From positions 1-64,000 of the forward strand of contig JQKK01000022.1 of NCBI GenBank assembly GCA_000746015.1: DNA of 64,000 nt. Direction: 5' to 3'. The position numbers were made by a program, and so were the translations under genes. The number at the start of each line of letters is the position of its first letter. Positions within the stretch are counted from its first letter, which is position 1. The notes beneath the pieces are model-generated. The model ran no database searches. It was not told the DNA's origin and saw nothing but the letters and a program-made list of their open reading frames with translations. Below, piece after piece: positions 1-64,000 of the stretch. Origin of the DNA: Lachnospiraceae bacterium MA2020 (GTDB lineage: Bacteria; Bacillota; Clostridia; Lachnospirales; Lachnospiraceae).

Positions 1-203
1 TTATTTGATTCACATGGAGTATTTCCAAATCCGTTGTACTCTTTGACTTTGGAGTGTTTCCTTACTTCCTTAGAGATAGTAGTTGGATCCTTTTGTACTA
101 CTCTAGCAATTGCAGCAAAAGAATCACTGTTGTTCAGTCCCTTTTCTATATTGATTCTATCTGACAGTGTAAGATGTTTCTGATTACCTTTTTGAGTCTT
201 CAT
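1..203 (-). CDS. IS30 family transposase, N-terminal part (partial)
   Basis: An ATG at 203-201 opens a frame that stays open to the window edge (67 codons seen). The visible protein has the helix-turn-helix start typical of IS30 transposases, with the segment 'LTLSDRINIEKGL' followed by 'KDPTTISKEVRKH', which matches the family pattern of a basic HTH that binds the element ends. The catalytic DDE domain would lie to the left, outside the window. The leader has a purine-rich ribosome site (GAAAGAG) just upstream of the ATG. This transposase is responsible for the insertion that cut the neighbouring phosphoesterase. Confidence 0.8.
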   Translation of the reverse strand, partial: MKTQKGNQKHLTLSDRINIEKGLNNSDSFAAIARVVQKDPTTISKEVRKHSKVKEYNGFGNTPCESN

Positions 204-345
204 TCTTTCTCTCTTTCCTGCACAGGCTAGGTAATCAGCAGCCTATGCAGTATAACCGGAAAGATGTGCGGAAGTAAAGTCAGCTTATGCGGAATTTACT
301 TTTGCAAACCGGAATTTAAATTTGCAATTGAGTTGCAAATATTAT
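1..345 (-). mobile_element. End of an IS30-family insertion sequence (cut by window edge)
   Basis: The left edge of the window holds the 5' part of an IS30-type transposase gene reading leftward, with about 140 bases of AT-rich leader between it and a broken phosphoesterase gene. The host reading frame stops matching its family at about 340-346, so I place the element end there; the exact terminal repeat was not resolved. The other end lies outside the window. Confidence 0.7.
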
Positions 346-906
346 CAGATCTTCAAATTCCTTTACCTGATATGATTTTGTCCTATTAAGTTCCGAAAGT
401 CGTGGCAGATACTTAGAAAATGCGGTTGAAGTATAGTATTCAGTCCCATATTCAAAATCATGATTTCCACTATAGTATAGATATGGATATGGTTGCGAAT
501 CCATTGTCTTTTTCACATACTCAATAGACGCATACATGGCAGAATCAATTATATCTCCACCAAGAATCACGAGATCCTGTTTTGTACCTTTGGCTTTTTT
601 TATCAATGCATCAAAAGTTCGCCAACTTTCTATTCTTTCGGTAGTAAAGAGAATTGCACTTCTCAATTGCTCCTTTTCAATTACTGCCGAGTCATCTCTC
701 TCATCAGTAAGACATATATGCGAATCCGATAAAAAGAAGATATTATAATTCTTTTTCAGGCCTTCAATTTCAACGGTTTCCGCTTTTATTTCTATCTCAG
801 GGAGACGACGCTTAAAAATATAAACGGCTGCTGAAGCAGCAACTATTACTATCAAAATAATTATAAGATTTACGATACTGTATTTATTTTTTTTCAAAAG
901 CTTCAT
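316..906 (-). pseudogene. Membrane-anchored metallophosphoesterase, truncated by IS30
   Basis: The 196-residue product begins with a basic tail and one membrane segment (about residues 12-30), then a calcineurin-like metallophosphoesterase domain facing outward. The metal-binding D-x-H (D61, H63), GGD (116-118) and GNHD (147-150) motifs are present. The family normally runs past 350 residues and needs a C-terminal GHxH block, which is absent here. After 'FEDLII' the frame runs into IS sequence and stops within about seven codons, so the gene is broken by the IS30 element. It starts 18 bases after the diguanylate cyclase stop and was probably the second gene of that operon. An active enzyme is unlikely. 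Confidence 0.8.
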
Positions 907-924
907 TAATATTCCTTAATGTAT

Positions 925-2379
925 TTATTCATTTATTGTACTCTGCTTCTTCCCCTTTTCTTTGGAAGTATAGAGTGCTTTGTCTGCAAGCTTTATCGCT
1001 TCTTCTAAGGCTATTGGCTTTGATATACCACAAATTCCAATGCTCAGAGATACGCTCATATCATCTTTTTGACGCTGCAGAGATTCATTACATTCATCCA
1101 ATATACGCTGCAACTCAATAGCCGGAATTTTGCAGAATCCTATAAATTCATCGCCACCCCAACGTGCAACGATTCCTTTATCCGATATTCTCCCTTTAAG
1201 CTGTTCAGCCACAAGTTTCAGCACAACATTTCCAAACAGATGCCCTTTACTGTCATTATACTGTTTAAAATCATCAATATCTAACATAAAAAGTGATGAT
1301 TCTCCATAATAAACGAACTTACGTATATTTTTATAATAAAGATTTTTGAAAAGCCTGTTGTTATACAGTCCCGTAAGTTCATCTGTATTCTGGAATACAT
1401 TTACTTTATCATTAAGTCTCATTAGTAGGATACTTGAGCCTGCCATAAAAATAACCAATATCAGTAAAAGATATTGTGAATTTCTGTTTGCTCTTTCTAT
1501 AAAAATATCAACTAGTGAAGCCATATTTTTACCGACAACTACATTCCAGTTCAGATCATCATTATGGATGACTATAACACATGTATTTCCATCTTTGGAG
1601 GTCGCTGTTGTATTAGACTCGCTTGATACAATCGACGGAGCAATATCAAAAATGTCCGCAACTTCATTTTCACTTTTGAAATACTCGGTACTGCCTGTAA
1701 ACGAATTATGCGCATTTGCAACATTCACTATATATATCTGTGTATCATTTATTCTGCCCAAGTGCTGAATGTTATTCTGAATATTATCAAGATGATTGGC
1801 AACGCCTACGACTCCCAGGATTTCACCAGCGTCATTCTTTACGACGCAGTTAACAAACATGGAGACTGTATATCCCCTTGTTTCATCTCTATCAACCTGA
1901 ATATCATATTCCTTATTGAGTGCTAGAAAATTATAGTACCAACTATCAAAATCATCATCTTTGGAAATAGTCTTATTAAATCCGTCCTGATAATAATAAT
2001 TTCCTGTTCTTGCTGAAACAAAAAATACCGTATCATAATTAAATTTAATCTGATACCCTTTGAGATAACCATAGAGACTGTCTATTATTGCATTGTGTCC
2101 GCCACTTGCCGCCGAAGCCGCATTATACGGCTCATCTTCCGTCCATTGCTTCAAAAATGCATCATTTGCCATCATCTGTGAAACTACTCTTTCCTCAGAA
2201 GTGACCTCCGTTATCTGCGCATCAATATTTATTGCAGAAAGCTCAATCTGGTTGGCAACCTGGCTTTCAGCAAGCTGCCTGTAATATCTTGCATCATTAA
2301 GCTGAAGTATCATAAAACCAAGCAGAATAATTGCAAATATGATTAAATCCGAGAATAAAACTATATGTCTTTTAATCAT
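925..2379 (-). CDS. Membrane sensor diguanylate cyclase (Cache-like + GGDEF)
   Basis: Predicted to make cyclic di-GMP from two GTP in response to an outside signal. The 484-residue protein has a membrane segment near residues 8-25, a roughly 270-residue extracellular Cache-like sensor, a second membrane segment near 302-320, and a C-terminal GGDEF domain. The active-site signature reads 'RWGGDEF' near residue 408, so catalysis looks intact. The residue usually occupied by the inhibitory RxxD site just before the signature is glycine, so product inhibition through the normal I-site is doubtful. The ATG is preceded by GGGGGA. The ligand is unknown. It probably led a two-gene operon with the phosphoesterase that is now interrupted. 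Confidence 0.9.
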   Translation of the reverse strand: MIKRHIVLFSDLIIFAIILLGFMILQLNDARYYRQLAESQVANQIELSAINIDAQITEVTSEERVVSQMMANDAFLKQWTEDEPYNAASAASGGHNAIIDSLYGYLKGYQIKFNYDTVFFVSARTGNYYYQDGFNKTISKDDDFDSWYYNFLALNKEYDIQVDRDETRGYTVSMFVNCVVKNDAGEILGVVGVANHLDNIQNNIQHLGRINDTQIYIVNVANAHNSFTGSTEYFKSENEVADIFDIAPSIVSSESNTTATSKDGNTCVIVIHNDDLNWNVVVGKNMASLVDIFIERANRNSQYLLLILVIFMAGSSILLMRLNDKVNVFQNTDELTGLYNNRLFKNLYYKNIRKFVYYGESSLFMLDIDDFKQYNDSKGHLFGNVVLKLVAEQLKGRISDKGIVARWGGDEFIGFCKIPAIELQRILDECNESLQRQKDDMSVSLSIGICGISKPIALEEAIKLADKALYTSKEKGKKQSTINE

Positions 2380-2512
2380 AGGACAGTTCCCCCGTTAGAC
2401 AAAAAATAAATGTACATAATCCTACTAATTTATCATATCACACATAATGCTATTTCATATTTCTTTTTTATAAACAAGTCTAAGAAATGATTTAGTAACT
2501 ATTCACAGGCAA

Positions 2513-2641
2513 ACTGCGCACTAGCTGCGCAGTTATGCCCCTATAAATTATTGCGGGGCATTGAGTTTTGCCCATTGCCGAAGGCAATCTGCATTGGCAA
2601 AACTCGTTACTGGAGCGAGCTGCAAGCGAGTGAACAGTAAC
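2513..2641. repeat. Array of four tandem hairpins / REP-like cluster
   Basis: Within 130 bases there are four inverted repeats in a row: ACTGCGCA/TGCGCAGT (2513-2533), ATGCCCC/GGGGCAT (2535-2561), GAGTTTTGCC/GGCAAAACTC (2563-2605) enclosing ATTGCC/GGCAAT, and GTTACTG/CAGTAAC (2606-2641). There is no reading frame here and no clear T-run for a simple terminator. It lies in the 450-base gap between the cyclase gene and the polymerase promoter. It could be a non-autonomous repeat element or a structured RNA; it does not look like the IS607 end, which maps about 130 bases further right. Confidence 0.6.
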
Positions 2642-2687
2642 ACGATTTATCACACAAAGGCTTAAGAAAATTTAAGAAAATTAGCTC

Positions 2688-2763
2688 TTGACCGAACATT
2701 AGTATTTGGTCATAATATAAACGAATGTTCTTTTACTGTTTTAATTAAATTTTTATGGAGGGT
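2688..2763 (+). promoter_or_regulatory. Promoter, operator-like dyad and stranded ribosome site of the polymerase gene
   Basis: TTGACC (2688-2693), a 17-base spacer and CATAAT (2711-2716) make a good sigma-A promoter. A 22-base imperfect dyad (GACC...GGTC, 2690-2711, 16 of 22 positions symmetric) fills the spacer, and GAACATT (2694-2700) is repeated inverted as AATGTTC (2724-2730). This arrangement fits repressor control, possibly SOS-like, although it is not a textbook LexA box. A GGAGGG ribosome site at 2758-2763 has no start codon nearby; joined to the GTG at 4924 it would have perfect spacing. I infer this is the original control region of the Y-family polymerase, now separated from it by the IS607 element. 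Confidence 0.65.
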
Positions 2764-2856
2764 TTTAACAGTCAACAAAAACTTATAATACTATATAATT
2801 GTGTGTTGAATTTAACAAGTTAATATTGTAGAATATTATTGAAAGGAGCTAATGCT

Positions 2857-3519
2857 TTGAGTAAATATTATTCTATTCATGAATTTTCAAAAATCTTAGG
2901 TGTATCGGCGCAAACATTGCGTAATTGGGATGCAAATGGGAAGCTTCATCCTCATCATACTACAACAAGTGGTTACAGATATTATTCAGATGAACAGCTT
3001 AATCAGGTGATGAACATAAAGCCTAAAAACCGCATGGTCATTGGTTATTGTCGGGTTTCAAGCAACAAACAGAAAGACGATTTAGAACGACAGATAGGCA
3101 ATGTAAAAACATATCTTATGGCACAAGGACAGCCGTTTGAGATAATTAGTGATATTGGTTCCGGTATAAATTACAAGAAAAAAGGACTTCAGGAACTGAT
3201 AAAGCGCATATCTCAAAATCAGGTAGAAAAGGTTGTCATTTTATATAAAGACAGGCTTTTAGGATTTGGCTTTGAGCTGATTGAATATATAGCTTCGCTT
3301 TATCATTGTGAAATTGAAATTATTGATAATACCGAAAAATCTGAACAGCAGGAACTGGTAGAGGATTTAGTACAGATTATCACCGTTTTCAGTTGCAAAT
3401 TACAGGGAAAGCGGGCTAATACAGCCAAAAAACTGGTTAAGGAATTAACTGAGGAGGAAAAGGCTGATGGTAAAAGCCATAAAAGTAATGTTAGTGCCAA
3501 ACAACGTGCAAAACACTAA
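2857..3519 (+). CDS. tnpA: IS607 family serine recombinase TnpA
   Basis: Catalyses serine-recombinase insertion and excision of the element. Residues 1-50 form a MerR-like helix-turn-helix ('FSKILGVSAQTLRNW'), followed by a resolvase domain with the catalytic serine in 'YCRVSSNKQ' near residue 75 and a C-terminal helical tail. The usual order of IS607 TnpA is DNA-binding domain first and catalytic domain second, as here. I chose the TTG at 2857 because AAAGGAG lies 8 bases upstream; the upstream in-frame TTG at 2839 would have no ribosome site. At about 220 residues it is the normal family size. Its end overlaps tnpB by 53 bases. Confidence 0.92.
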   Translation: MSKYYSIHEFSKILGVSAQTLRNWDANGKLHPHHTTTSGYRYYSDEQLNQVMNIKPKNRMVIGYCRVSSNKQKDDLERQIGNVKTYLMAQGQPFEIISDIGSGINYKKKGLQELIKRISQNQVEKVVILYKDRLLGFGFELIEYIASLYHCEIEIIDNTEKSEQQELVEDLVQIITVFSCKLQGKRANTAKKLVKELTEEEKADGKSHKSNVSAKQRAKH

Positions 3520-4702
3520 GATGTTTCAGTATGCTGGTGCTGCAAGGTTTGCTTATAATTGGGCTTTAGCCAGAGAAAAAGACAACTATGAAAAAGGCGG
3601 CAAGTTTATTTCTGATTCAGAGCTTAGAAAAGAGTTTACCCGGCTTCGAAATTCAGATGAATACGCATGGTTACTAAATGTTTCAAATAATGTAACTAAA
3701 CAGGCAATTAAAGATGCCTGCGCTGCGTACAAGAACTTTTTCAAAGGCCTGCAGCAATATCCGAGATTTAAGTCAAAAAAGAAATCCGCACCAAAATTCT
3801 ATCAGGACAACATCAAGATTAAGTTCAGCGAGACCCATGTCAAGTTTGAAGGTTTTTCTTCAAGTAAAAAAGCCAACAAGCAAAAAATCAATTGGGTAAG
3901 GCTTGCAGAGCATGGACGTATTCCGACAGCTACAAAGTACATGAACCCAAGAATATCCTTTGATGGATTGAATTGGTGGATCAGTGTATGCGTGGAATTT
4001 ACAGACTGTAAGGAAAAACTTTCTTACGATGGAATCGGCATAGACTTAGGAATTAAGGATTTGGCGATATGTTCTGACACCAACAAGTATAAGAACATTA
4101 ACAAATCTGCTAAGGTCAGAAAATTGGAGAAACGCAAACGCAGATTACAGAGGAGCGTGTCTCGTAAGTATCTTATGAATAACAAAGATACTATAAATAA
4201 AAACAATGAGAGAAACATAAAAAATGGATTTGTGAAACTTAGTAACAAGAATAAAAAGAAAGGAAAATACTGCAAAACTAATAATATAGTAAAAAGCGAA
4301 AAACTTTTACTTGTTGTAAATCATAGATTAACAAATATTCGTAGAAACTATTTGGATCAGACCACATCCGAGATTGTAAATCGAAAACCAAGATTTATAT
4401 GTATTGAGGATTTGAACGTAAGTGGAATGATGAAGAACAGACACTTATCCAAAGCAGTTCAGAATCAGGGATTCTTTGAGTTCAGAAAGCAACTTGAGTA
4501 CAAATGCAGTGATAAAGGTATTCAGCTTATAGTGGCTGACAGATTTTATCCATCATCAAAACTTTGTAGTTGCTGTGGAAACATCAAAAAAGACCTGAAA
4601 TTATCTGACAGGATTTATAAATGCAGATGTGGAAATGCCATTGACAGGGATTTTCAGGCTGCATTGAATCTAAAAGCTTATGGAGAACAATTTGCATCTT
4701 AA
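3467..4702 (+). CDS. tnpB: TnpB RNA-guided endonuclease (IS607-associated)
   Basis: A 411-residue TnpB, ancestor-type relative of Cas12. The RuvC residues are visible: D193 in 'GIDLGIKDL', E314 in 'CIEDLNVSG', and the aspartates of 'DRDFQAALN' at 393-395. A zinc finger is formed by C367/C370 and C386/C388. Known TnpBs cut DNA matching the guide at the 3' end of an RNA made from the element's right end, which favours retention of the element. A GAGGAGG ribosome site inside tnpA precedes the ATG at 3467. Nothing is missing, so activity is plausible. The guide for this copy would be read from the flank beginning at about 4924, the polymerase gene itself. Confidence 0.93.
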   Translation: MVKAIKVMLVPNNVQNTKMFQYAGAARFAYNWALAREKDNYEKGGKFISDSELRKEFTRLRNSDEYAWLLNVSNNVTKQAIKDACAAYKNFFKGLQQYPRFKSKKKSAPKFYQDNIKIKFSETHVKFEGFSSSKKANKQKINWVRLAEHGRIPTATKYMNPRISFDGLNWWISVCVEFTDCKEKLSYDGIGIDLGIKDLAICSDTNKYKNINKSAKVRKLEKRKRRLQRSVSRKYLMNNKDTINKNNERNIKNGFVKLSNKNKKKGKYCKTNNIVKSEKLLLVVNHRLTNIRRNYLDQTTSEIVNRKPRFICIEDLNVSGMMKNRHLSKAVQNQGFFEFRKQLEYKCSDKGIQLIVADRFYPSSKLCSCCGNIKKDLKLSDRIYKCRCGNAIDRDFQAALNLKAYGEQFAS

Positions 4703-4923
4703 CACTTAAACGTGGATGTAAATAAGTGAGATAGGAAATCTTTGATTTCCGTTATCGAACTTATGCAGAGCTTGTGTACGGATGCGTTAATTCGGAATTT
4801 ACGCCTACGGAGTGTTACATCAAATGTAAGTAGTGTGTAGCAATACCACAAAAGCAGACACAATGAAGTAGGAATGAAACATAAAAGTTTATAACTTTTT
4901 ATAAGTTTTCAGTAACGGTTCGC
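4703..4923 (+). ncRNA. Probable omega-RNA (reRNA) region and IS607 right end
   Basis: The 220 bases between the tnpB stop and the polymerase start have no reading frame. They contain paired stretches, such as GGAAATC/GATTTCC near 4734-4752, and an AT-rich right end bearing the inverted copy of AAAACTTATAA. In studied IS200/605 and IS607 elements the guide RNA of TnpB comes from exactly this position, overlapping the tnpB 3' end and ending in the flanking host DNA. Assignment is by position and TnpB presence, not by a covariance model. Confidence 0.6.
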
Positions 4924-6510
4924 GTGAATAAAACATACATTGCAATAGATCTCAAGTCATTTTATGCTTCATGCGAGCTGACTGACAGGGGACTAAATGC
5001 TCTTACAACAAACCTTGTTGTTGCTGATCCTACCAGAACAGAAAAAACCATATGTCTTGCCGTATCTCCATCTTTAAAGAAATATGGGATCCCGGGACGT
5101 GCAAGACTTTTTGAAGTAATCGCGAGAGTTAAGGAAGTAAACTCAGAACGTTACAAAAAGGCCAGTGCCATTAATTTGCTTCCAAGAGATGAAAACGGCA
5201 GATATCACTTTGCTTCATCTTCTACAGATGATGAAGAACTTACAGCTAATCCTGCCATGGAGCTGTCCTATATTACTGCTCCTCCAAGGATGAAACTGTA
5301 TGAAGAGATCAGCACTCAGATTTTTTCCATCTACCTCAGATATGTTAGTTCTGAGGATATTCATGTTTACTCTATCGACGAATGTTTTATCGATGTGAGC
5401 GGCTATTTAAATACCTATAAGCTTACCGCACATGAGCTTGCCATGAAGATGATAAGGGATGTTCTTAAAGAAACCGGTATTACTGCTACTGCCGGTATAG
5501 GAAGTAATCTCTATCTCGCAAAAGTTGCCATGGATATTGTTGCAAAGCATGTAGCAGCTGATGCTCAGGGTGTAAGGATTGCAGAGCTTGATGAAAAATC
5601 TTATCGTGAGCTTCTATGGTGCCATCAGCCTTTGACTGATTTTTGGCGCGTAGGCAGAGGAACTGTTTCAAGGCTTGCAAAGCTTGGTATCTACACTATG
5701 GGCGACATTGCAAGACAGAGTATAGATAATGAAGATGTCTTATACAAGGCTCTTGGAATCAATGCTGAGCTTTTGATCGACCATGCATGGGGATGGGAAC
5801 CTACTGAAATTTCCACAATTAAGGGCTATCGTCCTGAGACAAGCTCACTTTCATCAGGACAGGTACTCATGGAGCCTTACAACTTTGAAAATGCAAAACT
5901 CATAGTCAGAGAAATGACCGAGCTGCTAGTACTTGATATCGTCAAGAAAGAACTCGTTACTAAGAAGGTTGAGCTGACCATAGGTTATGACAGAACCAGT
6001 ATTGAATATGATCACAGAGGCTCTTCATTAAATGATTCTACATTCAAAATATCCGGTACGGGTAAAAGATATAATGGCAAAGTCGGCTACGACCACTATG
6101 GCAGAATAGTTCCAGGCCATGCCCATGGTACAGGCAACATCGACCGCTGGACCTCTTCTACTCGCAGGATCATGGATGTAATGATGGAACTATATGACAG
6201 AATTGTTGACCCCGAGCTTATGGTTAGAAGAATTACAGTTGTAGCCTGCAACCTGATTTATGAACAAGATATTCCTGCTCCTGAGCCTTACCAGATGGAC
6301 ATTTTTACGGACTATGCTGCTCTTGAAAAAAAGAAAGCTGAAGAAAAGGCTGCTGACGAAAAGGAGCGAAAGCTGCAAAAAGCTACACTGGCTTTACAAG
6401 AAAAGTTTGGTAAAAACGCATTATTAAAGGGAATGAATCTTCAAAAGGGTGCTATGACGATCAAGAGAAATCGACAGATTGGCGGTCACAGTGCAGGTGA
6501 AGAATTATGA
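4924..6510 (+). CDS. Y-family (DinB/UmuC-like) DNA polymerase
   Basis: Translesion DNA polymerase of 528 residues. The catalytic acids are in 'AIDLKSFYASCEL' (D9) and 'SIDECFIDVS' (D152, E153). The palm insert, a helix-hairpin-helix thumb near 210-260 and a little-finger domain to about 430 follow, with a charged coiled tail after 440 that is typical of the Firmicutes UvrX/UmuC-like group. The start is GTG at 4924, and no ribosome site precedes it, because the IS607 element ends at that point; the lost site appears to be at 2758-2763. Expression may therefore be low, or depend on readthrough from tnpB. A YolD-like gene follows 22 bases later, the usual partner arrangement. Confidence 0.9.
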   Translation: MNKTYIAIDLKSFYASCELTDRGLNALTTNLVVADPTRTEKTICLAVSPSLKKYGIPGRARLFEVIARVKEVNSERYKKASAINLLPRDENGRYHFASSSTDDEELTANPAMELSYITAPPRMKLYEEISTQIFSIYLRYVSSEDIHVYSIDECFIDVSGYLNTYKLTAHELAMKMIRDVLKETGITATAGIGSNLYLAKVAMDIVAKHVAADAQGVRIAELDEKSYRELLWCHQPLTDFWRVGRGTVSRLAKLGIYTMGDIARQSIDNEDVLYKALGINAELLIDHAWGWEPTEISTIKGYRPETSSLSSGQVLMEPYNFENAKLIVREMTELLVLDIVKKELVTKKVELTIGYDRTSIEYDHRGSSLNDSTFKISGTGKRYNGKVGYDHYGRIVPGHAHGTGNIDRWTSSTRRIMDVMMELYDRIVDPELMVRRITVVACNLIYEQDIPAPEPYQMDIFTDYAALEKKKAEEKAADEKERKLQKATLALQEKFGKNALLKGMNLQKGAMTIKRNRQIGGHSAGEEL

Positions 6511-6532
6511 TGTACAAAGGAGATTTTAACAC

Positions 6533-6736
6533 ATGGCAAAAGGAATTATAAATAAAGAACCTGATCCAAGAATTGTATATGCTGACATAATTGACCTTCC
6601 GCATCATCAGTCCAGCACACACCCTCACATGAGCCTCTATGATCGGGCAGCTCAGTTTGCACCTTTTGCTGCCCTCACAGGGTACGATGATATGATCACA
6701 CAAGAGGCAAGGAAAATTAATGATAGTATTACGTGA
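6533..6736 (+). CDS. Short YolD-like protein
   Basis: A 67-residue protein whose core 'SLYDRAAQFAPFAALTGYDD' marks the YolD-like family, small proteins that sit beside Y-family polymerases in Firmicutes, as here. Relatives are usually around 100-120 residues with an acidic helical tail; this one stops shortly after the conserved core, so the C-terminal part is missing or naturally short. AAAGGAG lies 10 bases before the ATG. Function in the family is not well established; a role in translesion repair is inferred from the constant pairing. Confidence 0.75.
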   Translation: MAKGIINKEPDPRIVYADIIDLPHHQSSTHPHMSLYDRAAQFAPFAALTGYDDMITQEARKINDSIT

Positions 6737-6770
6737 ATTGACAAGTCGAAAACTTTTATCATTAAGGAAT

Positions 6771-6822
6771 ATACACCTTACATTAGATGAATAAAGGTGT
6801 ATAATAGTTAGCGTAAACTAAC
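6771..6822 (+). promoter_or_regulatory. Promoter with two operator-like dyads
   Basis: TTACAT (6778-6783), 16 bases, TATAAT (6800-6805) form a promoter for the methyltransferase gene. It is framed by a perfect 9-base inverted repeat, ATACACCTT (6771-6779) and AAGGTGTAT (6794-6802). A second dyad, GTTAG/CTAAC (6807-6822), covers the expected transcription start. The TTAG/CTAA half-sites resemble DtxR-type metal-repressor boxes, but this is only a resemblance. Tight repression is likely. Confidence 0.6.
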
Positions 6823-6844
6823 ATAGATTTAGGAGGTCGCATTG

Positions 6845-7624
6845 ATGGATATAACTTTTGGTGATATTCAGGAAACAGCACTTATACCTCTTGCTATAAA
6901 GGCAAGTGAAACAGGTCGTAAGAATGCACGTATCAAGGACGTAAAAGCAAAAGAGATCATTGATACCCTTGGCGTTGATGTAAGTAAGTATGATCCGTTC
7001 TTATCCCACGAAGGCGTCGTTGCAAGGACTTTAATGTTCAGAAATGAATTGAAACGACTCATCAGTCAATATCCGGATGCTGAGTGTATAAATCTTGGAT
7101 GTGGTTTTGATGACAAATTCTCTCAGGTTGATAATGGCAAGATCCTATGGTTTGATATAGATCTGCCAGATCAGATCGAGGTCAGACGTAAAGTATACAC
7201 AGATAGAGATAGATGTACTATGCTTCCCGGAAGTGCTCTTGATGATAAGTGGACTGCTTCTATTCCAAAGAAAGATATGACTATTGTGATAATGGAAGGT
7301 GTACTTGAATATTTTCAGAAAGATCAGGTAAAAACTTGTCTGAATATGCTGTGCGACAGCTTTGAACACGGCTACTTGCTTGCAGAACTCCACTCTCCTT
7401 TCTTAGAAAAGCACGGAAAACATCATGATGCTGTAAGACACACGAATGCAACTTTTGGCTGGGGAACAACATCCGGAAAGGAGTATTTAAATCTTGAACC
7501 ACGAATGAGTCTGGTTTCTGAAACAAGCTATAATGATGAAATGAAAAAATACTCCATTCGTGGAAAGATATTTGCAATTATCGGAAAGAATATAAACAAC
7601 AGGCTCGCTGTATTTAAATGGTGA
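6845..7624 (+). CDS. LCM-family SAM-dependent methyltransferase
   Basis: A 259-residue protein of the leucine carboxyl methyltransferase/PKS O-methyltransferase-like group. The SAM-binding motif I is 'INLGCGFDDKF' near residue 80, followed by an acidic 'WFDIDLP' strand end and 'IMEGVLEYF' in the region that shapes the active site. The substrate is unknown; bacterial members methylate carboxyl or hydroxyl groups on small molecules. The ATG at 6845 has AGGAGG 8 bases upstream; an in-frame TTG one codon earlier is too close to it. It is a single-gene unit with its own operator-like promoter and a strong terminator. Confidence 0.8.
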   Translation: MDITFGDIQETALIPLAIKASETGRKNARIKDVKAKEIIDTLGVDVSKYDPFLSHEGVVARTLMFRNELKRLISQYPDAECINLGCGFDDKFSQVDNGKILWFDIDLPDQIEVRRKVYTDRDRCTMLPGSALDDKWTASIPKKDMTIVIMEGVLEYFQKDQVKTCLNMLCDSFEHGYLLAELHSPFLEKHGKHHDAVRHTNATFGWGTTSGKEYLNLEPRMSLVSETSYNDEMKKYSIRGKIFAIIGKNINNRLAVFKW

Positions 7625-7629
7625 GTCTT

Positions 7630-7676
7630 AAAAAAAGCACTCGGACTTTTACACAGTTCCGAGTGCTTCTTTATAA
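7630..7676. terminator. Bidirectional terminator
   Basis: Perfect 11-base stem AAGCACTCGGA (7635-7645) with TCCGAGTGCTT (7658-7668), flanked by A- and T-rich tracts on both sides. It lies between the convergent methyltransferase and chemoreceptor genes and can serve both. Confidence 0.85.
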
Positions 7677-7686
7677 AAAATGATGT

Positions 7687-9396
7687 TTATTCCAGTTTAA
7701 ATCTGCCGACTTCTTCCTGCAGCTGACTTGAAAGCTCATTGCTTGAGGCAGCATCCTCATCGATTTTGAGCATATTTTCACTCATTTCTACTGATTTTTC
7801 AGCTGTCTTTACTACATCGTTTGCTGCATCTTCGACTGTTGAATTGACTGTTTTTGTAGATTCCTGAATTACATTTATATTCACCTGAATCTGCTCTGAT
7901 ACAGTAGCAAAATGCTCCATCATTTCGTCTATCTTTTCTGCAGAATTTAAATAATCACCACTTGTTTTGATAAGTTTATCAAATTCTGATGTCGTCGTTT
8001 CTTTTACGAATTCCAGCAGGTTCTGCGCTTCTGTTGAAAGTTCATTTACCGCTGATATGACCTCTGCAGATACTGTCTGTATTTCGCTTGCAGCTGCCTG
8101 AGAATTAGTTGCCAGTTCTCCTATTTCAGTAGCAACAACTGCAAATCCACGACCTGCCTCTCCTGCCCTTGCAGCTTCGATCGATGCATTAAGTGCAAGT
8201 AAATTTGTCTGATTCGCAATCGCGATAATATTGCTTGTAAGACCTTCAATTTTGGCAACGCCTTTAGAACGGTCTATTTTATCCGATACCGATTCTGCTA
8301 TCTTGTTTACTTCGCTTTCAGTATTTTTCCTGTCGTTTTCAGCAAGCTTTCCTGTTTTAGATGCGGAGTCTCTTACTTCCTTTGAAAATTTGTGACCGCC
8401 CTCAATTTCCGAAACTATTTCTTTAAATGATTCTGTGATATCACCTATGACGTTAGTCATTTCATTCAAAGATGATGACGCATTCTGCATCATTGCACTC
8501 ATGTCTGTCATTGTCCCTGAAATATTTTCAGCATTTTCACGGGCATTCCTGATATTGTCAGCAATATCCTCAGATGCCTTATTTAATCTTTTAGAATCAT
8601 TATCAATTGACAGGAGCATATTTCGGAAGAAATCGATCAAACTGTTAACATTTTCGCCTATAACCTCAAATTCATCGCCGGAATCAACTTCTATCTTTCG
8701 GGTAAGATCTCCTTCCCCATTAGTAAGATCTACAATCTTGTCATTTAACAAAACAAATTTTTTGCTTAAAGCTTTTCCAAGAAGCATAAGCAGAATACAT
8801 GCCACTATCAACGCTGCAACGCAGATGATCACAATCTGTTTCACAAGCGCAGCTGTCTGCTCTTTGATCCAGGCCATACTTACATCTACACCAACAGCAC
8901 CTACAACCTTTTTATCAACGTATATTGGACTATATGATGATATATGAGTTCCCCATTCATCTGTATAAGGCTTTTCACTGGATACAACAGTTCCTGACAA
9001 TGCAGACATAACAGTTGTGTCTTTAAATGTATCGCCAATCATAGCCGCGTCTTCTATTTGTGAATCTATCGCATATTCAGGACTTCCACTGCTGGAAAAT
9101 CTTGCTGTATAAATATATTCAACATCAGTTGCCTTTAACGTTTTCGTAAGTATATCACTTACCTTCATATAATCGTCAGAATTTTCATCCCCCGGCTGTA
9201 CTGACGTTATAATGTTGCCATCTATAAGCGCAGCAACCGATGAAGCTATATCCTCGGAATTTTCTTTTATCTGTTGTGTCAGCATTTGATATGACTTATT
9301 ATAGATAAAAATGCCCATAATAATATTAGATATAACAAATAGTACTGTGATTTCCATGATAAGTTTTTGAGTTATGCTTATTTTTCGAACTTTCAT
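7687..9396 (-). CDS. Methyl-accepting chemotaxis protein with Cache sensor
   Basis: A 569-residue chemoreceptor. It has a membrane segment near residues 12-32, an extracellular Cache-type domain (with '[14 protein letters not shown]' near its end), a second membrane segment near 190-215, a HAMP domain and a long cytoplasmic coiled coil. The signalling tip is recognisable from '[19 protein letters not shown]'. I start it at the ATG 9396-9394, which has AGGAGGA 9 bases upstream. A longer frame reaching 9537 exists but would translate through a conserved leader element, so it is not used. The Cache domain suggests an organic acid or amino acid ligand. It is a stand-alone gene, not in a che operon. 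Confidence 0.92.
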
Positions 9397-9440
9397 TTCT
9401 ATCTTCCTCCTAAACAAACACAGATTTATATTCGATTTAA

Positions 9441-9500
9441 TCCGTTCGGGGCCGATCCCGTAATCTCGCTGCTTCGCAACTTCGAACGGTATCTGGCTCC
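9441..9500 (-). promoter_or_regulatory. Conserved leader element, copy A (upstream of chemoreceptor gene)
   Basis: This 60-base stretch is identical at 59 positions to 50023-50082 in front of clpS, in the same orientation relative to the gene. Its 3' end is 44 bases before the start codon. Read as RNA, CCGTTCG near position 12 can pair with CGAACGG near the 3' end. The closed region contains two hairpins, GUUGC-GAA-GCAGC and GAUU-ACGG-GAUC, giving a three-way-junction shape. I do not recognise it as a known riboswitch. Confidence 0.7.
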
Positions 9501-9629
9501 ATTCCCTGAGCATAGAACTAAAAGATACATATCTCACTACTTCTCATATTATCACATTGTACACTAAAAATTGTAATAAAATATCGTACAATTTGACCGT
9601 TATTAGGGTTGTATTTTCACTATTCAGAA

Positions 9630-10223
9630 TCATTTTATCTGTTCTTTAATAAATTCCCAACCTGGGCATCTAACATAATTATCCTGTAAAGCACATTCCT
9701 GATTCCATGGTCTGTCAAAAACCAAGACCTTAAGTTTTGGAAAATTATCAAGGTATTTAAAAGCCAGTGGTGAATCTTCCACGGCATAATCGAAGTCCAT
9801 TTTATAAAAATCTTCCAACTCTAAGTTATAATTCCCTTTAGGGAAAAAAGTATCTCTTCCGTATTTATTTAAAAAATACAGTTTTGTCCTATTTAATCCG
9901 TGCTCATCCAGCCATCTGCGAGAATCATCATAAGTACAATCCGGTCGACCTGTAATCACACATACTTCATGTCCCTTATCCATCAGTTCATTAAGAACTT
10001 TCGATGCATTGGGAGTCTCATCATATGCTAAAAGACTCTCGGATAAATGACCTTCAAGCATAAATTGCTTATATTCATCATCATTTAATTCAAAAGACTT
10101 TTGCAGATTAAAAAATTTTATATCCTCATAAGGAACATTTTTTCCAAACATCCTGGCTGCGATTTTTGTAAAATATCTTGCAGTTTCACATAAACAGTCA
10201 TCAAAATCAACGTAAATTCTCAA
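9630..10223 (-). CDS. HAD-family 5'-nucleotidase-like phosphatase
   Basis: A 197-residue HAD hydrolase of the NT5C/deoxyribonucleotidase-like group. The nucleophile motif is 'VDFDDCLCET' (D6, D8), the second motif is 'CVITGRPD' near residue 96, and a late acidic pair occurs in 'YAVEDSP'. It would remove phosphate from a nucleotide or another small phosphate ester in the cytoplasm. Start is TTG at 10223 with AGGAGA 6 bases upstream; there is no better ATG. It stands alone, with a divergent thiolase gene upstream. Confidence 0.8.
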   Translation of the reverse strand: MRIYVDFDDCLCETARYFTKIAARMFGKNVPYEDIKFFNLQKSFELNDDEYKQFMLEGHLSESLLAYDETPNASKVLNELMDKGHEVCVITGRPDCTYDDSRRWLDEHGLNRTKLYFLNKYGRDTFFPKGNYNLELEDFYKMDFDYAVEDSPLAFKYLDNFPKLKVLVFDRPWNQECALQDNYVRCPGWEFIKEQIK

Positions 10224-10371
10224 AATATGTCTCCTATTCCTAAGAACTTATAATCTGTAAGTCCTTTATTATTAAAGGGCTACCACATGGCAGCCCTCAT
10301 TAATAACATAAATGTCACAATCTAAGATATTAGTATATTACCTATTACACTATTTTACAATAAATGCAGTA

Positions 10372-10400
10372 TTGAATTCTTGGATTTAATATGATACTAT
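10372..10400 (+). promoter_or_regulatory. Promoter of the thiolase gene
   Basis: TTGAAT (10372-10377), a 17-base spacer and TACTAT (10395-10400) lie 46 bases before the thiolase ATG, in an AT-rich stretch. No operator-like dyad was noticed. Confidence 0.55.
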
Positions 10401-10446
10401 TTACTTGTTATAATTTTAACAATTATACTTTTGGAGGTATTTTATC

Positions 10447-11634
10447 ATGGGAAGAAAAGTGGTACTTGCAGGTGCGTGCAGAACAGCTATTGGTGTAATG
10501 GGTGGAGCTCTTTCTACAACTCCTGCTGCTGATCTTGGTACTATTGTTATCAAAGAGGCATTAAAAAGATCCGGCGTAAAGCCTGAACAGGTTGACGAAG
10601 TTTACATGGGATGTGTAATCCAGGCCGGACAAGGACAGAACATTGCCCGTCAGGCTGCTGTTAATGCAGGGATTCCTGTAGAAGTTCCTGCTACAACCAT
10701 CAACGTACTTTGTGGTTCAGGACTTCATTGTGTAAACCTCGCTGCAAAGCTTATTTCAATGGGAGATGCTGATATAATCGTTGCAGGTGGTACAGAGAAT
10801 ATGTCACTTGCTCCATATGCACTTGATAAAGCTCGTTTTGGTTATAGAATGGGCAATTCTACATTAGTTGATACAATGATAAGAGACGCACTGACAGATG
10901 CTTTCGGCGGCTATCATATGGGAATGACTGCTGAAAATATCTGTGAAGACTGGGGACTCACAAGAGAACAGCTTGACGAATTTGCTGCTAATTCACAGCA
11001 GAAATGTGAAAAGGCTATGGCAAACGGAGTATTTAAGGAAGAAATCGTTCCTGTTGAGATCAAGCAGAAAAAGCAGACAATTATTTTTGATACAGATGAA
11101 GGTCCAAGAGCCGGTGTTACAAAAGAGTCTCTTTCAAAACTCCGCCCAGCTTTCAAGAAAGATGGCGGCATGGTTACAGCAGGAAATTCATCCGGAATTA
11201 ACGATGGCGCTGCTGCTATCATCGTAATGAGTGAGGAAAAAGCAAAAGAGCTGGGCGTAAAGCCAATGGCAACATGGATTGCCGGTGAGCTCGCAGGCGT
11301 AGAGCCGAGGATCATGGGTATTGGTCCTGTAGCAGCAACCAAGAAAGTTATGGCAAAAACAGGTATGCAGATTTCTGATTTTGACCTTATTGAGGCAAAT
11401 GAAGCATTTGCAGCACAGTCCGTTGCAGTAGGACACGATCTTGGATTTGATCTGAGCAAGCTTAACGTAAATGGTGGAGCTATTGCACTCGGACATCCTG
11501 TTGGCTGTTCAGGCTGTCGTATCCTCGTAACACTCTTATATGAGATGCAGAGAAGGGATGCCCATACAGGTCTCGCTACCCTCTGCGTAGGTGGTGGAAT
11601 GGGTGCAGCTGCAATTGTAAAACGTGAAAGTTAA
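10447..11634 (+). CDS. thlA: Acetyl-CoA acetyltransferase (thiolase)
   Basis: Condenses two acetyl-CoA to acetoacetyl-CoA, the first step of butyrate formation, or runs the reverse. The 395-residue protein has the full catalytic set: nucleophile C89 in '[10 protein letters not shown]', H350 in '[11 protein letters not shown]', and C380 in 'LCVGGGMG'. Length is standard for biosynthetic thiolases. It is a single gene with its own promoter and terminator and is not next to the other butyrate-pathway genes (hbd, crt, bcd), which are not in this window. It should not be confused with the thiolase-fold protein at 16.9-18.2 kb. Confidence 0.95.
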
Positions 11635-11649
11635 GACTTAATAATAATA

Positions 11650-11700
11650 CGTCACCCGGCATACCATAGTACTCAAAGGTTTGCCGGATGACGTTTTTTT
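11650..11700 (+). terminator. Terminator of thlA
   Basis: Stem of 16 bases with two mismatches: CGTCACCCGGCATACC (11650-11665) and GGTTTGCCGGATGACG (11678-11693), followed by seven T residues. Confidence 0.9.
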
Positions 11701-11707
11701 ACAATTA

Positions 11708-12625
11708 TTATAGCCACTTTTTCTTCTTAAAGTATAATATGCTAATCACTACGATCAATATACTTATTCCAATTATCAAAGGATAGCCCCACCTCCACTC
11801 AAGCTCAGGCATATATCTGAAATTCATTCCATACCATCCAACTATGAGAGTCAGAGGTAAAAAGATTGTCGTGATAACCGTCAGGATAGTCATAATTCTA
11901 TTTTGTTTAATATCAAGATGAGCCTTATAAATATCCCTTATCTGCATTGTATAATCCTGTATGGATGTAGATTTATCATAGAGCCTTGCCATTCGGTTTA
12001 AGAACAGTCTAAAATATCTTAAGTTTTCCTGCTTAAAGAAATTATTCTCATTTTCCTCCAGCTCCTGTCCTAAATCAATAAGCTGTTCATAATGAGTTCT
12101 TAAATCTCTTATATTACTTCTGATGTCATTTACCATATCAGATACTATATCTTCATTTTCGTTAACAATAGCCCGTTCCATCTTGTCAAGCTCCATGTCA
12201 TATTTTTCCATCAGTCTGAGATCATACTTTACAATCTGATCAAGGAAATCATAGATGAATCTTTCCAAGGAAGGCATTCTCCATTTTTTTGTGCTTTTAA
12301 TATTCTCTATAATATTTTCTGCCGCACCGGAATCGTCAATAAATACTATGCCTTTCTCATCAAGAGCAAATGCAAATCTAAAGCTATTTTCTGAAAGATT
12401 TAATCTATCAGGTATCATAAAAGAACCGGTGAGCGAATCATAGTTTACCTCTGCCTTCGTGGTAAAAATATCCGTTTCATCGATTTCGAGATCAATGCCC
12501 ATATCAAAAATGTCACTATTGTCCATCCACTCTTTCAAGGTTAGAATTGCAACATACTGCTCTTTAGAAGTTTTCAACTCACTCAAAGATATTTCTTCAA
12601 GAGTCTGTTTTATCAAATAAACCAA
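11708..12625 (-). CDS. corA: CorA-family magnesium/divalent metal channel
   Basis: A 305-residue CorA-type channel. A long soluble N-terminal domain with a stretched helix is followed by two C-terminal membrane segments, with the family signature YGMNF in 'VGWYGMNFRYMPELEW' just after the first. The last segment ends in a lysine-rich tail. I start it at TTG 12625, preceded by GGGAGG at 5-base spacing; a longer frame to 12691 would overlap the upstream gene by 79 bases. With the TTG start the overlap is 13 bases, which suggests translational coupling with the small membrane protein gene. Confidence 0.9.
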   Translation of the reverse strand: MVYLIKQTLEEISLSELKTSKEQYVAILTLKEWMDNSDIFDMGIDLEIDETDIFTTKAEVNYDSLTGSFMIPDRLNLSENSFRFAFALDEKGIVFIDDSGAAENIIENIKSTKKWRMPSLERFIYDFLDQIVKYDLRLMEKYDMELDKMERAIVNENEDIVSDMVNDIRSNIRDLRTHYEQLIDLGQELEENENNFFKQENLRYFRLFLNRMARLYDKSTSIQDYTMQIRDIYKAHLDIKQNRIMTILTVITTIFLPLTLIVGWYGMNFRYMPELEWRWGYPLIIGISILIVVISILYFKKKKWL

Positions 12626-13056
12626 TATAGCCTCCCTATATACCCTATGATCGGACCCATGAAAATAGCAAGGTATATCATAGAAATCCATGGCTGATAA
12701 TCTATGTAAAACTCTTTATGTGTAAGCTGCCATGGATGCGGAATAAGAACCCATCCTATGTAATCAAGAACAATACACACAATTGCCCAGAGGCTTCCGG
12801 CTTTAATCGCAATGGAAATATCAGGCTTGGAAATCCCACGCATATAAATCCAACCGAACAACGAGAAAAAGACTATATTATAAAGAGGATGCCAAGGCTT
12901 TGTCTTCTCATAACCTTCCCCCAGACCCGGACTTTCTTTCATTGATTTGTAATGTAATACTTTAATGTTAAAAATAGTATGTATTATACCTATCCATGTT
13001 ACAACACAGTAGCATATGAAAAAGTATAATGATAAAAGTCCTATATTCTCGATCAT
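12613..13056 (-). CDS. Small multi-pass membrane protein, unrecognised
   Basis: A 147-residue, strongly hydrophobic protein with about four membrane segments (near 5-28, 57-75, 84-105 and 122-143). A loop at 35-57 is rich in charged residues. I do not recognise the family. Its start overlaps the stop of the zinc-ribbon gene as ATGA, and its end overlaps corA, so the three form one tightly coupled operon. A link to metal transport is inferred only from that coupling. Confidence 0.7.
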   Translation of the reverse strand: MIENIGLLSLYFFICYCVVTWIGIIHTIFNIKVLHYKSMKESPGLGEGYEKTKPWHPLYNIVFFSLFGWIYMRGISKPDISIAIKAGSLWAIVCIVLDYIGWVLIPHPWQLTHKEFYIDYQPWISMIYLAIFMGPIIGYIGRLYWFI

Positions 13057-13319
13057 ATCCAGCTATAGTCCCCACCTGTGACTGCAAGGCTCAAGAGCTT
13101 GTCGTACTTCTCAACATCCTCACCTTCGACCATTCTTACAAGTCTTGCTGTCTCTTTTATCTTTGGCATCTCATCATCCGGACCTATCTCCATATCCGGC
13201 TCTTCACCACAGTATGGGCATACTAGCTGTGGGCCTATGCGAACGTCAAGGAAACGACTGCCGCATGAGTCACATTCGTAATATCCACATCTTTCAGTTT
13301 CGTCTGGTACATAATACAT
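13053..13319 (-). CDS. Small zinc-ribbon protein
   Basis: An 88-residue protein with two CxxC pairs, 'YECDSCGSRF' and 'LVCPYCGEEP', that should bind one zinc ion, followed by an acidic, helical C-terminal half. There are no membrane segments. It heads the operon with the membrane protein and corA. The role is unknown; such ribbons often act in protein-protein contact or nucleic acid binding. No other domain is visible. Confidence 0.7.
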   Translation of the reverse strand: MYYVPDETERCGYYECDSCGSRFLDVRIGPQLVCPYCGEEPDMEIGPDDEMPKIKETARLVRMVEGEDVEKYDKLLSLAVTGGDYSWI

Positions 13320-13440
13320 TAGTCTATTACCTCTTTTAATTTTTTTATTATTTTACCATCTGGGGTTAATTATGAAAAGACCATGAGCATCTAACACAAT
13401 AACATGTAGCTGAAAAACTATTTTCCCTTAACGCAAATAT

Positions 13441-13472
13441 AGTAAAAGAGCTGACCATATTAGCCAGCTCAT
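13441..13472 (-). terminator. Terminator of the reductive/butyrate kinase operon
   Basis: On the minus strand GAGCTGgc...gtCAGCTC (13470-13448) is followed by TTTTACT. It lies just after the DUF1097 gene, the last gene of the operon. Confidence 0.65.
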
Positions 13473-13476
13473 CTAT

Positions 13477-13983
13477 TCATACCTTTTTTATCTGTTTTAT
13501 CAATCGCTTCTGAAATGTGTCAACACCTATTCCTACATAGACCACGCCGGCAATCATTGCGGCTCCAATCTGGATTGGAAGTGTTCCTATTTTTGCTATT
13601 GTCATAGATCCCATGATAGTAAGACCTATAGCCCAGCCGCAGAGCCAGGCAGGTGTGAAGATAAACTTTGGCACAGTCTCTCCGATCAAAACTGCTATAC
13701 CACCCATGACAAAAAGTGTTGTGTATAACTCAACTCTTGGATCAAATGACATTTTTTCCATAAGGAAAACTGCTATTACAGCCCATATATCTCCACATAG
13801 AAACCCGAGTGTGATTTTTAAGGCATCACTTACTTTATTGCCATTAGTTACGTATAATCCTGCACAGATAAGTGCTACAGCGCCTGTTGTGATACCTGCG
13901 TAGGGTGCGAGTACTGCCCATATTGGCGGCAACAGCGCTATCCCAAGCGCAAGTGTTAATTTATTTATAGTCTGCTCTTTCAT
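13477..13983 (-). CDS. DUF1097-family membrane protein
   Basis: A 168-residue protein with about five or six membrane segments and few charged residues, matching DUF1097 (YcdZ-like) in length and hydrophobic pattern. Its molecular role is unknown. It starts 3 bases after the stop of the butyrate kinase gene and ends the operon, so it is probably co-expressed with the energy-yielding enzymes; export or uptake of an acid product or substrate is one guess from position. Confidence 0.7.
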   Translation of the reverse strand: MKEQTINKLTLALGIALLPPIWAVLAPYAGITTGAVALICAGLYVTNGNKVSDALKITLGFLCGDIWAVIAVFLMEKMSFDPRVELYTTLFVMGGIAVLIGETVPKFIFTPAWLCGWAIGLTIMGSMTIAKIGTLPIQIGAAMIAGVVYVGIGVDTFQKRLIKQIKKV

Positions 13984-13986
13984 ACA

Positions 13987-15099
13987 TTATTCCCAATCGA
14001 ATTTCTCGAATCTTGGCTTGCCGGAGTATTTCTTCAATTCCTCTTCACCATTAAGTATGCGGATCGCTCCAGCAGCCATAGCTTCCATTTCAAATTCTCC
14101 CGGATATGCAAATACCGGTGCAATGAAAGAACATGCATCCTTTATATAATCAACAAGATCCTGATTATATACGATGCCGCCGCCGAGAAGGATACCATCT
14201 ACTTCACCATGAAGAACTGCAGCCATAGCTCCGATACACTTCTCGATCTGATAGATCATTGACTTCCATACCATCTCAGCACACTTATCACCCTCAGCTG
14301 CACGCTTTTTCAATGCAACTGCATCAGAGATACCTGTGTGACTTACATATCCTCCGGATTTTGTCATAAGTGGTTTTACATCTTTAACACTTAAGTTGTT
14401 TTTCTCCATATATTTCAGAAGTGCTGAAACAGAGATACTTCCGCATCGTGTTGGAGCCATAGGACCTTCACCGCCTACGATATCAAAGCCATCAACCATT
14501 TTGCCTTTTCGATGTGCAGATACTGATATTCCACCACCGATATGACATACAATGTAATTGCAATCTTCATACTTTTTGTGAAGGACATTTTTGCTGTGAC
14601 GGATTGCAGTTTCCTTTAAGTTTAATGAATGAAGGTGCATTGTGCGGTAAACGCCCTTAATACCTGTCATTCTTGCAATATCCTGCATCTCATCAACATC
14701 AGGTGGATTGACAACCATTGCTCTGCCGCCAAATTCAGCACGGAATTCTTCTGCAAGCTGTGGTCCAAGAGATGCCGGGTGGATAACACCATTTGCCATA
14801 GTTCTTGCGTGCTCAAGTATCAGATCGTCAACTTCGTAAGTACCGCCCTCTACAGCCATGAGACCGCCGCCTCTGCCGACAAAGACATCTACATCATCAA
14901 GTTTTATATCTGCTTCTTTTAACAGATCAAAGATCATATTCCGTCTATAAGGAAGCTGATCACTTATTGTTTCAAATTTAGCAAGTTCCTCTGCATCATG
15001 TGAAACATTTTTAGAAAAAAGGCACTCTTCACCCTTAAAAAGCGCTATCTTGGTAGAAGTAGAGCCTGGATTTATTGTTAAAACCTTGTATTCTTTCAT
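13987..15099 (-). CDS. buk: Butyrate kinase / short-chain acyl kinase
   Basis: Transfers phosphate from an acyl-phosphate (butyryl-, acetyl- or branched acyl-phosphate) to ADP. The 370-residue protein is an ASKHA kinase: the N-terminal phosphate loop 'LTINPGSTSTKIALF', the middle 'CHIGGGISVSAHRKGKMVD' and the adenosine-binding 'DGILLGGGIVYN' are all present. The family is about 355 residues long. Its ATG overlaps the phosphate acyltransferase stop by 4 bases (ATGA), the classic ptb-buk order. Here the pair sits at the end of a ten-gene redox/ACP operon, so the true acyl group need not be butyryl. Confidence 0.93.
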   Translation of the reverse strand: MKEYKVLTINPGSTSTKIALFKGEECLFSKNVSHDAEELAKFETISDQLPYRRNMIFDLLKEADIKLDDVDVFVGRGGGLMAVEGGTYEVDDLILEHARTMANGVIHPASLGPQLAEEFRAEFGGRAMVVNPPDVDEMQDIARMTGIKGVYRTMHLHSLNLKETAIRHSKNVLHKKYEDCNYIVCHIGGGISVSAHRKGKMVDGFDIVGGEGPMAPTRCGSISVSALLKYMEKNNLSVKDVKPLMTKSGGYVSHTGISDAVALKKRAAEGDKCAEMVWKSMIYQIEKCIGAMAAVLHGEVDGILLGGGIVYNQDLVDYIKDACSFIAPVFAYPGEFEMEAMAAGAIRILNGEEELKKYSGKPRFEKFDWE

Positions 15100-16100
15100 C
15101 TCTTATCTCCTGCGGCTCTTACTGCGCTGATCACGATATTGCCCTTTATCTCCGAAACCGGAGCACTTCTGGAGCAGTCACATACAACTTTATTGAATCC
15201 CTGAAGCATTGGACCATACGCATCAGCATGTCCAAACTGCTGAATGAGCTTTACAGCTACGTTTCCTACATTTAAGTCAGGCCAGATAACAACGTTTGCC
15301 TTACCGGCAACTTTGCTGTCTCTATTTACTTTTTTCTTTGCAACTTCTGGATTGATTGCAGCATCAAGCTGGAATTCTCCATCGATTGCAAGATCAGGAC
15401 GAAGTTCATTTGCAATCTTAACAGCCTCTGTTACCTTATCGATAAGCTCACCCTGACCACTTCCAAGAGTTGAATAGCTCACACATGCACATCTTGGCTC
15501 CCAGTCAAGAAGTGACTTTACAGTATCACATGCTGATATTGCAATGCTTGCAAGCTGTTCTGAATTAGGGTTAGTGCAAACCGCACTGTCACCTACTGCA
15601 AGAAGTGTACCTTCACTTCCATCAAATCCAGGAATATCGCATAGACCAATGCTTGAGATAGTTGAAATACCAGGCTTCATTCCAATGATCATCTGACCTG
15701 CAAGAAGTACATCACCTGTTGTATAGTCGATACCTGCAAAAGTAACATCTGCTTCTCCAGATGCCTGCATTACCATTGCAAACTGAAGTCTGTCTTCCAT
15801 ACGGCGTCTTAATGCCTTTTCCTTAAGTCTGGTATCAGGAAGAGATGTATACTTCTCAACGAGTAAAGTTTTATACTCTTCATTATTTACATCAATAATT
15901 TTGAAAACTTCCTCTTTATAACCACGCTCAGCGATAGCAGCTTTTATCTCAGCCTCATCTCCTACAAGAATTGGCTTTATATACCCTTCTGATCCTGCCT
16001 CGTAAGCTGCCTGCATCATTTTCTCGTTGAGTGCTTCCGGAAATGCAACTCTCTGAGGATTTTGCTTTGCCTTTTCAAAAATTTTATCTATTACACTCAT
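15096..16100 (-). CDS. Phosphate acyltransferase (Pta/Ptb type)
   Basis: Converts acyl-CoA plus phosphate to acyl-phosphate plus CoA, feeding the kinase next to it. The 334-residue protein aligns along its length with the short PTA_PTB fold. Visible blocks include 'RVAFPEALNEKMMQAA' at the start, 'SYSTLGSGQGELIDKV' near residue 210 and 'VWPDLNVGNVAVKLIQ' near 275, and these favour the acetyltransferase branch over classical Ptb. A GTGAGG ribosome site precedes the ATG. A hairpin separates it from the ACP gene. Since the partner is a butyrate-type kinase, the chain length handled is open. Confidence 0.85.
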   Translation of the reverse strand: MSVIDKIFEKAKQNPQRVAFPEALNEKMMQAAYEAGSEGYIKPILVGDEAEIKAAIAERGYKEEVFKIIDVNNEEYKTLLVEKYTSLPDTRLKEKALRRRMEDRLQFAMVMQASGEADVTFAGIDYTTGDVLLAGQMIIGMKPGISTISSIGLCDIPGFDGSEGTLLAVGDSAVCTNPNSEQLASIAISACDTVKSLLDWEPRCACVSYSTLGSGQGELIDKVTEAVKIANELRPDLAIDGEFQLDAAINPEVAKKKVNRDSKVAGKANVVIWPDLNVGNVAVKLIQQFGHADAYGPMLQGFNKVVCDCSRSAPVSEIKGNIVISAVRAAGDKR

Positions 16101-16120
16101 ATATTCCTCACTTTAATAGG

Positions 16121-16142
16121 CTCGTCCATACAGACGAGCCAC
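16121..16142 (-). other. Intercistronic hairpin between ACP and phosphate acyltransferase genes
   Basis: GGCTCGTC/GACGAGCC form an 8-base stem with a 6-base loop, about 20 bases before the acyltransferase start. No T-run follows, so it is more likely an RNA stability or processing element than a terminator. It could set a different expression level for the upstream redox genes and the downstream kinase pair. Confidence 0.55.
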
Positions 16143-16156
16143 ATGTATTTTTTGTA

Positions 16157-16396
16157 TTAGAGCTCCTCTTCAATGAGATCGATAAGATCAGCGATTGTCT
16201 CACATCCGCTTGCATCAGAAAGCATAAGCGCTACATCGAGTTCATTCTCGATTTCAGAAACAAGTGCAACCATCTGCACTGAAGCTCCGTTAAGATCAGT
16301 CTTAAAAGAAGTTGTCTCTGAAAGCTCAGCTACGTCCTTCTTATAAGCCATTGCTACCATATTTAAAACCTGCTCTAAAATTTCCTGTCTGCTCAT
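16157..16396 (-). CDS. Dedicated acyl carrier protein
   Basis: A 79-residue acidic helical protein of the acyl carrier family. The attachment serine is S39 in 'DLNGASVQMVALVSEIE'; the normal D-S-L motif is replaced by A-S-V, but the following helix aligns well with ordinary ACPs. It would carry an acyl group on 4'-phosphopantetheine. It is not in a fatty acid synthesis cluster: it lies between a DUF35 gene and the phosphate acyltransferase gene, and a phosphopantetheinyl transferase gene sits in the divergent operon. I infer a special-purpose carrier for the pathway of this operon. Confidence 0.85.
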   Translation of the reverse strand: MSRQEILEQVLNMVAMAYKKDVAELSETTSFKTDLNGASVQMVALVSEIENELDVALMLSDASGCETIADLIDLIEEEL

Positions 16397-16414
16397 AATT
16401 AATTACCTCTTTTC

Positions 16415-16837
16415 TTAGTTTAAATATTCATCATCTAAATCAAAAATAACTGTCTTAACACCACTGTCGCGGTCAATTATAGAAGCGTGGATATTAAGCG
16501 GAAGTTTCAGAGAAAGCTCTTTTCTGTTCTTCTTGCTGATACCACGAACTACTGCGTTAAGTCTTGTTCCTTCTTCTATCTCAACTTCACCGTAAGCAAA
16601 CTTGCCCATTTTCTTATACTCCGGCTTCGAAGAAAGTGCTGCAGGAAGAACTATTGAATGAAGCTTTGCTTTACCGCTAAGTTCAACCCACTCAGTCTCA
16701 TAGTTTCCGCACTCGTTACATGCATATACCGGAGGGAACTCTACGTGTCCGCACTTCGGGCACTTACGTCCCATTATTTTTCCCTCTTCCAGGGATAAAT
16801 AAAATTTCTCTACGATTTTTTCAAGCTTTATAGCCAT
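16415..16837 (-). CDS. DUF35 OB-fold protein with zinc ribbon
   Basis: A 140-residue DUF35-family protein. The N-terminal zinc ribbon uses C26, C29, C40 and C43 ('CPKCGHVEFPPVYACNECG'), and the rest is the acyl-CoA-binding OB fold. Family members form tight complexes with thiolase-superfamily proteins: archaeal thiolase/HMG-CoA synthase, and actinobacterial steroid aldol-lyases. The gene is directly downstream of such a thiolase-fold gene. I use the ATG at 16837 with AGGGAGG 9 bases upstream; a longer frame to 16957 overlaps the thiolase-fold gene and lacks a ribosome site. Confidence 0.88.
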   Translation of the reverse strand: MAIKLEKIVEKFYLSLEEGKIMGRKCPKCGHVEFPPVYACNECGNYETEWVELSGKAKLHSIVLPAALSSKPEYKKMGKFAYGEVEIEEGTRLNAVVRGISKKNRKELSLKLPLNIHASIIDRDSGVKTVIFDLDDEYLN

Positions 16838-16854
16838 TGTTTTATTCCTCCCTG

Positions 16855-18162
16855 TTAGTCCAATGTCCTTATAATGATCGCTGCTACATTCTGCGCTCCG
16901 CCGTAACCACGAAGCATTGTAGTCTTCGGGAGTTTCTTTACCTGACGGTCGCCGCACTCATTCCACATCTGCTTACAAGCTTCATATATATCCGCAAGAC
17001 CTGATGCAGCATGTGCATGTCCAAATGAAGTTCTTCCACCATTGGAGTTGATCGGCTTATCGCCGTCCCAGGCTGTACGTCCGTCACAGATGTACTTCCA
17101 TCCTTCACCATAAGGCAGATAGCCTGCAATCTCAGCTGATACAAGATGTGAAGTAATGATAAAGTCATTTGCAAAAAACAGATCAAGATCATCACCGGAA
17201 AGTCCTGTTGATTCATAAACCTGCTTAACAGCTTCTTCTGTAGCTCTGACTTCAAAATGAGGTGTAGTAGCTTCACATGCAGCGCTTCCGATACCAACAA
17301 CTTCAATAGGCTTATGCTTAAGATTCTTTGCAATTTCTGGAATCTTCTCAGTTGCGCATACGATACAAGCTGCTGCGCCGTCACACTTAAGCTCAAGTCC
17401 GCCTGCTCTAAGGAAATCACCCATCTTAGGGTTGTAAGGTGAATTCATGTACTCATCAAGAGTCATACCTGCTTCTTCTGCAAGTTCCTCATATGTCTTT
17501 CTCTCAATAGCAAGAGGATTTACAGATGCATTTCTTCTGTTGTTTACACACATAGCGTTAAGTGTGCGGTTCATATCCTCATCAGAAATGCCTCTTGTCC
17601 TTACGTACCACTCAGCAGCGTCATCATAGATGAGCTCCTGTCCAGCCATGAGACTTCTTGTATATGTGCGGTCATAAAGCCATGAAGTTGTTTTAAGGAA
17701 CTTCTCCATAGTCATCTTGTCACGCTTGTATGGATGCTTTGGTGTCTCTACATTGTCAGCAGGGCTTGGTGTGCTGTCACCAAACTCTACTGCGCCGGTA
17801 AGAACACAGTCATATTTTCCGGAAGCAACTGCATTTACTGCCTGCTCAATTGCAAGATAACCTGTACAACAAGCCTCTGAATGATGGATGGAGCCCTTAC
17901 CCTTCATACCAAACCAGTTTGCGATCTGCACATTTGGTGTAAGGTAATTGGAACCATTAAGCGGGCTCGCGCAGCCATGAAAATAAAAGTCTACATCCTG
18001 AGGATTTACTCCGGCATCTTCCATTGCCTTAAGTGCAGCATAGCCGAAAAGCTCACCCTCTGTGAGTCCATTAGTCTCCTCTTTATCAACCGTATACATG
18101 AAAGGTGTACATCCTACACCGATAATGGATACGCTTCTTGCATATTTTCCAAAAGTTTTCAT
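16855..18162 (-). CDS. Thiolase-superfamily protein (SCP2-thiolase/aldol-lyase-like)
   Basis: A 435-residue protein with the thiolase fold. A cysteine pair (C98, C99) in 'HHSEACCTGYLAIEQ' sits at the nucleophile position, and 'NGGRTSFGHAHAASG' (H382) matches the GHP block with alanine instead of proline. The second catalytic cysteine block is replaced by 'RGYGGAQN'. This matches the SCP2/Ltp2-like branch, some of which are retro-aldolases and not thiolases, working with DUF35 partners. The DUF35 gene follows 17 bases after its stop. It could make or break a C-C bond on an acyl-CoA or acyl-ACP; direction and substrate cannot be read from sequence. Confidence 0.85.
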   Translation of the reverse strand: MKTFGKYARSVSIIGVGCTPFMYTVDKEETNGLTEGELFGYAALKAMEDAGVNPQDVDFYFHGCASPLNGSNYLTPNVQIANWFGMKGKGSIHHSEACCTGYLAIEQAVNAVASGKYDCVLTGAVEFGDSTPSPADNVETPKHPYKRDKMTMEKFLKTTSWLYDRTYTRSLMAGQELIYDDAAEWYVRTRGISDEDMNRTLNAMCVNNRRNASVNPLAIERKTYEELAEEAGMTLDEYMNSPYNPKMGDFLRAGGLELKCDGAAACIVCATEKIPEIAKNLKHKPIEVVGIGSAACEATTPHFEVRATEEAVKQVYESTGLSGDDLDLFFANDFIITSHLVSAEIAGYLPYGEGWKYICDGRTAWDGDKPINSNGGRTSFGHAHAASGLADIYEACKQMWNECGDRQVKKLPKTTMLRGYGGAQNVAAIIIRTLD

Positions 18163-18179
18163 ATGTATTAACCTCTTTT

Positions 18180-18752
18180 TTATCGTTTACACGGAATAGG
18201 TTTTGCAGGGCACTTTGGCTTTTTTGCACCTGCCATAACGATTGCGTCTTCATCACAGGCATCCATGCACTTTCCGCAGAGAGTGCATTCATTAAGATCT
18301 ATTACATGAACAAATTTCTTCTTTCCAAGGATCGCTTCATCTTCGCATGCGTCCATACATTCTCCGCAGCCAATGCACTTGCTGGCAAGAATGTGATATG
18401 TCATAAACTTCTTACATACACCTGCACGGCAGCCCTTCTTAGAAATATGCTCATCAAAAATATCCCCATAATTTTCAAGTGCTGTTTTAACAGCATCTGC
18501 GATTTCTTCTCCATCTTCGCAAAGAGACTGTGTTTTCATCATGTAACACAAGTCTTTAATAAGGTCCTTATCACCTGAGCGACCCTTCTTTTCCGTGATA
18601 TCTTTAAGTATCAACTCAAGCTGTGTGATTCCTTCATATCCAAAAACACATTTCCCGCAGTCCTTGCAGGGATGTTTCTCGACTTCTTTAAGAAGGACAT
18701 CAACTACGCACTGATCTTCTTTTAGATCTGTGATCTTTGCTGTGCTATTCAT
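18180..18752 (-). CDS. NuoF C-terminal-like FeS protein with two [4Fe-4S] ferredoxin sites
   Basis: A 190-residue electron carrier. Residues 25-105 resemble only the C-terminal FeS part of NuoF/HydB ('CKDCGKCVFG' then a helical bundle), without the FMN/NADH domains. A 'CRAGVC' linker leads to two ferredoxin motifs, 'CIGCGECMDAC' and 'CTLCGKCMDAC'. Normally this arrangement is the tail of a 570-600-residue NADH-binding subunit, so this is a split or stand-alone version. I start it at the ATG 18752, six bases after AGGAGG; that ribosome site lies just downstream of the preceding gene's stop. It likely shuttles electrons from the fusion flavoprotein encoded immediately upstream. Confidence 0.85.
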   Translation of the reverse strand: MNSTAKITDLKEDQCVVDVLLKEVEKHPCKDCGKCVFGYEGITQLELILKDITEKKGRSGDKDLIKDLCYMMKTQSLCEDGEEIADAVKTALENYGDIFDEHISKKGCRAGVCKKFMTYHILASKCIGCGECMDACEDEAILGKKKFVHVIDLNECTLCGKCMDACDEDAIVMAGAKKPKCPAKPIPCKR

Positions 18753-18766
18753 TTCCATCCTCCTCA

Positions 18767-20854
18767 TCAATACTCGTTCCAAAGCTTTACTTTGGATATG
18801 GTTGTTCTAAGATCACACTGAAGACATCTTCCTGCCTCACACTTTGCCTGATCACAGGTAAGCGGCTTTTCGATAGCATCAAATCCGCTCTTTCTCTGTT
18901 CAGCATCCATTATCTCTGCTTCATTTCTCTTAAGATCTGCAAAGCCTTCGATACGGCCGATATATTTTTCAGGTGCTTCACGATCAGTCAGTACTTCACT
19001 GATATCGCCGTCTCCACCAAGATATCTGTCGATTGCTGATGCAGCTTCTCTACCTCCTGCAATAGCTTCAATAACAGATTTTGTACCGGTTACAACGTCA
19101 CCTGAAGCAAAAATTCCCTCAACGCTTGTTGCATGATCTTTTGCTGCAATATATGGTCCATGTGTAAGCTCTATGCCCATTTTTTCAGTTCCGAGCGGCT
19201 TTTGACCAACAGCAAAGATGACATTGTCAACTTCAACTATCTGATTTGAACCTTCTTCAAGCTCTATGATCGCTTTTCTATTTTCATCAAAGTAGAATTT
19301 ATTTACCTTCTGAAGCTCAACACCTGTTGCTTTGGTGTCACCAGTAATGCGCAGGAAGGAATGAGCTGCGTGAAGGATAACTCCTTCATCTTCGCCTTCT
19401 TTTCTCTCATCTTCTGATGATGTCATCTGCTGAAGGTTCTCAAGACATGCAATGTGTACTTCCTTTGCACCAAGCCTGATAGCAGTTCTTGCGCAGTCAT
19501 ATGCCACGTTACCGCCACCAAGCACCATTACACGCTCACCTACAGGAAGAGGATTTCCTTCTCTTGCGGCTTTCAAAAAGTCAGCGTTTACATATACTCC
19601 TTCAAGGTCATTTCCCTCTAAAGGAAGCTTGGTTCCCTGATGTGTACCGATAGAAACCAAAACAGCATCATAGCCATCATTCAAAAGCTTTGCCGGCTCT
19701 TCTACTGCTTCACCAGTTCTAAGCTCAAAACCTGCTTCAAGAATCGTATTTATCTCTCTGTCAAGAAGTTCATCCGGAAGTCTGTATGATGGGATACCAT
19801 ATCTGCACTGACCACCTGCTCTTACATTTTTCTCAAATACAGTTACATCATGGCCCTTTTTCGCAAGATAATATGCAGCAGTGAGTCCGGAAGGACCTGC
19901 ACCTATAACGGCAACTTTCTTACCTGTCTTTGCATCTTTTCTTACACGTTCTTTCCATGCTCCGCTGTCTACAGTTGCAGCTGCCCTCTTGAGTCTGCAT
20001 ATGGAAACAGGAGAATTGAGTTCGCCTCTCTTACAGTTGCTCTCGCAATTTCTGGTACATACAGATCCAAGAGTTTCAGGAAATGGAACCTTCTCCCTGA
20101 TAATAGCTGTTGCTTTATCAAAGTTTCCTTCCTTTATAGCTCTTATATACTCAGGGATATCTACGTGTGCAGGACATGTACTTCTGCAAGGAACTACATT
20201 TTCCTCATATGTTCTTTCCGGCTTCATGATCTTAAATGCATCCATTATAGAGCCGGTAGGACATACTTCTATACAAGCTCCACAGAATCTGCATCCTGCT
20301 TCTGCAAGAGATTTTCCATCAGGAACTCCTGCTCTTATGCCGGCATCTGTCTTCACATAGTCAAGTACTTTTACACCACGCATCTCCTGGCATGCACGGA
20401 TACAACGACCACAGCGTACACATCTGGTGAACAGATGTGATATAAGAGGGTTGCTCTCATCATTTGCAACTGCTCTTGACTTCTTTCTCCATCTTTCAGG
20501 GCTCACCCCCATGTACTGATACATTGACTGAAGCTCGCATTTTCCATACTTTGGACATCCGGTACAGTCAGCAGGATGTGTTGCAAGGATCAATTCCATT
20601 GCTGTCTTTCTGACTTTTTCTGCTTCAGGTCCGTTTATGGTGATCTTCATACCTTCTGCAACTTGTGTCTTGCAGGCAGGATGTGCACCTTCCATTCCCT
20701 CTATCTCAACTGAGCAGAGTCGACATCCACCCTTTGCTTCAAGGTCTGGATGTGAACATAAATGTGGAATAAAAACTCCTGCTTCAAGAGCAGCGTCAAG
20801 TACTGACTTGCCCTCTGAAGCTTCAATTTCCTTTCCATCAATAAATATCTTCAT
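18767..20854 (-). CDS. NuoG-type FeS domain fused to GltD/NfnB-type NAD(P)H flavoprotein
   Basis: A 695-residue fusion. Residues 1-80 form a [2Fe-2S] plant-type domain ('HLCSHPDL', 'GGCRLCSVEI'). Next come a His/Cys cluster site ('THPADCTGCPKYGKC') and two [4Fe-4S] sites ('CVRCGRCIRAC', 'CRFCGACIEVC'), as in NuoG or HydA. From about 225 it is a glutamate-synthase-small-subunit-like module with its own FeS cysteines, an FAD site 'VAVIGAGPSGLTAAYYL', an NAD(P)H site 'VMVLGGGNVAYDCA' and 'GIFASGDVVTG'. It should take electrons from NAD(P)H through FAD into FeS clusters. Similar fusions occur in anaerobes, with roles in bifurcation or anaerobic reductases. The start ATG is 20854; a TTG at 20863 is also possible. 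Confidence 0.9.
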   Translation of the reverse strand: MKIFIDGKEIEASEGKSVLDAALEAGVFIPHLCSHPDLEAKGGCRLCSVEIEGMEGAHPACKTQVAEGMKITINGPEAEKVRKTAMELILATHPADCTGCPKYGKCELQSMYQYMGVSPERWRKKSRAVANDESNPLISHLFTRCVRCGRCIRACQEMRGVKVLDYVKTDAGIRAGVPDGKSLAEAGCRFCGACIEVCPTGSIMDAFKIMKPERTYEENVVPCRSTCPAHVDIPEYIRAIKEGNFDKATAIIREKVPFPETLGSVCTRNCESNCKRGELNSPVSICRLKRAAATVDSGAWKERVRKDAKTGKKVAVIGAGPSGLTAAYYLAKKGHDVTVFEKNVRAGGQCRYGIPSYRLPDELLDREINTILEAGFELRTGEAVEEPAKLLNDGYDAVLVSIGTHQGTKLPLEGNDLEGVYVNADFLKAAREGNPLPVGERVMVLGGGNVAYDCARTAIRLGAKEVHIACLENLQQMTSSEDERKEGEDEGVILHAAHSFLRITGDTKATGVELQKVNKFYFDENRKAIIELEEGSNQIVEVDNVIFAVGQKPLGTEKMGIELTHGPYIAAKDHATSVEGIFASGDVVTGTKSVIEAIAGGREAASAIDRYLGGDGDISEVLTDREAPEKYIGRIEGFADLKRNEAEIMDAEQRKSGFDAIEKPLTCDQAKCEAGRCLQCDLRTTISKVKLWNEY

Positions 20855-20871
20855 CTGAATCAAAACCTCTA

Positions 20872-22365
20872 TTATTCATAATCATCAAAATCTTCTGAAC
20901 CTGCAGAAGCATTCTCACCTGCTATACGTCCGCTGTTCAGGCAGAAGCCCATTGTATTTCCGGAAAGGATAAATGGATAGCTGTCACCAAAGATGTTGCA
21001 TGCATCTGTTCCTGCACAGTAAAGACCCGGAATAACCTTTGCATCCTGAGTAAGTACCTGTGTCTTATGGTTGATCTTTACGCCGCCGAGTGAACCATAA
21101 GCACCAACATTTTCACGGCAGAGATAGAATGGAGCCTTCTCGATTGGCTGCATATATGCGCGGTCTTTTTCGAAGATTTCATCGAATCCTGCTTCGCACA
21201 TCTCGTTATATTCTTCGATCTGAGCTACAAGTCCTTCTACATCAATTCCAGCCTTTTCTGCAAGCTCTTCGATAGTATCAGCCTGTACGATTGGCTCATA
21301 TCCATCAGCAAGATCTCTCTCCCACTGCTCATCAAAGTGATCAAAAAGATCGTGTGGATGAACATGTGAAACGATATCCGGTCCCTTCTTCTTATACTTC
21401 TTAAGAAGCTTACTATCGAAGATCGCATATGCTACCTTACCTGGCTGAGCAGCTATGGCATTACCTGTAAAAGTTGTATTTGCAATCTGATCCTCAGGCA
21501 TGAATCTCTGACCGTTTCTATTTACCCAAAGGCATGGCTGACGGAATGCACCATCAAGAATAAAGTGGTTCATGTTGTCAGGAAGCTGATACATAAGCTC
21601 CATGATACAAGGCTCCTTGCCTGCTCCTGCTTCCCATGCCATCTTGATTCCTTCGCCCTTCATTCCAGGGATTGCAAAGTTATATATAGTATTTCCATAC
21701 TCAAATTCTGTCTGCTCTTTGATCATCTCAGGATTGTCACCGAAACCGCCTGTGCAGATAATAACTGCGTTTGCACGAGCTTCAATCTCTTCACCGTTTT
21801 TATCAACAGCTATTACACCTACTGCTGCACCGTCTTCCATGATGATCTTCTTTACTGGTGTCTCAAACTGAAAATCAACACCAAGATCCTTTGCTCTCTC
21901 TGTCATCTTCTTAGTCATGGCAGTCGCACATCTTGGTCCAGGCATACCACCGTCCTCAGGCTTTACAACGTGCCATGTGAACTCACCGTCAGAATAAGCA
22001 CGTGTAGCTTCTGGTGCGCTGAATGCTCTCTGTACGCCTACAAACTCAACGCCCATATTCATAAGCCAGTCGATAGTGTCACCTGACTTAAAGTAATAAT
22101 CTCTTACCATACGTGCATCTACTTTATAGTGAGTGAAGTACATATGCTTACGGAAAGCTTCACCTGGAGTAAGTGAGATCATATGCTCTCTCTGGATCCT
22201 GGAACCTACTCCAAGAGGACCCATTCCCATATTTGCTGCACCACCTGTTGTTGATGACTTTTCAAATGTGATAACGCTTGCACCGTTCTCAGCGGCTGCA
22301 ATACTTGCTGCAAGACCTGAAAGGCCTGCTGCAACGACAATTACGTCTGCACTTAACTGCTTCAT
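20872..22365 (-). CDS. Fumarate-reductase-like FAD oxidoreductase
   Basis: A 497-residue soluble flavoprotein of the FAD_binding_2 family, which contains fumarate, urocanate and acrylate-type reductases and ketosteroid dehydrogenases. No signal peptide, FMN or heme domain is visible, so it is cytoplasmic and needs a partner for electrons; the FeS genes beside it fit. The dinucleotide motif reads 'VVAAGLSGLAAS' with alanine (A12) for the first glycine. The closing FAD block is 'GLYCAGTDACNIFGDSYP'. It probably reduces a C=C bond next to a carbonyl, but the substrate is unknown. The ATG is preceded by AGGAGG. Confidence 0.85.
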   Translation of the reverse strand: MKQLSADVIVVAAGLSGLAASIAAAENGASVITFEKSSTTGGAANMGMGPLGVGSRIQREHMISLTPGEAFRKHMYFTHYKVDARMVRDYYFKSGDTIDWLMNMGVEFVGVQRAFSAPEATRAYSDGEFTWHVVKPEDGGMPGPRCATAMTKKMTERAKDLGVDFQFETPVKKIIMEDGAAVGVIAVDKNGEEIEARANAVIICTGGFGDNPEMIKEQTEFEYGNTIYNFAIPGMKGEGIKMAWEAGAGKEPCIMELMYQLPDNMNHFILDGAFRQPCLWVNRNGQRFMPEDQIANTTFTGNAIAAQPGKVAYAIFDSKLLKKYKKKGPDIVSHVHPHDLFDHFDEQWERDLADGYEPIVQADTIEELAEKAGIDVEGLVAQIEEYNEMCEAGFDEIFEKDRAYMQPIEKAPFYLCRENVGAYGSLGGVKINHKTQVLTQDAKVIPGLYCAGTDACNIFGDSYPFILSGNTMGFCLNSGRIAGENASAGSEDFDDYE

Positions 22366-22379
22366 ATATTTTCCTCCTA

Positions 22380-23324
22380 TCAGATACCCTTAAAATTCTT
22401 TTCTTTATATCTAAGTATTTTCTTACCTACGATTTCTCTGTTTTCAGGATTTGCAAAGAATCCACCCTGTGTCTGGCCGATTTCTTCAAGGTGTCTTGCA
22501 CGACCTTCAACAGTTGTTCTGTCCTTTAAGAGACCATCTTTCTGAATAACAAACTTCCACTTACCATCTTCTGTCTTTTCAAGATTTCCGCCTGCTCCAC
22601 AAACCTGACACTCAATTGGATAGTGAAGTCCATCCCACTGAGGCTCACCAAGAACAAGTGCATTTGAGTGACAGTTTGGACACCAGCCCATATCCTCGTC
22701 ACCGAGCCACTTTCTTTCCTCAGCTGGTGTCTTTACTGCTGTCATGATATTCTCACCCATCTTGTGTGCTCTTGCGATGAGCTCATCATTAAGAAGAACC
22801 TGAGCTGGTCCAGGAACTCTTGTTGCAAGGATCATATCAACAACCTTCATATCTGTAGTGAACATTGTAGCCTGCATTCCTTCTAATGCCATTGACTGCC
22901 ATGCACGTGTAGAGCCGCCTACTGAAATCAAGCCTGCAACTCTGTCTCTATGCTCAATAGCTCCAATTGTCTCAAGAAACGCTGTTTCATAGCTTAAGCT
23001 TCTCTGTGCAAATGCCAGATAATTAGCAGAAGGCATCAGATCGTAAGTTGGAACTGAATAAATGACGGCATCCTGATCAAGCAGGATATCCATGATCTTT
23101 TTCTTGTCATCTTTATCATCAAGCACGCAGCCAGTGTGCTTTCCCTGTGACATTCCGATAGTGCAGGATGTGCATCCGGTGCAGTCAAGAATGTTGTAAT
23201 CGCGAAGATTGATCATTGTAACTTCTGCTCCTGCCTCTTCGCAAGCGATAAGCGCTTCCTTCAGAAGTATTTCACTATTACTGTTTTTTCTTCCGGAAGT
23301 AACTCCCATTACCTTAATTCCCAT
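22380..23324 (-). CDS. Iron-sulfur flavoprotein (FMN reductase fold) with zinc ribbon
   Basis: First gene of the operon, 314 residues. The N-terminal flavodoxin-like fold of NADPH-dependent FMN reductases carries a compact cysteine motif, 'LDCTGCTSCTIG' plus 'TGCVLDD', as in archaeal Isf proteins that bind [4Fe-4S] and FMN. The C-terminal third has a zinc-ribbon-like set, 'GWCPNCHSN' and 'IECQVCGAGG', not usual in Isf. It would pass electrons between ferredoxin-like and flavin carriers. The next gene starts 14 bases after its stop. Its promoter lies in the shared region with the PucR regulator. Confidence 0.82.
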   Translation of the reverse strand: MGIKVMGVTSGRKNSNSEILLKEALIACEEAGAEVTMINLRDYNILDCTGCTSCTIGMSQGKHTGCVLDDKDDKKKIMDILLDQDAVIYSVPTYDLMPSANYLAFAQRSLSYETAFLETIGAIEHRDRVAGLISVGGSTRAWQSMALEGMQATMFTTDMKVVDMILATRVPGPAQVLLNDELIARAHKMGENIMTAVKTPAEERKWLGDEDMGWCPNCHSNALVLGEPQWDGLHYPIECQVCGAGGNLEKTEDGKWKFVIQKDGLLKDRTTVEGRARHLEEIGQTQGGFFANPENREIVGKKILRYKEKNFKGI

Positions 23325-23462
23325 TGATTTCTCCTTAAATATTTATAAAATTGTTATTTGGCTATTTATTGATATAACGTTTTTTACGTCGGAATCATTG
23401 AATTGCCTTGATAGTTAAGAATTTATCATTCTTTGTACTAATATTCATCCAACATGTATTCA

Positions 23463-23512
23463 GTTATTGTTACAAAAATAACATATCTTTTCCGACAAAT
23501 GTCTGATATAAT
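23463..23512 (+). promoter_or_regulatory. Divergent control region: operator-like dyads and extended -10 promoter
   Basis: An extended -10 (TGATATAAT, 23504-23512) faces the PucR gene 35 bases on; the -35 is weak. Immediately upstream are two dyads: GTTATT/AATAAC (23463-23482) and GACAAATGTC (23494-23503). On the other side, toward the redox operon, ATAACGTTTTTTACGT (about 23375-23390) is a further ACGT repeat. The arrangement fits control of both operons from this 220-base gap, probably by the PucR protein. Confidence 0.55.
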
Positions 23513-23546
23513 ATCTGTTATCGCTGACTATAGGAGAACTCACAAA

Positions 23547-25073
23547 ATGGCTTATTTATCGGATATTGTAAGTATTCTCGAAAAGAAATACCACATAGTA
23601 ATACATGGAAAAAAGCAAAACAGACGTACAATTGACGGAATACATTTCTTCAATGATAATGATGCAAACATTGAACATTTGTCACCAAACATTCTGTATC
23701 TTGCTGATTTTGACAAGTATGGAGACGCTGAAGTATATGGTGATGTGATGTTTTTAGGAACACATGGATGTGTGCCTTCATCAGATTCTTTATATATAGA
23801 TGAAAAGATCGATCTTATAGATTTTTACAACACCTGTGAAGATGTCATACTATCATATCGCAGGACAGATCTGGAAAAGCAGCAGCTTTTCAATATTCTG
23901 CATAACGGATACGGACTTGAAACACTGCTCAAAACAGCATATAAGTATCTTAACAATCAGATCGTTGTATGTGACAGTAGTTACGGTGTCTTATCTTCTT
24001 ATCCTGAGCTCGATGACACAGAAAATCTCGAGACAAAGAACAACCGTCTTACCGTAAGAGCACGCTATGCAGAGGACATGGAGCAGAAAAAGGTCACAGA
24101 GAGGATCTACCATTCCGTATACCCTTTTGCTACCAAATTTGATGACTATCCATATCTTTGGATATTTGAAAGCATTAGGATAAAGCATGCAGTAGTCGGA
24201 TATATCTGTATCCGCTGCAATGAACGAGAGCACACTGAAAGCGATCTGGAGCTCATACATGCTCTTACAAAGATGGTTTCTATACAGCTGCAAAAAGACG
24301 ACAGTTATAGAAATCCACAAGGAATAAAATATGATATTTTCCTCAAAGAATTATTCGAGAGGCATTATGACGAGGAAATGGCAAATGAACAGCTGACACT
24401 GATAGGTATTAAACCAAACATTTACTACTTCATTGTTACCTGCAGCTTTACCAAAAATACACAGCGTCTGATGGCATATCACCATTATATACATCAGATA
24501 ACAAATATTTTCACTAACAGTGTCACCGGAGTTTTCGGAAGCCGTTTCGTAACGCTAATTCCTTCAGATTCAATGGAAATTCTTGATGAAAAGACCGAAA
24601 AGCGGTTAAAAACGTTTCTAACAATGAACAATATGATCGCTACCGTAAGCCATGTTTATGATAAACTGACAGATAGCTATGCATACTATTTTCAGTGTCA
24701 GGGATTGCTGTCGCAAAGGCTCAACCTATTTAACGATTGCCCGATAATATACTATAATGACCATTATTTATGGCATATTCTGAGTGCGTTAAATAAGCCC
24801 GCGCTTGCTGAAGCATCGATTAATCCGTCTATTAAATTCATGAAAAAGCATGATGAACAGAACGGAACAAATTATATTTCGACACTCAGAGCATATTTTG
24901 AAAATAAACGAAGTGCGCCCGCAACCGCTGCAGCGCTCTTTATACATAAATCAACACTATTTTACCGCTTCGAAAAAATGAAACAGCTCTTTCAGATCGA
25001 GCTGGATAACAGCGATGCGCTATTTTCTTATGAATACTCATTAAGGCTCCTTGATGAGTTACATTATGAATGA
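23547..25073 (+). CDS. PucR/CdaR-type transcriptional regulator
   Basis: A 508-residue activator-type regulator. The N-terminal part has the look of a PucR N-terminal domain, the middle (about 180-270) of a GAF-like sensor, and the C-terminal 60 residues form the PucR helix-turn-helix ('TLRAYFENKRSAPATAAALF' then 'HKSTLFYRFEKMKQLF'). Family members respond to pathway substrates and usually control adjacent catabolic genes. I use the ATG at 23547 with AGGAGA 9 bases upstream; the longer frame from 23454 would run through the promoter. It is divergent from the redox operon and 33 bases before the phosphopantetheinyl transferase gene. Confidence 0.85.
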   Translation: MAYLSDIVSILEKKYHIVIHGKKQNRRTIDGIHFFNDNDANIEHLSPNILYLADFDKYGDAEVYGDVMFLGTHGCVPSSDSLYIDEKIDLIDFYNTCEDVILSYRRTDLEKQQLFNILHNGYGLETLLKTAYKYLNNQIVVCDSSYGVLSSYPELDDTENLETKNNRLTVRARYAEDMEQKKVTERIYHSVYPFATKFDDYPYLWIFESIRIKHAVVGYICIRCNEREHTESDLELIHALTKMVSIQLQKDDSYRNPQGIKYDIFLKELFERHYDEEMANEQLTLIGIKPNIYYFIVTCSFTKNTQRLMAYHHYIHQITNIFTNSVTGVFGSRFVTLIPSDSMEILDEKTEKRLKTFLTMNNMIATVSHVYDKLTDSYAYYFQCQGLLSQRLNLFNDCPIIYYNDHYLWHILSALNKPALAEASINPSIKFMKKHDEQNGTNYISTLRAYFENKRSAPATAAALFIHKSTLFYRFEKMKQLFQIELDNSDALFSYEYSLRLLDELHYE

Positions 25074-25106
25074 CAGATATGATATAAGATATGGAAAGGT
25101 TTTGAA

Positions 25107-25754
25107 ATGATCCATTCAATACACCAAAAAACTTTAATGCCTGAGATCATGGTTTATATCCTTGACACAGAATTACTAAAAGGATCTGAAGATCGGCTTC
25201 TACCTTTGATCCCGGCATACTATAAAGATAAATATGAGGATACATCAAATGCAGAAGCAAAGCTGCAGGAGCTTGGAGCAGGATATCTTCTTTATAAATA
25301 TAGGAAATTGGATAATAATTCAACGATTACAAAGAACGAATGTGGAAAGCCAAAGATAGATGGCGATCATGTCGGTGAACACACTGAATTCAGCATTTCT
25401 CACAGTGATAATTTCGTTGCACTTGCAATAAGTCCGATTCCTGTTGGGGTAGACATAGAAAATGCAGAGAGGATCACTCTTCCTATATTGAGAAGAGTTC
25501 TCCCCCCTGCAGATTTTGAACAGATAAAAAATAACAGTGATAAATATACTTTTGCGAAATATTGGACAAAGGTTGAAGCTGTGTTAAAGGCTCGCGGTAC
25601 CGGTTTTCTTCTTGATCCAAGGACAAATGCTTCATTTATGGACGGATGGTACGCTGAAAGCCATGTAATAAATGAAAATCACATGCTCAGCTGTGCCGCC
25701 GAAAGACCATTTAATATGATACTTCATTATCACAACCACTCCATTTTTCCATAA
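25107..25754 (+). CDS. 4'-phosphopantetheinyl transferase (Sfp type)
   Basis: Moves the 4'-phosphopantetheine arm from CoA to a carrier protein serine. The 215-residue protein has the magnesium-binding 'PVGVDIENAERI' (D116, E118) and the second block 'KYWTKVEAVLKARGTGF' (E156, K161), where KEA has become KVEA. Length is typical of Sfp enzymes. It is co-transcribed with the PucR gene and faces an operon that encodes a non-standard ACP, so the likely main client is that ACP. The NRPS-like protein encoded at 50.2-53.8 kb is another possible client. Confidence 0.88.
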   Translation: MIHSIHQKTLMPEIMVYILDTELLKGSEDRLLPLIPAYYKDKYEDTSNAEAKLQELGAGYLLYKYRKLDNNSTITKNECGKPKIDGDHVGEHTEFSISHSDNFVALAISPIPVGVDIENAERITLPILRRVLPPADFEQIKNNSDKYTFAKYWTKVEAVLKARGTGFLLDPRTNASFMDGWYAESHVINENHMLSCAAERPFNMILHYHNHSIFP

Positions 25755-25774
25755 AACTAAATCTTTATCTCAAA

Positions 25775-26455
25775 TCAATATGCCTTCCCTACTGATTTAA
25801 GATAATTATAAATACCTACAGCATCTGCATGTGCAGCAGCCTGAAGTCCTGTTGATGAAAGTACTGCTCTGTCAATAGGATTATCAATATAGCACTGCTC
25901 AAGAATAATTGTCGGTATGTTCTGTGCCGTACCATATCTGATCAGGCCATAGTAATCTCCGTGACTTCCAAGTCTGCCGCGGACACCTTTATTATAGTAT
26001 CCAAGAGCTGTTGTCTGCGCAAGGATTGAGTTTCCAAGCTGAATACCTTCAAGTGAATTATTGCCGCCAAGAGCTGATGCAAAAACAACACATCCATTCT
26101 TATCATGTGGACCTGACACGTTGAAATGAACACTTACAAGCAGATCCGCGCCATAAGATTTAGCTACTGCTGCTCTGCCATCAAGAGTAAGATCAGTATC
26201 ATTGTTATCCCTTGTAAGGTATGTTGTGACACCTACTGACTCAAGCTCTGACTTGATCTGCTTTGCCACATCCAATGTCATTGATGATTCATAATATGGA
26301 TCATATGCTGCTCCCGGTGCAGTAAAAGTACCATTTCCATGTCCCGGATCTAAGACTACAACAGCTGCCTGCGCTGTAACAGCGCAGCCAAACATGCATA
26401 CAGCTCCCACTAAAGCAGCACCTAAAAATTTTCTTACAAACTTACCAGTTATCAT
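25775..26455 (-). CDS. Secreted N-acetylmuramoyl-L-alanine amidase (Amidase_3)
   Basis: Cuts the amide bond between muramic acid and the stem peptide of peptidoglycan. It has a 226-residue precursor with a signal peptide ending near 'TAQAA' (residue 30) and a single catalytic domain. Zinc and catalytic residues are in 'VLDPGHG', 'YYESSMTLDVAKQI', 'LLVSVHFNVSG' and 'IILEQCYIDN'. There is no wall-binding repeat, unlike many family members. It converges on the PPTase gene; the 20-base gap leaves no room for separate terminators. Confidence 0.92.
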   Translation of the reverse strand: MITGKFVRKFLGAALVGAVCMFGCAVTAQAAVVVLDPGHGNGTFTAPGAAYDPYYESSMTLDVAKQIKSELESVGVTTYLTRDNNDTDLTLDGRAAVAKSYGADLLVSVHFNVSGPHDKNGCVVFASALGGNNSLEGIQLGNSILAQTTALGYYNKGVRGRLGSHGDYYGLIRYGTAQNIPTIILEQCYIDNPIDRAVLSSTGLQAAAHADAVGIYNYLKSVGKAY

Positions 26456-26480
26456 GTTTTTCCCCTTTTTAATTAATATA

Positions 26481-26514
26481 GTGTCATTCTGAGGGCTTTA
26501 GCCCGAAGAATCTT
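26481..26514. repeat. REP-like palindromic repeat
   Basis: The stretch beginning GTGTCATTCTGAG and ending GAAGAATCTT contains the perfect dyad GGGCT-TT-AGCCC. The pattern 'cattctgag...gaagaatct' resembles dispersed palindromic repeats common in clostridial genomes. It lies in the 230-base divergent gap between the amidase and DUF3048 genes. A TTGACA at 26605-26610 may be the -35 of the latter. Confidence 0.5.
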
Positions 26515-26687
26515 CATTCTTTAACACCAATACATCATACAATATATCATAACTACAATCAACAGTTACATGCTCTACCTTTTCTTAAAATTACCTTTAT
26601 CGACTTGACACTTTTTATTATTAGATAGAAAATAATTGTTAAAAGGATTTTACAATAATATAAACGGATTTTAGAAAGGACAATAAA

Positions 26688-28556
26688 ATGTCAAAGAAAT
26701 TTTCCCTTAAGATTGTATTTCCATCTCTAATCTTTTCAAGCATGATCATGACATCACAGCTATTCCCTGCAACTGTATACGCTGATGCCATACGCAATTC
26801 ATCATTTACGACCACTTCACAGATGATGCAATCCTTAGGCAGCTCAGATTCCAATACCTGGAATCCGTCATATCTTACAGAGGTCGAAAATGCATATTGG
26901 AGTTTTGCTCCTTCAAATATGCTCGGCTCACACGAGATTACGTTAGATATGGCAAAAAACAACTATCGCAATCTTGAAATGCTTTTAGATAACGGTTACA
27001 CAATGAATTATAGTACGTTATCTTCATATTGTGATGAATATCTTGCCAAGAAAAATGGCGAGCCGGATGCATTCTATAACATCCTTCATAACTGTCTTGG
27101 CAATCCTTATCTGATAGGACGACCTGCCGCCACCGTTACTGCTACAACATACAATGGCCGAGACTATTCCAAGGTTTTTGATCCTGTTTATTACCTCTCT
27201 GCTCATCCAGAGCTTGCCGCAACTATAGGCAATAATAGCGCAGAGCTTTTAAGGCATTTCGTAGAAACAGGTATTGCAAATGGATATAGAGGCAATGCTG
27301 CCTTTGATCCGGTCTCTTATGCTGCCAGTGTTGATGCCGGTGTACTCGCTTCTCAGCTTGCTTCAGCGCCTTACAAGGCTCTTGGGGCAGGAAAGCCAGC
27401 ACCTTTAGGAAAATATAGCTACTCAATGGCTAATTATTATGGCAAATACCTTGGACACTATACTTCAGTACCTTCTGCTTCCACACCGGAAACAAAGAAG
27501 ACATTAGTCACAGAAGCTGATGATATCGATTCACTCATGCTCGATAATCAGGAGGATGATTCAACTCCTATTCCTAAGACAGTTACCGGTACTACTGTTG
27601 AGAATAGCGCAAGAAGCGTTTACACAAATGAACCAACTACCGCTGCATTGGCAAATACCCGTCCTCTTGCGGTAATGATGCCTACAGATAAGGCAGCTCA
27701 GCCTTCATATGGTATCAGTAGAGCCGATGTTCTTTATGAGATCATGGAAGAAGGCGGTATTTCAAGACAGATGGCCATCATCCCAAATTGGACTGACCTT
27801 TCAAGAATTGGAAATCTAAGAAGCTGCAGGCTTTACTACATTTCAGCCGCAAAGGAATGGGATCCGATTTTGATTCATTTCGGCGGTGTTGCCTATATGA
27901 AAGGAGTTATAAATGCTCCCGACATGAACAACATATCCGGTACATATGAGTATGGTATCGGCGGAAAAGCTCCGGGTGCCGGATACTTCTTTAGAAGCAG
28001 TGATCGACCTGCCCCTCACAATGCTTATATATCGGCTTCAGGTGTGCAGAAAGCATGTATCCAGCAGGGATACCTTACAAACTTAAGAGCTGGTTACTAT
28101 AATTCAAAGCACTTTAATTTTGCTAGCGGTGTAAATGATCTTTCTGATAATGCAGGTGCCGTGAGTGCTGTAAATATCGACCTTTCAGAGATCTTTCCGT
28201 ATAGCAAGAGTTCTTTTACTTATAATGCTTCTCAAGGTGTGTATTACAAAAACATCCATGGAGGTCCTCAAAAGGACGCTATCACCGGAAGCCAGATTTC
28301 ATTTGCCAATGTGATCATTCAAAATACAAAGTGGAGCCAGCTTGATAAAAAGGGCTACCTCGGATTTACTATGAATGATACTACCGAAGATGGCTACTAT
28401 TTCACAAAGGGTAAATGCATCCATATCACATGGAAAAAGACAGGTGATTATTCTCCTACTCGATACTACGACGATTCCGGCAAAGAAATAGAACTCAACA
28501 CAGGAAAAACATATATCGGAATAGCCCAGAAGGGCAGAAAGCCAAAGTTTAATTAA
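26688..28556 (+). CDS. Secreted DUF3048 protein with N-terminal repeat domain
   Basis: A 622-residue exported protein with a signal peptide ending near 'TVYADA' (residue 33). Residues 150-250 contain a segment common in Lachnospiraceae surface proteins ('FDPVYYLSAHPELAA', 'LLRHFVETGIANGYRG'). From about 320 to the end lies a DUF3048 (YerB-like) domain ('RPLAVMMPTDKAAQPSYGIS', 'GISRQMAIIPNW', 'NLRSCRLYYISAAKEWDPIL'). YerB-type proteins are usually lipoproteins of about 340 residues; this one has no lipobox and is much longer. Function of the domain is unknown, probably in the cell envelope. It has a good terminator after it. Confidence 0.82.
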   Translation: MSKKFSLKIVFPSLIFSSMIMTSQLFPATVYADAIRNSSFTTTSQMMQSLGSSDSNTWNPSYLTEVENAYWSFAPSNMLGSHEITLDMAKNNYRNLEMLLDNGYTMNYSTLSSYCDEYLAKKNGEPDAFYNILHNCLGNPYLIGRPAATVTATTYNGRDYSKVFDPVYYLSAHPELAATIGNNSAELLRHFVETGIANGYRGNAAFDPVSYAASVDAGVLASQLASAPYKALGAGKPAPLGKYSYSMANYYGKYLGHYTSVPSASTPETKKTLVTEADDIDSLMLDNQEDDSTPIPKTVTGTTVENSARSVYTNEPTTAALANTRPLAVMMPTDKAAQPSYGISRADVLYEIMEEGGISRQMAIIPNWTDLSRIGNLRSCRLYYISAAKEWDPILIHFGGVAYMKGVINAPDMNNISGTYEYGIGGKAPGAGYFFRSSDRPAPHNAYISASGVQKACIQQGYLTNLRAGYYNSKHFNFASGVNDLSDNAGAVSAVNIDLSEIFPYSKSSFTYNASQGVYYKNIHGGPQKDAITGSQISFANVIIQNTKWSQLDKKGYLGFTMNDTTEDGYYFTKGKCIHITWKKTGDYSPTRYYDDSGKEIELNTGKTYIGIAQKGRKPKFN

Positions 28557-28563
28557 ATTAGTT

Positions 28564-28602
28564 AAGGGTGCGCCAGATCAAGTATCGGCGCACCCTTTTA
28601 TA
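28564..28602 (+). terminator. Terminator of the DUF3048 gene
   Basis: Perfect 11-base stem AAGGGTGCGCC (28564-28574) with GGCGCACCCTT (28587-28597), then TTATAT. It may also serve the convergent TerB-like gene. Confidence 0.85.
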
Positions 28603-28610
28603 TATATCTA

Positions 28611-29015
28611 TTATTCAGCTATTGCATCAAACAATTCCTGTTCAACAAGAAGATATTTTTCCAAAAGAGAATCAAATCTATCAAGATCTTCCTTTGAAAG
28701 TCCGAGACCTGTTGTGAGTTTAAGCATAAAGTCCTGCTCTTTCTCATCATATGTTCCATCTGATTTAATGAATGTAAGAGTTTCGAAAACGATTATCCTC
28801 TTCTCTTCATCATTAGTTTCACCGCGTAATCTTCCGATGAGAGTATCAAAGTCTTCTTTGCTTTCCGGTATATGCTCCTCTATATCCATCTCTCGGCAAT
28901 ATACATACAATATTTCTTTCTCTTCATCTGCAAATACATTGTTTGACAATGCAGCGCAGGTGCAGACTTTAAGGAAATCTTCCTTATTCTTATCGCTAAG
29001 TTGACTTAAGAACAT
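28611..29015 (-). CDS. Stand-alone TerB-like helical protein
   Basis: A 134-residue acidic, all-helical protein resembling the TerB fold, with the repeated pattern of a conserved acidic patch ('FADEEKEILYVYC' and 'DGTYDEKEQDFM'). TerB-like proteins are found with stress-response and membrane-associated complexes; some bind metal. No other ter genes are near. The ATG has AGGAGG upstream (29030 region). The exact role is unknown. Confidence 0.65.
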   Translation of the reverse strand: MFLSQLSDKNKEDFLKVCTCAALSNNVFADEEKEILYVYCREMDIEEHIPESKEDFDTLIGRLRGETNDEEKRIIVFETLTFIKSDGTYDEKEQDFMLKLTTGLGLSKEDLDRFDSLLEKYLLVEQELFDAIAE

Positions 29016-29133
29016 TCAAATACCTCCTATAGATGAAATAACCTAATATCACTATAGTCTATATCGGCATAAATATATAATTCTTAAGTACTTATGCATA
29101 ATTTCTTCATATTTTTTGCATTGCGATATATGC

Positions 29134-29748
29134 TCAATTGTTGCTGATGTTACCCTTTTTAATATTTTCTTTAATAATATGGTCTGTCAGCTTAAACAAT
29201 GTTTCAGAGCCTTCTTTTGTCCTGCCCTGTCTTCCATATACCTGTTCAGCGCTTACCTTATGCTCTCTCCAATCTCTTCCGCCGTTGCTGTTATTAAGCA
29301 TAAGAGGCTGAAGATTGTCCATTGCGTGAGCAAACTTAGATTCCGGTGTAGCTGATTCTTCAAACTCATCAAAAATCTTGATAAATTCTTCTTTCAAGTC
29401 ATCAGGAAGCATTGAAAACAATCGCTGCTTTGCCATACTTTCTCTGTTTTTCTGAGTTTTTTTACCTTCTTCATCGTAAGCATAGGTATCGCCTGCATCT
29501 ATTTCAACTATGTCGTGAATTAGACACATAAGCATGACTTTTGAGATATCTATATCCTCATTTGAATATTCCTTCAATATATAGGCCATAATAGCCATAT
29601 GCCAGGCATGCTCTGCGTCATTTTCATTTCTTCCGTATCCTGAAAGATGTGTTTGCCTGAAAATGTTCTTTTCCTTATCGATTTCAAGTGCAAAATCCAT
29701 CTGCTTCTTCAATCTTTCAGTATAAAAATCACTCTCTATTTCTGACAT
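29134..29748 (-). CDS. HD-domain phosphohydrolase (YfbR-like)
   Basis: A 204-residue HD hydrolase of the 5'-deoxynucleotidase (YfbR/HD_3) type. Metal ligands are in 'NDAEHAWHMA' (near residue 55) and 'LIHDIVEIDAGDTYAYD' (near 85). Members remove phosphate from deoxynucleoside monophosphates or related compounds. I use the ATG at 29748 with AGAGGTG 6 bases upstream instead of the longer frame to 29778. It follows the nucleotidase gene by 44 bases on the same strand and may be its operon partner, which would put two nucleotide phosphatases downstream of the Phn transporter. Confidence 0.82.
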   Translation of the reverse strand: MSEIESDFYTERLKKQMDFALEIDKEKNIFRQTHLSGYGRNENDAEHAWHMAIMAYILKEYSNEDIDISKVMLMCLIHDIVEIDAGDTYAYDEEGKKTQKNRESMAKQRLFSMLPDDLKEEFIKIFDEFEESATPESKFAHAMDNLQPLMLNNSNGGRDWREHKVSAEQVYGRQGRTKEGSETLFKLTDHIIKENIKKGNISNN

Positions 29749-29792
29749 GAAAACACCTCTTTCATTAGATTTTTCCAATAGATTCTACAATC

Positions 29793-31316
29793 TTACCAGA
29801 TTACTTTAAGCTCACTGTTTTTTATCTCACCGATAGGAGTATGCTTTTTTATGAATTCTATCATAAGGTCTGGCATTTCCTCTGTGCTGCTTCTGATTAC
29901 CTCACTCGCACCGATAGCATCATATCCACCCGTTCCGGTAGAGCGATAATTACTTGCGACCAAAGTGTACTTTGCATCCATATCTATTTCTTCACCATTT
30001 AATCGACAAAGCTTTACTACCCTATTTCCTATGTCATTTCGGAGGTCAAACTCATAGCTTATGCCTGCCCAGAAATCATAGTTGTAATGCTCAACCTTTG
30101 GTTTTAAGAACCTGTCTGATATCTTAGGGCCTTCCGCTGTAAGATCAAAGTATGAAGCGCATCTTTCAAGCGATTCTTTTATAGTCTTTCCAGTAACCTC
30201 AAGGACATCTACAGTATTTGCAAAAGGATAAACATGAGAAACATCTCTGATGCTTATCTTCTGCGGAAGGAAAAGTGCTTCATTTCCAAGGCTTGTACAT
30301 GAAAAATCAGCTCCGCTGAACTCAAGCTGAATAGCATTGAAAAGACTTGCAAGTCGGCTTCCGTGAAGAGCCGCATCAAGCTTTTCTTCAGGCTTTATTT
30401 CTTCAGCTATCTCGCCTATGATCTCGTCAAGCCAAACCTGAACATTCTTTTCAATCTCCTGCATTTTCTCACATGGTTCATTAAGGTATTCACTGCCTGT
30501 CTTCACAAGCTCTGATGTAATATCAAAACCATCCGCAGTCTCCAGGGCCTTCATGCTTACATACTCACGTGCCTGATCTGCAGGCTGCGCTGCATGAGAG
30601 CCGTCTATATCCACACTTCCGATGGACATATGCTGATGACCTGTAAGAACTATGTCAAAATCGAGCTTTTCGCATATCTCACATGCAACATTCTCGCGAG
30701 TTTTTGAAAGACGTCTTCCAGTTTCGAAATCCTTTTCAAAGCCACCGTGATAGATGCAGATAGTGATATCACACTCTTCCTTAAGCTTCTGCAGCTCAGA
30801 TTTCAATGCTTCGATAGGCTCAGTCACCTCAAGTTCGCTAAGATTTTCAGCAGACTCCCATACATTTACAAAATCTGTAACCGCACCTGCTATTCCGACC
30901 TTCATACCGTTCTCAAGTACTCTGATCGTACTCTTTGCTATACGCAGCTCACCACGTTTATCAATTACGTTAGCACATATACATTCAGCATCCATGTTGT
31001 TGATATAATCTTTTATAGCATCGTAGCCGAAGTTGAAATCATGATTTCCAAGTGTATAATAATCACACTTCATAGCCTTAAATCCTTCAGCTACCGGATG
31101 ATAAGCATAATCACCAGCATGAGTGAGATAATATCCCATAAGCGGTGTGCCCTGAAGGCTGTCACCACCATCTATAACAAGTGTATTGCCATCTTTTTGA
31201 ATCTGAGCAGCAATGCTCAGAAGTCCCGAGCATTCCGGCATATTTGAAGCATAGTTAATCGGAAATACATGTCCATGCGTATCTGACGTAAATATAATCT
31301 TTAATTCTCTATTCAT
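29793..31316 (-). CDS. 5'-nucleotidase / 2',3'-cyclic phosphodiesterase family protein
   Basis: A 507-residue protein of the UshA/YfkN family: N-terminal metallophosphoesterase with 'FTSDTHGHVFP', 'DGGDSLQGTP', 'LGNHDFNFG' and 'VLTGHQHM', then a C-terminal substrate domain with 'VASNYRSTGTGGYDA'. Relatives are normally exported, but no signal peptide or wall anchor is present, so this one should be cytoplasmic. It starts 6 bases after the stop of the second PhnE gene and belongs to the transporter operon, suggesting it releases phosphate from the imported compound or its product. I use the ATG at 31316. Confidence 0.88.
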   Translation of the reverse strand: MNRELKIIFTSDTHGHVFPINYASNMPECSGLLSIAAQIQKDGNTLVIDGGDSLQGTPLMGYYLTHAGDYAYHPVAEGFKAMKCDYYTLGNHDFNFGYDAIKDYINNMDAECICANVIDKRGELRIAKSTIRVLENGMKVGIAGAVTDFVNVWESAENLSELEVTEPIEALKSELQKLKEECDITICIYHGGFEKDFETGRRLSKTRENVACEICEKLDFDIVLTGHQHMSIGSVDIDGSHAAQPADQAREYVSMKALETADGFDITSELVKTGSEYLNEPCEKMQEIEKNVQVWLDEIIGEIAEEIKPEEKLDAALHGSRLASLFNAIQLEFSGADFSCTSLGNEALFLPQKISIRDVSHVYPFANTVDVLEVTGKTIKESLERCASYFDLTAEGPKISDRFLKPKVEHYNYDFWAGISYEFDLRNDIGNRVVKLCRLNGEEIDMDAKYTLVASNYRSTGTGGYDAIGASEVIRSSTEEMPDLMIEFIKKHTPIGEIKNSELKVIW

Positions 31317-31322
31317 CAAATC

Positions 31323-32132
31323 TTATCCTCTAGCAAGCTTTACACGTATCTTTGTAGAAATGAACTCTACGATAAGAACAAGGACTATAAGACCTGCAAG
31401 TACAGCACCGGCCTCATTCCATCTGTATGAATTCATTGCAAAAATAAGAGGTGCACCGATACCACCGGCTCCTACGATACCAAGAACAGTAGCATCACGC
31501 AGATTAATATCAAATCTGTATATTGCAGTAGATGCAAAATTTGGCATAAGCTGAGGAATGATACCATATCTGATTTTCTGCCATGTAGTACATCCAGCAG
31601 CATCCAATGACTCTATTACTCTTGTATCAAGATCCTCTATCGCCTCAATATACATCTTTGTCACCATTCCGACTGAGCACAATGACATCGTCAGAAGACC
31701 TGCAAATGCGCCCGGTCCGGTAACACGGATAAACATAAGTCCATAAACAAGTGAAGGAATAGTCCTGATTGCCATAATAATAAGTCTGCCCGCAAATGCT
31801 ATTGGCTTTGGTGTCAGATTGGATGCTGACAGGAAAGCAAGCGGAATCGAAATAATGGCGCCCACTACAGTACCCATAAATGCAATACATATTGTTTCAA
31901 GCAAAAGATATGGGATTCCCTGTGTTGTCATATTAAAAAGGAGCTTTGTATCCGGATGAAAAATACCGGAAAGGATATTCATTGCAATCTTTGCTCCGTT
32001 CTGTGTAGTACCGCTGGTTTCTACAGAAGTACCGCTCCAGATCAAAAGTCCAACAACTATCACTGCAATTGTAAGCTCATATATCCAGCTCTTCGGACGT
32101 GCATCATAAGCTTTTTTAATTCTCTCGTTCAT
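31323..32132 (-). CDS. phnE: Phosphonate/phosphate ester ABC transporter permease (second PhnE)
   Basis: A 269-residue permease with about six membrane segments and the family loop 'AIRTIPSLVYGLMFIRVTG' plus the coupling helix region 'VIESLDAAGCTTWQKIRYG'. It pairs with the upstream PhnE paralogue to form a heterodimeric channel. I use the ATG at 32132, which has AAGGAGG 8 bases upstream; a start at 32153 would overlap the previous gene. Substrate may be a phosphonate, phosphite or phosphate ester. Confidence 0.88.
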   Translation of the reverse strand: MNERIKKAYDARPKSWIYELTIAVIVVGLLIWSGTSVETSGTTQNGAKIAMNILSGIFHPDTKLLFNMTTQGIPYLLLETICIAFMGTVVGAIISIPLAFLSASNLTPKPIAFAGRLIIMAIRTIPSLVYGLMFIRVTGPGAFAGLLTMSLCSVGMVTKMYIEAIEDLDTRVIESLDAAGCTTWQKIRYGIIPQLMPNFASTAIYRFDINLRDATVLGIVGAGGIGAPLIFAMNSYRWNEAGAVLAGLIVLVLIVEFISTKIRVKLARG

Positions 32133-32145
32133 CTTCACATCCTCC

Positions 32146-32967
32146 TTAAACAAGCTTTTTACGAGCCATACGGCTTATTGACTCTATAATAAATACGGTT
32201 ACAAACAATGCTACAAGGATCATTCCGACTGATGAATACTCTCTCCATCCTATCTTTTCATTAAGGATGAGTCCAAGTCCACCGGCACCTACGTATCCCA
32301 ATATTGCCGCATATCTTACGTTTCCTTCAAAATTAAAAAGACAATTAGAAAGATACATTGGCAAAACTTGTGGTACTATTGCGCTTATAAATGCTCTTGT
32401 CTTGGTCGCACCCATTGACTCCATAGCCTCAAATGCTCCCATATCAACAGTCTCGATCTCTTCATATGTAAGCTTACCAATATAAGCAAATGAAAAAATA
32501 GCTATAGCTGTAGTACCTGCAAGCGTACCAAGGCCAAAGACATAAGTTGCTATCAGGGCACATACAAGTGTAGGCAGTGTCCTTACGATACTAAGGAAAA
32601 GTCTTACCACTGCAACAACAGCTTTATTTGGTATAACATTTGTAGATGCAAGCATTGCGAAAGGTACCGCAAGAAGTGAACCTATCACAGAGCCAAGCAA
32701 TGACATCTTGATAGTATCAAACAAAGGTGTCCATACCTGAGGAAGGTAGTCCCATTTTGGTGGGAACATCTGACCCAGTATTACAAAAAACTGATTGATC
32801 CTTGTAGTAAGTACTTTCATATCAAAACCTGTTACTTTTACAGAAAGTACAAGCATTGCAAGGATAATGATAACTGCAATTGGTTTTCTTGATGCCTTTT
32901 CATCTACACTTTTACCATTTGGCAATGTGTATGTCTTAGGACGAAAAATCTTATCATATATACTCAT
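32146..32967 (-). CDS. phnE: Phosphonate/phosphate ester ABC transporter permease (first PhnE)
   Basis: A 273-residue permease. After a charged N-terminal tail come about six membrane segments, with the PhnE loop 'SIVRTLPTLVCALIATYVFG' and coupling-helix region 'AFEAMESMGATKTRAFIS'. It starts 2 bases after the phnC stop. With the second permease and PhnC it forms the membrane part of the importer. Confidence 0.88.
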   Translation of the reverse strand: MSIYDKIFRPKTYTLPNGKSVDEKASRKPIAVIIILAMLVLSVKVTGFDMKVLTTRINQFFVILGQMFPPKWDYLPQVWTPLFDTIKMSLLGSVIGSLLAVPFAMLASTNVIPNKAVVAVVRLFLSIVRTLPTLVCALIATYVFGLGTLAGTTAIAIFSFAYIGKLTYEEIETVDMGAFEAMESMGATKTRAFISAIVPQVLPMYLSNCLFNFEGNVRYAAILGYVGAGGLGLILNEKIGWREYSSVGMILVALFVTVFIIESISRMARKKLV

Positions 32968-32969
32968 GA

Positions 32970-33725
32970 TTAAATGCCGCCTTCCTGAGCACCGCCCTTA
33001 TAGATCTTTGCAAGAATCTCATCATTTACATCAGCTGAAGGACCATCGTAAACGATTTCACCAGCTCTGATACCGATAACTCTGTCCGCATACTGAAGAG
33101 CAAGATCCACATGATGGATATTGATAAGCACAGAAATATTCATATCCTTATTAATATGTCTGAAATCATCCATTACCTGCTTAGCAGTGATAGGATCAAG
33201 TGCAGCAACAGGCTCATCAGCAAGAATTATCTGTGGATTCTGTGCAAGTGTACGGGCGAGTGCAACTCTCTGCTGCTGTCCTCCTGATAACTGGTCTGCT
33301 CTAACAAAAGACTTATCGAGGATTCCTACCTTATCAAGACATTCCATTGCCTTAAGCTTCTCCTGCTTTGTATATATGCCGAAAAATGCTCTCCAGAAAG
33401 GAAGATCCGGAACAAATGCTGTAAGTACGTTCTTGAGGACTGTTGTCCTTGTAATAAGGTTGAATGACTGGAATATCATGCCGATCTTTCTTCTGAATCG
33501 ACGAAGCTGCTTGCCCTGCATTGACATCACATCTTCACCATCAACAGTAAGCTTTCCGCCAGTGATATCATGCATACGGTTGATAGTACGGATAAGAGTT
33601 GACTTACCTGCTCCCGAAAGACCGATGATCGCTACAAATTCACCCTGCTCAATCTCAAGGTTGATGTTTTTTAATCCTACGAACCCATTTGGATACTGCT
33701 TAGTTACATTCTCAAACTTGATCAT
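32970..33725 (-). CDS. phnC: Phosphonate ABC transporter ATPase
   Basis: The 251-residue ATPase of the importer. Walker A is 'GLSGAGKSTLIRT', the ABC signature 'LSGGQQQRVALARTL', Walker B 'IILADEPVAALDP' and the switch histidine is in 'NIHHVDLALQ'. It matches the PhnC family along its length. It is separated from phnD by a hairpin terminator that probably lowers expression of the membrane genes relative to the binding protein. Confidence 0.92.
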   Translation of the reverse strand: MIKFENVTKQYPNGFVGLKNINLEIEQGEFVAIIGLSGAGKSTLIRTINRMHDITGGKLTVDGEDVMSMQGKQLRRFRRKIGMIFQSFNLITRTTVLKNVLTAFVPDLPFWRAFFGIYTKQEKLKAMECLDKVGILDKSFVRADQLSGGQQQRVALARTLAQNPQIILADEPVAALDPITAKQVMDDFRHINKDMNISVLINIHHVDLALQYADRVIGIRAGEIVYDGPSADVNDEILAKIYKGGAQEGGI

Positions 33726-33746
33726 ATTTACCTCTTTTAATATAGT

Positions 33747-33785
33747 AAAAAAGGGAAGGCCATATAACTTCAGCCTTCCCCTTAA
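33747..33785 (-). terminator. Attenuating terminator between phnD and phnC
   Basis: On the minus strand, GGGAAGGC (33780-33773) pairs with GCCTTCCC (33760-33753), followed by a T-run. It is inside an operon, so it likely acts as a partial terminator giving more binding protein than transporter core. Confidence 0.8.
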
Positions 33786-33819
33786 GCTTACTTGAATTCT
33801 GTTAAATAATAGTCAGTGA

Positions 33820-34902
33820 TTACTGTGCAAGACTCTGAAGCATCTTCTGTGCCTCACGCTCTGAATCATAATCCTCAGACTTAGCCTCTACATAACCATT
33901 GTGGCTGTAGATAGCAATTACTTCCTTACCCTCATCTGTGTTTCCGATATTGATGAATGCCTTAGCAAGAGCAGCCTTGAAATCATCTGTCATGATAGGT
34001 GATGTCTTACTAACGCTGATAGTATCATTGTAGATACCTGGTGTAACACCGATTACATTTGTATCATCCCAAATGCTGTTTGACATTGCGTAGTCGCCTG
34101 TCCACTCATCTACATAGTCACGACGTGCATCTGCATAGCAGCAAAGTACATCGATCTGACCTGAAGCAAGTCTTGCAAACGCACTACCATATGAGTCAGA
34201 CTGTACAGCATGTGAAAGATCTGTGATATTCTTACCATACTTTTCCTTGAGCCAAAGTGATGGATAGATGTAACCAGCAGGTGATGAAGAATTCATTACA
34301 CTCCAGTTTGCACTGTCAATATCTTCCCATGTAAGCTCTTCGCCGTCATTTACCTTCTTTGCAAGCTCCTGTCCCTTTGCAGAAGGACCTGCGATCATAA
34401 GTGCACGGTAATATGTAACCTGGTTTGTTGAAGCATCTGTTGGCTTATTATCATTCCAATCCTTTGCAGAATCAGAATCAATTGTAAGACCATCTCTTGT
34501 AGCTGTAAGAAGAACATCACAGCCGTCATCGTAAAGCACATATGTACCGCCAGGGATGAGTCCTACATCAGCAGTACCTGCTGTAAGAGCCTCACCTACT
34601 GCCTCGAAGCTTGTGCCAACTGTAATATCTACATTTCCAATATTGTAGCCGAGATTTGCCATCTCTGACTTGAGCATATCCTTAAGTGGCTCAGTAGCCG
34701 TAACGATCTCATCAGGCTCACGAGATGGAACAAAGGCAATGCTGAGCTTGTCAATGTTCTGACCAGCAGCAGTCTCGCTCACAGCGGCCTCACTTGCACC
34801 TGCCTCACTTGCAGCTGCGTTATCAGACTTTGCACTACCACAGCCGGTAAGCATTCCTGTGAGCATAGCTCCGGTTAACAACACGGAAATAAACTTTTTC
34901 AT
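33820..34902 (-). CDS. phnD: Phosphonate/phosphite/phosphate-ester binding lipoprotein
   Basis: A 360-residue lipoprotein with lipobox 'LTGC' near residue 21 and a flexible alanine/glutamate/serine linker ('AASEAGASEAAVSETAAG'). The domain is PhnD type: 'IAFVPSREPDEIVTATEPL' at its start, 'GTSFEAVGEALTAGTADVGL' in the first lobe, and 'SSSPAGYIYPSLWL' in the second. It captures the substrate outside and delivers it to PhnEE. I use the ATG at 34902 with GGAGG 8 bases upstream. C-P lyase genes are not in the window, so the ligand could be a phosphate ester or phosphite. Confidence 0.9.
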   Translation of the reverse strand: MKKFISVLLTGAMLTGMLTGCGSAKSDNAAASEAGASEAAVSETAAGQNIDKLSIAFVPSREPDEIVTATEPLKDMLKSEMANLGYNIGNVDITVGTSFEAVGEALTAGTADVGLIPGGTYVLYDDGCDVLLTATRDGLTIDSDSAKDWNDNKPTDASTNQVTYYRALMIAGPSAKGQELAKKVNDGEELTWEDIDSANWSVMNSSSPAGYIYPSLWLKEKYGKNITDLSHAVQSDSYGSAFARLASGQIDVLCCYADARRDYVDEWTGDYAMSNSIWDDTNVIGVTPGIYNDTISVSKTSPIMTDDFKAALAKAFINIGNTDEGKEVIAIYSHNGYVEAKSEDYDSEREAQKMLQSLAQ

Positions 34903-35104
34903 TGTAATATCCTCCAAATAGGGTACTTAAAAATATTTGCAGAAGAACTGCATATAATAACAACCCTTATATAATATAAATTTTTCATGAATAATTCAAG
35001 CATTATTTATTATAATCAATCAAAAATTTTTTCTTCAAAATTTTTAAAATATTAAAAATGATCAATACCACACTTTCGTGCAGTAAAATATTAAAATATT
35101 AAAA

Positions 35105-35133
35105 TTGATACTCGCACCATAAAGAGTTATAAT
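35105..35133 (+). promoter_or_regulatory. Promoter of the LeuDC-type operon
   Basis: TTGATA (35105-35110), 17 bases, TATAAT (35128-35133) form a near-consensus promoter 84 bases before the first gene. The rest of the 310-base gap (34903-35216) is very AT-rich, with repeated AAAATATT tracts (35040-35105) that may act as an UP element; no riboswitch or T-box was recognised. Confidence 0.75.
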
Positions 35134-35216
35134 GGTTTTGTTATTTTCTCTTAAAAATACATTTATCATTTCTTTGTAAAAGTACATTAAAATTGTAACT
35201 GAAGGAGGAATTTAAA

Positions 35217-35690
35217 GTGGGAAAGATTTTTCGTTTTTACAAGGATGTTGATACAGATCAGATCATAGCATCACAGTATCTTCTATTTCCAACCTTTGAC
35301 GAAATGAAAGTTCATACATTCGAATCACTGGATCCAAGTTTTGCAAGCAGTGTAAAACCCGGAGATTTCGTTGTGGCTGACGAAAACTTCGGATGTGGTT
35401 CATCCAGAGAGCAGGCACCTTCCGTCTTGAAGGCACTTGGTGTGAAGGCTGTCATCGCTAAGTCATTTGCAAGAATCTTTTATAGAAATTCCATAAACAT
35501 TGGCCTTCCGGTCCTTATCTGTAAGGAACTGTATGATGAGGTAAATGCAGGCGATGAAATGGAACTAAACATGGAAGAAGGGATCATCACTACAGGCGGA
35601 AAAACTTTTTATTGTACAAAGCTTCCTGAAAACCTGCAGAAGATCCTTGATGAAGGCGGACTTCTCGCTTCACTGAATAAGGAGGTGTAA
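35217..35690 (+). CDS. LeuD-type hydro-lyase small subunit, set 1
   Basis: A 157-residue swivel-domain subunit of the aconitase superfamily. The key blocks are 'DVDTDQIIASQYL' and 'ENFGCGSSREQAP' (substrate-binding loop), then 'VIAKSFARIFYRNSINIGL'. It pairs with the large subunit encoded 4 bases downstream. It is shorter than LeuD of the leucine pathway in proteobacteria and resembles the HacB/LeuD2 group of anaerobes. Start is GTG with GGAGGA upstream. Confidence 0.88.
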   Translation: MGKIFRFYKDVDTDQIIASQYLLFPTFDEMKVHTFESLDPSFASSVKPGDFVVADENFGCGSSREQAPSVLKALGVKAVIAKSFARIFYRNSINIGLPVLICKELYDEVNAGDEMELNMEEGIITTGGKTFYCTKLPENLQKILDEGGLLASLNKEV

Positions 35691-35694
35691 GACA

Positions 35695-36942
35695 ATGGGA
35701 ATGACTATAGCTGAAAAGATCATTGCACGTGCTTCCGGCAATGAAGTGGTAAAAGCAAATGATATCTGTACTGTTGAGCTTGATCTCCTCATGAGCAACG
35801 ATGGAACAAGCCACATTACAGTAGATAAATATAATGCACTTAAGCATCCTCATATAGCAGATGTATCAAAGCTCGTCTGGATAGTAGATCATAATTTACC
35901 TAGTGACAGCGTAAAAACAGCTGATTCTCACAAAAAAATGCGTGATTTTGCGCGTGAAAACGGTATCACATATTACGAAGGCGAAGGTGTATGCCACCAG
36001 GTTATGCTCGAAAAACATGTCCGTCCCGGACAGCTGATCTTTGGCGCAGACAGCCATACTTGTGCATATGGTGCACTTGGTGCATTCGGCACCGGTGTTG
36101 GAAATACAGATTACCTTTATGCGATGGTTACCGGAACGTCATGGGTACTTGTTCCTGAAACTCTCAGATTCAACTTAAAGGGCAAACTTCCGGAAGGTGT
36201 TTATGCAAGAGACCTCATCCTCACAATTATAGGTCAGATAAGCGCCAACGGTGCAAACTATAAGGCAATGGAGTTTGGTGGAGAAGGACTCAACTCTATC
36301 GATATGGCTGGTCGTATATCTATCTGTAATCTCTGTGTAGAGGCTGGTGCAAAGACAGCGCTTATGGAAGTCGATGATGTAGCTTTAAGTTATCTCAAAG
36401 AGCATGGCAGAGAGCCTGTCGAGTGCTTCTCTCCTGATCCTGATGCTGTATATGCACAAGTTTATGATATTGATCTAAGCACAATTAAGCCTATCGTTGC
36501 CAAGCCTCATTTTGTTGACAGTGTAGTTCCTGCTGAAGAAGCTTTCGGCACTCACATCGACGAAGCATTCCTTGGCTCATGCAATAACGGTCGTATTGAA
36601 GACCTTCGTATCGGAGCAGAAATTCTTAAAGGAAGAAAAGTCTGCCCTGATGTCCGTTTCCTCGTAGTACCTGCAAGCCGAGATGTTTACAAGCAGGCTA
36701 TGAAAGAAGGTCTACTTGAGATCTTCATGGAAGCCGGTGCTATAGTAATGAACCCAAATTGTTCCGTATGCTGGGGTGCCTGCCAGGGAGTTATCGGCGA
36801 AGGTGAGACTCTTATAAGTACCGGAACAAGAAACTTTAAGGGACGATGTGGACATAGAGAATCATTTGTTTATCTTGCAAGTGCAGCAACCGTTACCGCT
36901 TCTGCCATAAAGGGCGAGATTACAACTGCAGATAAACTTTAA
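35695..36942 (+). CDS. LeuC-type hydro-lyase large subunit, set 1
   Basis: A 415-residue aconitase-family large subunit with cysteines for the [4Fe-4S] cluster in 'LGSCNNGRIEDL' (near residue 300) and 'NPNCSVCWGACQG' (near 360 and 363). It dehydrates and rehydrates a 2- or 3-hydroxy dicarboxylate such as isopropylmalate, citramalate, homocitrate or dimethylmalate. 'CNNGR' and 'NCSVCWGAC' differ from the CTNGR and PSCGLC of set 2, so the two pairs probably differ in substrate. The ATG has AGGAGG 9 bases upstream. Confidence 0.88.
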   Translation: MGMTIAEKIIARASGNEVVKANDICTVELDLLMSNDGTSHITVDKYNALKHPHIADVSKLVWIVDHNLPSDSVKTADSHKKMRDFARENGITYYEGEGVCHQVMLEKHVRPGQLIFGADSHTCAYGALGAFGTGVGNTDYLYAMVTGTSWVLVPETLRFNLKGKLPEGVYARDLILTIIGQISANGANYKAMEFGGEGLNSIDMAGRISICNLCVEAGAKTALMEVDDVALSYLKEHGREPVECFSPDPDAVYAQVYDIDLSTIKPIVAKPHFVDSVVPAEEAFGTHIDEAFLGSCNNGRIEDLRIGAEILKGRKVCPDVRFLVVPASRDVYKQAMKEGLLEIFMEAGAIVMNPNCSVCWGACQGVIGEGETLISTGTRNFKGRCGHRESFVYLASAATVTASAIKGEITTADKL

Positions 36943-36960
36943 TAAGAATTGGAGCTAATA

Positions 36961-37455
36961 ATGGAAAAATTTACAGGCAAGGTATGGGTTATGGGTGATG
37001 ATATCGATACAGACATAATCCTGCCAACTGAATATCTTGTTTTTAAGACAATAGAAGAAATGAAACCTTATGCTTTCTCACCACTCCGCGAGGATATTGC
37101 TAAAGAGCTTAAGAGCGGTGATATCATAGTAGCAGGCAATAATTTCGGATGTGGTTCCTCAAGAGAGCAGGCACCCGAGGTTGTAAAAGCACTTGGCGTA
37201 AAATGCGTTATCGCTAAGAGTTTTGCAAGAATTTTTTTCCGAAACGCCATAAATAACGGTCTCCTTCTAATTGAAAATGCCGATCTGGCTGATGATGTAA
37301 AAGAGGGTGACGAGATCACTGTAACAATAAATGATAAGATTGAATACAATAATAAAGAATATCCTATCGTTTCTCTACCGGAAAATCTAATGGAAATATT
37401 GGATGCAGGCGGACTTGTAAAAGCAATGAGAAAACGCAATGGTTTAAGTGATTAA
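36961..37455 (+). CDS. LeuD-type hydro-lyase small subunit, set 2
   Basis: A 164-residue small subunit with 'DIDTDIILPTEYL', 'NNFGCGSSREQAPEVVKALG' and 'VIAKSFARIFFRNAINNGL'. It is paralogous to the set 1 subunit but clearly diverged. I use the ATG at 36961, preceded by GGAGC; a frame start 12 bases earlier has no ribosome site. It pairs with the large subunit gene 17 bases downstream. Confidence 0.88.
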   Translation: MEKFTGKVWVMGDDIDTDIILPTEYLVFKTIEEMKPYAFSPLREDIAKELKSGDIIVAGNNFGCGSSREQAPEVVKALGVKCVIAKSFARIFFRNAINNGLLLIENADLADDVKEGDEITVTINDKIEYNNKEYPIVSLPENLMEILDAGGLVKAMRKRNGLSD

Positions 37456-37472
37456 AAACTTAAGGAGAAATC

Positions 37473-38714
37473 ATGGGACACACAATAATTGAAAAAATAA
37501 TCGCCCACAATGTAGGTCATGAAGTAAAGCCCGGCGATATTGTTACAGTAGATGTTGATTATGTGATGCTTGACGATATAATGATGCCATTCATTGTATC
37601 AAAATTTAAAGAAATGGGCTTCCGTAAAGTATGGGATCCGAATAAGACTGTAATTATCTGCGATCACCTTGTACCTGCAAGTCAGGTTGATGACACTCGT
37701 GCCTATCATATAAGCTGTGATTTTGCAAAAGAACAGGGTATCGCCAATCTTCACAGAAGTGACGGAATCTGCCATCAGCTCATGACAGAGGCCGGATATG
37801 TAAAGCCCGGACATGTAGTTTTCGGAACAGACAGCCACACGACAACTTATGGATGTGTGGGAGCATTTTCATCAGGTATTGGTTACACTGAGATGGCATC
37901 TATTCTCGGAACCGGACAGCTTTGGATGAGAGTTCCTTCTACTATACGTGTAAATATCACAGGCAAGCTCCCTTCAAACGTCATGAGTAAGGATGTTATC
38001 CTGAAGATCATTGGAGACCTTACTGCAGCAGGAGCAACATATAAATCGCTAGAGTTTACCGGAGATACTGTTGAAAACATGAGCGTTTCATCCAGAATGA
38101 CTATGACAAACATGGCCATTGAGGCAGGCGCAAAGTGTGGTCTTTTCGCACCGGATGAAAAAACTGCTGAATATTGCTGTATTGAATTAGACGATTTCCA
38201 AAAGAGTCTGAAAGGCGACGATGATGCTGTCTATGAGCAGGTACTTAATTATCGCGCAGAGGACTTTGTACCGGTTGCAGCGGTTCCATCAAATGTAGAC
38301 CACTGCGTACCAATCTCAGAGATTGATAATGTCAAAGTTGATCAGGTATTCCTTGGATCATGTACAAACGGACGATTAGAGGATCTTATGGCAGCGGCTG
38401 AAGTTTTGAAGGGCAAAAAAATCGCACCATTTGTAAGGTTTATAGTAACACCAGCAAGCCGAAAGGTTTATACAGAAGCCTTAAAAAACGGCACTTTAGA
38501 TATACTTCTCGATGCCGGCGCAGACATTACTCACCCATCATGCGGTCTCTGCTGCGGACGTACCGGCGGTATCCTTACCGATGGTGAAGTAGTAGTCGCA
38601 ACCAATAACCGAAACTTCCTCGGTCGAATGGGCACAAATAAAGTAAATATCTATCTTGCGTCACCAAAAACAGCAGCAATGTCAGCACTTAAGGGATGCA
38701 TTTGCTCGACATAA
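37473..38714 (+). CDS. LeuC-type hydro-lyase large subunit, set 2
   Basis: A 413-residue large subunit with cluster cysteines in 'LGSCTNGRLEDL' and 'HPSCGLCCGRTGG' and the active-site segment 'GTDSHTTTYGCVGAFSSGIG'. It is closest in pattern to the 3-isopropylmalate dehydratase/homoaconitase group of anaerobes. The four genes form one operon with no leuA or leuB in the window, so whether either set serves leucine synthesis is not decided by context. The AAGGAG ribosome site is 7 bases before the ATG. Confidence 0.88.
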   Translation: MGHTIIEKIIAHNVGHEVKPGDIVTVDVDYVMLDDIMMPFIVSKFKEMGFRKVWDPNKTVIICDHLVPASQVDDTRAYHISCDFAKEQGIANLHRSDGICHQLMTEAGYVKPGHVVFGTDSHTTTYGCVGAFSSGIGYTEMASILGTGQLWMRVPSTIRVNITGKLPSNVMSKDVILKIIGDLTAAGATYKSLEFTGDTVENMSVSSRMTMTNMAIEAGAKCGLFAPDEKTAEYCCIELDDFQKSLKGDDDAVYEQVLNYRAEDFVPVAAVPSNVDHCVPISEIDNVKVDQVFLGSCTNGRLEDLMAAAEVLKGKKIAPFVRFIVTPASRKVYTEALKNGTLDILLDAGADITHPSCGLCCGRTGGILTDGEVVVATNNRNFLGRMGTNKVNIYLASPKTAAMSALKGCICST

Positions 38715-38729
38715 TTTATTTAAATATAT

Positions 38730-38766
38730 GAAGCAGGCTCGCTTAAATGCAAGAAGCCTGCTTCAA
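38730..38766. terminator. Hairpin after the LeuDC-type operon
   Basis: GAAGCAGGCT (38730-38739) pairs with AGCCTGCTTC (38755-38764); a looser T-rich tract follows. It lies between convergent genes. Confidence 0.7.
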
Positions 38767-38828
38767 TAAGTATCTCTTTTTGTTAAGTCTGAATTATCTG
38801 TTGTCTACACTTTGAATTATACAGGAAG

Positions 38829-39221
38829 CTACTCATGCAATTCAAGCGGAAGTCCGTCCGGATCTCTAAAGAAAGTCATTCGGTTCTTTGTATAAGGATC
38901 CATTCTAATTGGTTCACATTCTATTCCCTTTTGTTCGAGTTCAGCAACTGCTTTTTCTACGTCATCCACTCGAAATGCCAGATGTCTCAATCCACAGGCT
39001 TCCGGATTGCTGACTCTTTTAGGAGGATTCTTCTCTACAAATAATTCAATTTCCGGAGAATCCGGTTCATCTCCGATTTTGAGATTTAAAATCGTGTCAT
39101 TCCGATCCTGTCTGAATACTTCTCTCACTACTGTGAAACCCAACTGTTCAACATAAAAATGACGTGCCTTTTCCAGATCCGTTACAATAATTGCAATATG
39201 GTCAATTCGGTTCAGATTCAT
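38829..39221 (-). CDS. VOC-family (glyoxalase-like) protein
   Basis: A 130-residue vicinal-oxygen-chelate protein with metal-site positions in 'IDHIAIIV' (H), 'EIELFVE' (E), 'LRHLAFRV' (H) and 'PLELHE' (E), as in glyoxalase I-like YaeR/GloA2 proteins. It may act on methylglyoxal adducts, but many VOC proteins have other roles. I use the ATG at 39221, with AGGAGA about 10 bases upstream. It lies 48 bases after the alpha-xylosidase stop and may be transcribed with that operon. Confidence 0.82.
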   Translation of the reverse strand: MNLNRIDHIAIIVTDLEKARHFYVEQLGFTVVREVFRQDRNDTILNLKIGDEPDSPEIELFVEKNPPKRVSNPEACGLRHLAFRVDDVEKAVAELEQKGIECEPIRMDPYTKNRMTFFRDPDGLPLELHE

Positions 39222-39269
39222 ACTAGCCAATTCTCCTATCTCTGTAATTTCATAGTGTTTTTACTATAA

Positions 39270-41585
39270 TTATAACTCTATCTTAGTCGTTTCTTCATCT
39301 AGCTTTCCTCTTATTACTCTTCCATCTTCAAGATAAATTTCATAAAAGGCCAAAGTAGCCTTTGAGAGCCTGAATGTCACACTGTCTCCGGTAAATTCTG
39401 CCGTTGCTCTCATACTCTCATTCCCTGTAATATCCGGAATGATAGCCTCCGCCGTCTCATTTACCGCCGGCAGATAGTATCTTAATGTTACATCCTTTGA
39501 ATAATCATAATCCGGTACCTTTCCGTCAGATCCATAAGCTATCAGACTGTTAGCCTTCACAAAAAGCGGCATGTTCATATAGCTATATTCCTTCTTGTAC
39601 CATCTGCCGCCTTCAAGCACTTCGTTGTCTATGAGACCTATCCACTTGCCTTCCGGCAGATAAAACTCTCCCAGTGACCTGTCGTTAAAGATCGGTGCGA
39701 CAAGTATCGCATCACCGAACATATACTGCAGATCCAGATACTGACATGTTCTATCTTCTGGAAATTCAAATGGCATAGGACGCATGATAGGAGTACCCTT
39801 TTCATGTGCGATCACAGCCATCTGATATATGTAAGGCATCAGATGACATTTAAGTTCAGTGAAATATTTAACTACATCATTTGCCTCATCATCAAAGATC
39901 CACGGGACACGATAGGTATCTGAACCATGCAAACGCGAATGAGACGAAAGAAGTCCAAACTGTGCCCAACGTTTATACAGATCCGGCGTTGCAGTTGCTT
40001 CAAAGCCAGCTATATCATGGCTCCAGAAAGCAAAACCTGACATTGCAAATGAAAGTCCTGCATGCAGTGTTTCCGCCATCGACGCATAGGATGCAGAGCT
40101 GTCACCGCCCCAGTGTATCGGGAATTGCTGACTTCCAACTGTTGCAGATCTTGCAAAAAGTACTGCATTGCCCTTTCCTTTCATCTTTTCAATAGTTTCA
40201 AAAACAGTCTGATTGTAAAGGAATGTATAATAATTGTGCATATCGATCGGGTCACTGCTATCATAATATGCAACATCTGTAGGTATACGTTCTCCAAAAT
40301 CAGTCTTCACTGCATCTACGCCGGTTTCCAAAAGTTTCTCTATTTTTTCAGAATACCATTTTTTTGCCTCCGGATTAGTAAAGTCAACTACGGCGAGGCC
40401 CGGCTGCCAATTGTCTACCTGCTTTATGCCTTTTCCATCAGAGCGCATCAAAAAGTAACCTTTTTCTGCTCCAACTCTGAACATCTCAGTATCTTGAGCA
40501 ACATAGGGATTGATCCAACAGCATACCTTAAGCCCCTGCTTATGATATTTATCTATGATTTTCTTTGGATCAGGAAATGCTTCTGCATCCCAAACAAAAT
40601 CGCACCAATGAAGTGCTCTCATCCAGTAACAATCAAAATGAAATGTTCTCAGAGGTATATCTCTATCCGTCATACCCTTAATAAGCTTATCAGTAGTTTC
40701 CTCATCATAGGATGGCTTAAATGATGTAGAGAGCCACAGCCCAAAGCTCCATGCCGGGGGCAACGCCGGACGTCCCGTCAAAGCAGTATAAACATCAATG
40801 ATATCTGCAGGTGTCTTACCATATATCAAATGATATCTAAGTTCTTCTCCCGGAACGCTAAAACCCACAAATTCGACCTTTTCGGAAGATACTTCAAATG
40901 ATACCTGCCCTGCATGATCTACAAATACACCATAGTTGTTAGAGGACATGTAAAATGGTATGTTCTTGTATGAAATATCACTGGATGTTCCACCATCCTC
41001 ATTCCATATGTTTACACTCTGCCCATTTTTTACAAAAGGAGTAAAACGCTCACCAAAACCGTAAATTGTTTCAGTCGGAGCAAGTGAAAGCTCAGACAAC
41101 ATATACGGCTCATAGTTTTGCTCAAAGTAATGTGCATCCATTCTGAGCTTTGAAGGCCGCTTGTTTACCCTCATATATCCAAGATTTCTAAAACCACATG
41201 AGGTCAAAAGTTTTCCATCAGCCTCAAAGAGTATCTGAAAACTATCACGTATAACAGTGACTGTAATGTCCCCTGCTTTCATTATCGCAGTCTCATCAGA
41301 AATAGTTACATCCACTTCTTCCGGATCATTATTGAGAGTAAATCTTGGTTCATTAGTATCATATCCAGCAAAATGTATTGTTTTAATTTCAATATCGTTG
41401 TGCGAGCTGCTTGTAATATCAATATACAAAACTGTGATATCAAGTGAATCCGCCCTACTCCTGATAGGTCTTTCCGGAGCTGCCAGGCGCATTCCATTTG
41501 GTATTTTTTCTACAGTAAAAACACTTGAGGCAAAAGATGCCTGCACATTTTCCTGCCTAAGCCAGTATCCATCAGTAAATTTCAT
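39270..41585 (-). CDS. yicI: Alpha-xylosidase (GH31, YicI type)
   Basis: Releases alpha-xylosyl units from the non-reducing end of xyloglucan oligosaccharides such as isoprimeverose. The 771-residue cytoplasmic enzyme has the GH31 nucleophile D429 in 'VKTDFGERIP' and acid/base D495 in 'HWGGDSSASYASM', 66 residues apart as in E. coli YicI. The N-terminal galactose-mutarotase-like beta-sandwich, catalytic barrel and C-terminal beta-domains are all present. Last enzyme of the sugar importer operon, which fits breakdown of imported plant oligosaccharides. Confidence 0.92.
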   Translation of the reverse strand: MKFTDGYWLRQENVQASFASSVFTVEKIPNGMRLAAPERPIRSRADSLDITVLYIDITSSSHNDIEIKTIHFAGYDTNEPRFTLNNDPEEVDVTISDETAIMKAGDITVTVIRDSFQILFEADGKLLTSCGFRNLGYMRVNKRPSKLRMDAHYFEQNYEPYMLSELSLAPTETIYGFGERFTPFVKNGQSVNIWNEDGGTSSDISYKNIPFYMSSNNYGVFVDHAGQVSFEVSSEKVEFVGFSVPGEELRYHLIYGKTPADIIDVYTALTGRPALPPAWSFGLWLSTSFKPSYDEETTDKLIKGMTDRDIPLRTFHFDCYWMRALHWCDFVWDAEAFPDPKKIIDKYHKQGLKVCCWINPYVAQDTEMFRVGAEKGYFLMRSDGKGIKQVDNWQPGLAVVDFTNPEAKKWYSEKIEKLLETGVDAVKTDFGERIPTDVAYYDSSDPIDMHNYYTFLYNQTVFETIEKMKGKGNAVLFARSATVGSQQFPIHWGGDSSASYASMAETLHAGLSFAMSGFAFWSHDIAGFEATATPDLYKRWAQFGLLSSHSRLHGSDTYRVPWIFDDEANDVVKYFTELKCHLMPYIYQMAVIAHEKGTPIMRPMPFEFPEDRTCQYLDLQYMFGDAILVAPIFNDRSLGEFYLPEGKWIGLIDNEVLEGGRWYKKEYSYMNMPLFVKANSLIAYGSDGKVPDYDYSKDVTLRYYLPAVNETAEAIIPDITGNESMRATAEFTGDSVTFRLSKATLAFYEIYLEDGRVIRGKLDEETTKIEL

Positions 41586-41599
41586 ATTTAGTCTCCGTA

Positions 41600-42946
41600 T
41601 TATTCTGCGTTAGGTCCATCAATTTCAGCCCACTGCTTATCAATTGTTGCAGCTGTTTCTTCTCTAGATGCTGTTCCTGCTATGTATGACTGAATAGCCT
41701 CACCATAAACCTGATTGAAAGAATCTGTTGACTGAACTATCGAAAGCTCTCCTGCTCCTTTCTTTTCTACAAGTTCACTGCCCTCTGAAATAACCACAAG
41801 GTCAGACTTTGCATCAGTCTTCACTGGAGGAACTACGCCTGCAACATCTGTAAACCACTGCTTACCATAGTCAGATGTATACCACCAGTTAATGAAATTC
41901 AACACAGACTGAAGATTTTTTGAATCCTTATTTATTCTGAGAGCCTGATCAGAACCGGTAATGACCTGCGCATCCTCAGCTTTATCATCGACTGGATATC
42001 CTGCAAATCCAAACTTAAGGTCTGGATTGATTTTAAGGAGATCTGCCTCAACCCACGCTCCCTGACCGAGCATAAAAGCAGCCTGCCCAGTCGCGAATGC
42101 CTGCTCCTCACCTGCAAGATCTGTTTCAAGCGGCTTATCATCGCCATTTGCGATTGCCAGATCTATAAAATCAAAGAAATTATTATACATGATAGGATAG
42201 TCTTCCATCTTTGAATTACCATTCTGAATAGATGAAACCAACTCTCCTGCTGTCATTCCAGCCTCTTTTGCAGCCGCATCTGTGAAGTGCTGTCCAATAT
42301 GCTTAAATACCCACCACTCCATAAATCCGGTTGTGAATGGCTTATATCCAGCATCAGAAATCTTTGTGCAGGCATCCTTTAGTTCATCCATAGTTTCCGG
42401 AACCTTAGCTACTCCGGCTTTTTCAAGGATATCTTTGTTGTAGAGCAAACCAAAATAATTACCTTTGATAGCTATACCGTACATTCCTCCGCCATTTTTG
42501 GTAGATGCCATAGAGGCAGCAACACCATCATCAATAGTCTGCATAAGCGGCTGATCAGAAAGATCTAATGAATAATCAAGATAAGTATCTATTTCCTTTC
42601 CAGAAGTTGATGAAAAGATATCCGGCGTCTCACCCGAATTAATCTTTGCCTTAAGCAGTGTCGGATAGTCATTCTGTGTTGTCTCGTAATTGATGGTTAC
42701 ATTTGGCGCAACATTCTTATACTCATCGATAAGTGTGTTGATCGCGTCAGCATATTCCGGTGAAGCTATAAACATATAGATTTCCCCAGAATCATCGCTT
42801 GTTTCTCCTGATGTTGCTGCAGCTGATGCAGCACTTGTCTCAGGCGCACTTGAGGACTGTGCATCCTGTGAACTGTTTGCCCCGCAGCCAACAAGAGATC
42901 CCAGCATTGTAAGTGTCATTGCAATTGCCAAAAAACGTCTTTTCAT
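41600..42946 (-). CDS. Sugar ABC transporter substrate-binding lipoprotein
   Basis: A 448-residue family 1 solute-binding protein. The signal peptide has a lipobox 'LVGC' near residue 21, then a serine/alanine-rich linker, then the binding domain ('INTLIDEYKNVAPNVTINYE', 'FATGQAAFMLGQGAWV'). It should bind an oligosaccharide, probably xylose-containing given the GH31 gene next to it. It starts with AAGGAGAAGG before the ATG. A small hairpin (about 42995-43020) in the 80-base gap upstream may adjust its level relative to the permeases. Confidence 0.9.
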   Translation of the reverse strand: MKRRFLAIAMTLTMLGSLVGCGANSSQDAQSSSAPETSAASAAATSGETSDDSGEIYMFIASPEYADAINTLIDEYKNVAPNVTINYETTQNDYPTLLKAKINSGETPDIFSSTSGKEIDTYLDYSLDLSDQPLMQTIDDGVAASMASTKNGGGMYGIAIKGNYFGLLYNKDILEKAGVAKVPETMDELKDACTKISDAGYKPFTTGFMEWWVFKHIGQHFTDAAAKEAGMTAGELVSSIQNGNSKMEDYPIMYNNFFDFIDLAIANGDDKPLETDLAGEEQAFATGQAAFMLGQGAWVEADLLKINPDLKFGFAGYPVDDKAEDAQVITGSDQALRINKDSKNLQSVLNFINWWYTSDYGKQWFTDVAGVVPPVKTDAKSDLVVISEGSELVEKKGAGELSIVQSTDSFNQVYGEAIQSYIAGTASREETAATIDKQWAEIDGPNAE

Positions 42947-43026
42947 AAATACCTTCTCCTTTACATGATTATGATTATAATTTTAATAAAATCTATGCTT
43001 TAGGCATATCTAATGCCCTAATGCCA

Positions 43027-43866
43027 TTATCCCTTGACTGCACCGGCTACTATTCCCTCGACTATGTACTTCTGCAGGAATATAAAAACAATAATAGACG
43101 GGAAAACAGCCATTACCATACCTGCCATCGCATTTTGCCACTGTGTATTCATTTGTCCTACAAAGGTATACGCTGCAAGTACTAAGGTTTTAGTATTATT
43201 GCTCGAATTTACCATGAGCAGTGGAAGAAGGAAATCATTCCATATCCACATAAAATCAAGAACAATAACTGTAACTGTAACCGATTTCAATAATGGAAAA
43301 ATAATTGCTGTAAAAGTTTTCCATGTAGATGCTCCATCTATATGTGCTGATTCATCAAGTTCTTTAGGTATAGTCTTCATGAAATTAAAGTAAATAAATG
43401 TTGCCATTGGTATACCAAAGCCCCAGTACTGTATTCCAAGTCCTACTCGTGAATTGTTCAAATGAATAATCGACATAGCCTTCAAAAGTGTGATCATAAT
43501 TGTCTGAAATGGTATAAGCATAGGAGTGATAAGCATTCCGTAAATCATTTTCGTATAGTTTGTCCTGCGTCTGTCACATATATATGCAGCGATCGAAGAA
43601 AAAGCTATTATTCCAACTATACCAAGTGTTGTGATCAATATGTTGTTTCCAAGAAGTTTCAGATACTTAATTTTGTCTGCCACATATGTATAATTGTCTA
43701 TAGTTGCAGCTTTTGGAAGAGATATCGGTGAAGCGATCACTTCTCCAAATGGCTTAAGTGAGTTGATCAGCATAAGAAAAACCGGATATATATATACTAC
43801 AGATGCAATGATAAGAATTATCATCATTGTATAAAAACTGATCGCCTGCTTGTTTTTTCGGCTCAT
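43027..43866 (-). CDS. Sugar ABC transporter permease (MalG/AraQ type)
   Basis: A 279-residue permease with six membrane segments and the coupling motif 'ELDESAHIDGASTWKTF' near residue 175. It forms a heterodimer with the product of the gene just upstream, whose stop shares its start base. No ATPase gene is present; such operons commonly rely on a shared MsmK-type ATPase encoded elsewhere. Confidence 0.9.
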   Translation of the reverse strand: MSRKNKQAISFYTMMIILIIASVVYIYPVFLMLINSLKPFGEVIASPISLPKAATIDNYTYVADKIKYLKLLGNNILITTLGIVGIIAFSSIAAYICDRRRTNYTKMIYGMLITPMLIPFQTIMITLLKAMSIIHLNNSRVGLGIQYWGFGIPMATFIYFNFMKTIPKELDESAHIDGASTWKTFTAIIFPLLKSVTVTVIVLDFMWIWNDFLLPLLMVNSSNNTKTLVLAAYTFVGQMNTQWQNAMAGMVMAVFPSIIVFIFLQKYIVEGIVAGAVKG

Positions 43867-44753
43867 TACAGATCAACCTCCCTTTTAGACATAATTTTTA
43901 ATGTTAGCTGAGTAATAACAAGTACAAACAAGAAGTAAAGGATTGCCTGCGCAGAACCAAGTCCATAATTATTTCTTGTAAAAGCTTCATTATATATGGC
44001 AAGTGTTGCAGAATATGTTGACTGTCCGGGGCCTCCCTTTGTAAGTGCCAGAATGATGTCAAATACTTTAAGACCATTTGTCAATGACATAAATATGCAC
44101 GTTGTGATCGATGGGCCAAGTAAAGGCAAAACTATCTTGAAAAAGGTTTTACTTTTTGATGCACCATCTACATAGGCTGCCTCAATAACATCATTTGGAA
44201 CCGCCTGCAGACCTGCAATATAAAGAACTATATAAAAACCAAGTGACTGCCACACGCCTACTATTGCTACTGCCCAAAATGCAACATGTGGATCTCCAAG
44301 CCATGACAGATTCCAGATGCTCATTCCCGTCATATCATAAAATGTTTTGAAACCCGAGGTAAAAATAAACTTCCATATGAATCCTACAATAGTCATACTC
44401 ATGATATATGGAATGAAAAATATTCCTCTAAACATATTTGCCAGCTTAAATTTCTTTGTAAGGATCACTGCTAGTGCAAGTGCGATCACATTTGAGCCTA
44501 TCACAAAGAAAAGAGTGTATCTGATAGTAAACCAAAGATCTGACATAAAAGCATTGTCACCTTTAAATATTGCAATGAAGTTTTCAATCCCTATAAATAC
44601 CGGATTTTTTGCAATTCCATTCCATTTTGTAAGTGAATAGTACCCACTCATTGCAAATGGAATATACATCATTACACCTACCAGCACTAATGCAGGCAGA
44701 GTGTAAATAAAGTTTTCGATTTGTTCTTTTCGTTTTAGCTTTGAGTTATTCAT
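43866..44753 (-). CDS. Sugar ABC transporter permease (MalF/UgpA type)
   Basis: A 295-residue permease, first gene of the importer operon, with six membrane segments and the motif 'DVIEAAYVDGASKSKTFFKI' near residue 190. The ATG at 44753 is preceded by GGAGGG. The promoter must lie in the 140-base gap shared with the divergent sensor kinase gene. Confidence 0.9.
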   Translation of the reverse strand: MNNSKLKRKEQIENFIYTLPALVLVGVMMYIPFAMSGYYSLTKWNGIAKNPVFIGIENFIAIFKGDNAFMSDLWFTIRYTLFFVIGSNVIALALAVILTKKFKLANMFRGIFFIPYIMSMTIVGFIWKFIFTSGFKTFYDMTGMSIWNLSWLGDPHVAFWAVAIVGVWQSLGFYIVLYIAGLQAVPNDVIEAAYVDGASKSKTFFKIVLPLLGPSITTCIFMSLTNGLKVFDIILALTKGGPGQSTYSATLAIYNEAFTRNNYGLGSAQAILYFLFVLVITQLTLKIMSKREVDL

Positions 44754-44894
44754 GTACCCTCCTACGAAACTTTTACATTCCCTCGTGATGAATAGAGGAT
44801 AACATGTATAGATTGCACAATAAATAGAAAATATTGACGCAATTACTCGAAAATATTGACATGGTAAATTTATATATTTGAAGTTAATATTGTA

Positions 44895-46697
44895 ATGATG
44901 TATGATACAGCTATGAAAAAAGATAATATTACAATAAAAAATACCAAAAAAATAATCAAAGAGAAACTAGACAAAACGCCCCTATGGGTTACATTTATTT
45001 TCCTTACGGCTTTTTTCTTACTTTGTTTAACATTTGGTCTGTCATATTCTAATTATAGATGGAATAGAAACCGAACCATACGCGAGAATATCAAAGAAAC
45101 AACAAGTCTTTTGGAATTAAAGATTGAAAATATGGAGGAATACTTAAACGAACTATCGGATTTTTGTGTTCTTCCGGTCAGAGATTCTTATCTGTACAGA
45201 GAAATCTTAAAAACTAAAAAACTTAACGTATCAGAGCTTGAGCGGATAATGAATACTTTAAGAGTATATTATTATACGCGAAATGATTTGATGGCTTATA
45301 ATATATATCTTCTTAATCAGGATGTATGTATAGGGAGAAACTATGGCAATCAGCGCATGAAGATAACTGAGGCGAAAAGCATACGAAGCCTGGCTGAATA
45401 TAAAAGCTGCGTCGAGTCTGGCATAGGATCTGCAATTACTTCATCTCAGGACAACTCACTTTTGACATTTTACCATACTATCATAAGGATACCCGACAGA
45501 TATCCGGTCGCACTTGTTAAAATTGAGGTTGATGATACTGCTCTCACCTTAGGCCTTGCCGAAAAAAACATCGCTCTATACAAAGACGGAGGTACACTAT
45601 TATTTACTAATGCCAACAGTGATCTTAAATATGGTCTTTCAAGGATAGGTCACATTCCTAATGTAGATAAAAACAATATTACCTCGATCAATGGAAAAAA
45701 ATACCTGTTTTCAAGTGCTTCAAGTGAAAAATACGGTATAAGTCTTGTCGCATATACACCTATGGAAAATATTACAGATGATATCAAAAAAGATGGCCGA
45801 TTTTCAGTTATGCAAGGACTGACCTTTTTATTGATCTCATTAATAATAACATATTTTATAATCAGATTTCTTACTGAACCTTTTAGTATACTTATCAGTA
45901 GTCATGAAAACTTTGGTGAAAATGAGTTTTCTAAGATAAATATTGGCAGAAGTTTAGAAGTTGCACGACTTTCAGAAAGCTTTAATCTGATGTCCGAGCG
46001 CATGGAAAAGCTTATCAACGAAAATCTCATAGCCAGCATAAATGAAAAATCCGCGCAGCTTTCAGCACTCGAAGCGCAGGTTAATCCACATTTCCTGTAT
46101 AATACACTTCAAGCTATTGGCTCAGAGGCACTTATAAATGATCAGGATGTTATTTACGAGATGATCACTAAGCTTGCTCAAAACCTCAGATACTCTATCA
46201 AAGCGCCAAATCGGGTCAAACTTAGAGAGGAAATGATCTTTGCTCAAAACTACATCGATCTGCAGCAAGTCCGCATGGGTGACAGGCTGGTGGTTGAAAA
46301 AAACATTTCCGACGAATTATTGGATGTTGAAGTCCCTAAATGCTGCATCCAGCCTATAATTGAAAATTCAATTAAACATGGGATATCCGGTGAGCGCAGA
46401 TCAATTAAAATTAAACTATCGGCTATGATTTATGAAGGACAATTCATAATACGTGTAAGTGATGATGGAATTGGAATGTCACCAAATACGCTTGCTGCAC
46501 TACGCGCATCCTTTGATGACACAAGCTTTGGCAACCGCCAGGAAAGTATAGGACTTGCAAATCTATATTCCAGACTTAAAATAATGTATGGAGATGACGC
46601 AGGAATTGATATAAAAAGTATAGCAGGTGAAGGGACTACCGTGATCCTGATACTTTGCAGTCAGGAGGATGACAATGCATCAAGTGTTAATTGTTGA
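44895..46697 (+). CDS. YesM-type sensor histidine kinase
   Basis: A 600-residue membrane kinase. There is a membrane segment near residues 33-55, an extracellular Cache-like sensor of about 240 residues, a second segment near 305-325, HAMP, then a His_kinase domain with H399 in 'AQVNPHFLYNTLQAIG' and an ATPase domain ('ENSIKHGISGE', 'VSDDGIGM'). These kinases sense carbohydrates and control neighbouring ABC importers. The ATG has only a weak ribosome site; a start at the internal ATG 44925 region is possible. Divergent from the xylosidase importer, its probable target. Confidence 0.88.
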   Translation: MMYDTAMKKDNITIKNTKKIIKEKLDKTPLWVTFIFLTAFFLLCLTFGLSYSNYRWNRNRTIRENIKETTSLLELKIENMEEYLNELSDFCVLPVRDSYLYREILKTKKLNVSELERIMNTLRVYYYTRNDLMAYNIYLLNQDVCIGRNYGNQRMKITEAKSIRSLAEYKSCVESGIGSAITSSQDNSLLTFYHTIIRIPDRYPVALVKIEVDDTALTLGLAEKNIALYKDGGTLLFTNANSDLKYGLSRIGHIPNVDKNNITSINGKKYLFSSASSEKYGISLVAYTPMENITDDIKKDGRFSVMQGLTFLLISLIITYFIIRFLTEPFSILISSHENFGENEFSKINIGRSLEVARLSESFNLMSERMEKLINENLIASINEKSAQLSALEAQVNPHFLYNTLQAIGSEALINDQDVIYEMITKLAQNLRYSIKAPNRVKLREEMIFAQNYIDLQQVRMGDRLVVEKNISDELLDVEVPKCCIQPIIENSIKHGISGERRSIKIKLSAMIYEGQFIIRVSDDGIGMSPNTLAALRASFDDTSFGNRQESIGLANLYSRLKIMYGDDAGIDIKSIAGEGTTVILILCSQEDDNASSVNC

Positions 46698-47412
46698 TGA
46701 TGAGAGACCGGTACAGATTGCTATAAAAAAGCTTGGAGAATGGGATCGCTTTAACATTGACAAAACCTATTACGCAGAAAACGGTCGTGAAGCTCTGATG
46801 ATCATGAATGAAGTCCGTCCGGCAATCGTATTTGTAGATATCAACATGCCTATCATGTCGGGTATAGAATTGATGAAAAAAGCCGCCGAAACCAATGTAA
46901 ATTGCCGTTTTATAGTTATAAGCGGATATGATGACTTTAGCTATGCCCAAAAATCAATCCGCTACGGCGCATCAGACTATTTATTAAAGCCCGTTGTTAA
47001 ATCTGAGTTAAATGCTGCCATAGAAAGGGTAATGAAGGATTTATATCCAAATGAAGTATTTGATGCTGCAAACAGTTCTTCTGACTTTACAGCTGAGGAA
47101 GTTGCTGAAATCATAAAGACAACTATCGAAAACAACTATTCAGACAATATACGTTTGCAGGATTTTGCAGATAAGTATTTTTTTTCAAAGGAATATTTAT
47201 CCCGCCTGTTTAAGTCGATCAACGGGATCGGTATATCAGAATATCTTACAGAAGTACGAATGAAGCGGGCCGGCGAGCTTTTGCGACAGCCGGATATAAA
47301 AATCACAGATATTGCACAGCGTGTAGGCTACCCGGACAAAAACTATTTTTCTAAAGCTTTTCACAGTTATTACAACATGACACCCAGTGCATATCGGAAA
47401 GAAATGATTTAA
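46675..47412 (+). CDS. YesN-type response regulator (REC + AraC HTH)
   Basis: A 245-residue regulator. The receiver domain has acidic residues in 'LIVDDERP' and the phosphorylation site D55 in 'FVDINMPI'; the C-terminal AraC domain has two helix-turn-helix units ('FADKYFFSKEYLSRLFK', 'ITDIAQRVGYPDKNYFSKAF'). It is compact compared with usual YesN proteins of about 500 residues. AGGAGG is 6 bases before the ATG at 46675, inside the kinase gene (23-base overlap). It likely activates the divergent sugar operon. Confidence 0.9.
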   Translation: MHQVLIVDDERPVQIAIKKLGEWDRFNIDKTYYAENGREALMIMNEVRPAIVFVDINMPIMSGIELMKKAAETNVNCRFIVISGYDDFSYAQKSIRYGASDYLLKPVVKSELNAAIERVMKDLYPNEVFDAANSSSDFTAEEVAEIIKTTIENNYSDNIRLQDFADKYFFSKEYLSRLFKSINGIGISEYLTEVRMKRAGELLRQPDIKITDIAQRVGYPDKNYFSKAFHSYYNMTPSAYRKEMI

Positions 47413-47426
47413 TATAATTTTGAATT

Positions 47427-47460
47427 AAAGCCACACCGATTAATGGTGCGGCTTTATCTC
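47427..47460. terminator. Terminator between the YesN-type gene and clpA
   Basis: AAAGCC-A-CACC pairs with GGTG-C-GGCTTT (47427-47455). The right arm overlaps the last codons of clpA, so it serves mainly the response regulator gene. Confidence 0.7.
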
Positions 47461-49680
47461 CTTTTTACCTGTTGTTTCAATCTTAAATGTATTTTTATTA
47501 GCAGACAGCTTGATCTTACCGCCTTTTTTAAGCTTTCCAAAAAGGATTTCATCTACGAAAAGCGGTTTTATATCATTTCTTATGACACGGTCAACTTCAC
47601 GAGCTCCAAACTCCTGACTTATTCCGCGGCTTTTGATCAGCTCTTTCGCTTTCTTATCAGCAGAAAAAGCTATAGACTTTACTGAAAGCTGTTCTTTAAG
47701 CTCATTGAGCTTTTTATTGACAACACGCTCTGCCATATCGTCATCCATGCTGTTAAACGTAACTATCTTATTCAGCCTGTTTCTAAATTCCGGCTGAAAT
47801 ACTCTCTTTACTTCCTCTGTAAGAGCACTGGTATCGCCTTTTACACTTATAAAGCCTATACCACTTTTGCCTATACGGTTTGCTCCTGCATTTGAAGTCA
47901 TTATCACTACTACATTTCTAAAATCAGCTTTTCTTCCCTGATTGTCCGTAAGTGTGGCATAGTCCATGACCTGAAGCAGAATATTAAAAATATCCGGATG
48001 AGCCTTTTCTATCTCATCAAGAAGTAATACTGCCGAAGGTGTTTTTCTGATTGCTTCCGTCAGCAGTCCACCTTCCTCATATCCCACGTATCCTGCAGGG
48101 GAGCCTATAAGCTTTGCAACCGCATGCTTTTCGCCATATTCACTCATGTCAAAGCGTATAAGCTTTACACCTAATTCAGCAGAAAGCCTTTTTGCAATCT
48201 CTGTCTTACCTACTCCGGTAGGACCTACAAATAAAAGACTTGCAAGCGGCTTGTTCTCTTCTGCAAGACCAGCTTTAGAAAACTTAATGGCATTTACTAC
48301 CTGACCAATTGCTTCATCCTGACCGTAGATTTTATCCTTAAGCCTTGATTCCAGTGTGAAAAGCCCGGAAACATCATCGCTTTCAACTGTTTCTATCGGT
48401 ACTCTGCAGATTCTTGTAAGTATCTCATTGATTATATTCTTATCAACGCTCTGTGTTTTCTTATCTGATGGATGCAGTTTTCTATATGAACCTGCCTCAT
48501 CCATAATATCAATTGCCTTATCCGGCAGGAAACGCTCATTGATGTACTTTGCACTCATTCTGACTATATATTCAGTCACACCTTTTGCGTACTTGACACC
48601 ATGATATTTCTCATACTTCTTCTTAAGTCCGTCAAGGATCTTAATGCTTTCGTCCTCTGTTGGCTCGTTAATTTCTACATTCTGAAATCTTCTTACAAGA
48701 CTTTTATTTTTTTCAAAGTACTTTTTATACTCTTCAAAAGTCGTTGCTCCGATAAATCTGATATGACCATCAGTGAGGTATGGCTTAAGCATATTTGAGG
48801 CATCAAAAGAGCCCTCTCCCACTGCGCCCGCGCCAGAAAGATTATGTATTTCATCTATATAGATAATAGGCTTTTCTTCCTTGCCTATCTCAGCAAGCAC
48901 TTTTTTGAAGCGTTTTTCAAAATCACCTCTGTACTGCGTACCGGCAAGCATACCTCCAAGATCAAGTGAAAATACCTTTGCACCTTTTATGGCATCAGGA
49001 ACTTCGTCTTTGCGCAGAAGCTCTACAAGACCATATGTAATGGCTGTTTTGCCCACGCCCGGCTCACCTATGTGAAGCGGATTATTTTTGTCCTTACGAC
49101 AAAGAATCTGTATGGTTCTTTCAAGTTCTTCCTTTCGACCTATCAGCGGATTGACATCTTTTAGGGTATCATTAAGGCAGGGCGCAAAAATCTTTAAGTT
49201 TGCCGTATCCTCCTGCTCAATATCGGCTCCGGTACTTGCACTTCCGCCGTCCGTAGTCTCATCCTCTATATAGGACAGCTCCTCTAAAAGCTCTGCCTCA
49301 TTCATTCCATCCTGTTCCATATAGTACACAGCATAGCTGTCATTCAGGTTCCATATCGCGTGTACTATGTGTCTCACATGGATTGCTGTGCAGCCGCTTG
49401 AATATGCACTCTGTCCGGCAAACGAAAGAAGCTGATTTGCGGAAAATGAAAGCTCTGGAGTTACATTTTCTTTTTTATCTACGTAAGTATCGACATATTC
49501 CAGAAGTTTCTTCCTTACACTCTGTACATCTCCACCGCACTCTTCATAAGCTATGACGAAAGTAGGATCATCAAGTATCATGTAAAGTAATAATTCCGGA
49601 GTTATATATTCATAATTTTTACTGCTTGCAAGTTCTACTGCATTTTGAAGAACAAGCATTGCGTCCTTAGAAAGATTCAT
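47440..49680 (-). CDS. clpA: ATP-dependent Clp protease ATPase subunit ClpA
   Basis: The 746-residue unfoldase that feeds ClpP. It has an N-domain (1-145), a first AAA+ ring (Walker A 'GEPGVGKTA', Walker B 'IIYIDEIHN'), no ClpB-type coiled-coil middle domain, and a second AAA+ ring ('GPTGVGKTEIAKRL', 'VLLLDEIEKAHPDIFN'). The ClpP-docking loop appears as 'GKSGIGFIS' in the second ring. Its start codon directly follows the clpS stop, the order found in proteobacteria but less common in Firmicutes, which usually rely on ClpC and ClpX. Confidence 0.94.
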   Translation of the reverse strand: MNLSKDAMLVLQNAVELASSKNYEYITPELLLYMILDDPTFVIAYEECGGDVQSVRKKLLEYVDTYVDKKENVTPELSFSANQLLSFAGQSAYSSGCTAIHVRHIVHAIWNLNDSYAVYYMEQDGMNEAELLEELSYIEDETTDGGSASTGADIEQEDTANLKIFAPCLNDTLKDVNPLIGRKEELERTIQILCRKDKNNPLHIGEPGVGKTAITYGLVELLRKDEVPDAIKGAKVFSLDLGGMLAGTQYRGDFEKRFKKVLAEIGKEEKPIIYIDEIHNLSGAGAVGEGSFDASNMLKPYLTDGHIRFIGATTFEEYKKYFEKNKSLVRRFQNVEINEPTEDESIKILDGLKKKYEKYHGVKYAKGVTEYIVRMSAKYINERFLPDKAIDIMDEAGSYRKLHPSDKKTQSVDKNIINEILTRICRVPIETVESDDVSGLFTLESRLKDKIYGQDEAIGQVVNAIKFSKAGLAEENKPLASLLFVGPTGVGKTEIAKRLSAELGVKLIRFDMSEYGEKHAVAKLIGSPAGYVGYEEGGLLTEAIRKTPSAVLLLDEIEKAHPDIFNILLQVMDYATLTDNQGRKADFRNVVVIMTSNAGANRIGKSGIGFISVKGDTSALTEEVKRVFQPEFRNRLNKIVTFNSMDDDMAERVVNKKLNELKEQLSVKSIAFSADKKAKELIKSRGISQEFGAREVDRVIRNDIKPLFVDEILFGKLKKGGKIKLSANKNTFKIETTGKKEIKPHH

Positions 49681-49980
49681 TTAAGCCTCCTCAATACTCA
49701 TTCTAAACGGAAATCCATCATTTTTTGCCCTGCTTAATGCTTTATTTACCTTTGTTGCCGCGATATCGTAAGGATACTTTCCGACTACCGCCTTGCCCTT
49801 CTTATGGACATTTAACATTATTGACTGAGCTGTAAGCTCATCCTTATTAAAAATATCGACAAGAACCTCTACTACAAACTCCATTGTGGTAAAGTCATCA
49901 TTATACATAATTACATTAAACTGTCTGGGCTCTTTGGTTATACTTTTTGTACGCTCTTTTGTTGCGCTTTTTGTCGCCAT
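49681..49980 (-). CDS. clpS: ClpS adaptor of the N-end rule
   Basis: A 99-residue adaptor that hands N-degron proteins to ClpA. The core 'FNVIMYNDDFTTMEFVVEVL' and 'AQSIMLNVHKKGKAVVG' contains the N-degron pocket residues (D-D-x-T and the H of 'VHKKGKA'). The N-terminal tail is rich in lysine and threonine, as expected for the flexible part that engages ClpA. I use the ATG at 49980 with AGGAG 7 bases upstream; a longer frame to 50094 runs through the conserved leader element and is not credible. Confidence 0.92.
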   Translation of the reverse strand: MATKSATKERTKSITKEPRQFNVIMYNDDFTTMEFVVEVLVDIFNKDELTAQSIMLNVHKKGKAVVGKYPYDIAATKVNKALSRAKNDGFPFRMSIEEA

Positions 49981-50022
49981 TGCAATGCTCCTATCGTAGC
50001 TCTGGTTTATTATGTGACTAAG

Positions 50023-50082
50023 TCCGTTCGAGGCCGATCCCGTAATCTCGCTGCTTCGCAACTTCGAACGGTATCTGGCTCC
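50023..50082 (-). promoter_or_regulatory. Conserved leader element, copy B (upstream of clpS)
   Basis: The 60 bases match copy A at 9441-9500 with one difference (A versus G at 50031). The element ends 42 bases before the clpS start, close to the 44 of copy A. It can fold with an 8-base closing stem (CCGTTCGA with TCGAACGG) and two inner hairpins. The base that differs lies at the inner edge of the closing stem. TATAAT-like sequences lie about 50 bases upstream on the minus strand, so it would be in the transcript. Confidence 0.7.
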
Positions 50083-50149
50083 TATCTGAAACAACGTTTT
50101 GTTTCCATAGACTATTGTAATTTATATTATCAGATTATACAAATTTAAA

Positions 50150-50190
50150 GATGAAAAGAAACCTGCCCGTATTGTGAGCAGGTTCCTTGC
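50150..50190 (-). terminator. Terminator of the NRPS-like gene
   Basis: On the minus strand AACCTGC (50184-50178) pairs with GCAGGTT (50166-50160), followed by TCTTTTCATCTTT. It separates the NRPS-like gene from the clpS promoter. Confidence 0.75.
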
Positions 50191-50203
50191 GTACAAGCAT
50201 ATG

Positions 50204-53200
50204 TTATTTTCTGATCTCCGGTATAAACTTCTCTCCTACCTTATCCTTAACAGCTTCTTTCAGGACCTCTTCATCAACTTCTTTGGATGTAGATATTTCT
50301 GCTACGATCTTCATCGTATTCTGCTCAGCATACTCAAGCCATGCTTCTGCAGACTCTACGCCTTCATTTTCTTTAAGTGTATCCTCTATGGCTTTCAGAT
50401 CCGGGAATATAGTACCTGTAGGTGATTCCCAAAGTATTATCCTTCCGGAATTTTCAAGCAGATCAAGACTTCCATCCGGCAAGATCCTTGCCTCAAGTCC
50501 GGTATTGTAAAGTATTCCATCGCCATAAGGATATGTTACGCTGTCTTTAGCATTCTTAACTGGCGTATCCATTATGAAAAGTTCACCCCATGCACCAAAT
50601 GGCTTCTTAAGATAACGCGCATCAAGTACGTAAACTTTGATCTTTTCGCCTTCATACTGCTTATCGATAAGCTCAAAGCCTGCAAGCTCATTCAGCTTTT
50701 CTCCCGTTACATAAGAGTGCTTAGGATAAAGATGCTCTGGAAGATGTCTCTCAAGTCTTCTCACTGATGGCTCTGTAAACATTGCAAGCATCACTGATTC
50801 CATAGCAGCCATAAAGATTTCAACCTGAGTCTTGTCGAAACGATTCTCCCAGTATCTCACTTCATATACATACCCCTGACCGATCTGGTGTATCATCAGA
50901 TGGAACGGAAGTGAATCAAGCTGTACATGCTGAATCTCCGCAGGAGCATCACCTATTGTATCAACCTGAAGCAGGTCTCCCTGGTACTGAATGAAAAACT
51001 CGCCATAGTGAAGTGTATCAGCAAGTGACTTCATCGTATCCATGATCTGCGTACTCATACGCTTCAAAAGCTCCGGTACTGTTTCATGTGGTATTACATC
51101 ATATCTGTAAAGATAATTCTTAAATACAGGTCCGCTTATCCTGTTCCAACGGCTGTCAACTCGTCCACTATGGATACTTGTAGCCACTACGTCTGTCTGA
51201 TTTGTAAATATCTTTATGCAATACTGAAATGCTGTAAGGAAGAAGATATTCTCTGAAGCTCCGGTCTTTTTACAGAATCCAAGCACATTGTCTCTTGTAA
51301 TTGAAGAAAATGGCTTACGGATAACAGCATTATGTCCGTGCTCAAGATCATACTCATCAACTCTTGTTAAGGCATTTCTCTTATATTTGTATCCTTCTGC
51401 AAGTTCCTTGAAGTAATGCTGATTCTTTGCGATTGTTCCGTTTTTAAACATTTCGTGCCAGTCAATAATATACTCATAGAATGTATACTCTTCCCTTGGC
51501 AGATTTTTACCGCAATAAATGTCATTGATATCATCAAACAACATGCGCATTGCCGTACCATCTCCAATTGCATGACAGATATCAAAAAGGAAATAATTTG
51601 CACTGTCTGTCTGATAAATAGCTGAATGGAAAAGGTCCTCGCCCTCCTGATAGTTAAAATATCTCAAAACCTTTTTCTTCTCAGATTCCCAGCCCTTATC
51701 AGAAATGGTTATGATCGGAATCTCGATGTGTCTTTCATCATCTCTGAAATTCTGCAAGATGCCGTCCTTACCAGGCTGAATTATACATTTGAGCTCAGGA
51801 TGCACTTCAAAAACCTGCTCAGCGGCATATTTAAGCCTTCTGAGATCGACATTATTTCCAATCTTGAAAAGGAAAGGCATGTTTCCGGTCGAATTTCCTC
51901 TGATCATATATGCAAAATACAGCTGCAGTGATATCAAGTCGTATACTTCTCGCTTTGAATAATCGACAGGTGTTGTATTTTCCTTCTCCCAATAAAGTGC
52001 CTCAAGCTTACGAACTGTAGCATTATCCATGAGCTCAGCAAGTGTAAGCTGGAAATTCATCTTATCAAACAAGTCTGACAGGAGCATGACCGAACCCATT
52101 GAATCAAGGCCACATTCAAAAAGATTCATATCAATGCCGAATTTTCTATGTCCAATAGCTGAAGCAACGCAGTCATATATTGTCTGTTGAAGATCAGACT
52201 CCGGAAGATGCATCTTCTGAAGAGTTTCTTTCTCATTTTCTCTTTCTTCAAAATACTTTATACGACTTATCTTATTTGACGATGTCTTTGGAAACGGCTT
52301 CTGACGCATACGAACCTGCATGATTCGCTGATAGCTTGCAAGTCCTTCATTTATCTTCTTGATTTCCTTATTAAGCGCTTTGTTGATGTCTTTTATTCCT
52401 CTCTCCCTAGCCCATGGGAAATTTGGATAAATCTCGGCTGCGATTATGTCTCCGCTTCCGTAAACTACGATTTCCTGCACAAGCTGCACACCTGCAAACA
52501 TGTTCTCAATAGATTCAGGCGCTACATTTTCGCCATTTGACAGAATGATGAGATTCTTTTTTCGACCTGTGAGGAAAAGGAATCCTTCGTCATCGATATA
52601 GCCAAGGTCTCCTGTATGAAGCCAGCCATCTTCATCAAGTGTATTCTTTGTCTCTTCCGGATCGTTATAGTATCCCATCATTACAGAAGGGCTCTTTGCA
52701 AGTATCTCTCCATCAACTATTTTTACTTCGCAGCGGTCAACCGGCTTTCCTATTGAAGCAGCCTTATCCGGACGGTCATAGTCAGGTACAGAAATCTTTG
52801 GTGAACATTCGCTCATACCATAGCCCTGTCCAATCTCTATACCGCGCTTTCTAAATTCTTCAGCGAGCTCCGGTGGGAGATATCCTCCACCGGATGTAAT
52901 ACGTACAAGCTTTTCACCAAGCACACTCTTTACGATTTCTTCACTTGGTCTGTCTGGATCCTGCTCTTCTGCAAGCTTTATACGATTCATCAAAGCCTTT
53001 GAAATTGCAGGAACGGCACACATACGAACAGGATTAAAAAGTGTAAGGTGCTTTACTATCAGCTTAAGATCCCCGTTAAGGCAGATAGTCCAACCATGTT
53101 TTAATGCGAGAAATACATCACTATTAAGACAAAAAACGTGATGAAGCGGAAGCACTGAAAGAATATTATTTGGAGCATAGGCATCAAGTCCTTTGCCTAT

Positions 53201-53809
53201 GGTATCGTCAGAACAAAATGTATTATCTATAAGGTTTAAGTGTGAAAGCATTACACCTTTACTCTTACCTGTAGTACCTGAAGTAAAGAGAATCATAGCA
53301 AGTGATTTTTCATCTATCTCAGACTCACACTTCTTCCCCATGTAATCAGCGTAAATGTCGCCAAGACTCGCATAGTGTCCTCTATCTGCCTGAAGCATAA
53401 ATGTCAACTTTACTCCGGCTTTTTCGCATGCTGTAAGCACAAGATCTGCATGCTCTGTATCATAAAAAACAGCATCTACATCAGCCCTTTTAAGTGTATC
53501 TGTAAGCTGCTCTATACCAAGCTGTACATCCAATGGAACTGTGACATTGCCACTGATCATAGCACCGAAAATTGCCGTTAAAAAAGCCTGACTTGGCGCA
53601 CCGAAAGCTGCGATATGAAGCTGATGACCTTCTTTTTCAGCCTCATTCTCAGCCCATGCGCCTACCGCTTCACAGCCAGCGATAAAGTCAGGATAAGTAG
53701 TATCATATATACTATTGTCGTATTCAAAACGTAAAAATGTGCGGTCGGCATATTCCTGTCCCGCATTTCTCAGTAAGTCCCTCATTGTTCTAGTGTTTTC
53801 AAGATTCAT
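50204..53809 (-). CDS. Single-module NRPS-like protein: AMP ligase, carrier, condensation-like domain, degenerate tail
   Basis: A 1201-residue multidomain protein. Residues 1-540 are an acyl-AMP ligase/adenylation domain ('MILFTSGTTGKSKGVM', 'QGYGMSECSP', 'WLHTGDLGYIDDEGFLFLTG'); 545-625 a carrier domain with S570 in 'FECGLDSMGS'. Residues 630-1040 resemble a condensation/alcohol acyltransferase domain with the second His of HHxxxDG kept in 'ICHAIGDGTA' (H746, D750). From about 1050 a piece resembling the end of an adenylation domain follows ('KVYVLD', 'ILYNTGLEARILPDGSLDLL') without an ATP site. It probably activates an acid and joins it to an amine or alcohol. Product unknown; no other biosynthetic genes adjoin it. 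Confidence 0.85.
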   Translation of the reverse strand: MNLENTRTMRDLLRNAGQEYADRTFLRFEYDNSIYDTTYPDFIAGCEAVGAWAENEAEKEGHQLHIAAFGAPSQAFLTAIFGAMISGNVTVPLDVQLGIEQLTDTLKRADVDAVFYDTEHADLVLTACEKAGVKLTFMLQADRGHYASLGDIYADYMGKKCESEIDEKSLAMILFTSGTTGKSKGVMLSHLNLIDNTFCSDDTIGKGLDAYAPNNILSVLPLHHVFCLNSDVFLALKHGWTICLNGDLKLIVKHLTLFNPVRMCAVPAISKALMNRIKLAEEQDPDRPSEEIVKSVLGEKLVRITSGGGYLPPELAEEFRKRGIEIGQGYGMSECSPKISVPDYDRPDKAASIGKPVDRCEVKIVDGEILAKSPSVMMGYYNDPEETKNTLDEDGWLHTGDLGYIDDEGFLFLTGRKKNLIILSNGENVAPESIENMFAGVQLVQEIVVYGSGDIIAAEIYPNFPWARERGIKDINKALNKEIKKINEGLASYQRIMQVRMRQKPFPKTSSNKISRIKYFEERENEKETLQKMHLPESDLQQTIYDCVASAIGHRKFGIDMNLFECGLDSMGSVMLLSDLFDKMNFQLTLAELMDNATVRKLEALYWEKENTTPVDYSKREVYDLISLQLYFAYMIRGNSTGNMPFLFKIGNNVDLRRLKYAAEQVFEVHPELKCIIQPGKDGILQNFRDDERHIEIPIITISDKGWESEKKKVLRYFNYQEGEDLFHSAIYQTDSANYFLFDICHAIGDGTAMRMLFDDINDIYCGKNLPREEYTFYEYIIDWHEMFKNGTIAKNQHYFKELAEGYKYKRNALTRVDEYDLEHGHNAVIRKPFSSITRDNVLGFCKKTGASENIFFLTAFQYCIKIFTNQTDVVATSIHSGRVDSRWNRISGPVFKNYLYRYDVIPHETVPELLKRMSTQIMDTMKSLADTLHYGEFFIQYQGDLLQVDTIGDAPAEIQHVQLDSLPFHLMIHQIGQGYVYEVRYWENRFDKTQVEIFMAAMESVMLAMFTEPSVRRLERHLPEHLYPKHSYVTGEKLNELAGFELIDKQYEGEKIKVYVLDARYLKKPFGAWGELFIMDTPVKNAKDSVTYPYGDGILYNTGLEARILPDGSLDLLENSGRIILWESPTGTIFPDLKAIEDTLKENEGVESAEAWLEYAEQNTMKIVAEISTSKEVDEEVLKEAVKDKVGEKFIPEIRK

Positions 53810-53860
53810 GATTTTCCCTTAGCTCCTTTATAAATAATCAAATTAAATGCCTTAGATAAT

Positions 53861-53899
53861 AAAACCCGGTTTATACTCCTCTAAATTTGTCCGGGTTTT
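53861..53899. terminator. Hairpin in the divergent gap before the NRPS-like gene
   Basis: AAAACCCGG (53861-53869) pairs with CCGGGTTTT (53891-53899), with A/T runs on both sides, so it can terminate in either direction. It lies 52 bases upstream of the NRPS-like start, in the 330-base gap to the divergent flagellin gene. As both genes read away from it, it may be a 5' attenuator of the NRPS-like gene or an insulator. Confidence 0.7.
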
Positions 53900-54065
53900 A
53901 ATACATTTCAATTTTCTACAGTATAGTTTTGAAGAGTTGTATTGTCAACGCATTTAGGAGATATGTCTATTTTAATGAACACATTGAGGTAAAGTGTCTC
54001 AGATATTGTCGCATTTATTCTTAAAACTTTTGTATATTATTTTTTCATTTCAATGCATCAACTTA

Positions 54066-54093
54066 TAATATTTAAAAACAATTTTGCCGATAT
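54066..54093 (+). promoter_or_regulatory. Sigma-28 (SigD/FliA-type) promoter of the flagellin gene
   Basis: GCCGATAT at 54086-54093 matches the sigma-28 -10 exactly. A -35-like TAAT/AATA sits 15-17 bases upstream (54066-54070), weaker than the consensus TAAA. It is 48 bases before the start codon. This puts the gene in the late flagellar regulon. Confidence 0.75.
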
Positions 54094-54141
54094 ATATGAT
54101 GTAAGTATTAATGGGGTTTTCACAATATAGGAGTTAATTAC

Positions 54142-56013
54142 ATGCCGCAGGGAATGTCCGTTCAACATAATATGGTTGCAACGAATGCAAAACGCATGCA
54201 TGGGATTACTGCGGCTTCTTTAGCAAAATCAAGCGAGAAACTTGCTTCAGGATATAGGATTAACCGGGCTGCCGATGATGCTGCAGGACTTGCCATTTCT
54301 GAAAAAATGCGCCGGCAGATCCGCGGTCTGACACAGGCCACAAAAAACGTTAAAGATGGAATAGGATACTGTGATGTTGCCGACGGCGCGCTTGAAGAAG
54401 TGACATCTATGCTTCAAAACATGAATAGATTAGCTGTAAAAGCTGCAAATGATACTCTTACTAATAGTGACAGGAAGTACATAGATGATTACGTTCAGCA
54501 AATGAAAACTGAGATTTCGAGAATTTTTGAAACAACTTCCTTTAATGATATAAAAATATGGGAAAGAGATTCCGTTAAAATTCCATCAACACCCGGTACT
54601 CCTGTAGATAATACAAATGTAAGTATTATCTCAACGTCCACCGAAAATACTATTACATCAGCTAATAAAGGGTATATTCCTGACGGAGATTATCTTATAT
54701 CTGCAACCAGTGCAGGAATGGTAGTAAGTTGGAAGGGATATGACGGTTACAGTTATTCAAGTTCTCTAATCCCAATTGACTATTCATCTGGAATACATTC
54801 ATTTCAATTAAAGGATTATATTCCTAGTAATATGACGGGAAATAATTTTAATTTTACTTATAAAATAGATGATGGTGCTACTGAAGATGATGTAGTAAAT
54901 GCATTGAATGGATTGGCTGTAAATAATATTGAAAAAGCAAGTGAGTCCGGTAAACAGTATTATGAATATCATGCTTCCGGAACGAGTGATGTCTATTGGG
55001 CATATGCTACAGTAACATACGAGGCATTAATAGCATCGGTTTTTTATGAAAATAATTACGCTTCAGTTTTTTCCATGCTTCAACACGGAGATAATAGAGA
55101 ATATTCAATTGATGCTCAAGGAAATCAGACGATTACCGGATTAAAATACTATGTAGATGGATTAGGTCCGGTTACAGCAGTTCCTAATACTCTAAGAGGA
55201 AACGGAAAGACCATAAACCTAAATGGATCTGTATCAATAAATGAAGTCAAAGAAATGTGGGATTATATTTGTTTAACATGCAATCTTACCGATCAAGCTA
55301 ATCAAAGTTTCATGTTGGATTTTGAATTATATGTTGATGGAGGATGGACAAAATATAACGGAAACACATCCAATTCCCCAATAGGTTTAGTTGGCACTTC
55401 AATCGCATGGGATGCTCATTCTGGCACTACCGGAAGTGATCATCTTGAGTATTTATGGAATCAATGCAGACAGGGATTTAAAAATTTTCAAGGCATAGGA
55501 ATAAGCTTAGAAAGCGAAGGAAAAAAGTATAAAAGCGAATCAAAAGGAAAACAATATGATCCCGATTCCGGATCAGGAGATCCGGCTAGTGTCAAAAAAA
55601 GTCGCTGTATGATGATACAAGCAGGTTCAGAAAGTTCAGAAGCTGATAGAATTTGGATAGATTATAAAATACTTAGTCTTTCTGTTATCGGAATGGAAGG
55701 TGTTTCCACTGATACTGCAACTTCAGCAAGAAAGGCAATTGATGAAGTAAAAAACGCTATCAAAGTTGTATCCGAACAACGTGCTTTATTTGGATCATAT
55801 GCAAATCGTCTTGAGCATACAGAATTGTTTTTAGGAAATACCATAAAAAACACTTCATCATCAGAGACTCAAATTCGCGATACTGACATCCCAAGTGAAA
55901 TGGTACGTTTTTCCTGCTTGAAAATATTATCGCAATCCGGCAATTCAATGCTTGCACAAGCAAGTAAATATAATGAAGGTATATTACAGCTTTTATCTAA
56001 TAGTTCAAAATAA
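54142..56013 (+). CDS. Flagellin with large variable central domain
   Basis: A 623-residue flagellin. The N-terminal D0/D1 part is conserved ('NMVATNAKRMHGITAASLAK', 'RAADDAAGLAISEKMRRQIR') and so is the C-terminal part ('LGNTIKNTSSSETQIRDTDI', 'SGNSMLAQASKYNEGILQLL'). The central region (about 155-510) is a surface-exposed insert rich in Tyr, Ser, Gly and Asn that I do not recognise. It is about twice the length of a minimal flagellin. No other flagellar gene is nearby; a sigma-28 promoter and perfect terminator make it a single-gene unit. It may be an alternative filament or minor flagellin. Confidence 0.88.
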   Translation: MPQGMSVQHNMVATNAKRMHGITAASLAKSSEKLASGYRINRAADDAAGLAISEKMRRQIRGLTQATKNVKDGIGYCDVADGALEEVTSMLQNMNRLAVKAANDTLTNSDRKYIDDYVQQMKTEISRIFETTSFNDIKIWERDSVKIPSTPGTPVDNTNVSIISTSTENTITSANKGYIPDGDYLISATSAGMVVSWKGYDGYSYSSSLIPIDYSSGIHSFQLKDYIPSNMTGNNFNFTYKIDDGATEDDVVNALNGLAVNNIEKASESGKQYYEYHASGTSDVYWAYATVTYEALIASVFYENNYASVFSMLQHGDNREYSIDAQGNQTITGLKYYVDGLGPVTAVPNTLRGNGKTINLNGSVSINEVKEMWDYICLTCNLTDQANQSFMLDFELYVDGGWTKYNGNTSNSPIGLVGTSIAWDAHSGTTGSDHLEYLWNQCRQGFKNFQGIGISLESEGKKYKSESKGKQYDPDSGSGDPASVKKSRCMMIQAGSESSEADRIWIDYKILSLSVIGMEGVSTDTATSARKAIDEVKNAIKVVSEQRALFGSYANRLEHTELFLGNTIKNTSSSETQIRDTDIPSEMVRFSCLKILSQSGNSMLAQASKYNEGILQLLSNSSK

Positions 56014-56042
56014 TAAATGTAATATATTATAGTCAAAACGAC

Positions 56043-56086
56043 AAAAAGTCTCGTACCTACATAATCGAATAGGTACGAGACTTTTT
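56043..56086. terminator. Strong bidirectional terminator
   Basis: A perfect 17-base stem, AAAAAGTCTCGTACCTA (56043-56059) with its complement at 56070-56086, ends in T-runs on both strands. It serves the flagellin gene and the convergent Nudix gene. Confidence 0.92.
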
Positions 56087-56088
56087 AA

Positions 56089-56691
56089 TCATAAATTGTG
56101 TACTTCTCTATAGAAATCGATTGCAGCCTGGTGTTCTTTACATAGAATATTATACACTTCATCTATCGGGAAAAATTCTCCTTTTTTTATTTTATGATCC
56201 TGCTCATTTTTAGGCACATGACCTTTATAAGATTCCTTATATATTGCAACAAAAATTTCTGTGTAGTATCCTTTCCAGCGATATTCCCCTTTAGAGCCAT
56301 GCAAACCACAATTTCCAAGATCATCTTTCAACCGTATATAATTTCCTGCCAAAAGCATACTTGCTTTATCAACAACTATATAAGCTTCTTCTTTAGCTTC
56401 TTTGTATGCCGTTATATGATGCTTTTCTTCTCTTGTTTTATGATGTCTATGCTTATCCTTATTCCATGCACCTCCAGGAACAGTATAGTATAAGTCGGTG
56501 CCCATACAGCATACTTCTTTTTTATGTTTTGATATAAAAACCTTAAGAATTCCATCATCTACATGAAATATCAGCACTTCTGATCTGCATTTCAGATAAC
56601 GATCTTCGTGTCCTTTAACCTTGCAGACAAAAATGCACTCCTTATGATTTCTCCTGTATACATGGTCAACTTGTATTATAGTATTTTCCAT
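56089..56691 (-). CDS. Nudix-like hydrolase
   Basis: A 200-residue protein with a Nudix-type core: 'YYTVPGGAWNKDKHRH' then, after a His/Lys-rich insert, 'AYKEAKEEAYIVV', matching the GG...REAxEE pattern with K for R. The final glycine of the motif is not conserved, so activity is uncertain. Nudix enzymes cut nucleoside diphosphate compounds. It lies 60 bases after the stop of the 443-residue unknown gene on the same strand and could be the last gene of the WYL-linked island. GGAG is 8 bases before the ATG. Confidence 0.72.
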   Translation of the reverse strand: MENTIIQVDHVYRRNHKECIFVCKVKGHEDRYLKCRSEVLIFHVDDGILKVFISKHKKEVCCMGTDLYYTVPGGAWNKDKHRHHKTREEKHHITAYKEAKEEAYIVVDKASMLLAGNYIRLKDDLGNCGLHGSKGEYRWKGYYTEIFVAIYKESYKGHVPKNEQDHKIKKGEFFPIDEVYNILCKEHQAAIDFYREVHNL

Positions 56692-56751
56692 TTCTTTTAC
56701 TCCAAATAGCCTTCAAAGAACTCTATACTTAGTGCTTGATATATTAAAAAA

Positions 56752-58083
56752 CTATTCTTGCAATTTGCAGATATTCTTTATTAATATATCAAGCCTTCTT
56801 AAATCTACATTGTGATTATAATATTCTTCAGAATCACCAAGTTTCAAGATATCCTTATGTCTATGCTTAGACCAATGCACATGTACATTGCTGTATTTAT
56901 AAATCCGGTGTCTTTCTCCTTTAACAATCAAAAAAACTCCATCTGAAGCTAATACTAAATCATAATCATGCCCATGTCTTTTTTTCTCATTAATGACTGC
57001 CAAGATTTTATTGGCTATATCTGAATAAACTAAATTCTTACGCTCAAGATATTGTCTAAAGCCTGTATATTCAGGAAGCAATATTTCTACATCATGATTG
57101 GATCTCCTCACAATTTCCGAGGCTGCTTCACTAACCAGTGACTGCATTTGTCGAATAATAGATTCTGATGAGTTTGGTTCATTTATTGAATCTGATTTCT
57201 CCATTGAACCTATTTTTTCTTCAACCTCAATAGAGCTTCTTTCAAAATCAACAATACCCTTAGATGTATACTTTACAAATTCATCATATATCGTTCTAAT
57301 GCTTAATGATTTTGAATGATCAAGTTGTTCGCTATTGATAGTATCCTCTATAACTCTATGTACATCCTTAAACTCCTTTTCCATACTCGGTAAAAAATGA
57401 TATTCTTCTATAAGATGTACTACCATTCTTGCTAAAAAGCTATCCTGTAATGAATAAAATGTCATATAAACACATCCGATGTCTTCATTTGGAATTCTGA
57501 TTATGCTTTCAAGAAATGCTGTTAATGATACTTTATTATCATTTAGAATATTCTTATCCTCAAGCTCTCTCTGAATAATGTCCATCTTACGGCTATCTCT
57601 AAGCGTTTTAGCATCTAACTGAGTTATGACATTACATATTGCAATAATTGGCTCATCCTGGTATACTCCCTGACGGATTTCTTCGATAAGCATGTGGAAA
57701 TTATCTACACTGTCAATTTTATTATTCAGTTTTTCCACAAAAGCAGATAACATTATCTTTAATTGATTTTGCTGATAAGTTAACACAGCAATACGCTGAT
57801 GTAAGCTTTTTAGAAATTTCTCGTCAAATGCTACTCTATTATACAAATGCGAAATAACCTGAGTCATATATGCATTGAGCTTATCATGATTTCGTCTAAT
57901 CTCTTCTTGAGTTATTTCATTTTTGCCAGAGACAGTTTTAATCATTCTCTGAAACCAATCCTGCCTTTTTAATGAGGACATCTTATACTCATTCTTATTA
58001 AGCAATGACGTCATTTCTGCTATAATTTTTTTTACTTCGTATTGTGGCTGTTCGGCATAGTAGTCAATCCACTCGCTATTCAT
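56752..58083 (-). CDS. Unrecognised 443-residue helical protein of the WYL-linked island
   Basis: I do not recognise this family. The first 290 residues are predicted helical and highly charged, with hydrophobic heptad-like stretches ('FLARMVVHLIEEYHFL'), and no signal peptide or membrane segment. A Ser/Asn/Glu-rich linker follows near 290-305, and a C-terminal part (340-443) with 'DYDLVLASDGVFLIVKGERH' and several histidines. It starts 9 bases after the stop of the preceding unknown gene, with GGAGG before the ATG, so the two are one unit. Confidence 0.65.
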   Translation of the reverse strand: MNSEWIDYYAEQPQYEVKKIIAEMTSLLNKNEYKMSSLKRQDWFQRMIKTVSGKNEITQEEIRRNHDKLNAYMTQVISHLYNRVAFDEKFLKSLHQRIAVLTYQQNQLKIMLSAFVEKLNNKIDSVDNFHMLIEEIRQGVYQDEPIIAICNVITQLDAKTLRDSRKMDIIQRELEDKNILNDNKVSLTAFLESIIRIPNEDIGCVYMTFYSLQDSFLARMVVHLIEEYHFLPSMEKEFKDVHRVIEDTINSEQLDHSKSLSIRTIYDEFVKYTSKGIVDFERSSIEVEEKIGSMEKSDSINEPNSSESIIRQMQSLVSEAASEIVRRSNHDVEILLPEYTGFRQYLERKNLVYSDIANKILAVINEKKRHGHDYDLVLASDGVFLIVKGERHRIYKYSNVHVHWSKHRHKDILKLGDSEEYYNHNVDLRRLDILIKNICKLQE

Positions 58084-58092
58084 AGTATCCTC

Positions 58093-59235
58093 CTATTCTA
58101 TTGATCTTAATTGTTGTTTGAGCTGTTTGTCTATCTCCTTTCCCTTTATAAATTCATTTTCACAAGCCATGTCTATTATTCTCATATGAGATACAAATTC
58201 TTCATAGAAGCTATTTGATGATTCCACTATACTATCCAACATATCCCTATAGATATGTTCTAAATTTGTATAATAACGTGCTTCATTTAGTATTGCTTTA
58301 TACTTTCCACGTCCAAAACATGGTGCAACAAAATCGTTTACTGATTTATTTACAAAATATGCAATAGGTATCGTAATCAATGTTGAAGCTCCCGCAACAG
58401 TTATTGTGGCTGAAATTGGAATCATTATTCCAGCTGAAACACCTGCCGTTATGCCTGACTCTCCTCCTGCTTTTAGCACTTCTTCCAGATACTTGTCCTT
58501 AGAAATTTTTCCTTGCTTAAATGATTTGTATAATCCAAAGGATTCTACTCCCATCCCAACAACTGCACCTACTGCACCAGATTGCAACATTGTCATTGAA
58601 ACGTTTTCAAGATTATATGAAGTATATGCTTTTCCGTCTTTTATTTGCTGCATCCTTTTATCTGTATTTTTCTTTATAGCTTTTTTGTCTAAAAAAGATT
58701 CTGTATCATATCCATTCTTTTTTACAACGTCAACCTTCTCTTTGTTAGTAACAACGGTTACATCTTTTGGAGTATTCTTCAAATCGGGATTCGTTTTACT
58801 TAAATAGGCCTTCATTTGATACTCTTTTTCCTGTCCAGTGATTAAGTTTCTTCGTGTAACATCAGTTCCTGGTCTATTTGGACTGTCGCCTGCACTATAA
58901 GTATTAGGTATATTCTCTATTTTTCCTCTCATAGCTCTCATACAATCCCACTCATAGCCTTTTCCCTGCAGCTGCAACCGCATCCATTTTTCTTTCCCTT
59001 CTCCTCCTAAAATATATTTTTTCATTGTATCTGCAGAATCAAATATTCCTGAGTTTTTATAATTTCTTTTCATCCATCTCCAAAACTCAACATTATCAGT
59101 TAAAGCATTGCTATAATGTGCAGAAACAACAGCATCACCAATATTTTGAACTGTACGTTCTTTAATTAAATTATTGGTCTCTGAAACAAATGAAATCACA
59201 TCATTTTCCGACATAAAAGAATTTTTATTGCCCAT
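58093..59235 (-). CDS. Unrecognised protein: possible nuclease-like domain plus membrane helices
   Basis: A 380-residue protein. Residues 80-180 contain a pattern seen in restriction-endonuclease-like folds: an early 'GKGYEWDCMRAMRG', then 'PGTDVTRRNLITGQEKEYQM' ending in K, giving possible D and E-x-x-K acids. Residues 220-320 carry glycine/alanine-rich hydrophobic stretches ('GAVGAVVGMGVES', 'SAGIMIPISATITVAGASTL') that look membrane-inserting. A charged helical tail follows. The nuclease reading is tentative. I use the ATG at 59235, about 10 bases after GGAGGT. It lies 116 bases after a WYL regulator gene. Confidence 0.6.
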   Translation of the reverse strand: MGNKNSFMSENDVISFVSETNNLIKERTVQNIGDAVVSAHYSNALTDNVEFWRWMKRNYKNSGIFDSADTMKKYILGGEGKEKWMRLQLQGKGYEWDCMRAMRGKIENIPNTYSAGDSPNRPGTDVTRRNLITGQEKEYQMKAYLSKTNPDLKNTPKDVTVVTNKEKVDVVKKNGYDTESFLDKKAIKKNTDKRMQQIKDGKAYTSYNLENVSMTMLQSGAVGAVVGMGVESFGLYKSFKQGKISKDKYLEEVLKAGGESGITAGVSAGIMIPISATITVAGASTLITIPIAYFVNKSVNDFVAPCFGRGKYKAILNEARYYTNLEHIYRDMLDSIVESSNSFYEEFVSHMRIIDMACENEFIKGKEIDKQLKQQLRSIE

Positions 59236-59351
59236 AATAGATGATACCTCCAAAAATTTTGTTTACATAACAAGAGTTACCTATTATTCAATATATGATC
59301 AATAATTAAAAATATTCAGACTTTAGGCAGTTCGTATTCATTCATAAGAAA

Positions 59352-60320
59352 TTATGTATCTTCAGAGTATAAAGTAATTCGCTCTCCCTGCCCTCTCAGC
59401 CACATATCTACTCCATCACCGAAAACTTCCGCACTTACTGTATATACGCCATCTTCTTCGCTGATTATCTGTGCTGTCGGGAGCCTATCTAATACAGCAT
59501 CTATATCAAGTCCACTGTATTTGAATGTGATCTTTCTCAGCTTTCCGCCGTACATGAACTGTATGCGTTTCCGAAATTCACCCTCTTCAAATCTGCTGCT
59601 GTATGGGATATGAAATCTCTCATCTAATACTTTTAAGGACTTAATCCTGTCTATGCGGTATATTGTCGGGAAGGAATCATTTATCACATCAAAATTCTGT
59701 CTAACTTCCGCATCATCTATAAATGCTGTGAGATAAAAATAGTATTCCGAAAACATAATAGCCACAGGCTTTAATTTGCGGGTTACTTTCTTTTTATCCT
59801 TAAGTCTTTGATATTCGATTTCTATATAGCGGGTTTCTCTGATTGCCTGTCCGATATCCCACATTTTATCTATAAACTTTGTTTTATGACGGAGCTCCAC
59901 ATAGTGAAACTCTTCATTTTTAATCAGATTCTTAACCAACTTCTGATTATTCTTTGGAACACAGCAGGAGATAAGCTTATCGAGCATTGATACCATTTCT
60001 TTTTTTGTAAATGCCCTGCTGTCTAGCAATATCTTACAGAGTGCAAGTACTTCACTATTTGTAAGGCGGAGCTTATAAATAGCTTCCAGCCTATATCCCT
60101 TAACATTTCTATCGTAAACAATAGTATTTGCTATACCTGTTCTTTTTGCATCTGTATCAAGGAAGTTTCTTATATCATCTATATCACGCTGGATACTTCT
60201 TTCATTGACACCGTATCGCTGAGATTCTTCAGCTTTATTTATAATGTAGCCATCTGAAAGCTTTGAATAAAGCTGCAATATACGTTGAATTTTGTCACCT
60301 TTATTATTTAACTCTTCCAT
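59352..60320 (-). CDS. WYL-domain transcriptional regulator
   Basis: A 322-residue regulator. An N-terminal winged helix ('AEESQRYGVNERSIQRDIDD') is followed by a WYL domain (about 150-230, with 'YIEIEYQRL' and 'VAIMFSEYYFYLTAFIDD') and a C-terminal WCX-like extension ending 'WLRGQGERITLYS'. Proteins of this type, such as BrxR and CapW, often repress adjacent anti-phage systems and bind nucleotides or nucleic acid. Start at the ATG 60320 with GGAG about 6 bases upstream. It is followed on the same strand by the two unknown genes. Confidence 0.88.
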   Translation of the reverse strand: MEELNNKGDKIQRILQLYSKLSDGYIINKAEESQRYGVNERSIQRDIDDIRNFLDTDAKRTGIANTIVYDRNVKGYRLEAIYKLRLTNSEVLALCKILLDSRAFTKKEMVSMLDKLISCCVPKNNQKLVKNLIKNEEFHYVELRHKTKFIDKMWDIGQAIRETRYIEIEYQRLKDKKKVTRKLKPVAIMFSEYYFYLTAFIDDAEVRQNFDVINDSFPTIYRIDRIKSLKVLDERFHIPYSSRFEEGEFRKRIQFMYGGKLRKITFKYSGLDIDAVLDRLPTAQIISEEDGVYTVSAEVFGDGVDMWLRGQGERITLYSEDT

Positions 60321-60690
60321 GAGAATCTCCATTTTTTGATTATTTTGCCTACATTATATCAATTTGCATAGACATTATATGTCTTTATCATAAACGTAAT
60401 TATAAAGAATTTGTAAATTTTGCACACATACTACAGCCATTCTTTTTATATATCGGTTAATGTTCACATAATAATTATACCAAGCCACGATATTTTGACA
60501 TAAAAAAACAATTATGACTGACAATTAAATTTATCAATCATAATTGTTTTTAGCTAATCATTCTATATAACCAAGCACAATCAATGTCTTTATCACATTC
60601 GGAATGCTTTATTCATTTTATCTATGTATTCAAGATTTGAAATAACTTTTGTTGCTAAAAACTTATCCATAGATATTTCTTCATCATGAA
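60321..60690 (-). other. Intergenic region with terminator and possible gene remnant
   Basis: This 370-base gap holds a strong hairpin, AAAACAATTATGA (60505-60517) with TCATAATTGTTTT (60538-60550), which terminates the Rpn-type gene or insulates the WYL gene. At 60597-60670 on the minus strand a short frame 'MDKFLATKVISNLEYIDKM' ends near the terminator. It has no ribosome site and may be the remnant of an older C-terminus or a short peptide. Nothing else is evident. Confidence 0.55.
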
Positions 60691-61566
60691 TCAATTCTTA
60701 GAACCATTCATCTCATCAGCCATAGCCTTGATTTTCTCAACCGGCTCAGATACAGCATACGATATTTCTTCAATTGAAAGTTTTCCTGCACTCAAAAGAT
60801 TTTTAATAGTCTCGTTCACTTTTTTCTTGGCTTCTTCACTTTCCTTTTTAGCTTCTTCAGCTCTTTTATTGGCCTCAGCAGTAGCTATCTGCGCAACACT
60901 CTGAGCATACTCTTCAACAGCTTTACACATCTTATTAAAACCTCCCTTCGTCTTCTTGAAATAGTTTATCGAATCACTTATCGCCGGAAACTTCTCATTA
61001 TAAAATGCATCCCTTCGCAGCATAAGCTTCATAAGTTCTGATTTATCAGTCCCATCATTTACACACGTATTAGCAAAGTATATATCTTCTCCATCATTTA
61101 CCGGAACATACCTTCCATCTTTAAGCCTCATGCATCTTGTCACATGTGTTATTGTCTGTCCGTTATTTAGAGCATCATACTCTGTCAGATATATTATCTT
61201 CACATCTGGAATATTATCAAAATCTGTTCCTTTTGGTGTAAGATTTGCTGTCATTGTGCTTGCATGAAACCTTACACGACCTATATCATCATTACTGTCA
61301 TCTTTCTGCATTTCTATATTACAGTATGATCCATCTTGCAAAATACAAAACGCATCTATTATGATTTCCCTATGCAAACTTGTAATAGTGTATTGTGCAT
61401 CGGAACGAATCACTATCAACTCCGGCATATCCAATAAAGTCCTCAATATCTCCTGACAGACCTTTTTGTTTTTTGCCATCAACCTAAACAATGTATCATC
61501 AATTATTCTCAGATTCTTTGCTGTCTCTCTGGCAGCCTTGGAATACTGTTTTAGTTCAAAATCCAT
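60691..61566 (-). CDS. Rpn/PD-(D/E)XK nuclease family transposase-like protein
   Basis: A 291-residue protein of the PDDEXK nuclease family often annotated as transposase (Rpn-like). The nuclease core is in the first 110 residues: 'LFRLMAKNKKVCQEIL', 'EIIIDAFCILQDGSYCNIEM' followed by Q and K, giving D and E-x-Q-K. 'RVRFHASTMTANLTPKGTDF' and 'PDVKIIYLTEYDAL' are family hallmarks. The end is a Lys/Glu/Ala coiled coil (about 220-265). Rpn proteins promote RecA-independent recombination; the family is abundant and multi-copy in Lachnospiraceae. Start at the ATG 61566 with GAAAGG upstream. Confidence 0.85.
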   Translation of the reverse strand: MDFELKQYSKAARETAKNLRIIDDTLFRLMAKNKKVCQEILRTLLDMPELIVIRSDAQYTITSLHREIIIDAFCILQDGSYCNIEMQKDDSNDDIGRVRFHASTMTANLTPKGTDFDNIPDVKIIYLTEYDALNNGQTITHVTRCMRLKDGRYVPVNDGEDIYFANTCVNDGTDKSELMKLMLRRDAFYNEKFPAISDSINYFKKTKGGFNKMCKAVEEYAQSVAQIATAEANKRAEEAKKESEEAKKKVNETIKNLLSAGKLSIEEISYAVSEPVEKIKAMADEMNGSKN

Positions 61567-61728
61567 CAACTAAAAAACCTTTCTAGTGGAAATATTATAC
61601 CACACAAATATTAACTGGGGTACGCCATTATCAGATAGACTATCTGAAGCGTTAAGAATATCTTTTGCAAAAGATTTTCCTAGTATACAGGATTTCGATT
61701 ACTTTGTAAAGGTTCTATTTTTATCTTA

Positions 61729-62490
61729 TTATTCTACATTATCACTAAGTATCTCAACCATTTCATCATAATTATGCATATCATCAGGATATTTACTTTG
61801 GTCGAGATCATATAATTCTGCTACTTTTGCGTTAAACTGTTCTTCTGATACTGTTTCGCCCTCCCATTCGTATGTAAGGGTATAAGGGTATTCATCATCA
61901 TTAGCCAGTTTCTCTCTATCTTCTTCACTAAGATAAGAAAGACCTTCGCCTATTTCGGTAAATGTACCATTTTCCAGTTTTGTAATGGTCAAAGGATAGT
62001 AATCCATATGACCTGTGTTTGTATAGATCAAACCGCTCTTTTCGATATACTGTGAGCCCAGTCTTGATAAATGCTGTTCGACAACTTTTCCGTCATGATA
62101 CGTTGCAACAATCTGGCCGCCCGCTTCTACATCTGTGTCTATAAAAAGCTCAGGTATATCGTCATCATCTAAATAGATTAACGAAAATTTAAATCCGATG
62201 TCACTCTCCCTGCATGCATCCATATCATCATCTGTAGATAGATAATCTAAATATGCACTTCTCCAATCCTCATTATTATCCGCCTCTTCTGCCACTTCTG
62301 TAACTTCTTCGGTACTACTGAATTCTAATGTATCTTCTGCTGTTTCTTCCGGTTTATCACTACTTGATGCAAGAAAAATAGAAGTTGGTCCATCTGCTCC
62401 ACCAATTATACTTACAGAATCAGCCCTCTTGCATCCTGTCACACTCATTAAAACTAATGAACACATTACAATAACTAAACTCTTTTTCAT
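61729..62490 (-). CDS. Lipoprotein with GGADGPTSIF motif
   Basis: A 253-residue lipoprotein: signal peptide with lipobox 'VTGC' near residue 19. Directly after it comes 'SVSIIGGADGPTSIFLAS', a string otherwise known from a membrane loop of sodium-pumping decarboxylase beta subunits (OadB/GcdB). The rest is unrelated to those pumps: an acidic linker, then a globular domain with 'FKFSLIYLDDDDIPELFIDT', like the calcium- or EF-hand-type 'DDDxIPEL' motif of secreted clostridial proteins. Function unknown. GGGAGG is 8 bases before the ATG at 62490, which lies 19 bases after the radical SAM stop. Confidence 0.8.
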   Translation of the reverse strand: MKKSLVIVMCSLVLMSVTGCKRADSVSIIGGADGPTSIFLASSSDKPEETAEDTLEFSSTEEVTEVAEEADNNEDWRSAYLDYLSTDDDMDACRESDIGFKFSLIYLDDDDIPELFIDTDVEAGGQIVATYHDGKVVEQHLSRLGSQYIEKSGLIYTNTGHMDYYPLTITKLENGTFTEIGEGLSYLSEEDREKLANDDEYPYTLTYEWEGETVSEEQFNAKVAELYDLDQSKYPDDMHNYDEMVEILSDNVE

Positions 62491-62509
62491 TTTTTTATCC
62501 TCCCTAACC

Positions 62510-63388
62510 TTAAAGATCAAATATACTCATCTGCTTATACTTTTCCGGCAGCTCCTGCATAAACCTGAAACATTCATCCGGAGATGACAAAATTCCATTA
62601 TCATTACAAATGCTCTGGAACAACTCCCTTAATCTTTCTGCGTTCGGGCTTGGCAATTCATAGGCATTGCCATACCGTTTGATATACCGCTCTTTCATTC
62701 CCGGAAAATGCCTGTCAAGTGCTGCATAATAATATTCTCGATCACCTTCACGAAGTGTCAGCCCCATGCCAAAATCGATAACTCCCATCACACCAACCCT
62801 GACACATTCATTTAGGATTGCCATAATATTATCCTCTGTGTCATTGATAAACGGAAGAATTGGTGTAAGCCATACAACTGTAGGTATTCCTTTTTCCTGC
62901 ATTTTCTCAAGTATCTCGATACGGCGCTTTGTATTACATACGTTTGGCTCCAATATGCGACACAGATCATCATCATAGGTCGTAAGTGTTATCTGTACTA
63001 CGCATTTTGCAGATTGATTAATCTCAGACAACAGATCGATATCTCGCAGGATACGGTCAGATTTTGTCTGCACAGCAGCACCAAATCCATTTTCCAGAAT
63101 AATCTCTAAACATCGTCTTGTCAGCCGCAATTCCTCTTCACAGTGCATATATGGATCCGACATAGCGCCTGTTCCGATCATACATTTTTTTCTTTTAGAC
63201 TTCAGTGCCTTTTCTAAAAGCTCCGGTGCATTCTGCTTTACTTCAATATCTTCAAAAGGATGCGTAAAATGATAGCACCTGCTCCTACTGTCACAGTATA
63301 TGCACCCATGAGTACATCCCCTATAAATGTTCATTCCGAAGCATCCGCCACTTCTTGACAGAATCCCCTTTGCATCAACAAAATGCAT
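62510..63388 (-). CDS. Radical SAM protein (SPL/Rv2578c-like)
   Basis: A 292-residue radical SAM enzyme. The cluster cysteines are in 'YRGCTHGCIYCDSR' (C-x3-C-x2-C) near residue 25, and 'MIGTGAMSDPYMHCEEELRL' and 'TVVWLTPILPFINDTEDN' match the Rv2578c/spore-photoproduct-lyase-like subgroup. The natural substrate of this subgroup is not established. I use the ATG at 63388 with GGGGGAG 8 bases upstream; the frame extends to 63409 without a better start. It may be co-transcribed with the lipoprotein gene. Confidence 0.85.
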   Translation of the reverse strand: MHFVDAKGILSRSGGCFGMNIYRGCTHGCIYCDSRSRCYHFTHPFEDIEVKQNAPELLEKALKSKRKKCMIGTGAMSDPYMHCEEELRLTRRCLEIILENGFGAAVQTKSDRILRDIDLLSEINQSAKCVVQITLTTYDDDLCRILEPNVCNTKRRIEILEKMQEKGIPTVVWLTPILPFINDTEDNIMAILNECVRVGVMGVIDFGMGLTLREGDREYYYAALDRHFPGMKERYIKRYGNAYELPSPNAERLRELFQSICNDNGILSSPDECFRFMQELPEKYKQMSIFDL

Positions 63389-63607
63389 ATTGACGGCTCC
63401 CCCTTGCATTTACTTTTTTAACCCGTATTCAATCATAATAATTATATTCTTGCCGCACACTTAGGACAATAAGCAAATTTGATTCATCGATCAAACAACT
63501 GTATTCTCAAAGGCACAGTATACATATTTCTTTTGTATTTACAATGCCGTTCTTACATAATAATATTTTTATAGACACATTTTCATTTTTTATGAAGGGG
63601 GTATTCA

Positions 63608-64000
63608 ATGATCATATCTAATAAAAAGCTTATGTGTGCAATTCTGACACTGTGCTGTATATTCTCGTCTGTTACATCTACTTATGCTGCGACTCCATAC
63701 GCTCATGACCCAATGCAGAACCCAAAAGCAGCAAGAGATATCATCGTCAATCCGAATGCTGTCTATGGGTATTCTCCAAATCCGTCATCCGAGCGACTCA
63801 AGGACTACATTTCATATGATTGGTCTGATGCTGCGCTGGTCAGTGAATTCAGAGCAGAAAGAGAAGCATATCATCAAAGCATTGCTGAATTATACACACT
63901 TTTGATCTCAATGAGAGCTGCCGGTTATAGTACAGAAGATATTGCACGAACAATCTGCGAACGAAGAAATATCCTCAGATTGGAAGCCTACAAGGATAAC
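63608..64000 (+). CDS. Secreted protein, N-terminal part (cut by window edge)
   Basis: An ATG at 63608, preceded by AGGGGG, opens a frame that stays open to the window end (131 codons). The product starts with a signal peptide ('LMCAILTLCCIFSSVTSTYA'). The mature part has 'NPNAVYGYSPNPSSERLKDY' and 'LLISMRAAGYSTEDIARTIC', features I associate with a family of Firmicutes exported proteins of unknown function. The rest of the gene is outside the window. Confidence 0.75.
   Translation, partial: MIISNKKLMCAILTLCCIFSSVTSTYAATPYAHDPMQNPKAARDIIVNPNAVYGYSPNPSSERLKDYISYDWSDAALVSEFRAEREAYHQSIAELYTLLISMRAAGYSTEDIARTICERRNILRLEAYKDN

Follow-up and report, generated by a model that had tools for sequence, protein, structure and literature searches.

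What do ten tightly packed genes that join redox flavoproteins to an acyl carrier protein and an acyl kinase do in Lachnospiraceae bacterium MA2020? The genes are collinear on the minus strand (13477-23324) of the window, i.e., the whole 64,000-nucleotide stretch that was analysed, with intergenic gaps of -16 to +56 bp (the former counted from the first TTG of the NFt gene). The first-pass annotation had described this same-strand set together with a divergent PucR-type regulator (23454..25073, plus strand) and a divergent phosphopantetheinyl transferase (PPTase; 25107..25754, plus strand), and all members were present, in order, with agreeing Pfam and NCBIfam families. The PPTase matched PPTase models only weakly, below cutoff, and its Sfp-type label was given from protein size and these matches. 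A one-module NRPS-like gene lies approximately 25 kb from the operon. The answer that we favour, with somewhat better than even confidence, is that the operon performs an energy-conserving cleavage of flavonoids (polyphenols), in which the acyl group would be caught on the acyl carrier protein (ACP) and yield ATP via a phosphate acyltransferase and a kinase. The literature listings searched contained no description of the module, which is apparently undescribed.

Homologous loci were retrieved using the gene of the thiolase-like acyltransferase (Thi; 16855..18162) alone as the query; the best 80 of the 132 relatives found were retained, and neighbours were counted only in retained loci with sufficient flank (54, 45, and 37 loci for 3, 5, and 9 kb, respectively). 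Within 3 kb of Thi, the gene of the dedicated ACP (16157..16396) was present in 54/54 loci and that of the DUF35 protein, the zf-ChsH2 zinc-ribbon partner of Thi (16415..16837), in 52/54. Within 5 kb, the Pta-like phosphate acyltransferase (PTA_PTB; 15096..16100) and the butyrate-kinase-family acyl kinase (Buk; 13987..15099) were present in 45/45 and 43/45 loci, respectively. Within 9 kb, DUF1097 (13477..13983; a transport role is only a guess) was present in 24/37 loci, PPTase or AcpS in 16/37, and the redox genes FB2 or NGG in 22/37, with neither of the two in 15/37. The core from Thi to Buk is therefore nearly constant, whereas about 60% of the loci have redox genes inside the 9-kb range. 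The grouping is conserved across Thi homologous loci, and the chance adjacency of redox and ACP/kinase genes, which had been named as grounds for rejecting the module, was not borne out.

This conservation also bears on whether the locus holds ordinary butyrate or branched-chain fermentation genes that adjoin redox genes by accident. Buk does score above the butyrate kinase cutoff (TIGR02707; 366.5 bits, cutoff 289.1), but the genome contains a second Buk-like gene elsewhere (43%), adjoining a weak Pta/Ptb-family match, and a second Pta, so that the operon copies look like extra ones. Acyl-CoA dehydrogenase/Etf models were absent from the operon, and the conserved association (43/45 to 54/54 loci) is joined by DUF35-ACP fusions in distant relatives (seven distinct genes in five genomes, three of the seven with two ACPs). 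Neighbourhood conservation largely refutes this explanation, which we regard as extremely improbable. The designation of the neighbouring enzyme as a phosphate acyltransferase held at the family level, with a clear Pfam domain, and its placement could be refined as nearer to Pta (TIGR00651; 255.7, below the cutoff of 311.2) than to Ptb (TIGR02706; 72.1, far below the cutoff of 410.5). Neither NCBIfam cutoff was reached, and equivalence to pta or ptb was rejected.

The first gene (22380..23324) had been annotated as an FeS flavoprotein. No FeS model matched, and its Cys pairs align with the C-terminal region of the flavone reductase FLR; we instead assign it as a window-type FMN ene-reductase (Pfam FMN_red) of the FLR superfamily. 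In HMMER searches, its sole real PDB relative was 7d38, the FLR of F. plautii (E 1.2e-30, residues 4-297). Under the definition of FLR membership as FMN_red with a C-terminal tail, ≥30% identity, and ≥80% coverage relative to F. plautii FLR (PMC7862272), it is a borderline member (30.1% identity over 98%, FLR residues 2-290). The FLR substrate-contact residues S147, W149, H271, and I275 (Yang et al. 2021, PMC7862272) were all matched in the MAFFT alignment, where S147 and W149 occurred in 29/29 window-type sequences and H271 and I275 in 28/29 (one gap); the W149 match depends on the aligner, since HMMER, aligning the protein with 7d38, shifts it by two positions. FLR K282 and several FMN contacts differ. 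Placement inside the FLR clade was rejected, as a midpoint-rooted FastTree tree of 78 sequences resolved the window-type proteins as a sister clade (supports 0.999 and 0.982). Together with locus L068, which carries both a true FLR and a window-type protein, this position suggests that the reaction may differ from flavone reduction. FLR had no match in the window genome at E≤1e-50, and true FLR orthologs (about 59-72% identity) were present in sister clusters.

Three further redox genes follow. FB2 (20872..22365) is a soluble FAD_binding_2 reductase whose nearest NCBIfam model is vinyl phenol reductase VprA; identity with VprA was rejected because the equivalog score was not reached (322.9 bits, cutoff 600), and its relatives also include flavocytochrome c and urocanate reductase. 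NGG (18767..20863), a NuoG-N/GltD fusion, is probably an FeS flavoprotein that donates electrons in an NAD(P)H-dependent manner, and NFt (18180..18782; an alternative start at ATG 18767 is possible) combines a NuoF C-terminal FeS domain with two [4Fe4S] motifs. The redox quartet occurred without the thiolase/ACP half in three of the seven Thi-less genomes that have the window-type FMN protein (L157, L158, and L159), and the divergent PucR-like gene adjoins it also in L157 and L159. Among the seven genomes with both a window-type FMN protein (≥60% identity) and Thi, only three, including the window genome (G000, G380, and G154), had them on one contig; the other four in the 397-genome sample (G230, G292, G309, and G354) had them on separate contigs. 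Because the quartet is found without the thiolase/ACP half, the electrons most likely pass to a free flavonoid-type substrate before carrier loading, rather than to an ACP-bound acyl group. The earlier proposal of NAD(P)H-driven reduction, ACP, and Pta/Buk in one module is supported as to the conserved grouping and refined as to the destination of the electrons; it had recognised neither the FLR kinship of the first gene nor the flavonoid/polyphenol catabolism genes around the sister clusters.

The surroundings of related clusters make polyphenol or flavonoid catabolism very likely as the pathway class. L068 and L075 combine FLR (58.7% identity) with FB2, NGG, NFt, Buk, Thi, DUF35, ACP, and Pta. 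In L168, FLR (72% identity) lies upstream of FB2-NGG-NFt (78, 68, and 53%, respectively), with one 149-aa gene intervening, and the locus also carries ACP-CocE-Pta-Buk-DUF1097; relatives of DUF1097 are found in both L168 and L171, which are FLR clusters. In L157, the quartet, whose FB2-NGG-NFt show 85, 66, and 51% identity, respectively, stands beside a PF18089 gene (PDB phloretin hydrolase 5xe5, E 3e-21). In L159, it stands beside an unrelated set, ACP-CocE-Pta-Buk (CocE being a hydrolase), and in L175, which lacks the quartet, an ACP-ACP-CocE fusion adjoins Pta, Buk, AcpS, and FLR. The evidence for exchange of the cleavage part comes from these few loci, i.e., phloretin hydrolase (Phy) in L157 and ACP-CocE in L159, L168, and L175 (the last without the quartet). 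It is conceivable, at slightly less than even chances, that ACP-dependent substrate-level phosphorylation from aryl-acyl cleavage arose at least twice in gut anaerobes, with the unrelated folds of thiolase/DUF35 and a CocE-type alpha/beta-hydrolase; flavonoid-derived acylphenols would be split onto an ACP, either dedicated or fused, and Pta and Buk would turn the acyl group into ATP.

The same module might instead serve another reduced polyphenol or enone (for instance, an isoflavone-derived deoxybenzoin, a lignan, or a beta-diketone), split on ACP by a retro-Claisen or thiolytic reaction that likewise gives ATP, with C6-C3-C6 flavonoids not the main substrate. Consistent with this are the position of the window FMN protein outside the FLR clade, the proximity of FB2 to vinyl phenol reductase, yet below cutoff, and the division of Thi into several subgroups whose reductases differ (an SDH-type flavoprotein and an FeFe-hydrogenase-like protein in L126, a URO-D-like gene in L129), as might be expected of a family with many aromatic substrates. 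The position of FB2-NGG-NFt beside phloretin hydrolase in L157 and near FLR in L168, at the identities given above, argues against it, and we consider this alternative rather unlikely.

Among 397 family genomes (20 with Thi and 377 without), C-glycoside deglycosidase (CGDB) was found in 13/20 Thi genomes vs. 21/377 others (P 6e-11), FLR in 8/20 vs. 12/377 (P 8e-7), and PF18089 in 8/20 vs. 18/377 (P 8e-6; 26/397 overall); none of the three was found in 5/20 Thi genomes, and part of the co-occurrence may be due to gut generalists whose accessory genomes are large. The window genome has one CGDB match, on another contig. Chalcone isomerase PF18232 had no match there, in a search whose controls gave no match either. 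PF18089 genes also lie inside two distant Thi loci, L126 and L129; together with the eight genomes, this indicates that Thi is not everywhere a simple Phy substitute. Accordingly, Phy or another hydrolase might cleave the C-C bond, with Thi/DUF35/ACP in a later step or side branch such as arylpropionate chain-shortening or the processing of a phloroglucinol-derived 3-oxo acid; phloroglucinol degradation likewise ends in thiolase, kinase, and acyltransferase (PMC10470551). However, PF18089 had no match in the window genome or in 12/20 Thi genomes, and ACP-linked modules and Phy seem to alternate beside the same quartet, making this arrangement improbable.

In the reading we prefer, Thi itself would carry out the cleavage. 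The AF2 model (pLDDT 72.9) has thiolases as nearest structures, several with DUF35 partners, and resembles PhlC, MucABC, and BbsB. The predicted nucleophile C98 did not vary in alignments of 27 and of 14 sequences, and H62 and H382 are conserved. These positions were compared with PhlC His56 and His347-Asp352. In an HMM alignment, H62 aligns with PhlC Y53, three residues before the catalytic His56; H382 lies within the thiolase GHxxG motif, and S387 appears to be at the position of PhlC Asp352 by manual motif count. Model pLDDT is low in the loops bearing the residues of the H62/H382 regions. The pair shares with PhlABC-type Friedel-Crafts acyltransferases a thiolase-like subunit with a predicted nucleophilic Cys next to a DUF35 subunit. 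DUF35 probably starts at ATG 16837 (a longer ORF from GTG 16957 would overlap Thi), and its CxxC..CxxC was kept in 121/121 DUF35 ORFs (110-400 aa, duplicates counted). The ACP attachment Ser, in a GAS[VI] motif, was kept in 98/98 ACP ORFs (duplicates counted); the window genome encodes three further stand-alone ACP-like ORFs (81-83 aa). The DUF35-ACP fusions tie ACP to the Thi/DUF35 pair, and we are quite confident that ACP is its acyl acceptor, probably activated by the divergent PPTase.

Every step is reversible in principle. In the opposite direction, the kinase and Pta would spend ATP to charge ACP with a fatty or aromatic acid, after which Thi/DUF35 would C-acylate a phenol or condense acyl groups, yielding an acylphenol or polyketide-like product after the manner of PhlABC. 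The structural likeness of Thi to PhlC, MucABC, and BbsB, the PPTase and ACP typical of biosynthesis, and the NRPS-like gene noted above fit this direction, but no separate HMGS-like A subunit or KASIII-like protein was found among the ten operon proteins. The relatives' neighbours are catabolic (C-glycoside deglycosidase, GH3, Gfo/Idh/MocA, sugar symporter, FLR, Phy, and BKACE). CGDB lies near Thi in L112, L085, L087, and L107 (the L085 copy confirmed by scan), but only 6/37 loci have a CGDB, TIM-barrel, or Gfo gene inside the 9-kb range. An MFS transporter group whose representative exceeds the SfMCT monocarboxylate cutoff occurs near Thi in 12/37 loci. A catabolic, ATP-forming direction is likely, and biosynthesis is improbable, slightly more so than the later-step arrangement. 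PhlABC/MucABC C-acyltransferases further differ in that PhlC His56 is not aligned in Thi and in that the operon includes ACP. Identity with the benzoylsuccinyl-CoA thiolase BbsAB, which works with CoA rather than ACP, was rejected (BbsB 94.7, cutoff 750; BbsA 26.5, cutoff 250).

The genomic evidence for the pathway class and the ACP coupling is strong; the substrate, direction, and mechanism are what we infer. In the proposed pathway, NAD(P)H electrons would pass through the NuoG/GltD and NuoF-tail FeS proteins to the FLR-like FMN enzyme and FB2, which, judging by enzyme class, would act on a flavonoid aglycone by reducing C=C bonds, opening the C-ring, or both, in an order still conjectural, to give a dihydrochalcone-type (phloretin-like) ketone. 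There is about an even chance that the substrate of cleavage is such an acylphloroglucinol. Thi/DUF35 would split the aryl-acyl C-C bond by a reverse Friedel-Crafts or retro-Claisen reaction, releasing a phloroglucinol-type phenol. The acyl group, bound at first to Cys98, would then move to the phosphopantetheine arm that the PPTase had attached to ACP. The Pta homolog would phosphorolyse the arylalkanoyl-ACP to an acyl-phosphate, from which Buk would form ATP and an aromatic acid. The net result would be substrate-level phosphorylation from a bond otherwise hydrolysed by Phy.

The check for a characterised counterpart gave a partial match, the FLR-CHI/Fcr-Phy route of Flavonifractor, Eubacterium ramulus, and Clostridium butyricum, in the last of which the FLR, Fcr, and Phy genes are consecutive (PMC11868195). 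In both systems, an FLR-superfamily ene-reductase is clustered with a further reductase and, after it, an enzyme for C-C cleavage (a predicted role in the operon), and genes of the known route (true FLR, 72%; Phy or CHI) occur in sister clusters of the operon. However, the operon has FB2/NGG/NFt at the position of Fcr/CHI-enoate reductase, and the Phy step is apparently replaced by Thi/DUF35/ACP/Pta/Buk, with a predicted ATP yield. Ptb-Buk and Pta-Ack share the acyl-phosphate-forming transferase and Buk-family kinase, whereas the operon's pair is linked to ACP and thiolase/DUF35. The phloroglucinol cluster of C. scatologenes deals with the ring product expected from the operon's cleavage and gains ATP from acetyl/butyryl units (PMC10470551); genes similar to those described there flank the L157 quartet (BKACE and CoA transferase by scanning; a thiolase and a second CoA transferase by eye), with no Thi/DUF35/ACP.

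If the proposed pathway is correct, Butyrivibrio-type bacteria of the gut and rumen would earn energy by fermenting flavonoids in this way instead of just detoxifying them incidentally, and the gain would help to explain why these bacteria retain the genes. The known Phy route appears to waste energy that the operon would keep as ATP, and the use of ACP instead of CoA in ATP-forming catabolism would be, to our knowledge, unusual. The operon genes would also serve as markers for a second, Phy-independent route of flavonoid cleavage, which homology surveys based on FLR, Fcr, CHI, and Phy would overlook.

Ten genes of the window form one closely packed array on the minus strand, running from 23324 to 13477 with intergenic gaps of −16 to +56 bp. 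In order, they encode an FMN_red flavoprotein (FMN), an FAD_binding_2 flavoprotein (FB2), a NuoG-N/GltD fusion (NGG), a NuoF-tail/4Fe-4S protein (NFt), a thiolase-like protein (Thi), a DUF35 protein, an acyl carrier protein (ACP), a Pta-like transferase (Pta), a butyrate-kinase-family protein (Buk) and a DUF1097 protein. The first-pass annotation had described ten same-strand genes with small gaps or overlaps, together with a divergent PucR-type regulator and PPTase, and all of this was borne out. Among the best 80 of 132 relatives, the nearest Thi genes were those of Lachnospiraceae bacterium KH1P17 and Butyrivibrio spp. (97–99% identity), placing the source genome in the Lachnospiraceae near Butyrivibrio. 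The window also holds an NRPS-like protein (50204–53809, minus strand; AMP-binding, PP-binding and Condensation domains), which the PPTase could serve as well, two adjacent ORFs of the aconitase family (PF00330; 415 aa at 35695–36942 and 413 aa at 37473–38714, both on the plus strand), and a Resolvase/MerR plus TnpB-like gene pair (2839–4702, plus strand), which we take to be an IS607-type element.

Homologous loci were retrieved by Thi alone, the best 80 of 132 relatives were kept, and neighbours were counted only where the flank was sufficient. ACP and DUF35 genes lay within 3 kb of Thi in 54/54 and 52/54 loci, and Pta and Buk genes within 5 kb in 45/45 and 43/45 loci, respectively. Of 37 loci, 24 have DUF1097 within 9 kb, 22 have FB2 or NGG, 20 a window-type FMN, 16 a PPTase/AcpS and 12 an MFS transporter of monocarboxylate type. 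The core is thus nearly invariant and the redox half frequent but not universal. Chance adjacency, for which neighbourhood comparison had been proposed as the test, was rejected on the core counts (43/45 to 54/54). The ACP attachment serine was retained in 98/98 ACP ORFs and the DUF35 zinc motif in 121/121 ORFs of 110–400 aa, where genes in several fetched loci were counted repeatedly. Ordinary butyrate fermentation was also rejected, since the genome carries additional Buk- and Pta-like genes elsewhere. A SnoaL-like protein, possibly an isomerase or cyclase acting on a polyphenol, recurs near Thi modules (L096, domain-scanned; L081, L093, L110, L113 and L121, by BLAST).

In distant relatives (Thi identity about 45–48%), DUF35 is fused to ACP, which ties the carrier protein to the Thi/DUF35 pair. 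The 11 long DUF35 ORFs correspond to 7 distinct genes from 5 genomes, three of which carry two ACP domains; the ACP part was confirmed by an ACP HMM and, in the L126 copy, the sole one scanned, also by Pfam PP-binding. The Thi structure model was mediocre (pLDDT 72.9) and was therefore used for fold class only; compared with 1000 chains, it matched thiolases in general, and a family missing from that list is not thereby excluded. In an HMM alignment, H62 of Thi stands three positions off the catalytic His56 of PhlC, and any transfer of the PhlC catalytic triad to Thi would be tentative. Locus L126 also contains an SDH-type flavoprotein and a FeFe-hydrogenase-like protein between two DUF35-ACP fusion/thiolase sets (8102–18049, minus strand), as well as a PF18089 gene (3329–4144). 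URO-D-like genes, perhaps O-demethylating methyltransferases, were seen near distant Thi modules in L119 (13659–14696, by eye), L128 (4271–5302, by eye) and L129 (7251–8252, scanned; 15597–16622, by eye).

The only real PDB relative of the FMN protein was 7d38 (E = 1.2e-30), deposited as the flavone reductase FLR of Flavonifractor plautii, whose substrate- and flavin-site residues include Ser147, Trp149, His271 and Ile275 according to an excerpt of PMC7862272. All four are kept in the FMN protein in a MAFFT alignment, Trp149 falling two residues off in the HMMER alignment. The two proteins share 30% identity over 98% coverage, and the tree places the FMN protein in a clade sister to FLR, so we regard it as an FLR-superfamily ene-reductase of unproven substrate and do not accept it as a bona fide FLR. 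A search of the window genome for FLR at E≤1e-50 returned no match. FLR-clade genes do share clusters with the Thi module in other loci (58.7% identity in L068 and L075, 47% in L099 and 45% in L050). Once the FLR relationship had emerged, the initial idea, a generic reductive fermentation of amino acids or fatty acids, was abandoned. In L161, L162, L165 and L167, an OYE/BaiCD-like reductase is paired with a window-type FMN gene, an arrangement that may be analogous to FLR-Fcr.

The window FMN protein matched 14 of 397 family genomes at ≥60% identity, 7 with Thi and 7 without. Where both were present, they shared a contig in only three genomes (the window genome G000, G380 and G154) and were on separate contigs in four (G230, G292, G309 and G354). 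This slightly lowered our confidence in the favoured reading, in which a flavonoid is reduced to an acylphloroglucinol-type ketone, its acyl group is passed to ACP by Thi/DUF35, and arylalkanoic acid and ATP are formed by Pta/Buk; we still consider it somewhat more probable than otherwise. The same result slightly raised the rival view that the module acts on a different substrate, which we nevertheless hold to be rather unlikely.

The seven Thi-less FMN loci comprised three with the redox quartet FMN-FB2-NGG-NFt (L157, L158 and L159), two with an OYE-type reductase (L161 and L162) and two with neither (L160 and L163). Locus L157 has, next to the quartet and a PucR-like gene in divergent orientation, a PF18089 gene matching phloretin hydrolase (Phy; PDB 5xe5, E = 3e-21). 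It also has a BKACE and a CoA-transferase gene and, recognized by eye, a thiolase gene and another CoA-transferase gene. BKACE, CoA-transferase and thiolase are the gene kinds that an excerpt of PMC10470551 lists for the breakdown of phloroglucinol by C. scatologenes. L158 stops at a contig end. In L159, the quartet accompanies ACP, Pta, Buk, DUF1097 and MFS genes and a CocE/NonD-family hydrolase (17005–19016, minus strand) adjoined by the separate ACP gene. Locus L168 repeats the ACP-CocE-Pta-Buk-DUF1097 set (hydrolase at 3626–5683, again with a separate adjoining ACP gene), and there an FLR ortholog (72% identity) precedes FB2 (78%), NGG (68%) and NFt (53%), with one 149-aa gene intervening. 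An 841-aa ACP-ACP-CocE fusion (L175, 14173–16698, minus strand) lies with FLR, Buk, Pta and AcpS, the quartet being absent. The CocE/NonD hydrolase has a fold unrelated to Thi/DUF35 and apparently fills the same role. Wide stretches were fetched for 9 of 21 FLR matches (L168–L176), several ending at contig ends, and a Buk-family gene lay within 10 kb in four (L168, L170, L171 and L175). A 277–278-aa gene in the FLR/Buk neighbourhood of L170 was clearly identified as a chalcone isomerase (PF18232; PDB 4d06, E = 5e-97), and its L171 counterpart was likened to it by eye only. Taken together, redox/FLR genes of this type are found repeatedly in company with a cleavage part, of which there are three kinds: Thi-DUF35-ACP-Pta-Buk, ACP-CocE-Pta-Buk, and Phy. 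The second and third kinds are represented by one to three loci each.

Of the 397 family genomes, 20 contain Thi (E≤1e-40), 34 contain CGDB (PF19906), a subunit of C-glycoside deglycosidase, 26 contain PF18089 and 20 contain FLR (E≤1e-50). All three polyphenol markers were more frequent in Thi genomes than in Thi-less ones (CGDB, 13/20 vs 21/377, P = 6e-11; FLR, 8/20 vs 12/377, P = 8e-7; PF18089, 8/20 vs 18/377, P = 8e-6), with P values that are uncorrected for phylogenetic non-independence and gut-generalist bias and lack a control family. Five Thi genomes (G033, G227, G317, G354 and G367) had none of the three. The presence of PF18089 in 8 of 20 Thi genomes led us to reject a strict family-wide replacement of Phy by Thi. 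CGDB lay about 3 kb from Thi in L112 and within 10 kb in L085 (scanned), L087 and L107; in the 13 genomes with both, 5 of 41 CGDB hits were within 25 kb of Thi (≤1.4 expected, P = 0.011), a modest enrichment. Recurrent gene groups in the 80 Thi loci, identified by scanned representatives, included GH39/AraC (12 loci), Gfo/Idh/MocA (10 loci), MFS_2 sugar symporters (8 loci) and GH3 (3 loci), and ABC transporter genes recurred by eye. CGDB, Gfo or xylose-isomerase-like TIM-barrel genes, the last presumably Dgp-like, lay within 9 kb of Thi in only 6 of 37 loci.

In C. butyricum, the FLR, Fcr and Phy genes are consecutive, as described in an excerpt of PMC11868195. The window resembles this arrangement in having an FLR relative, whereas its reductase set differs and the ACP-linked set occupies the place of Phy. 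No module joining thiolase, DUF35, ACP and kinase with flavonoid degradation was found by title or abstract among the open-access papers listed, in line with the first-pass suggestion of a possibly undescribed gene set. Our verdict is that the module represents an apparently new form of anaerobic flavonoid catabolism, for which the genomic evidence on both the pathway class, flavonoid catabolism, and the coupling to ACP is strong and the chemistry is inferred.
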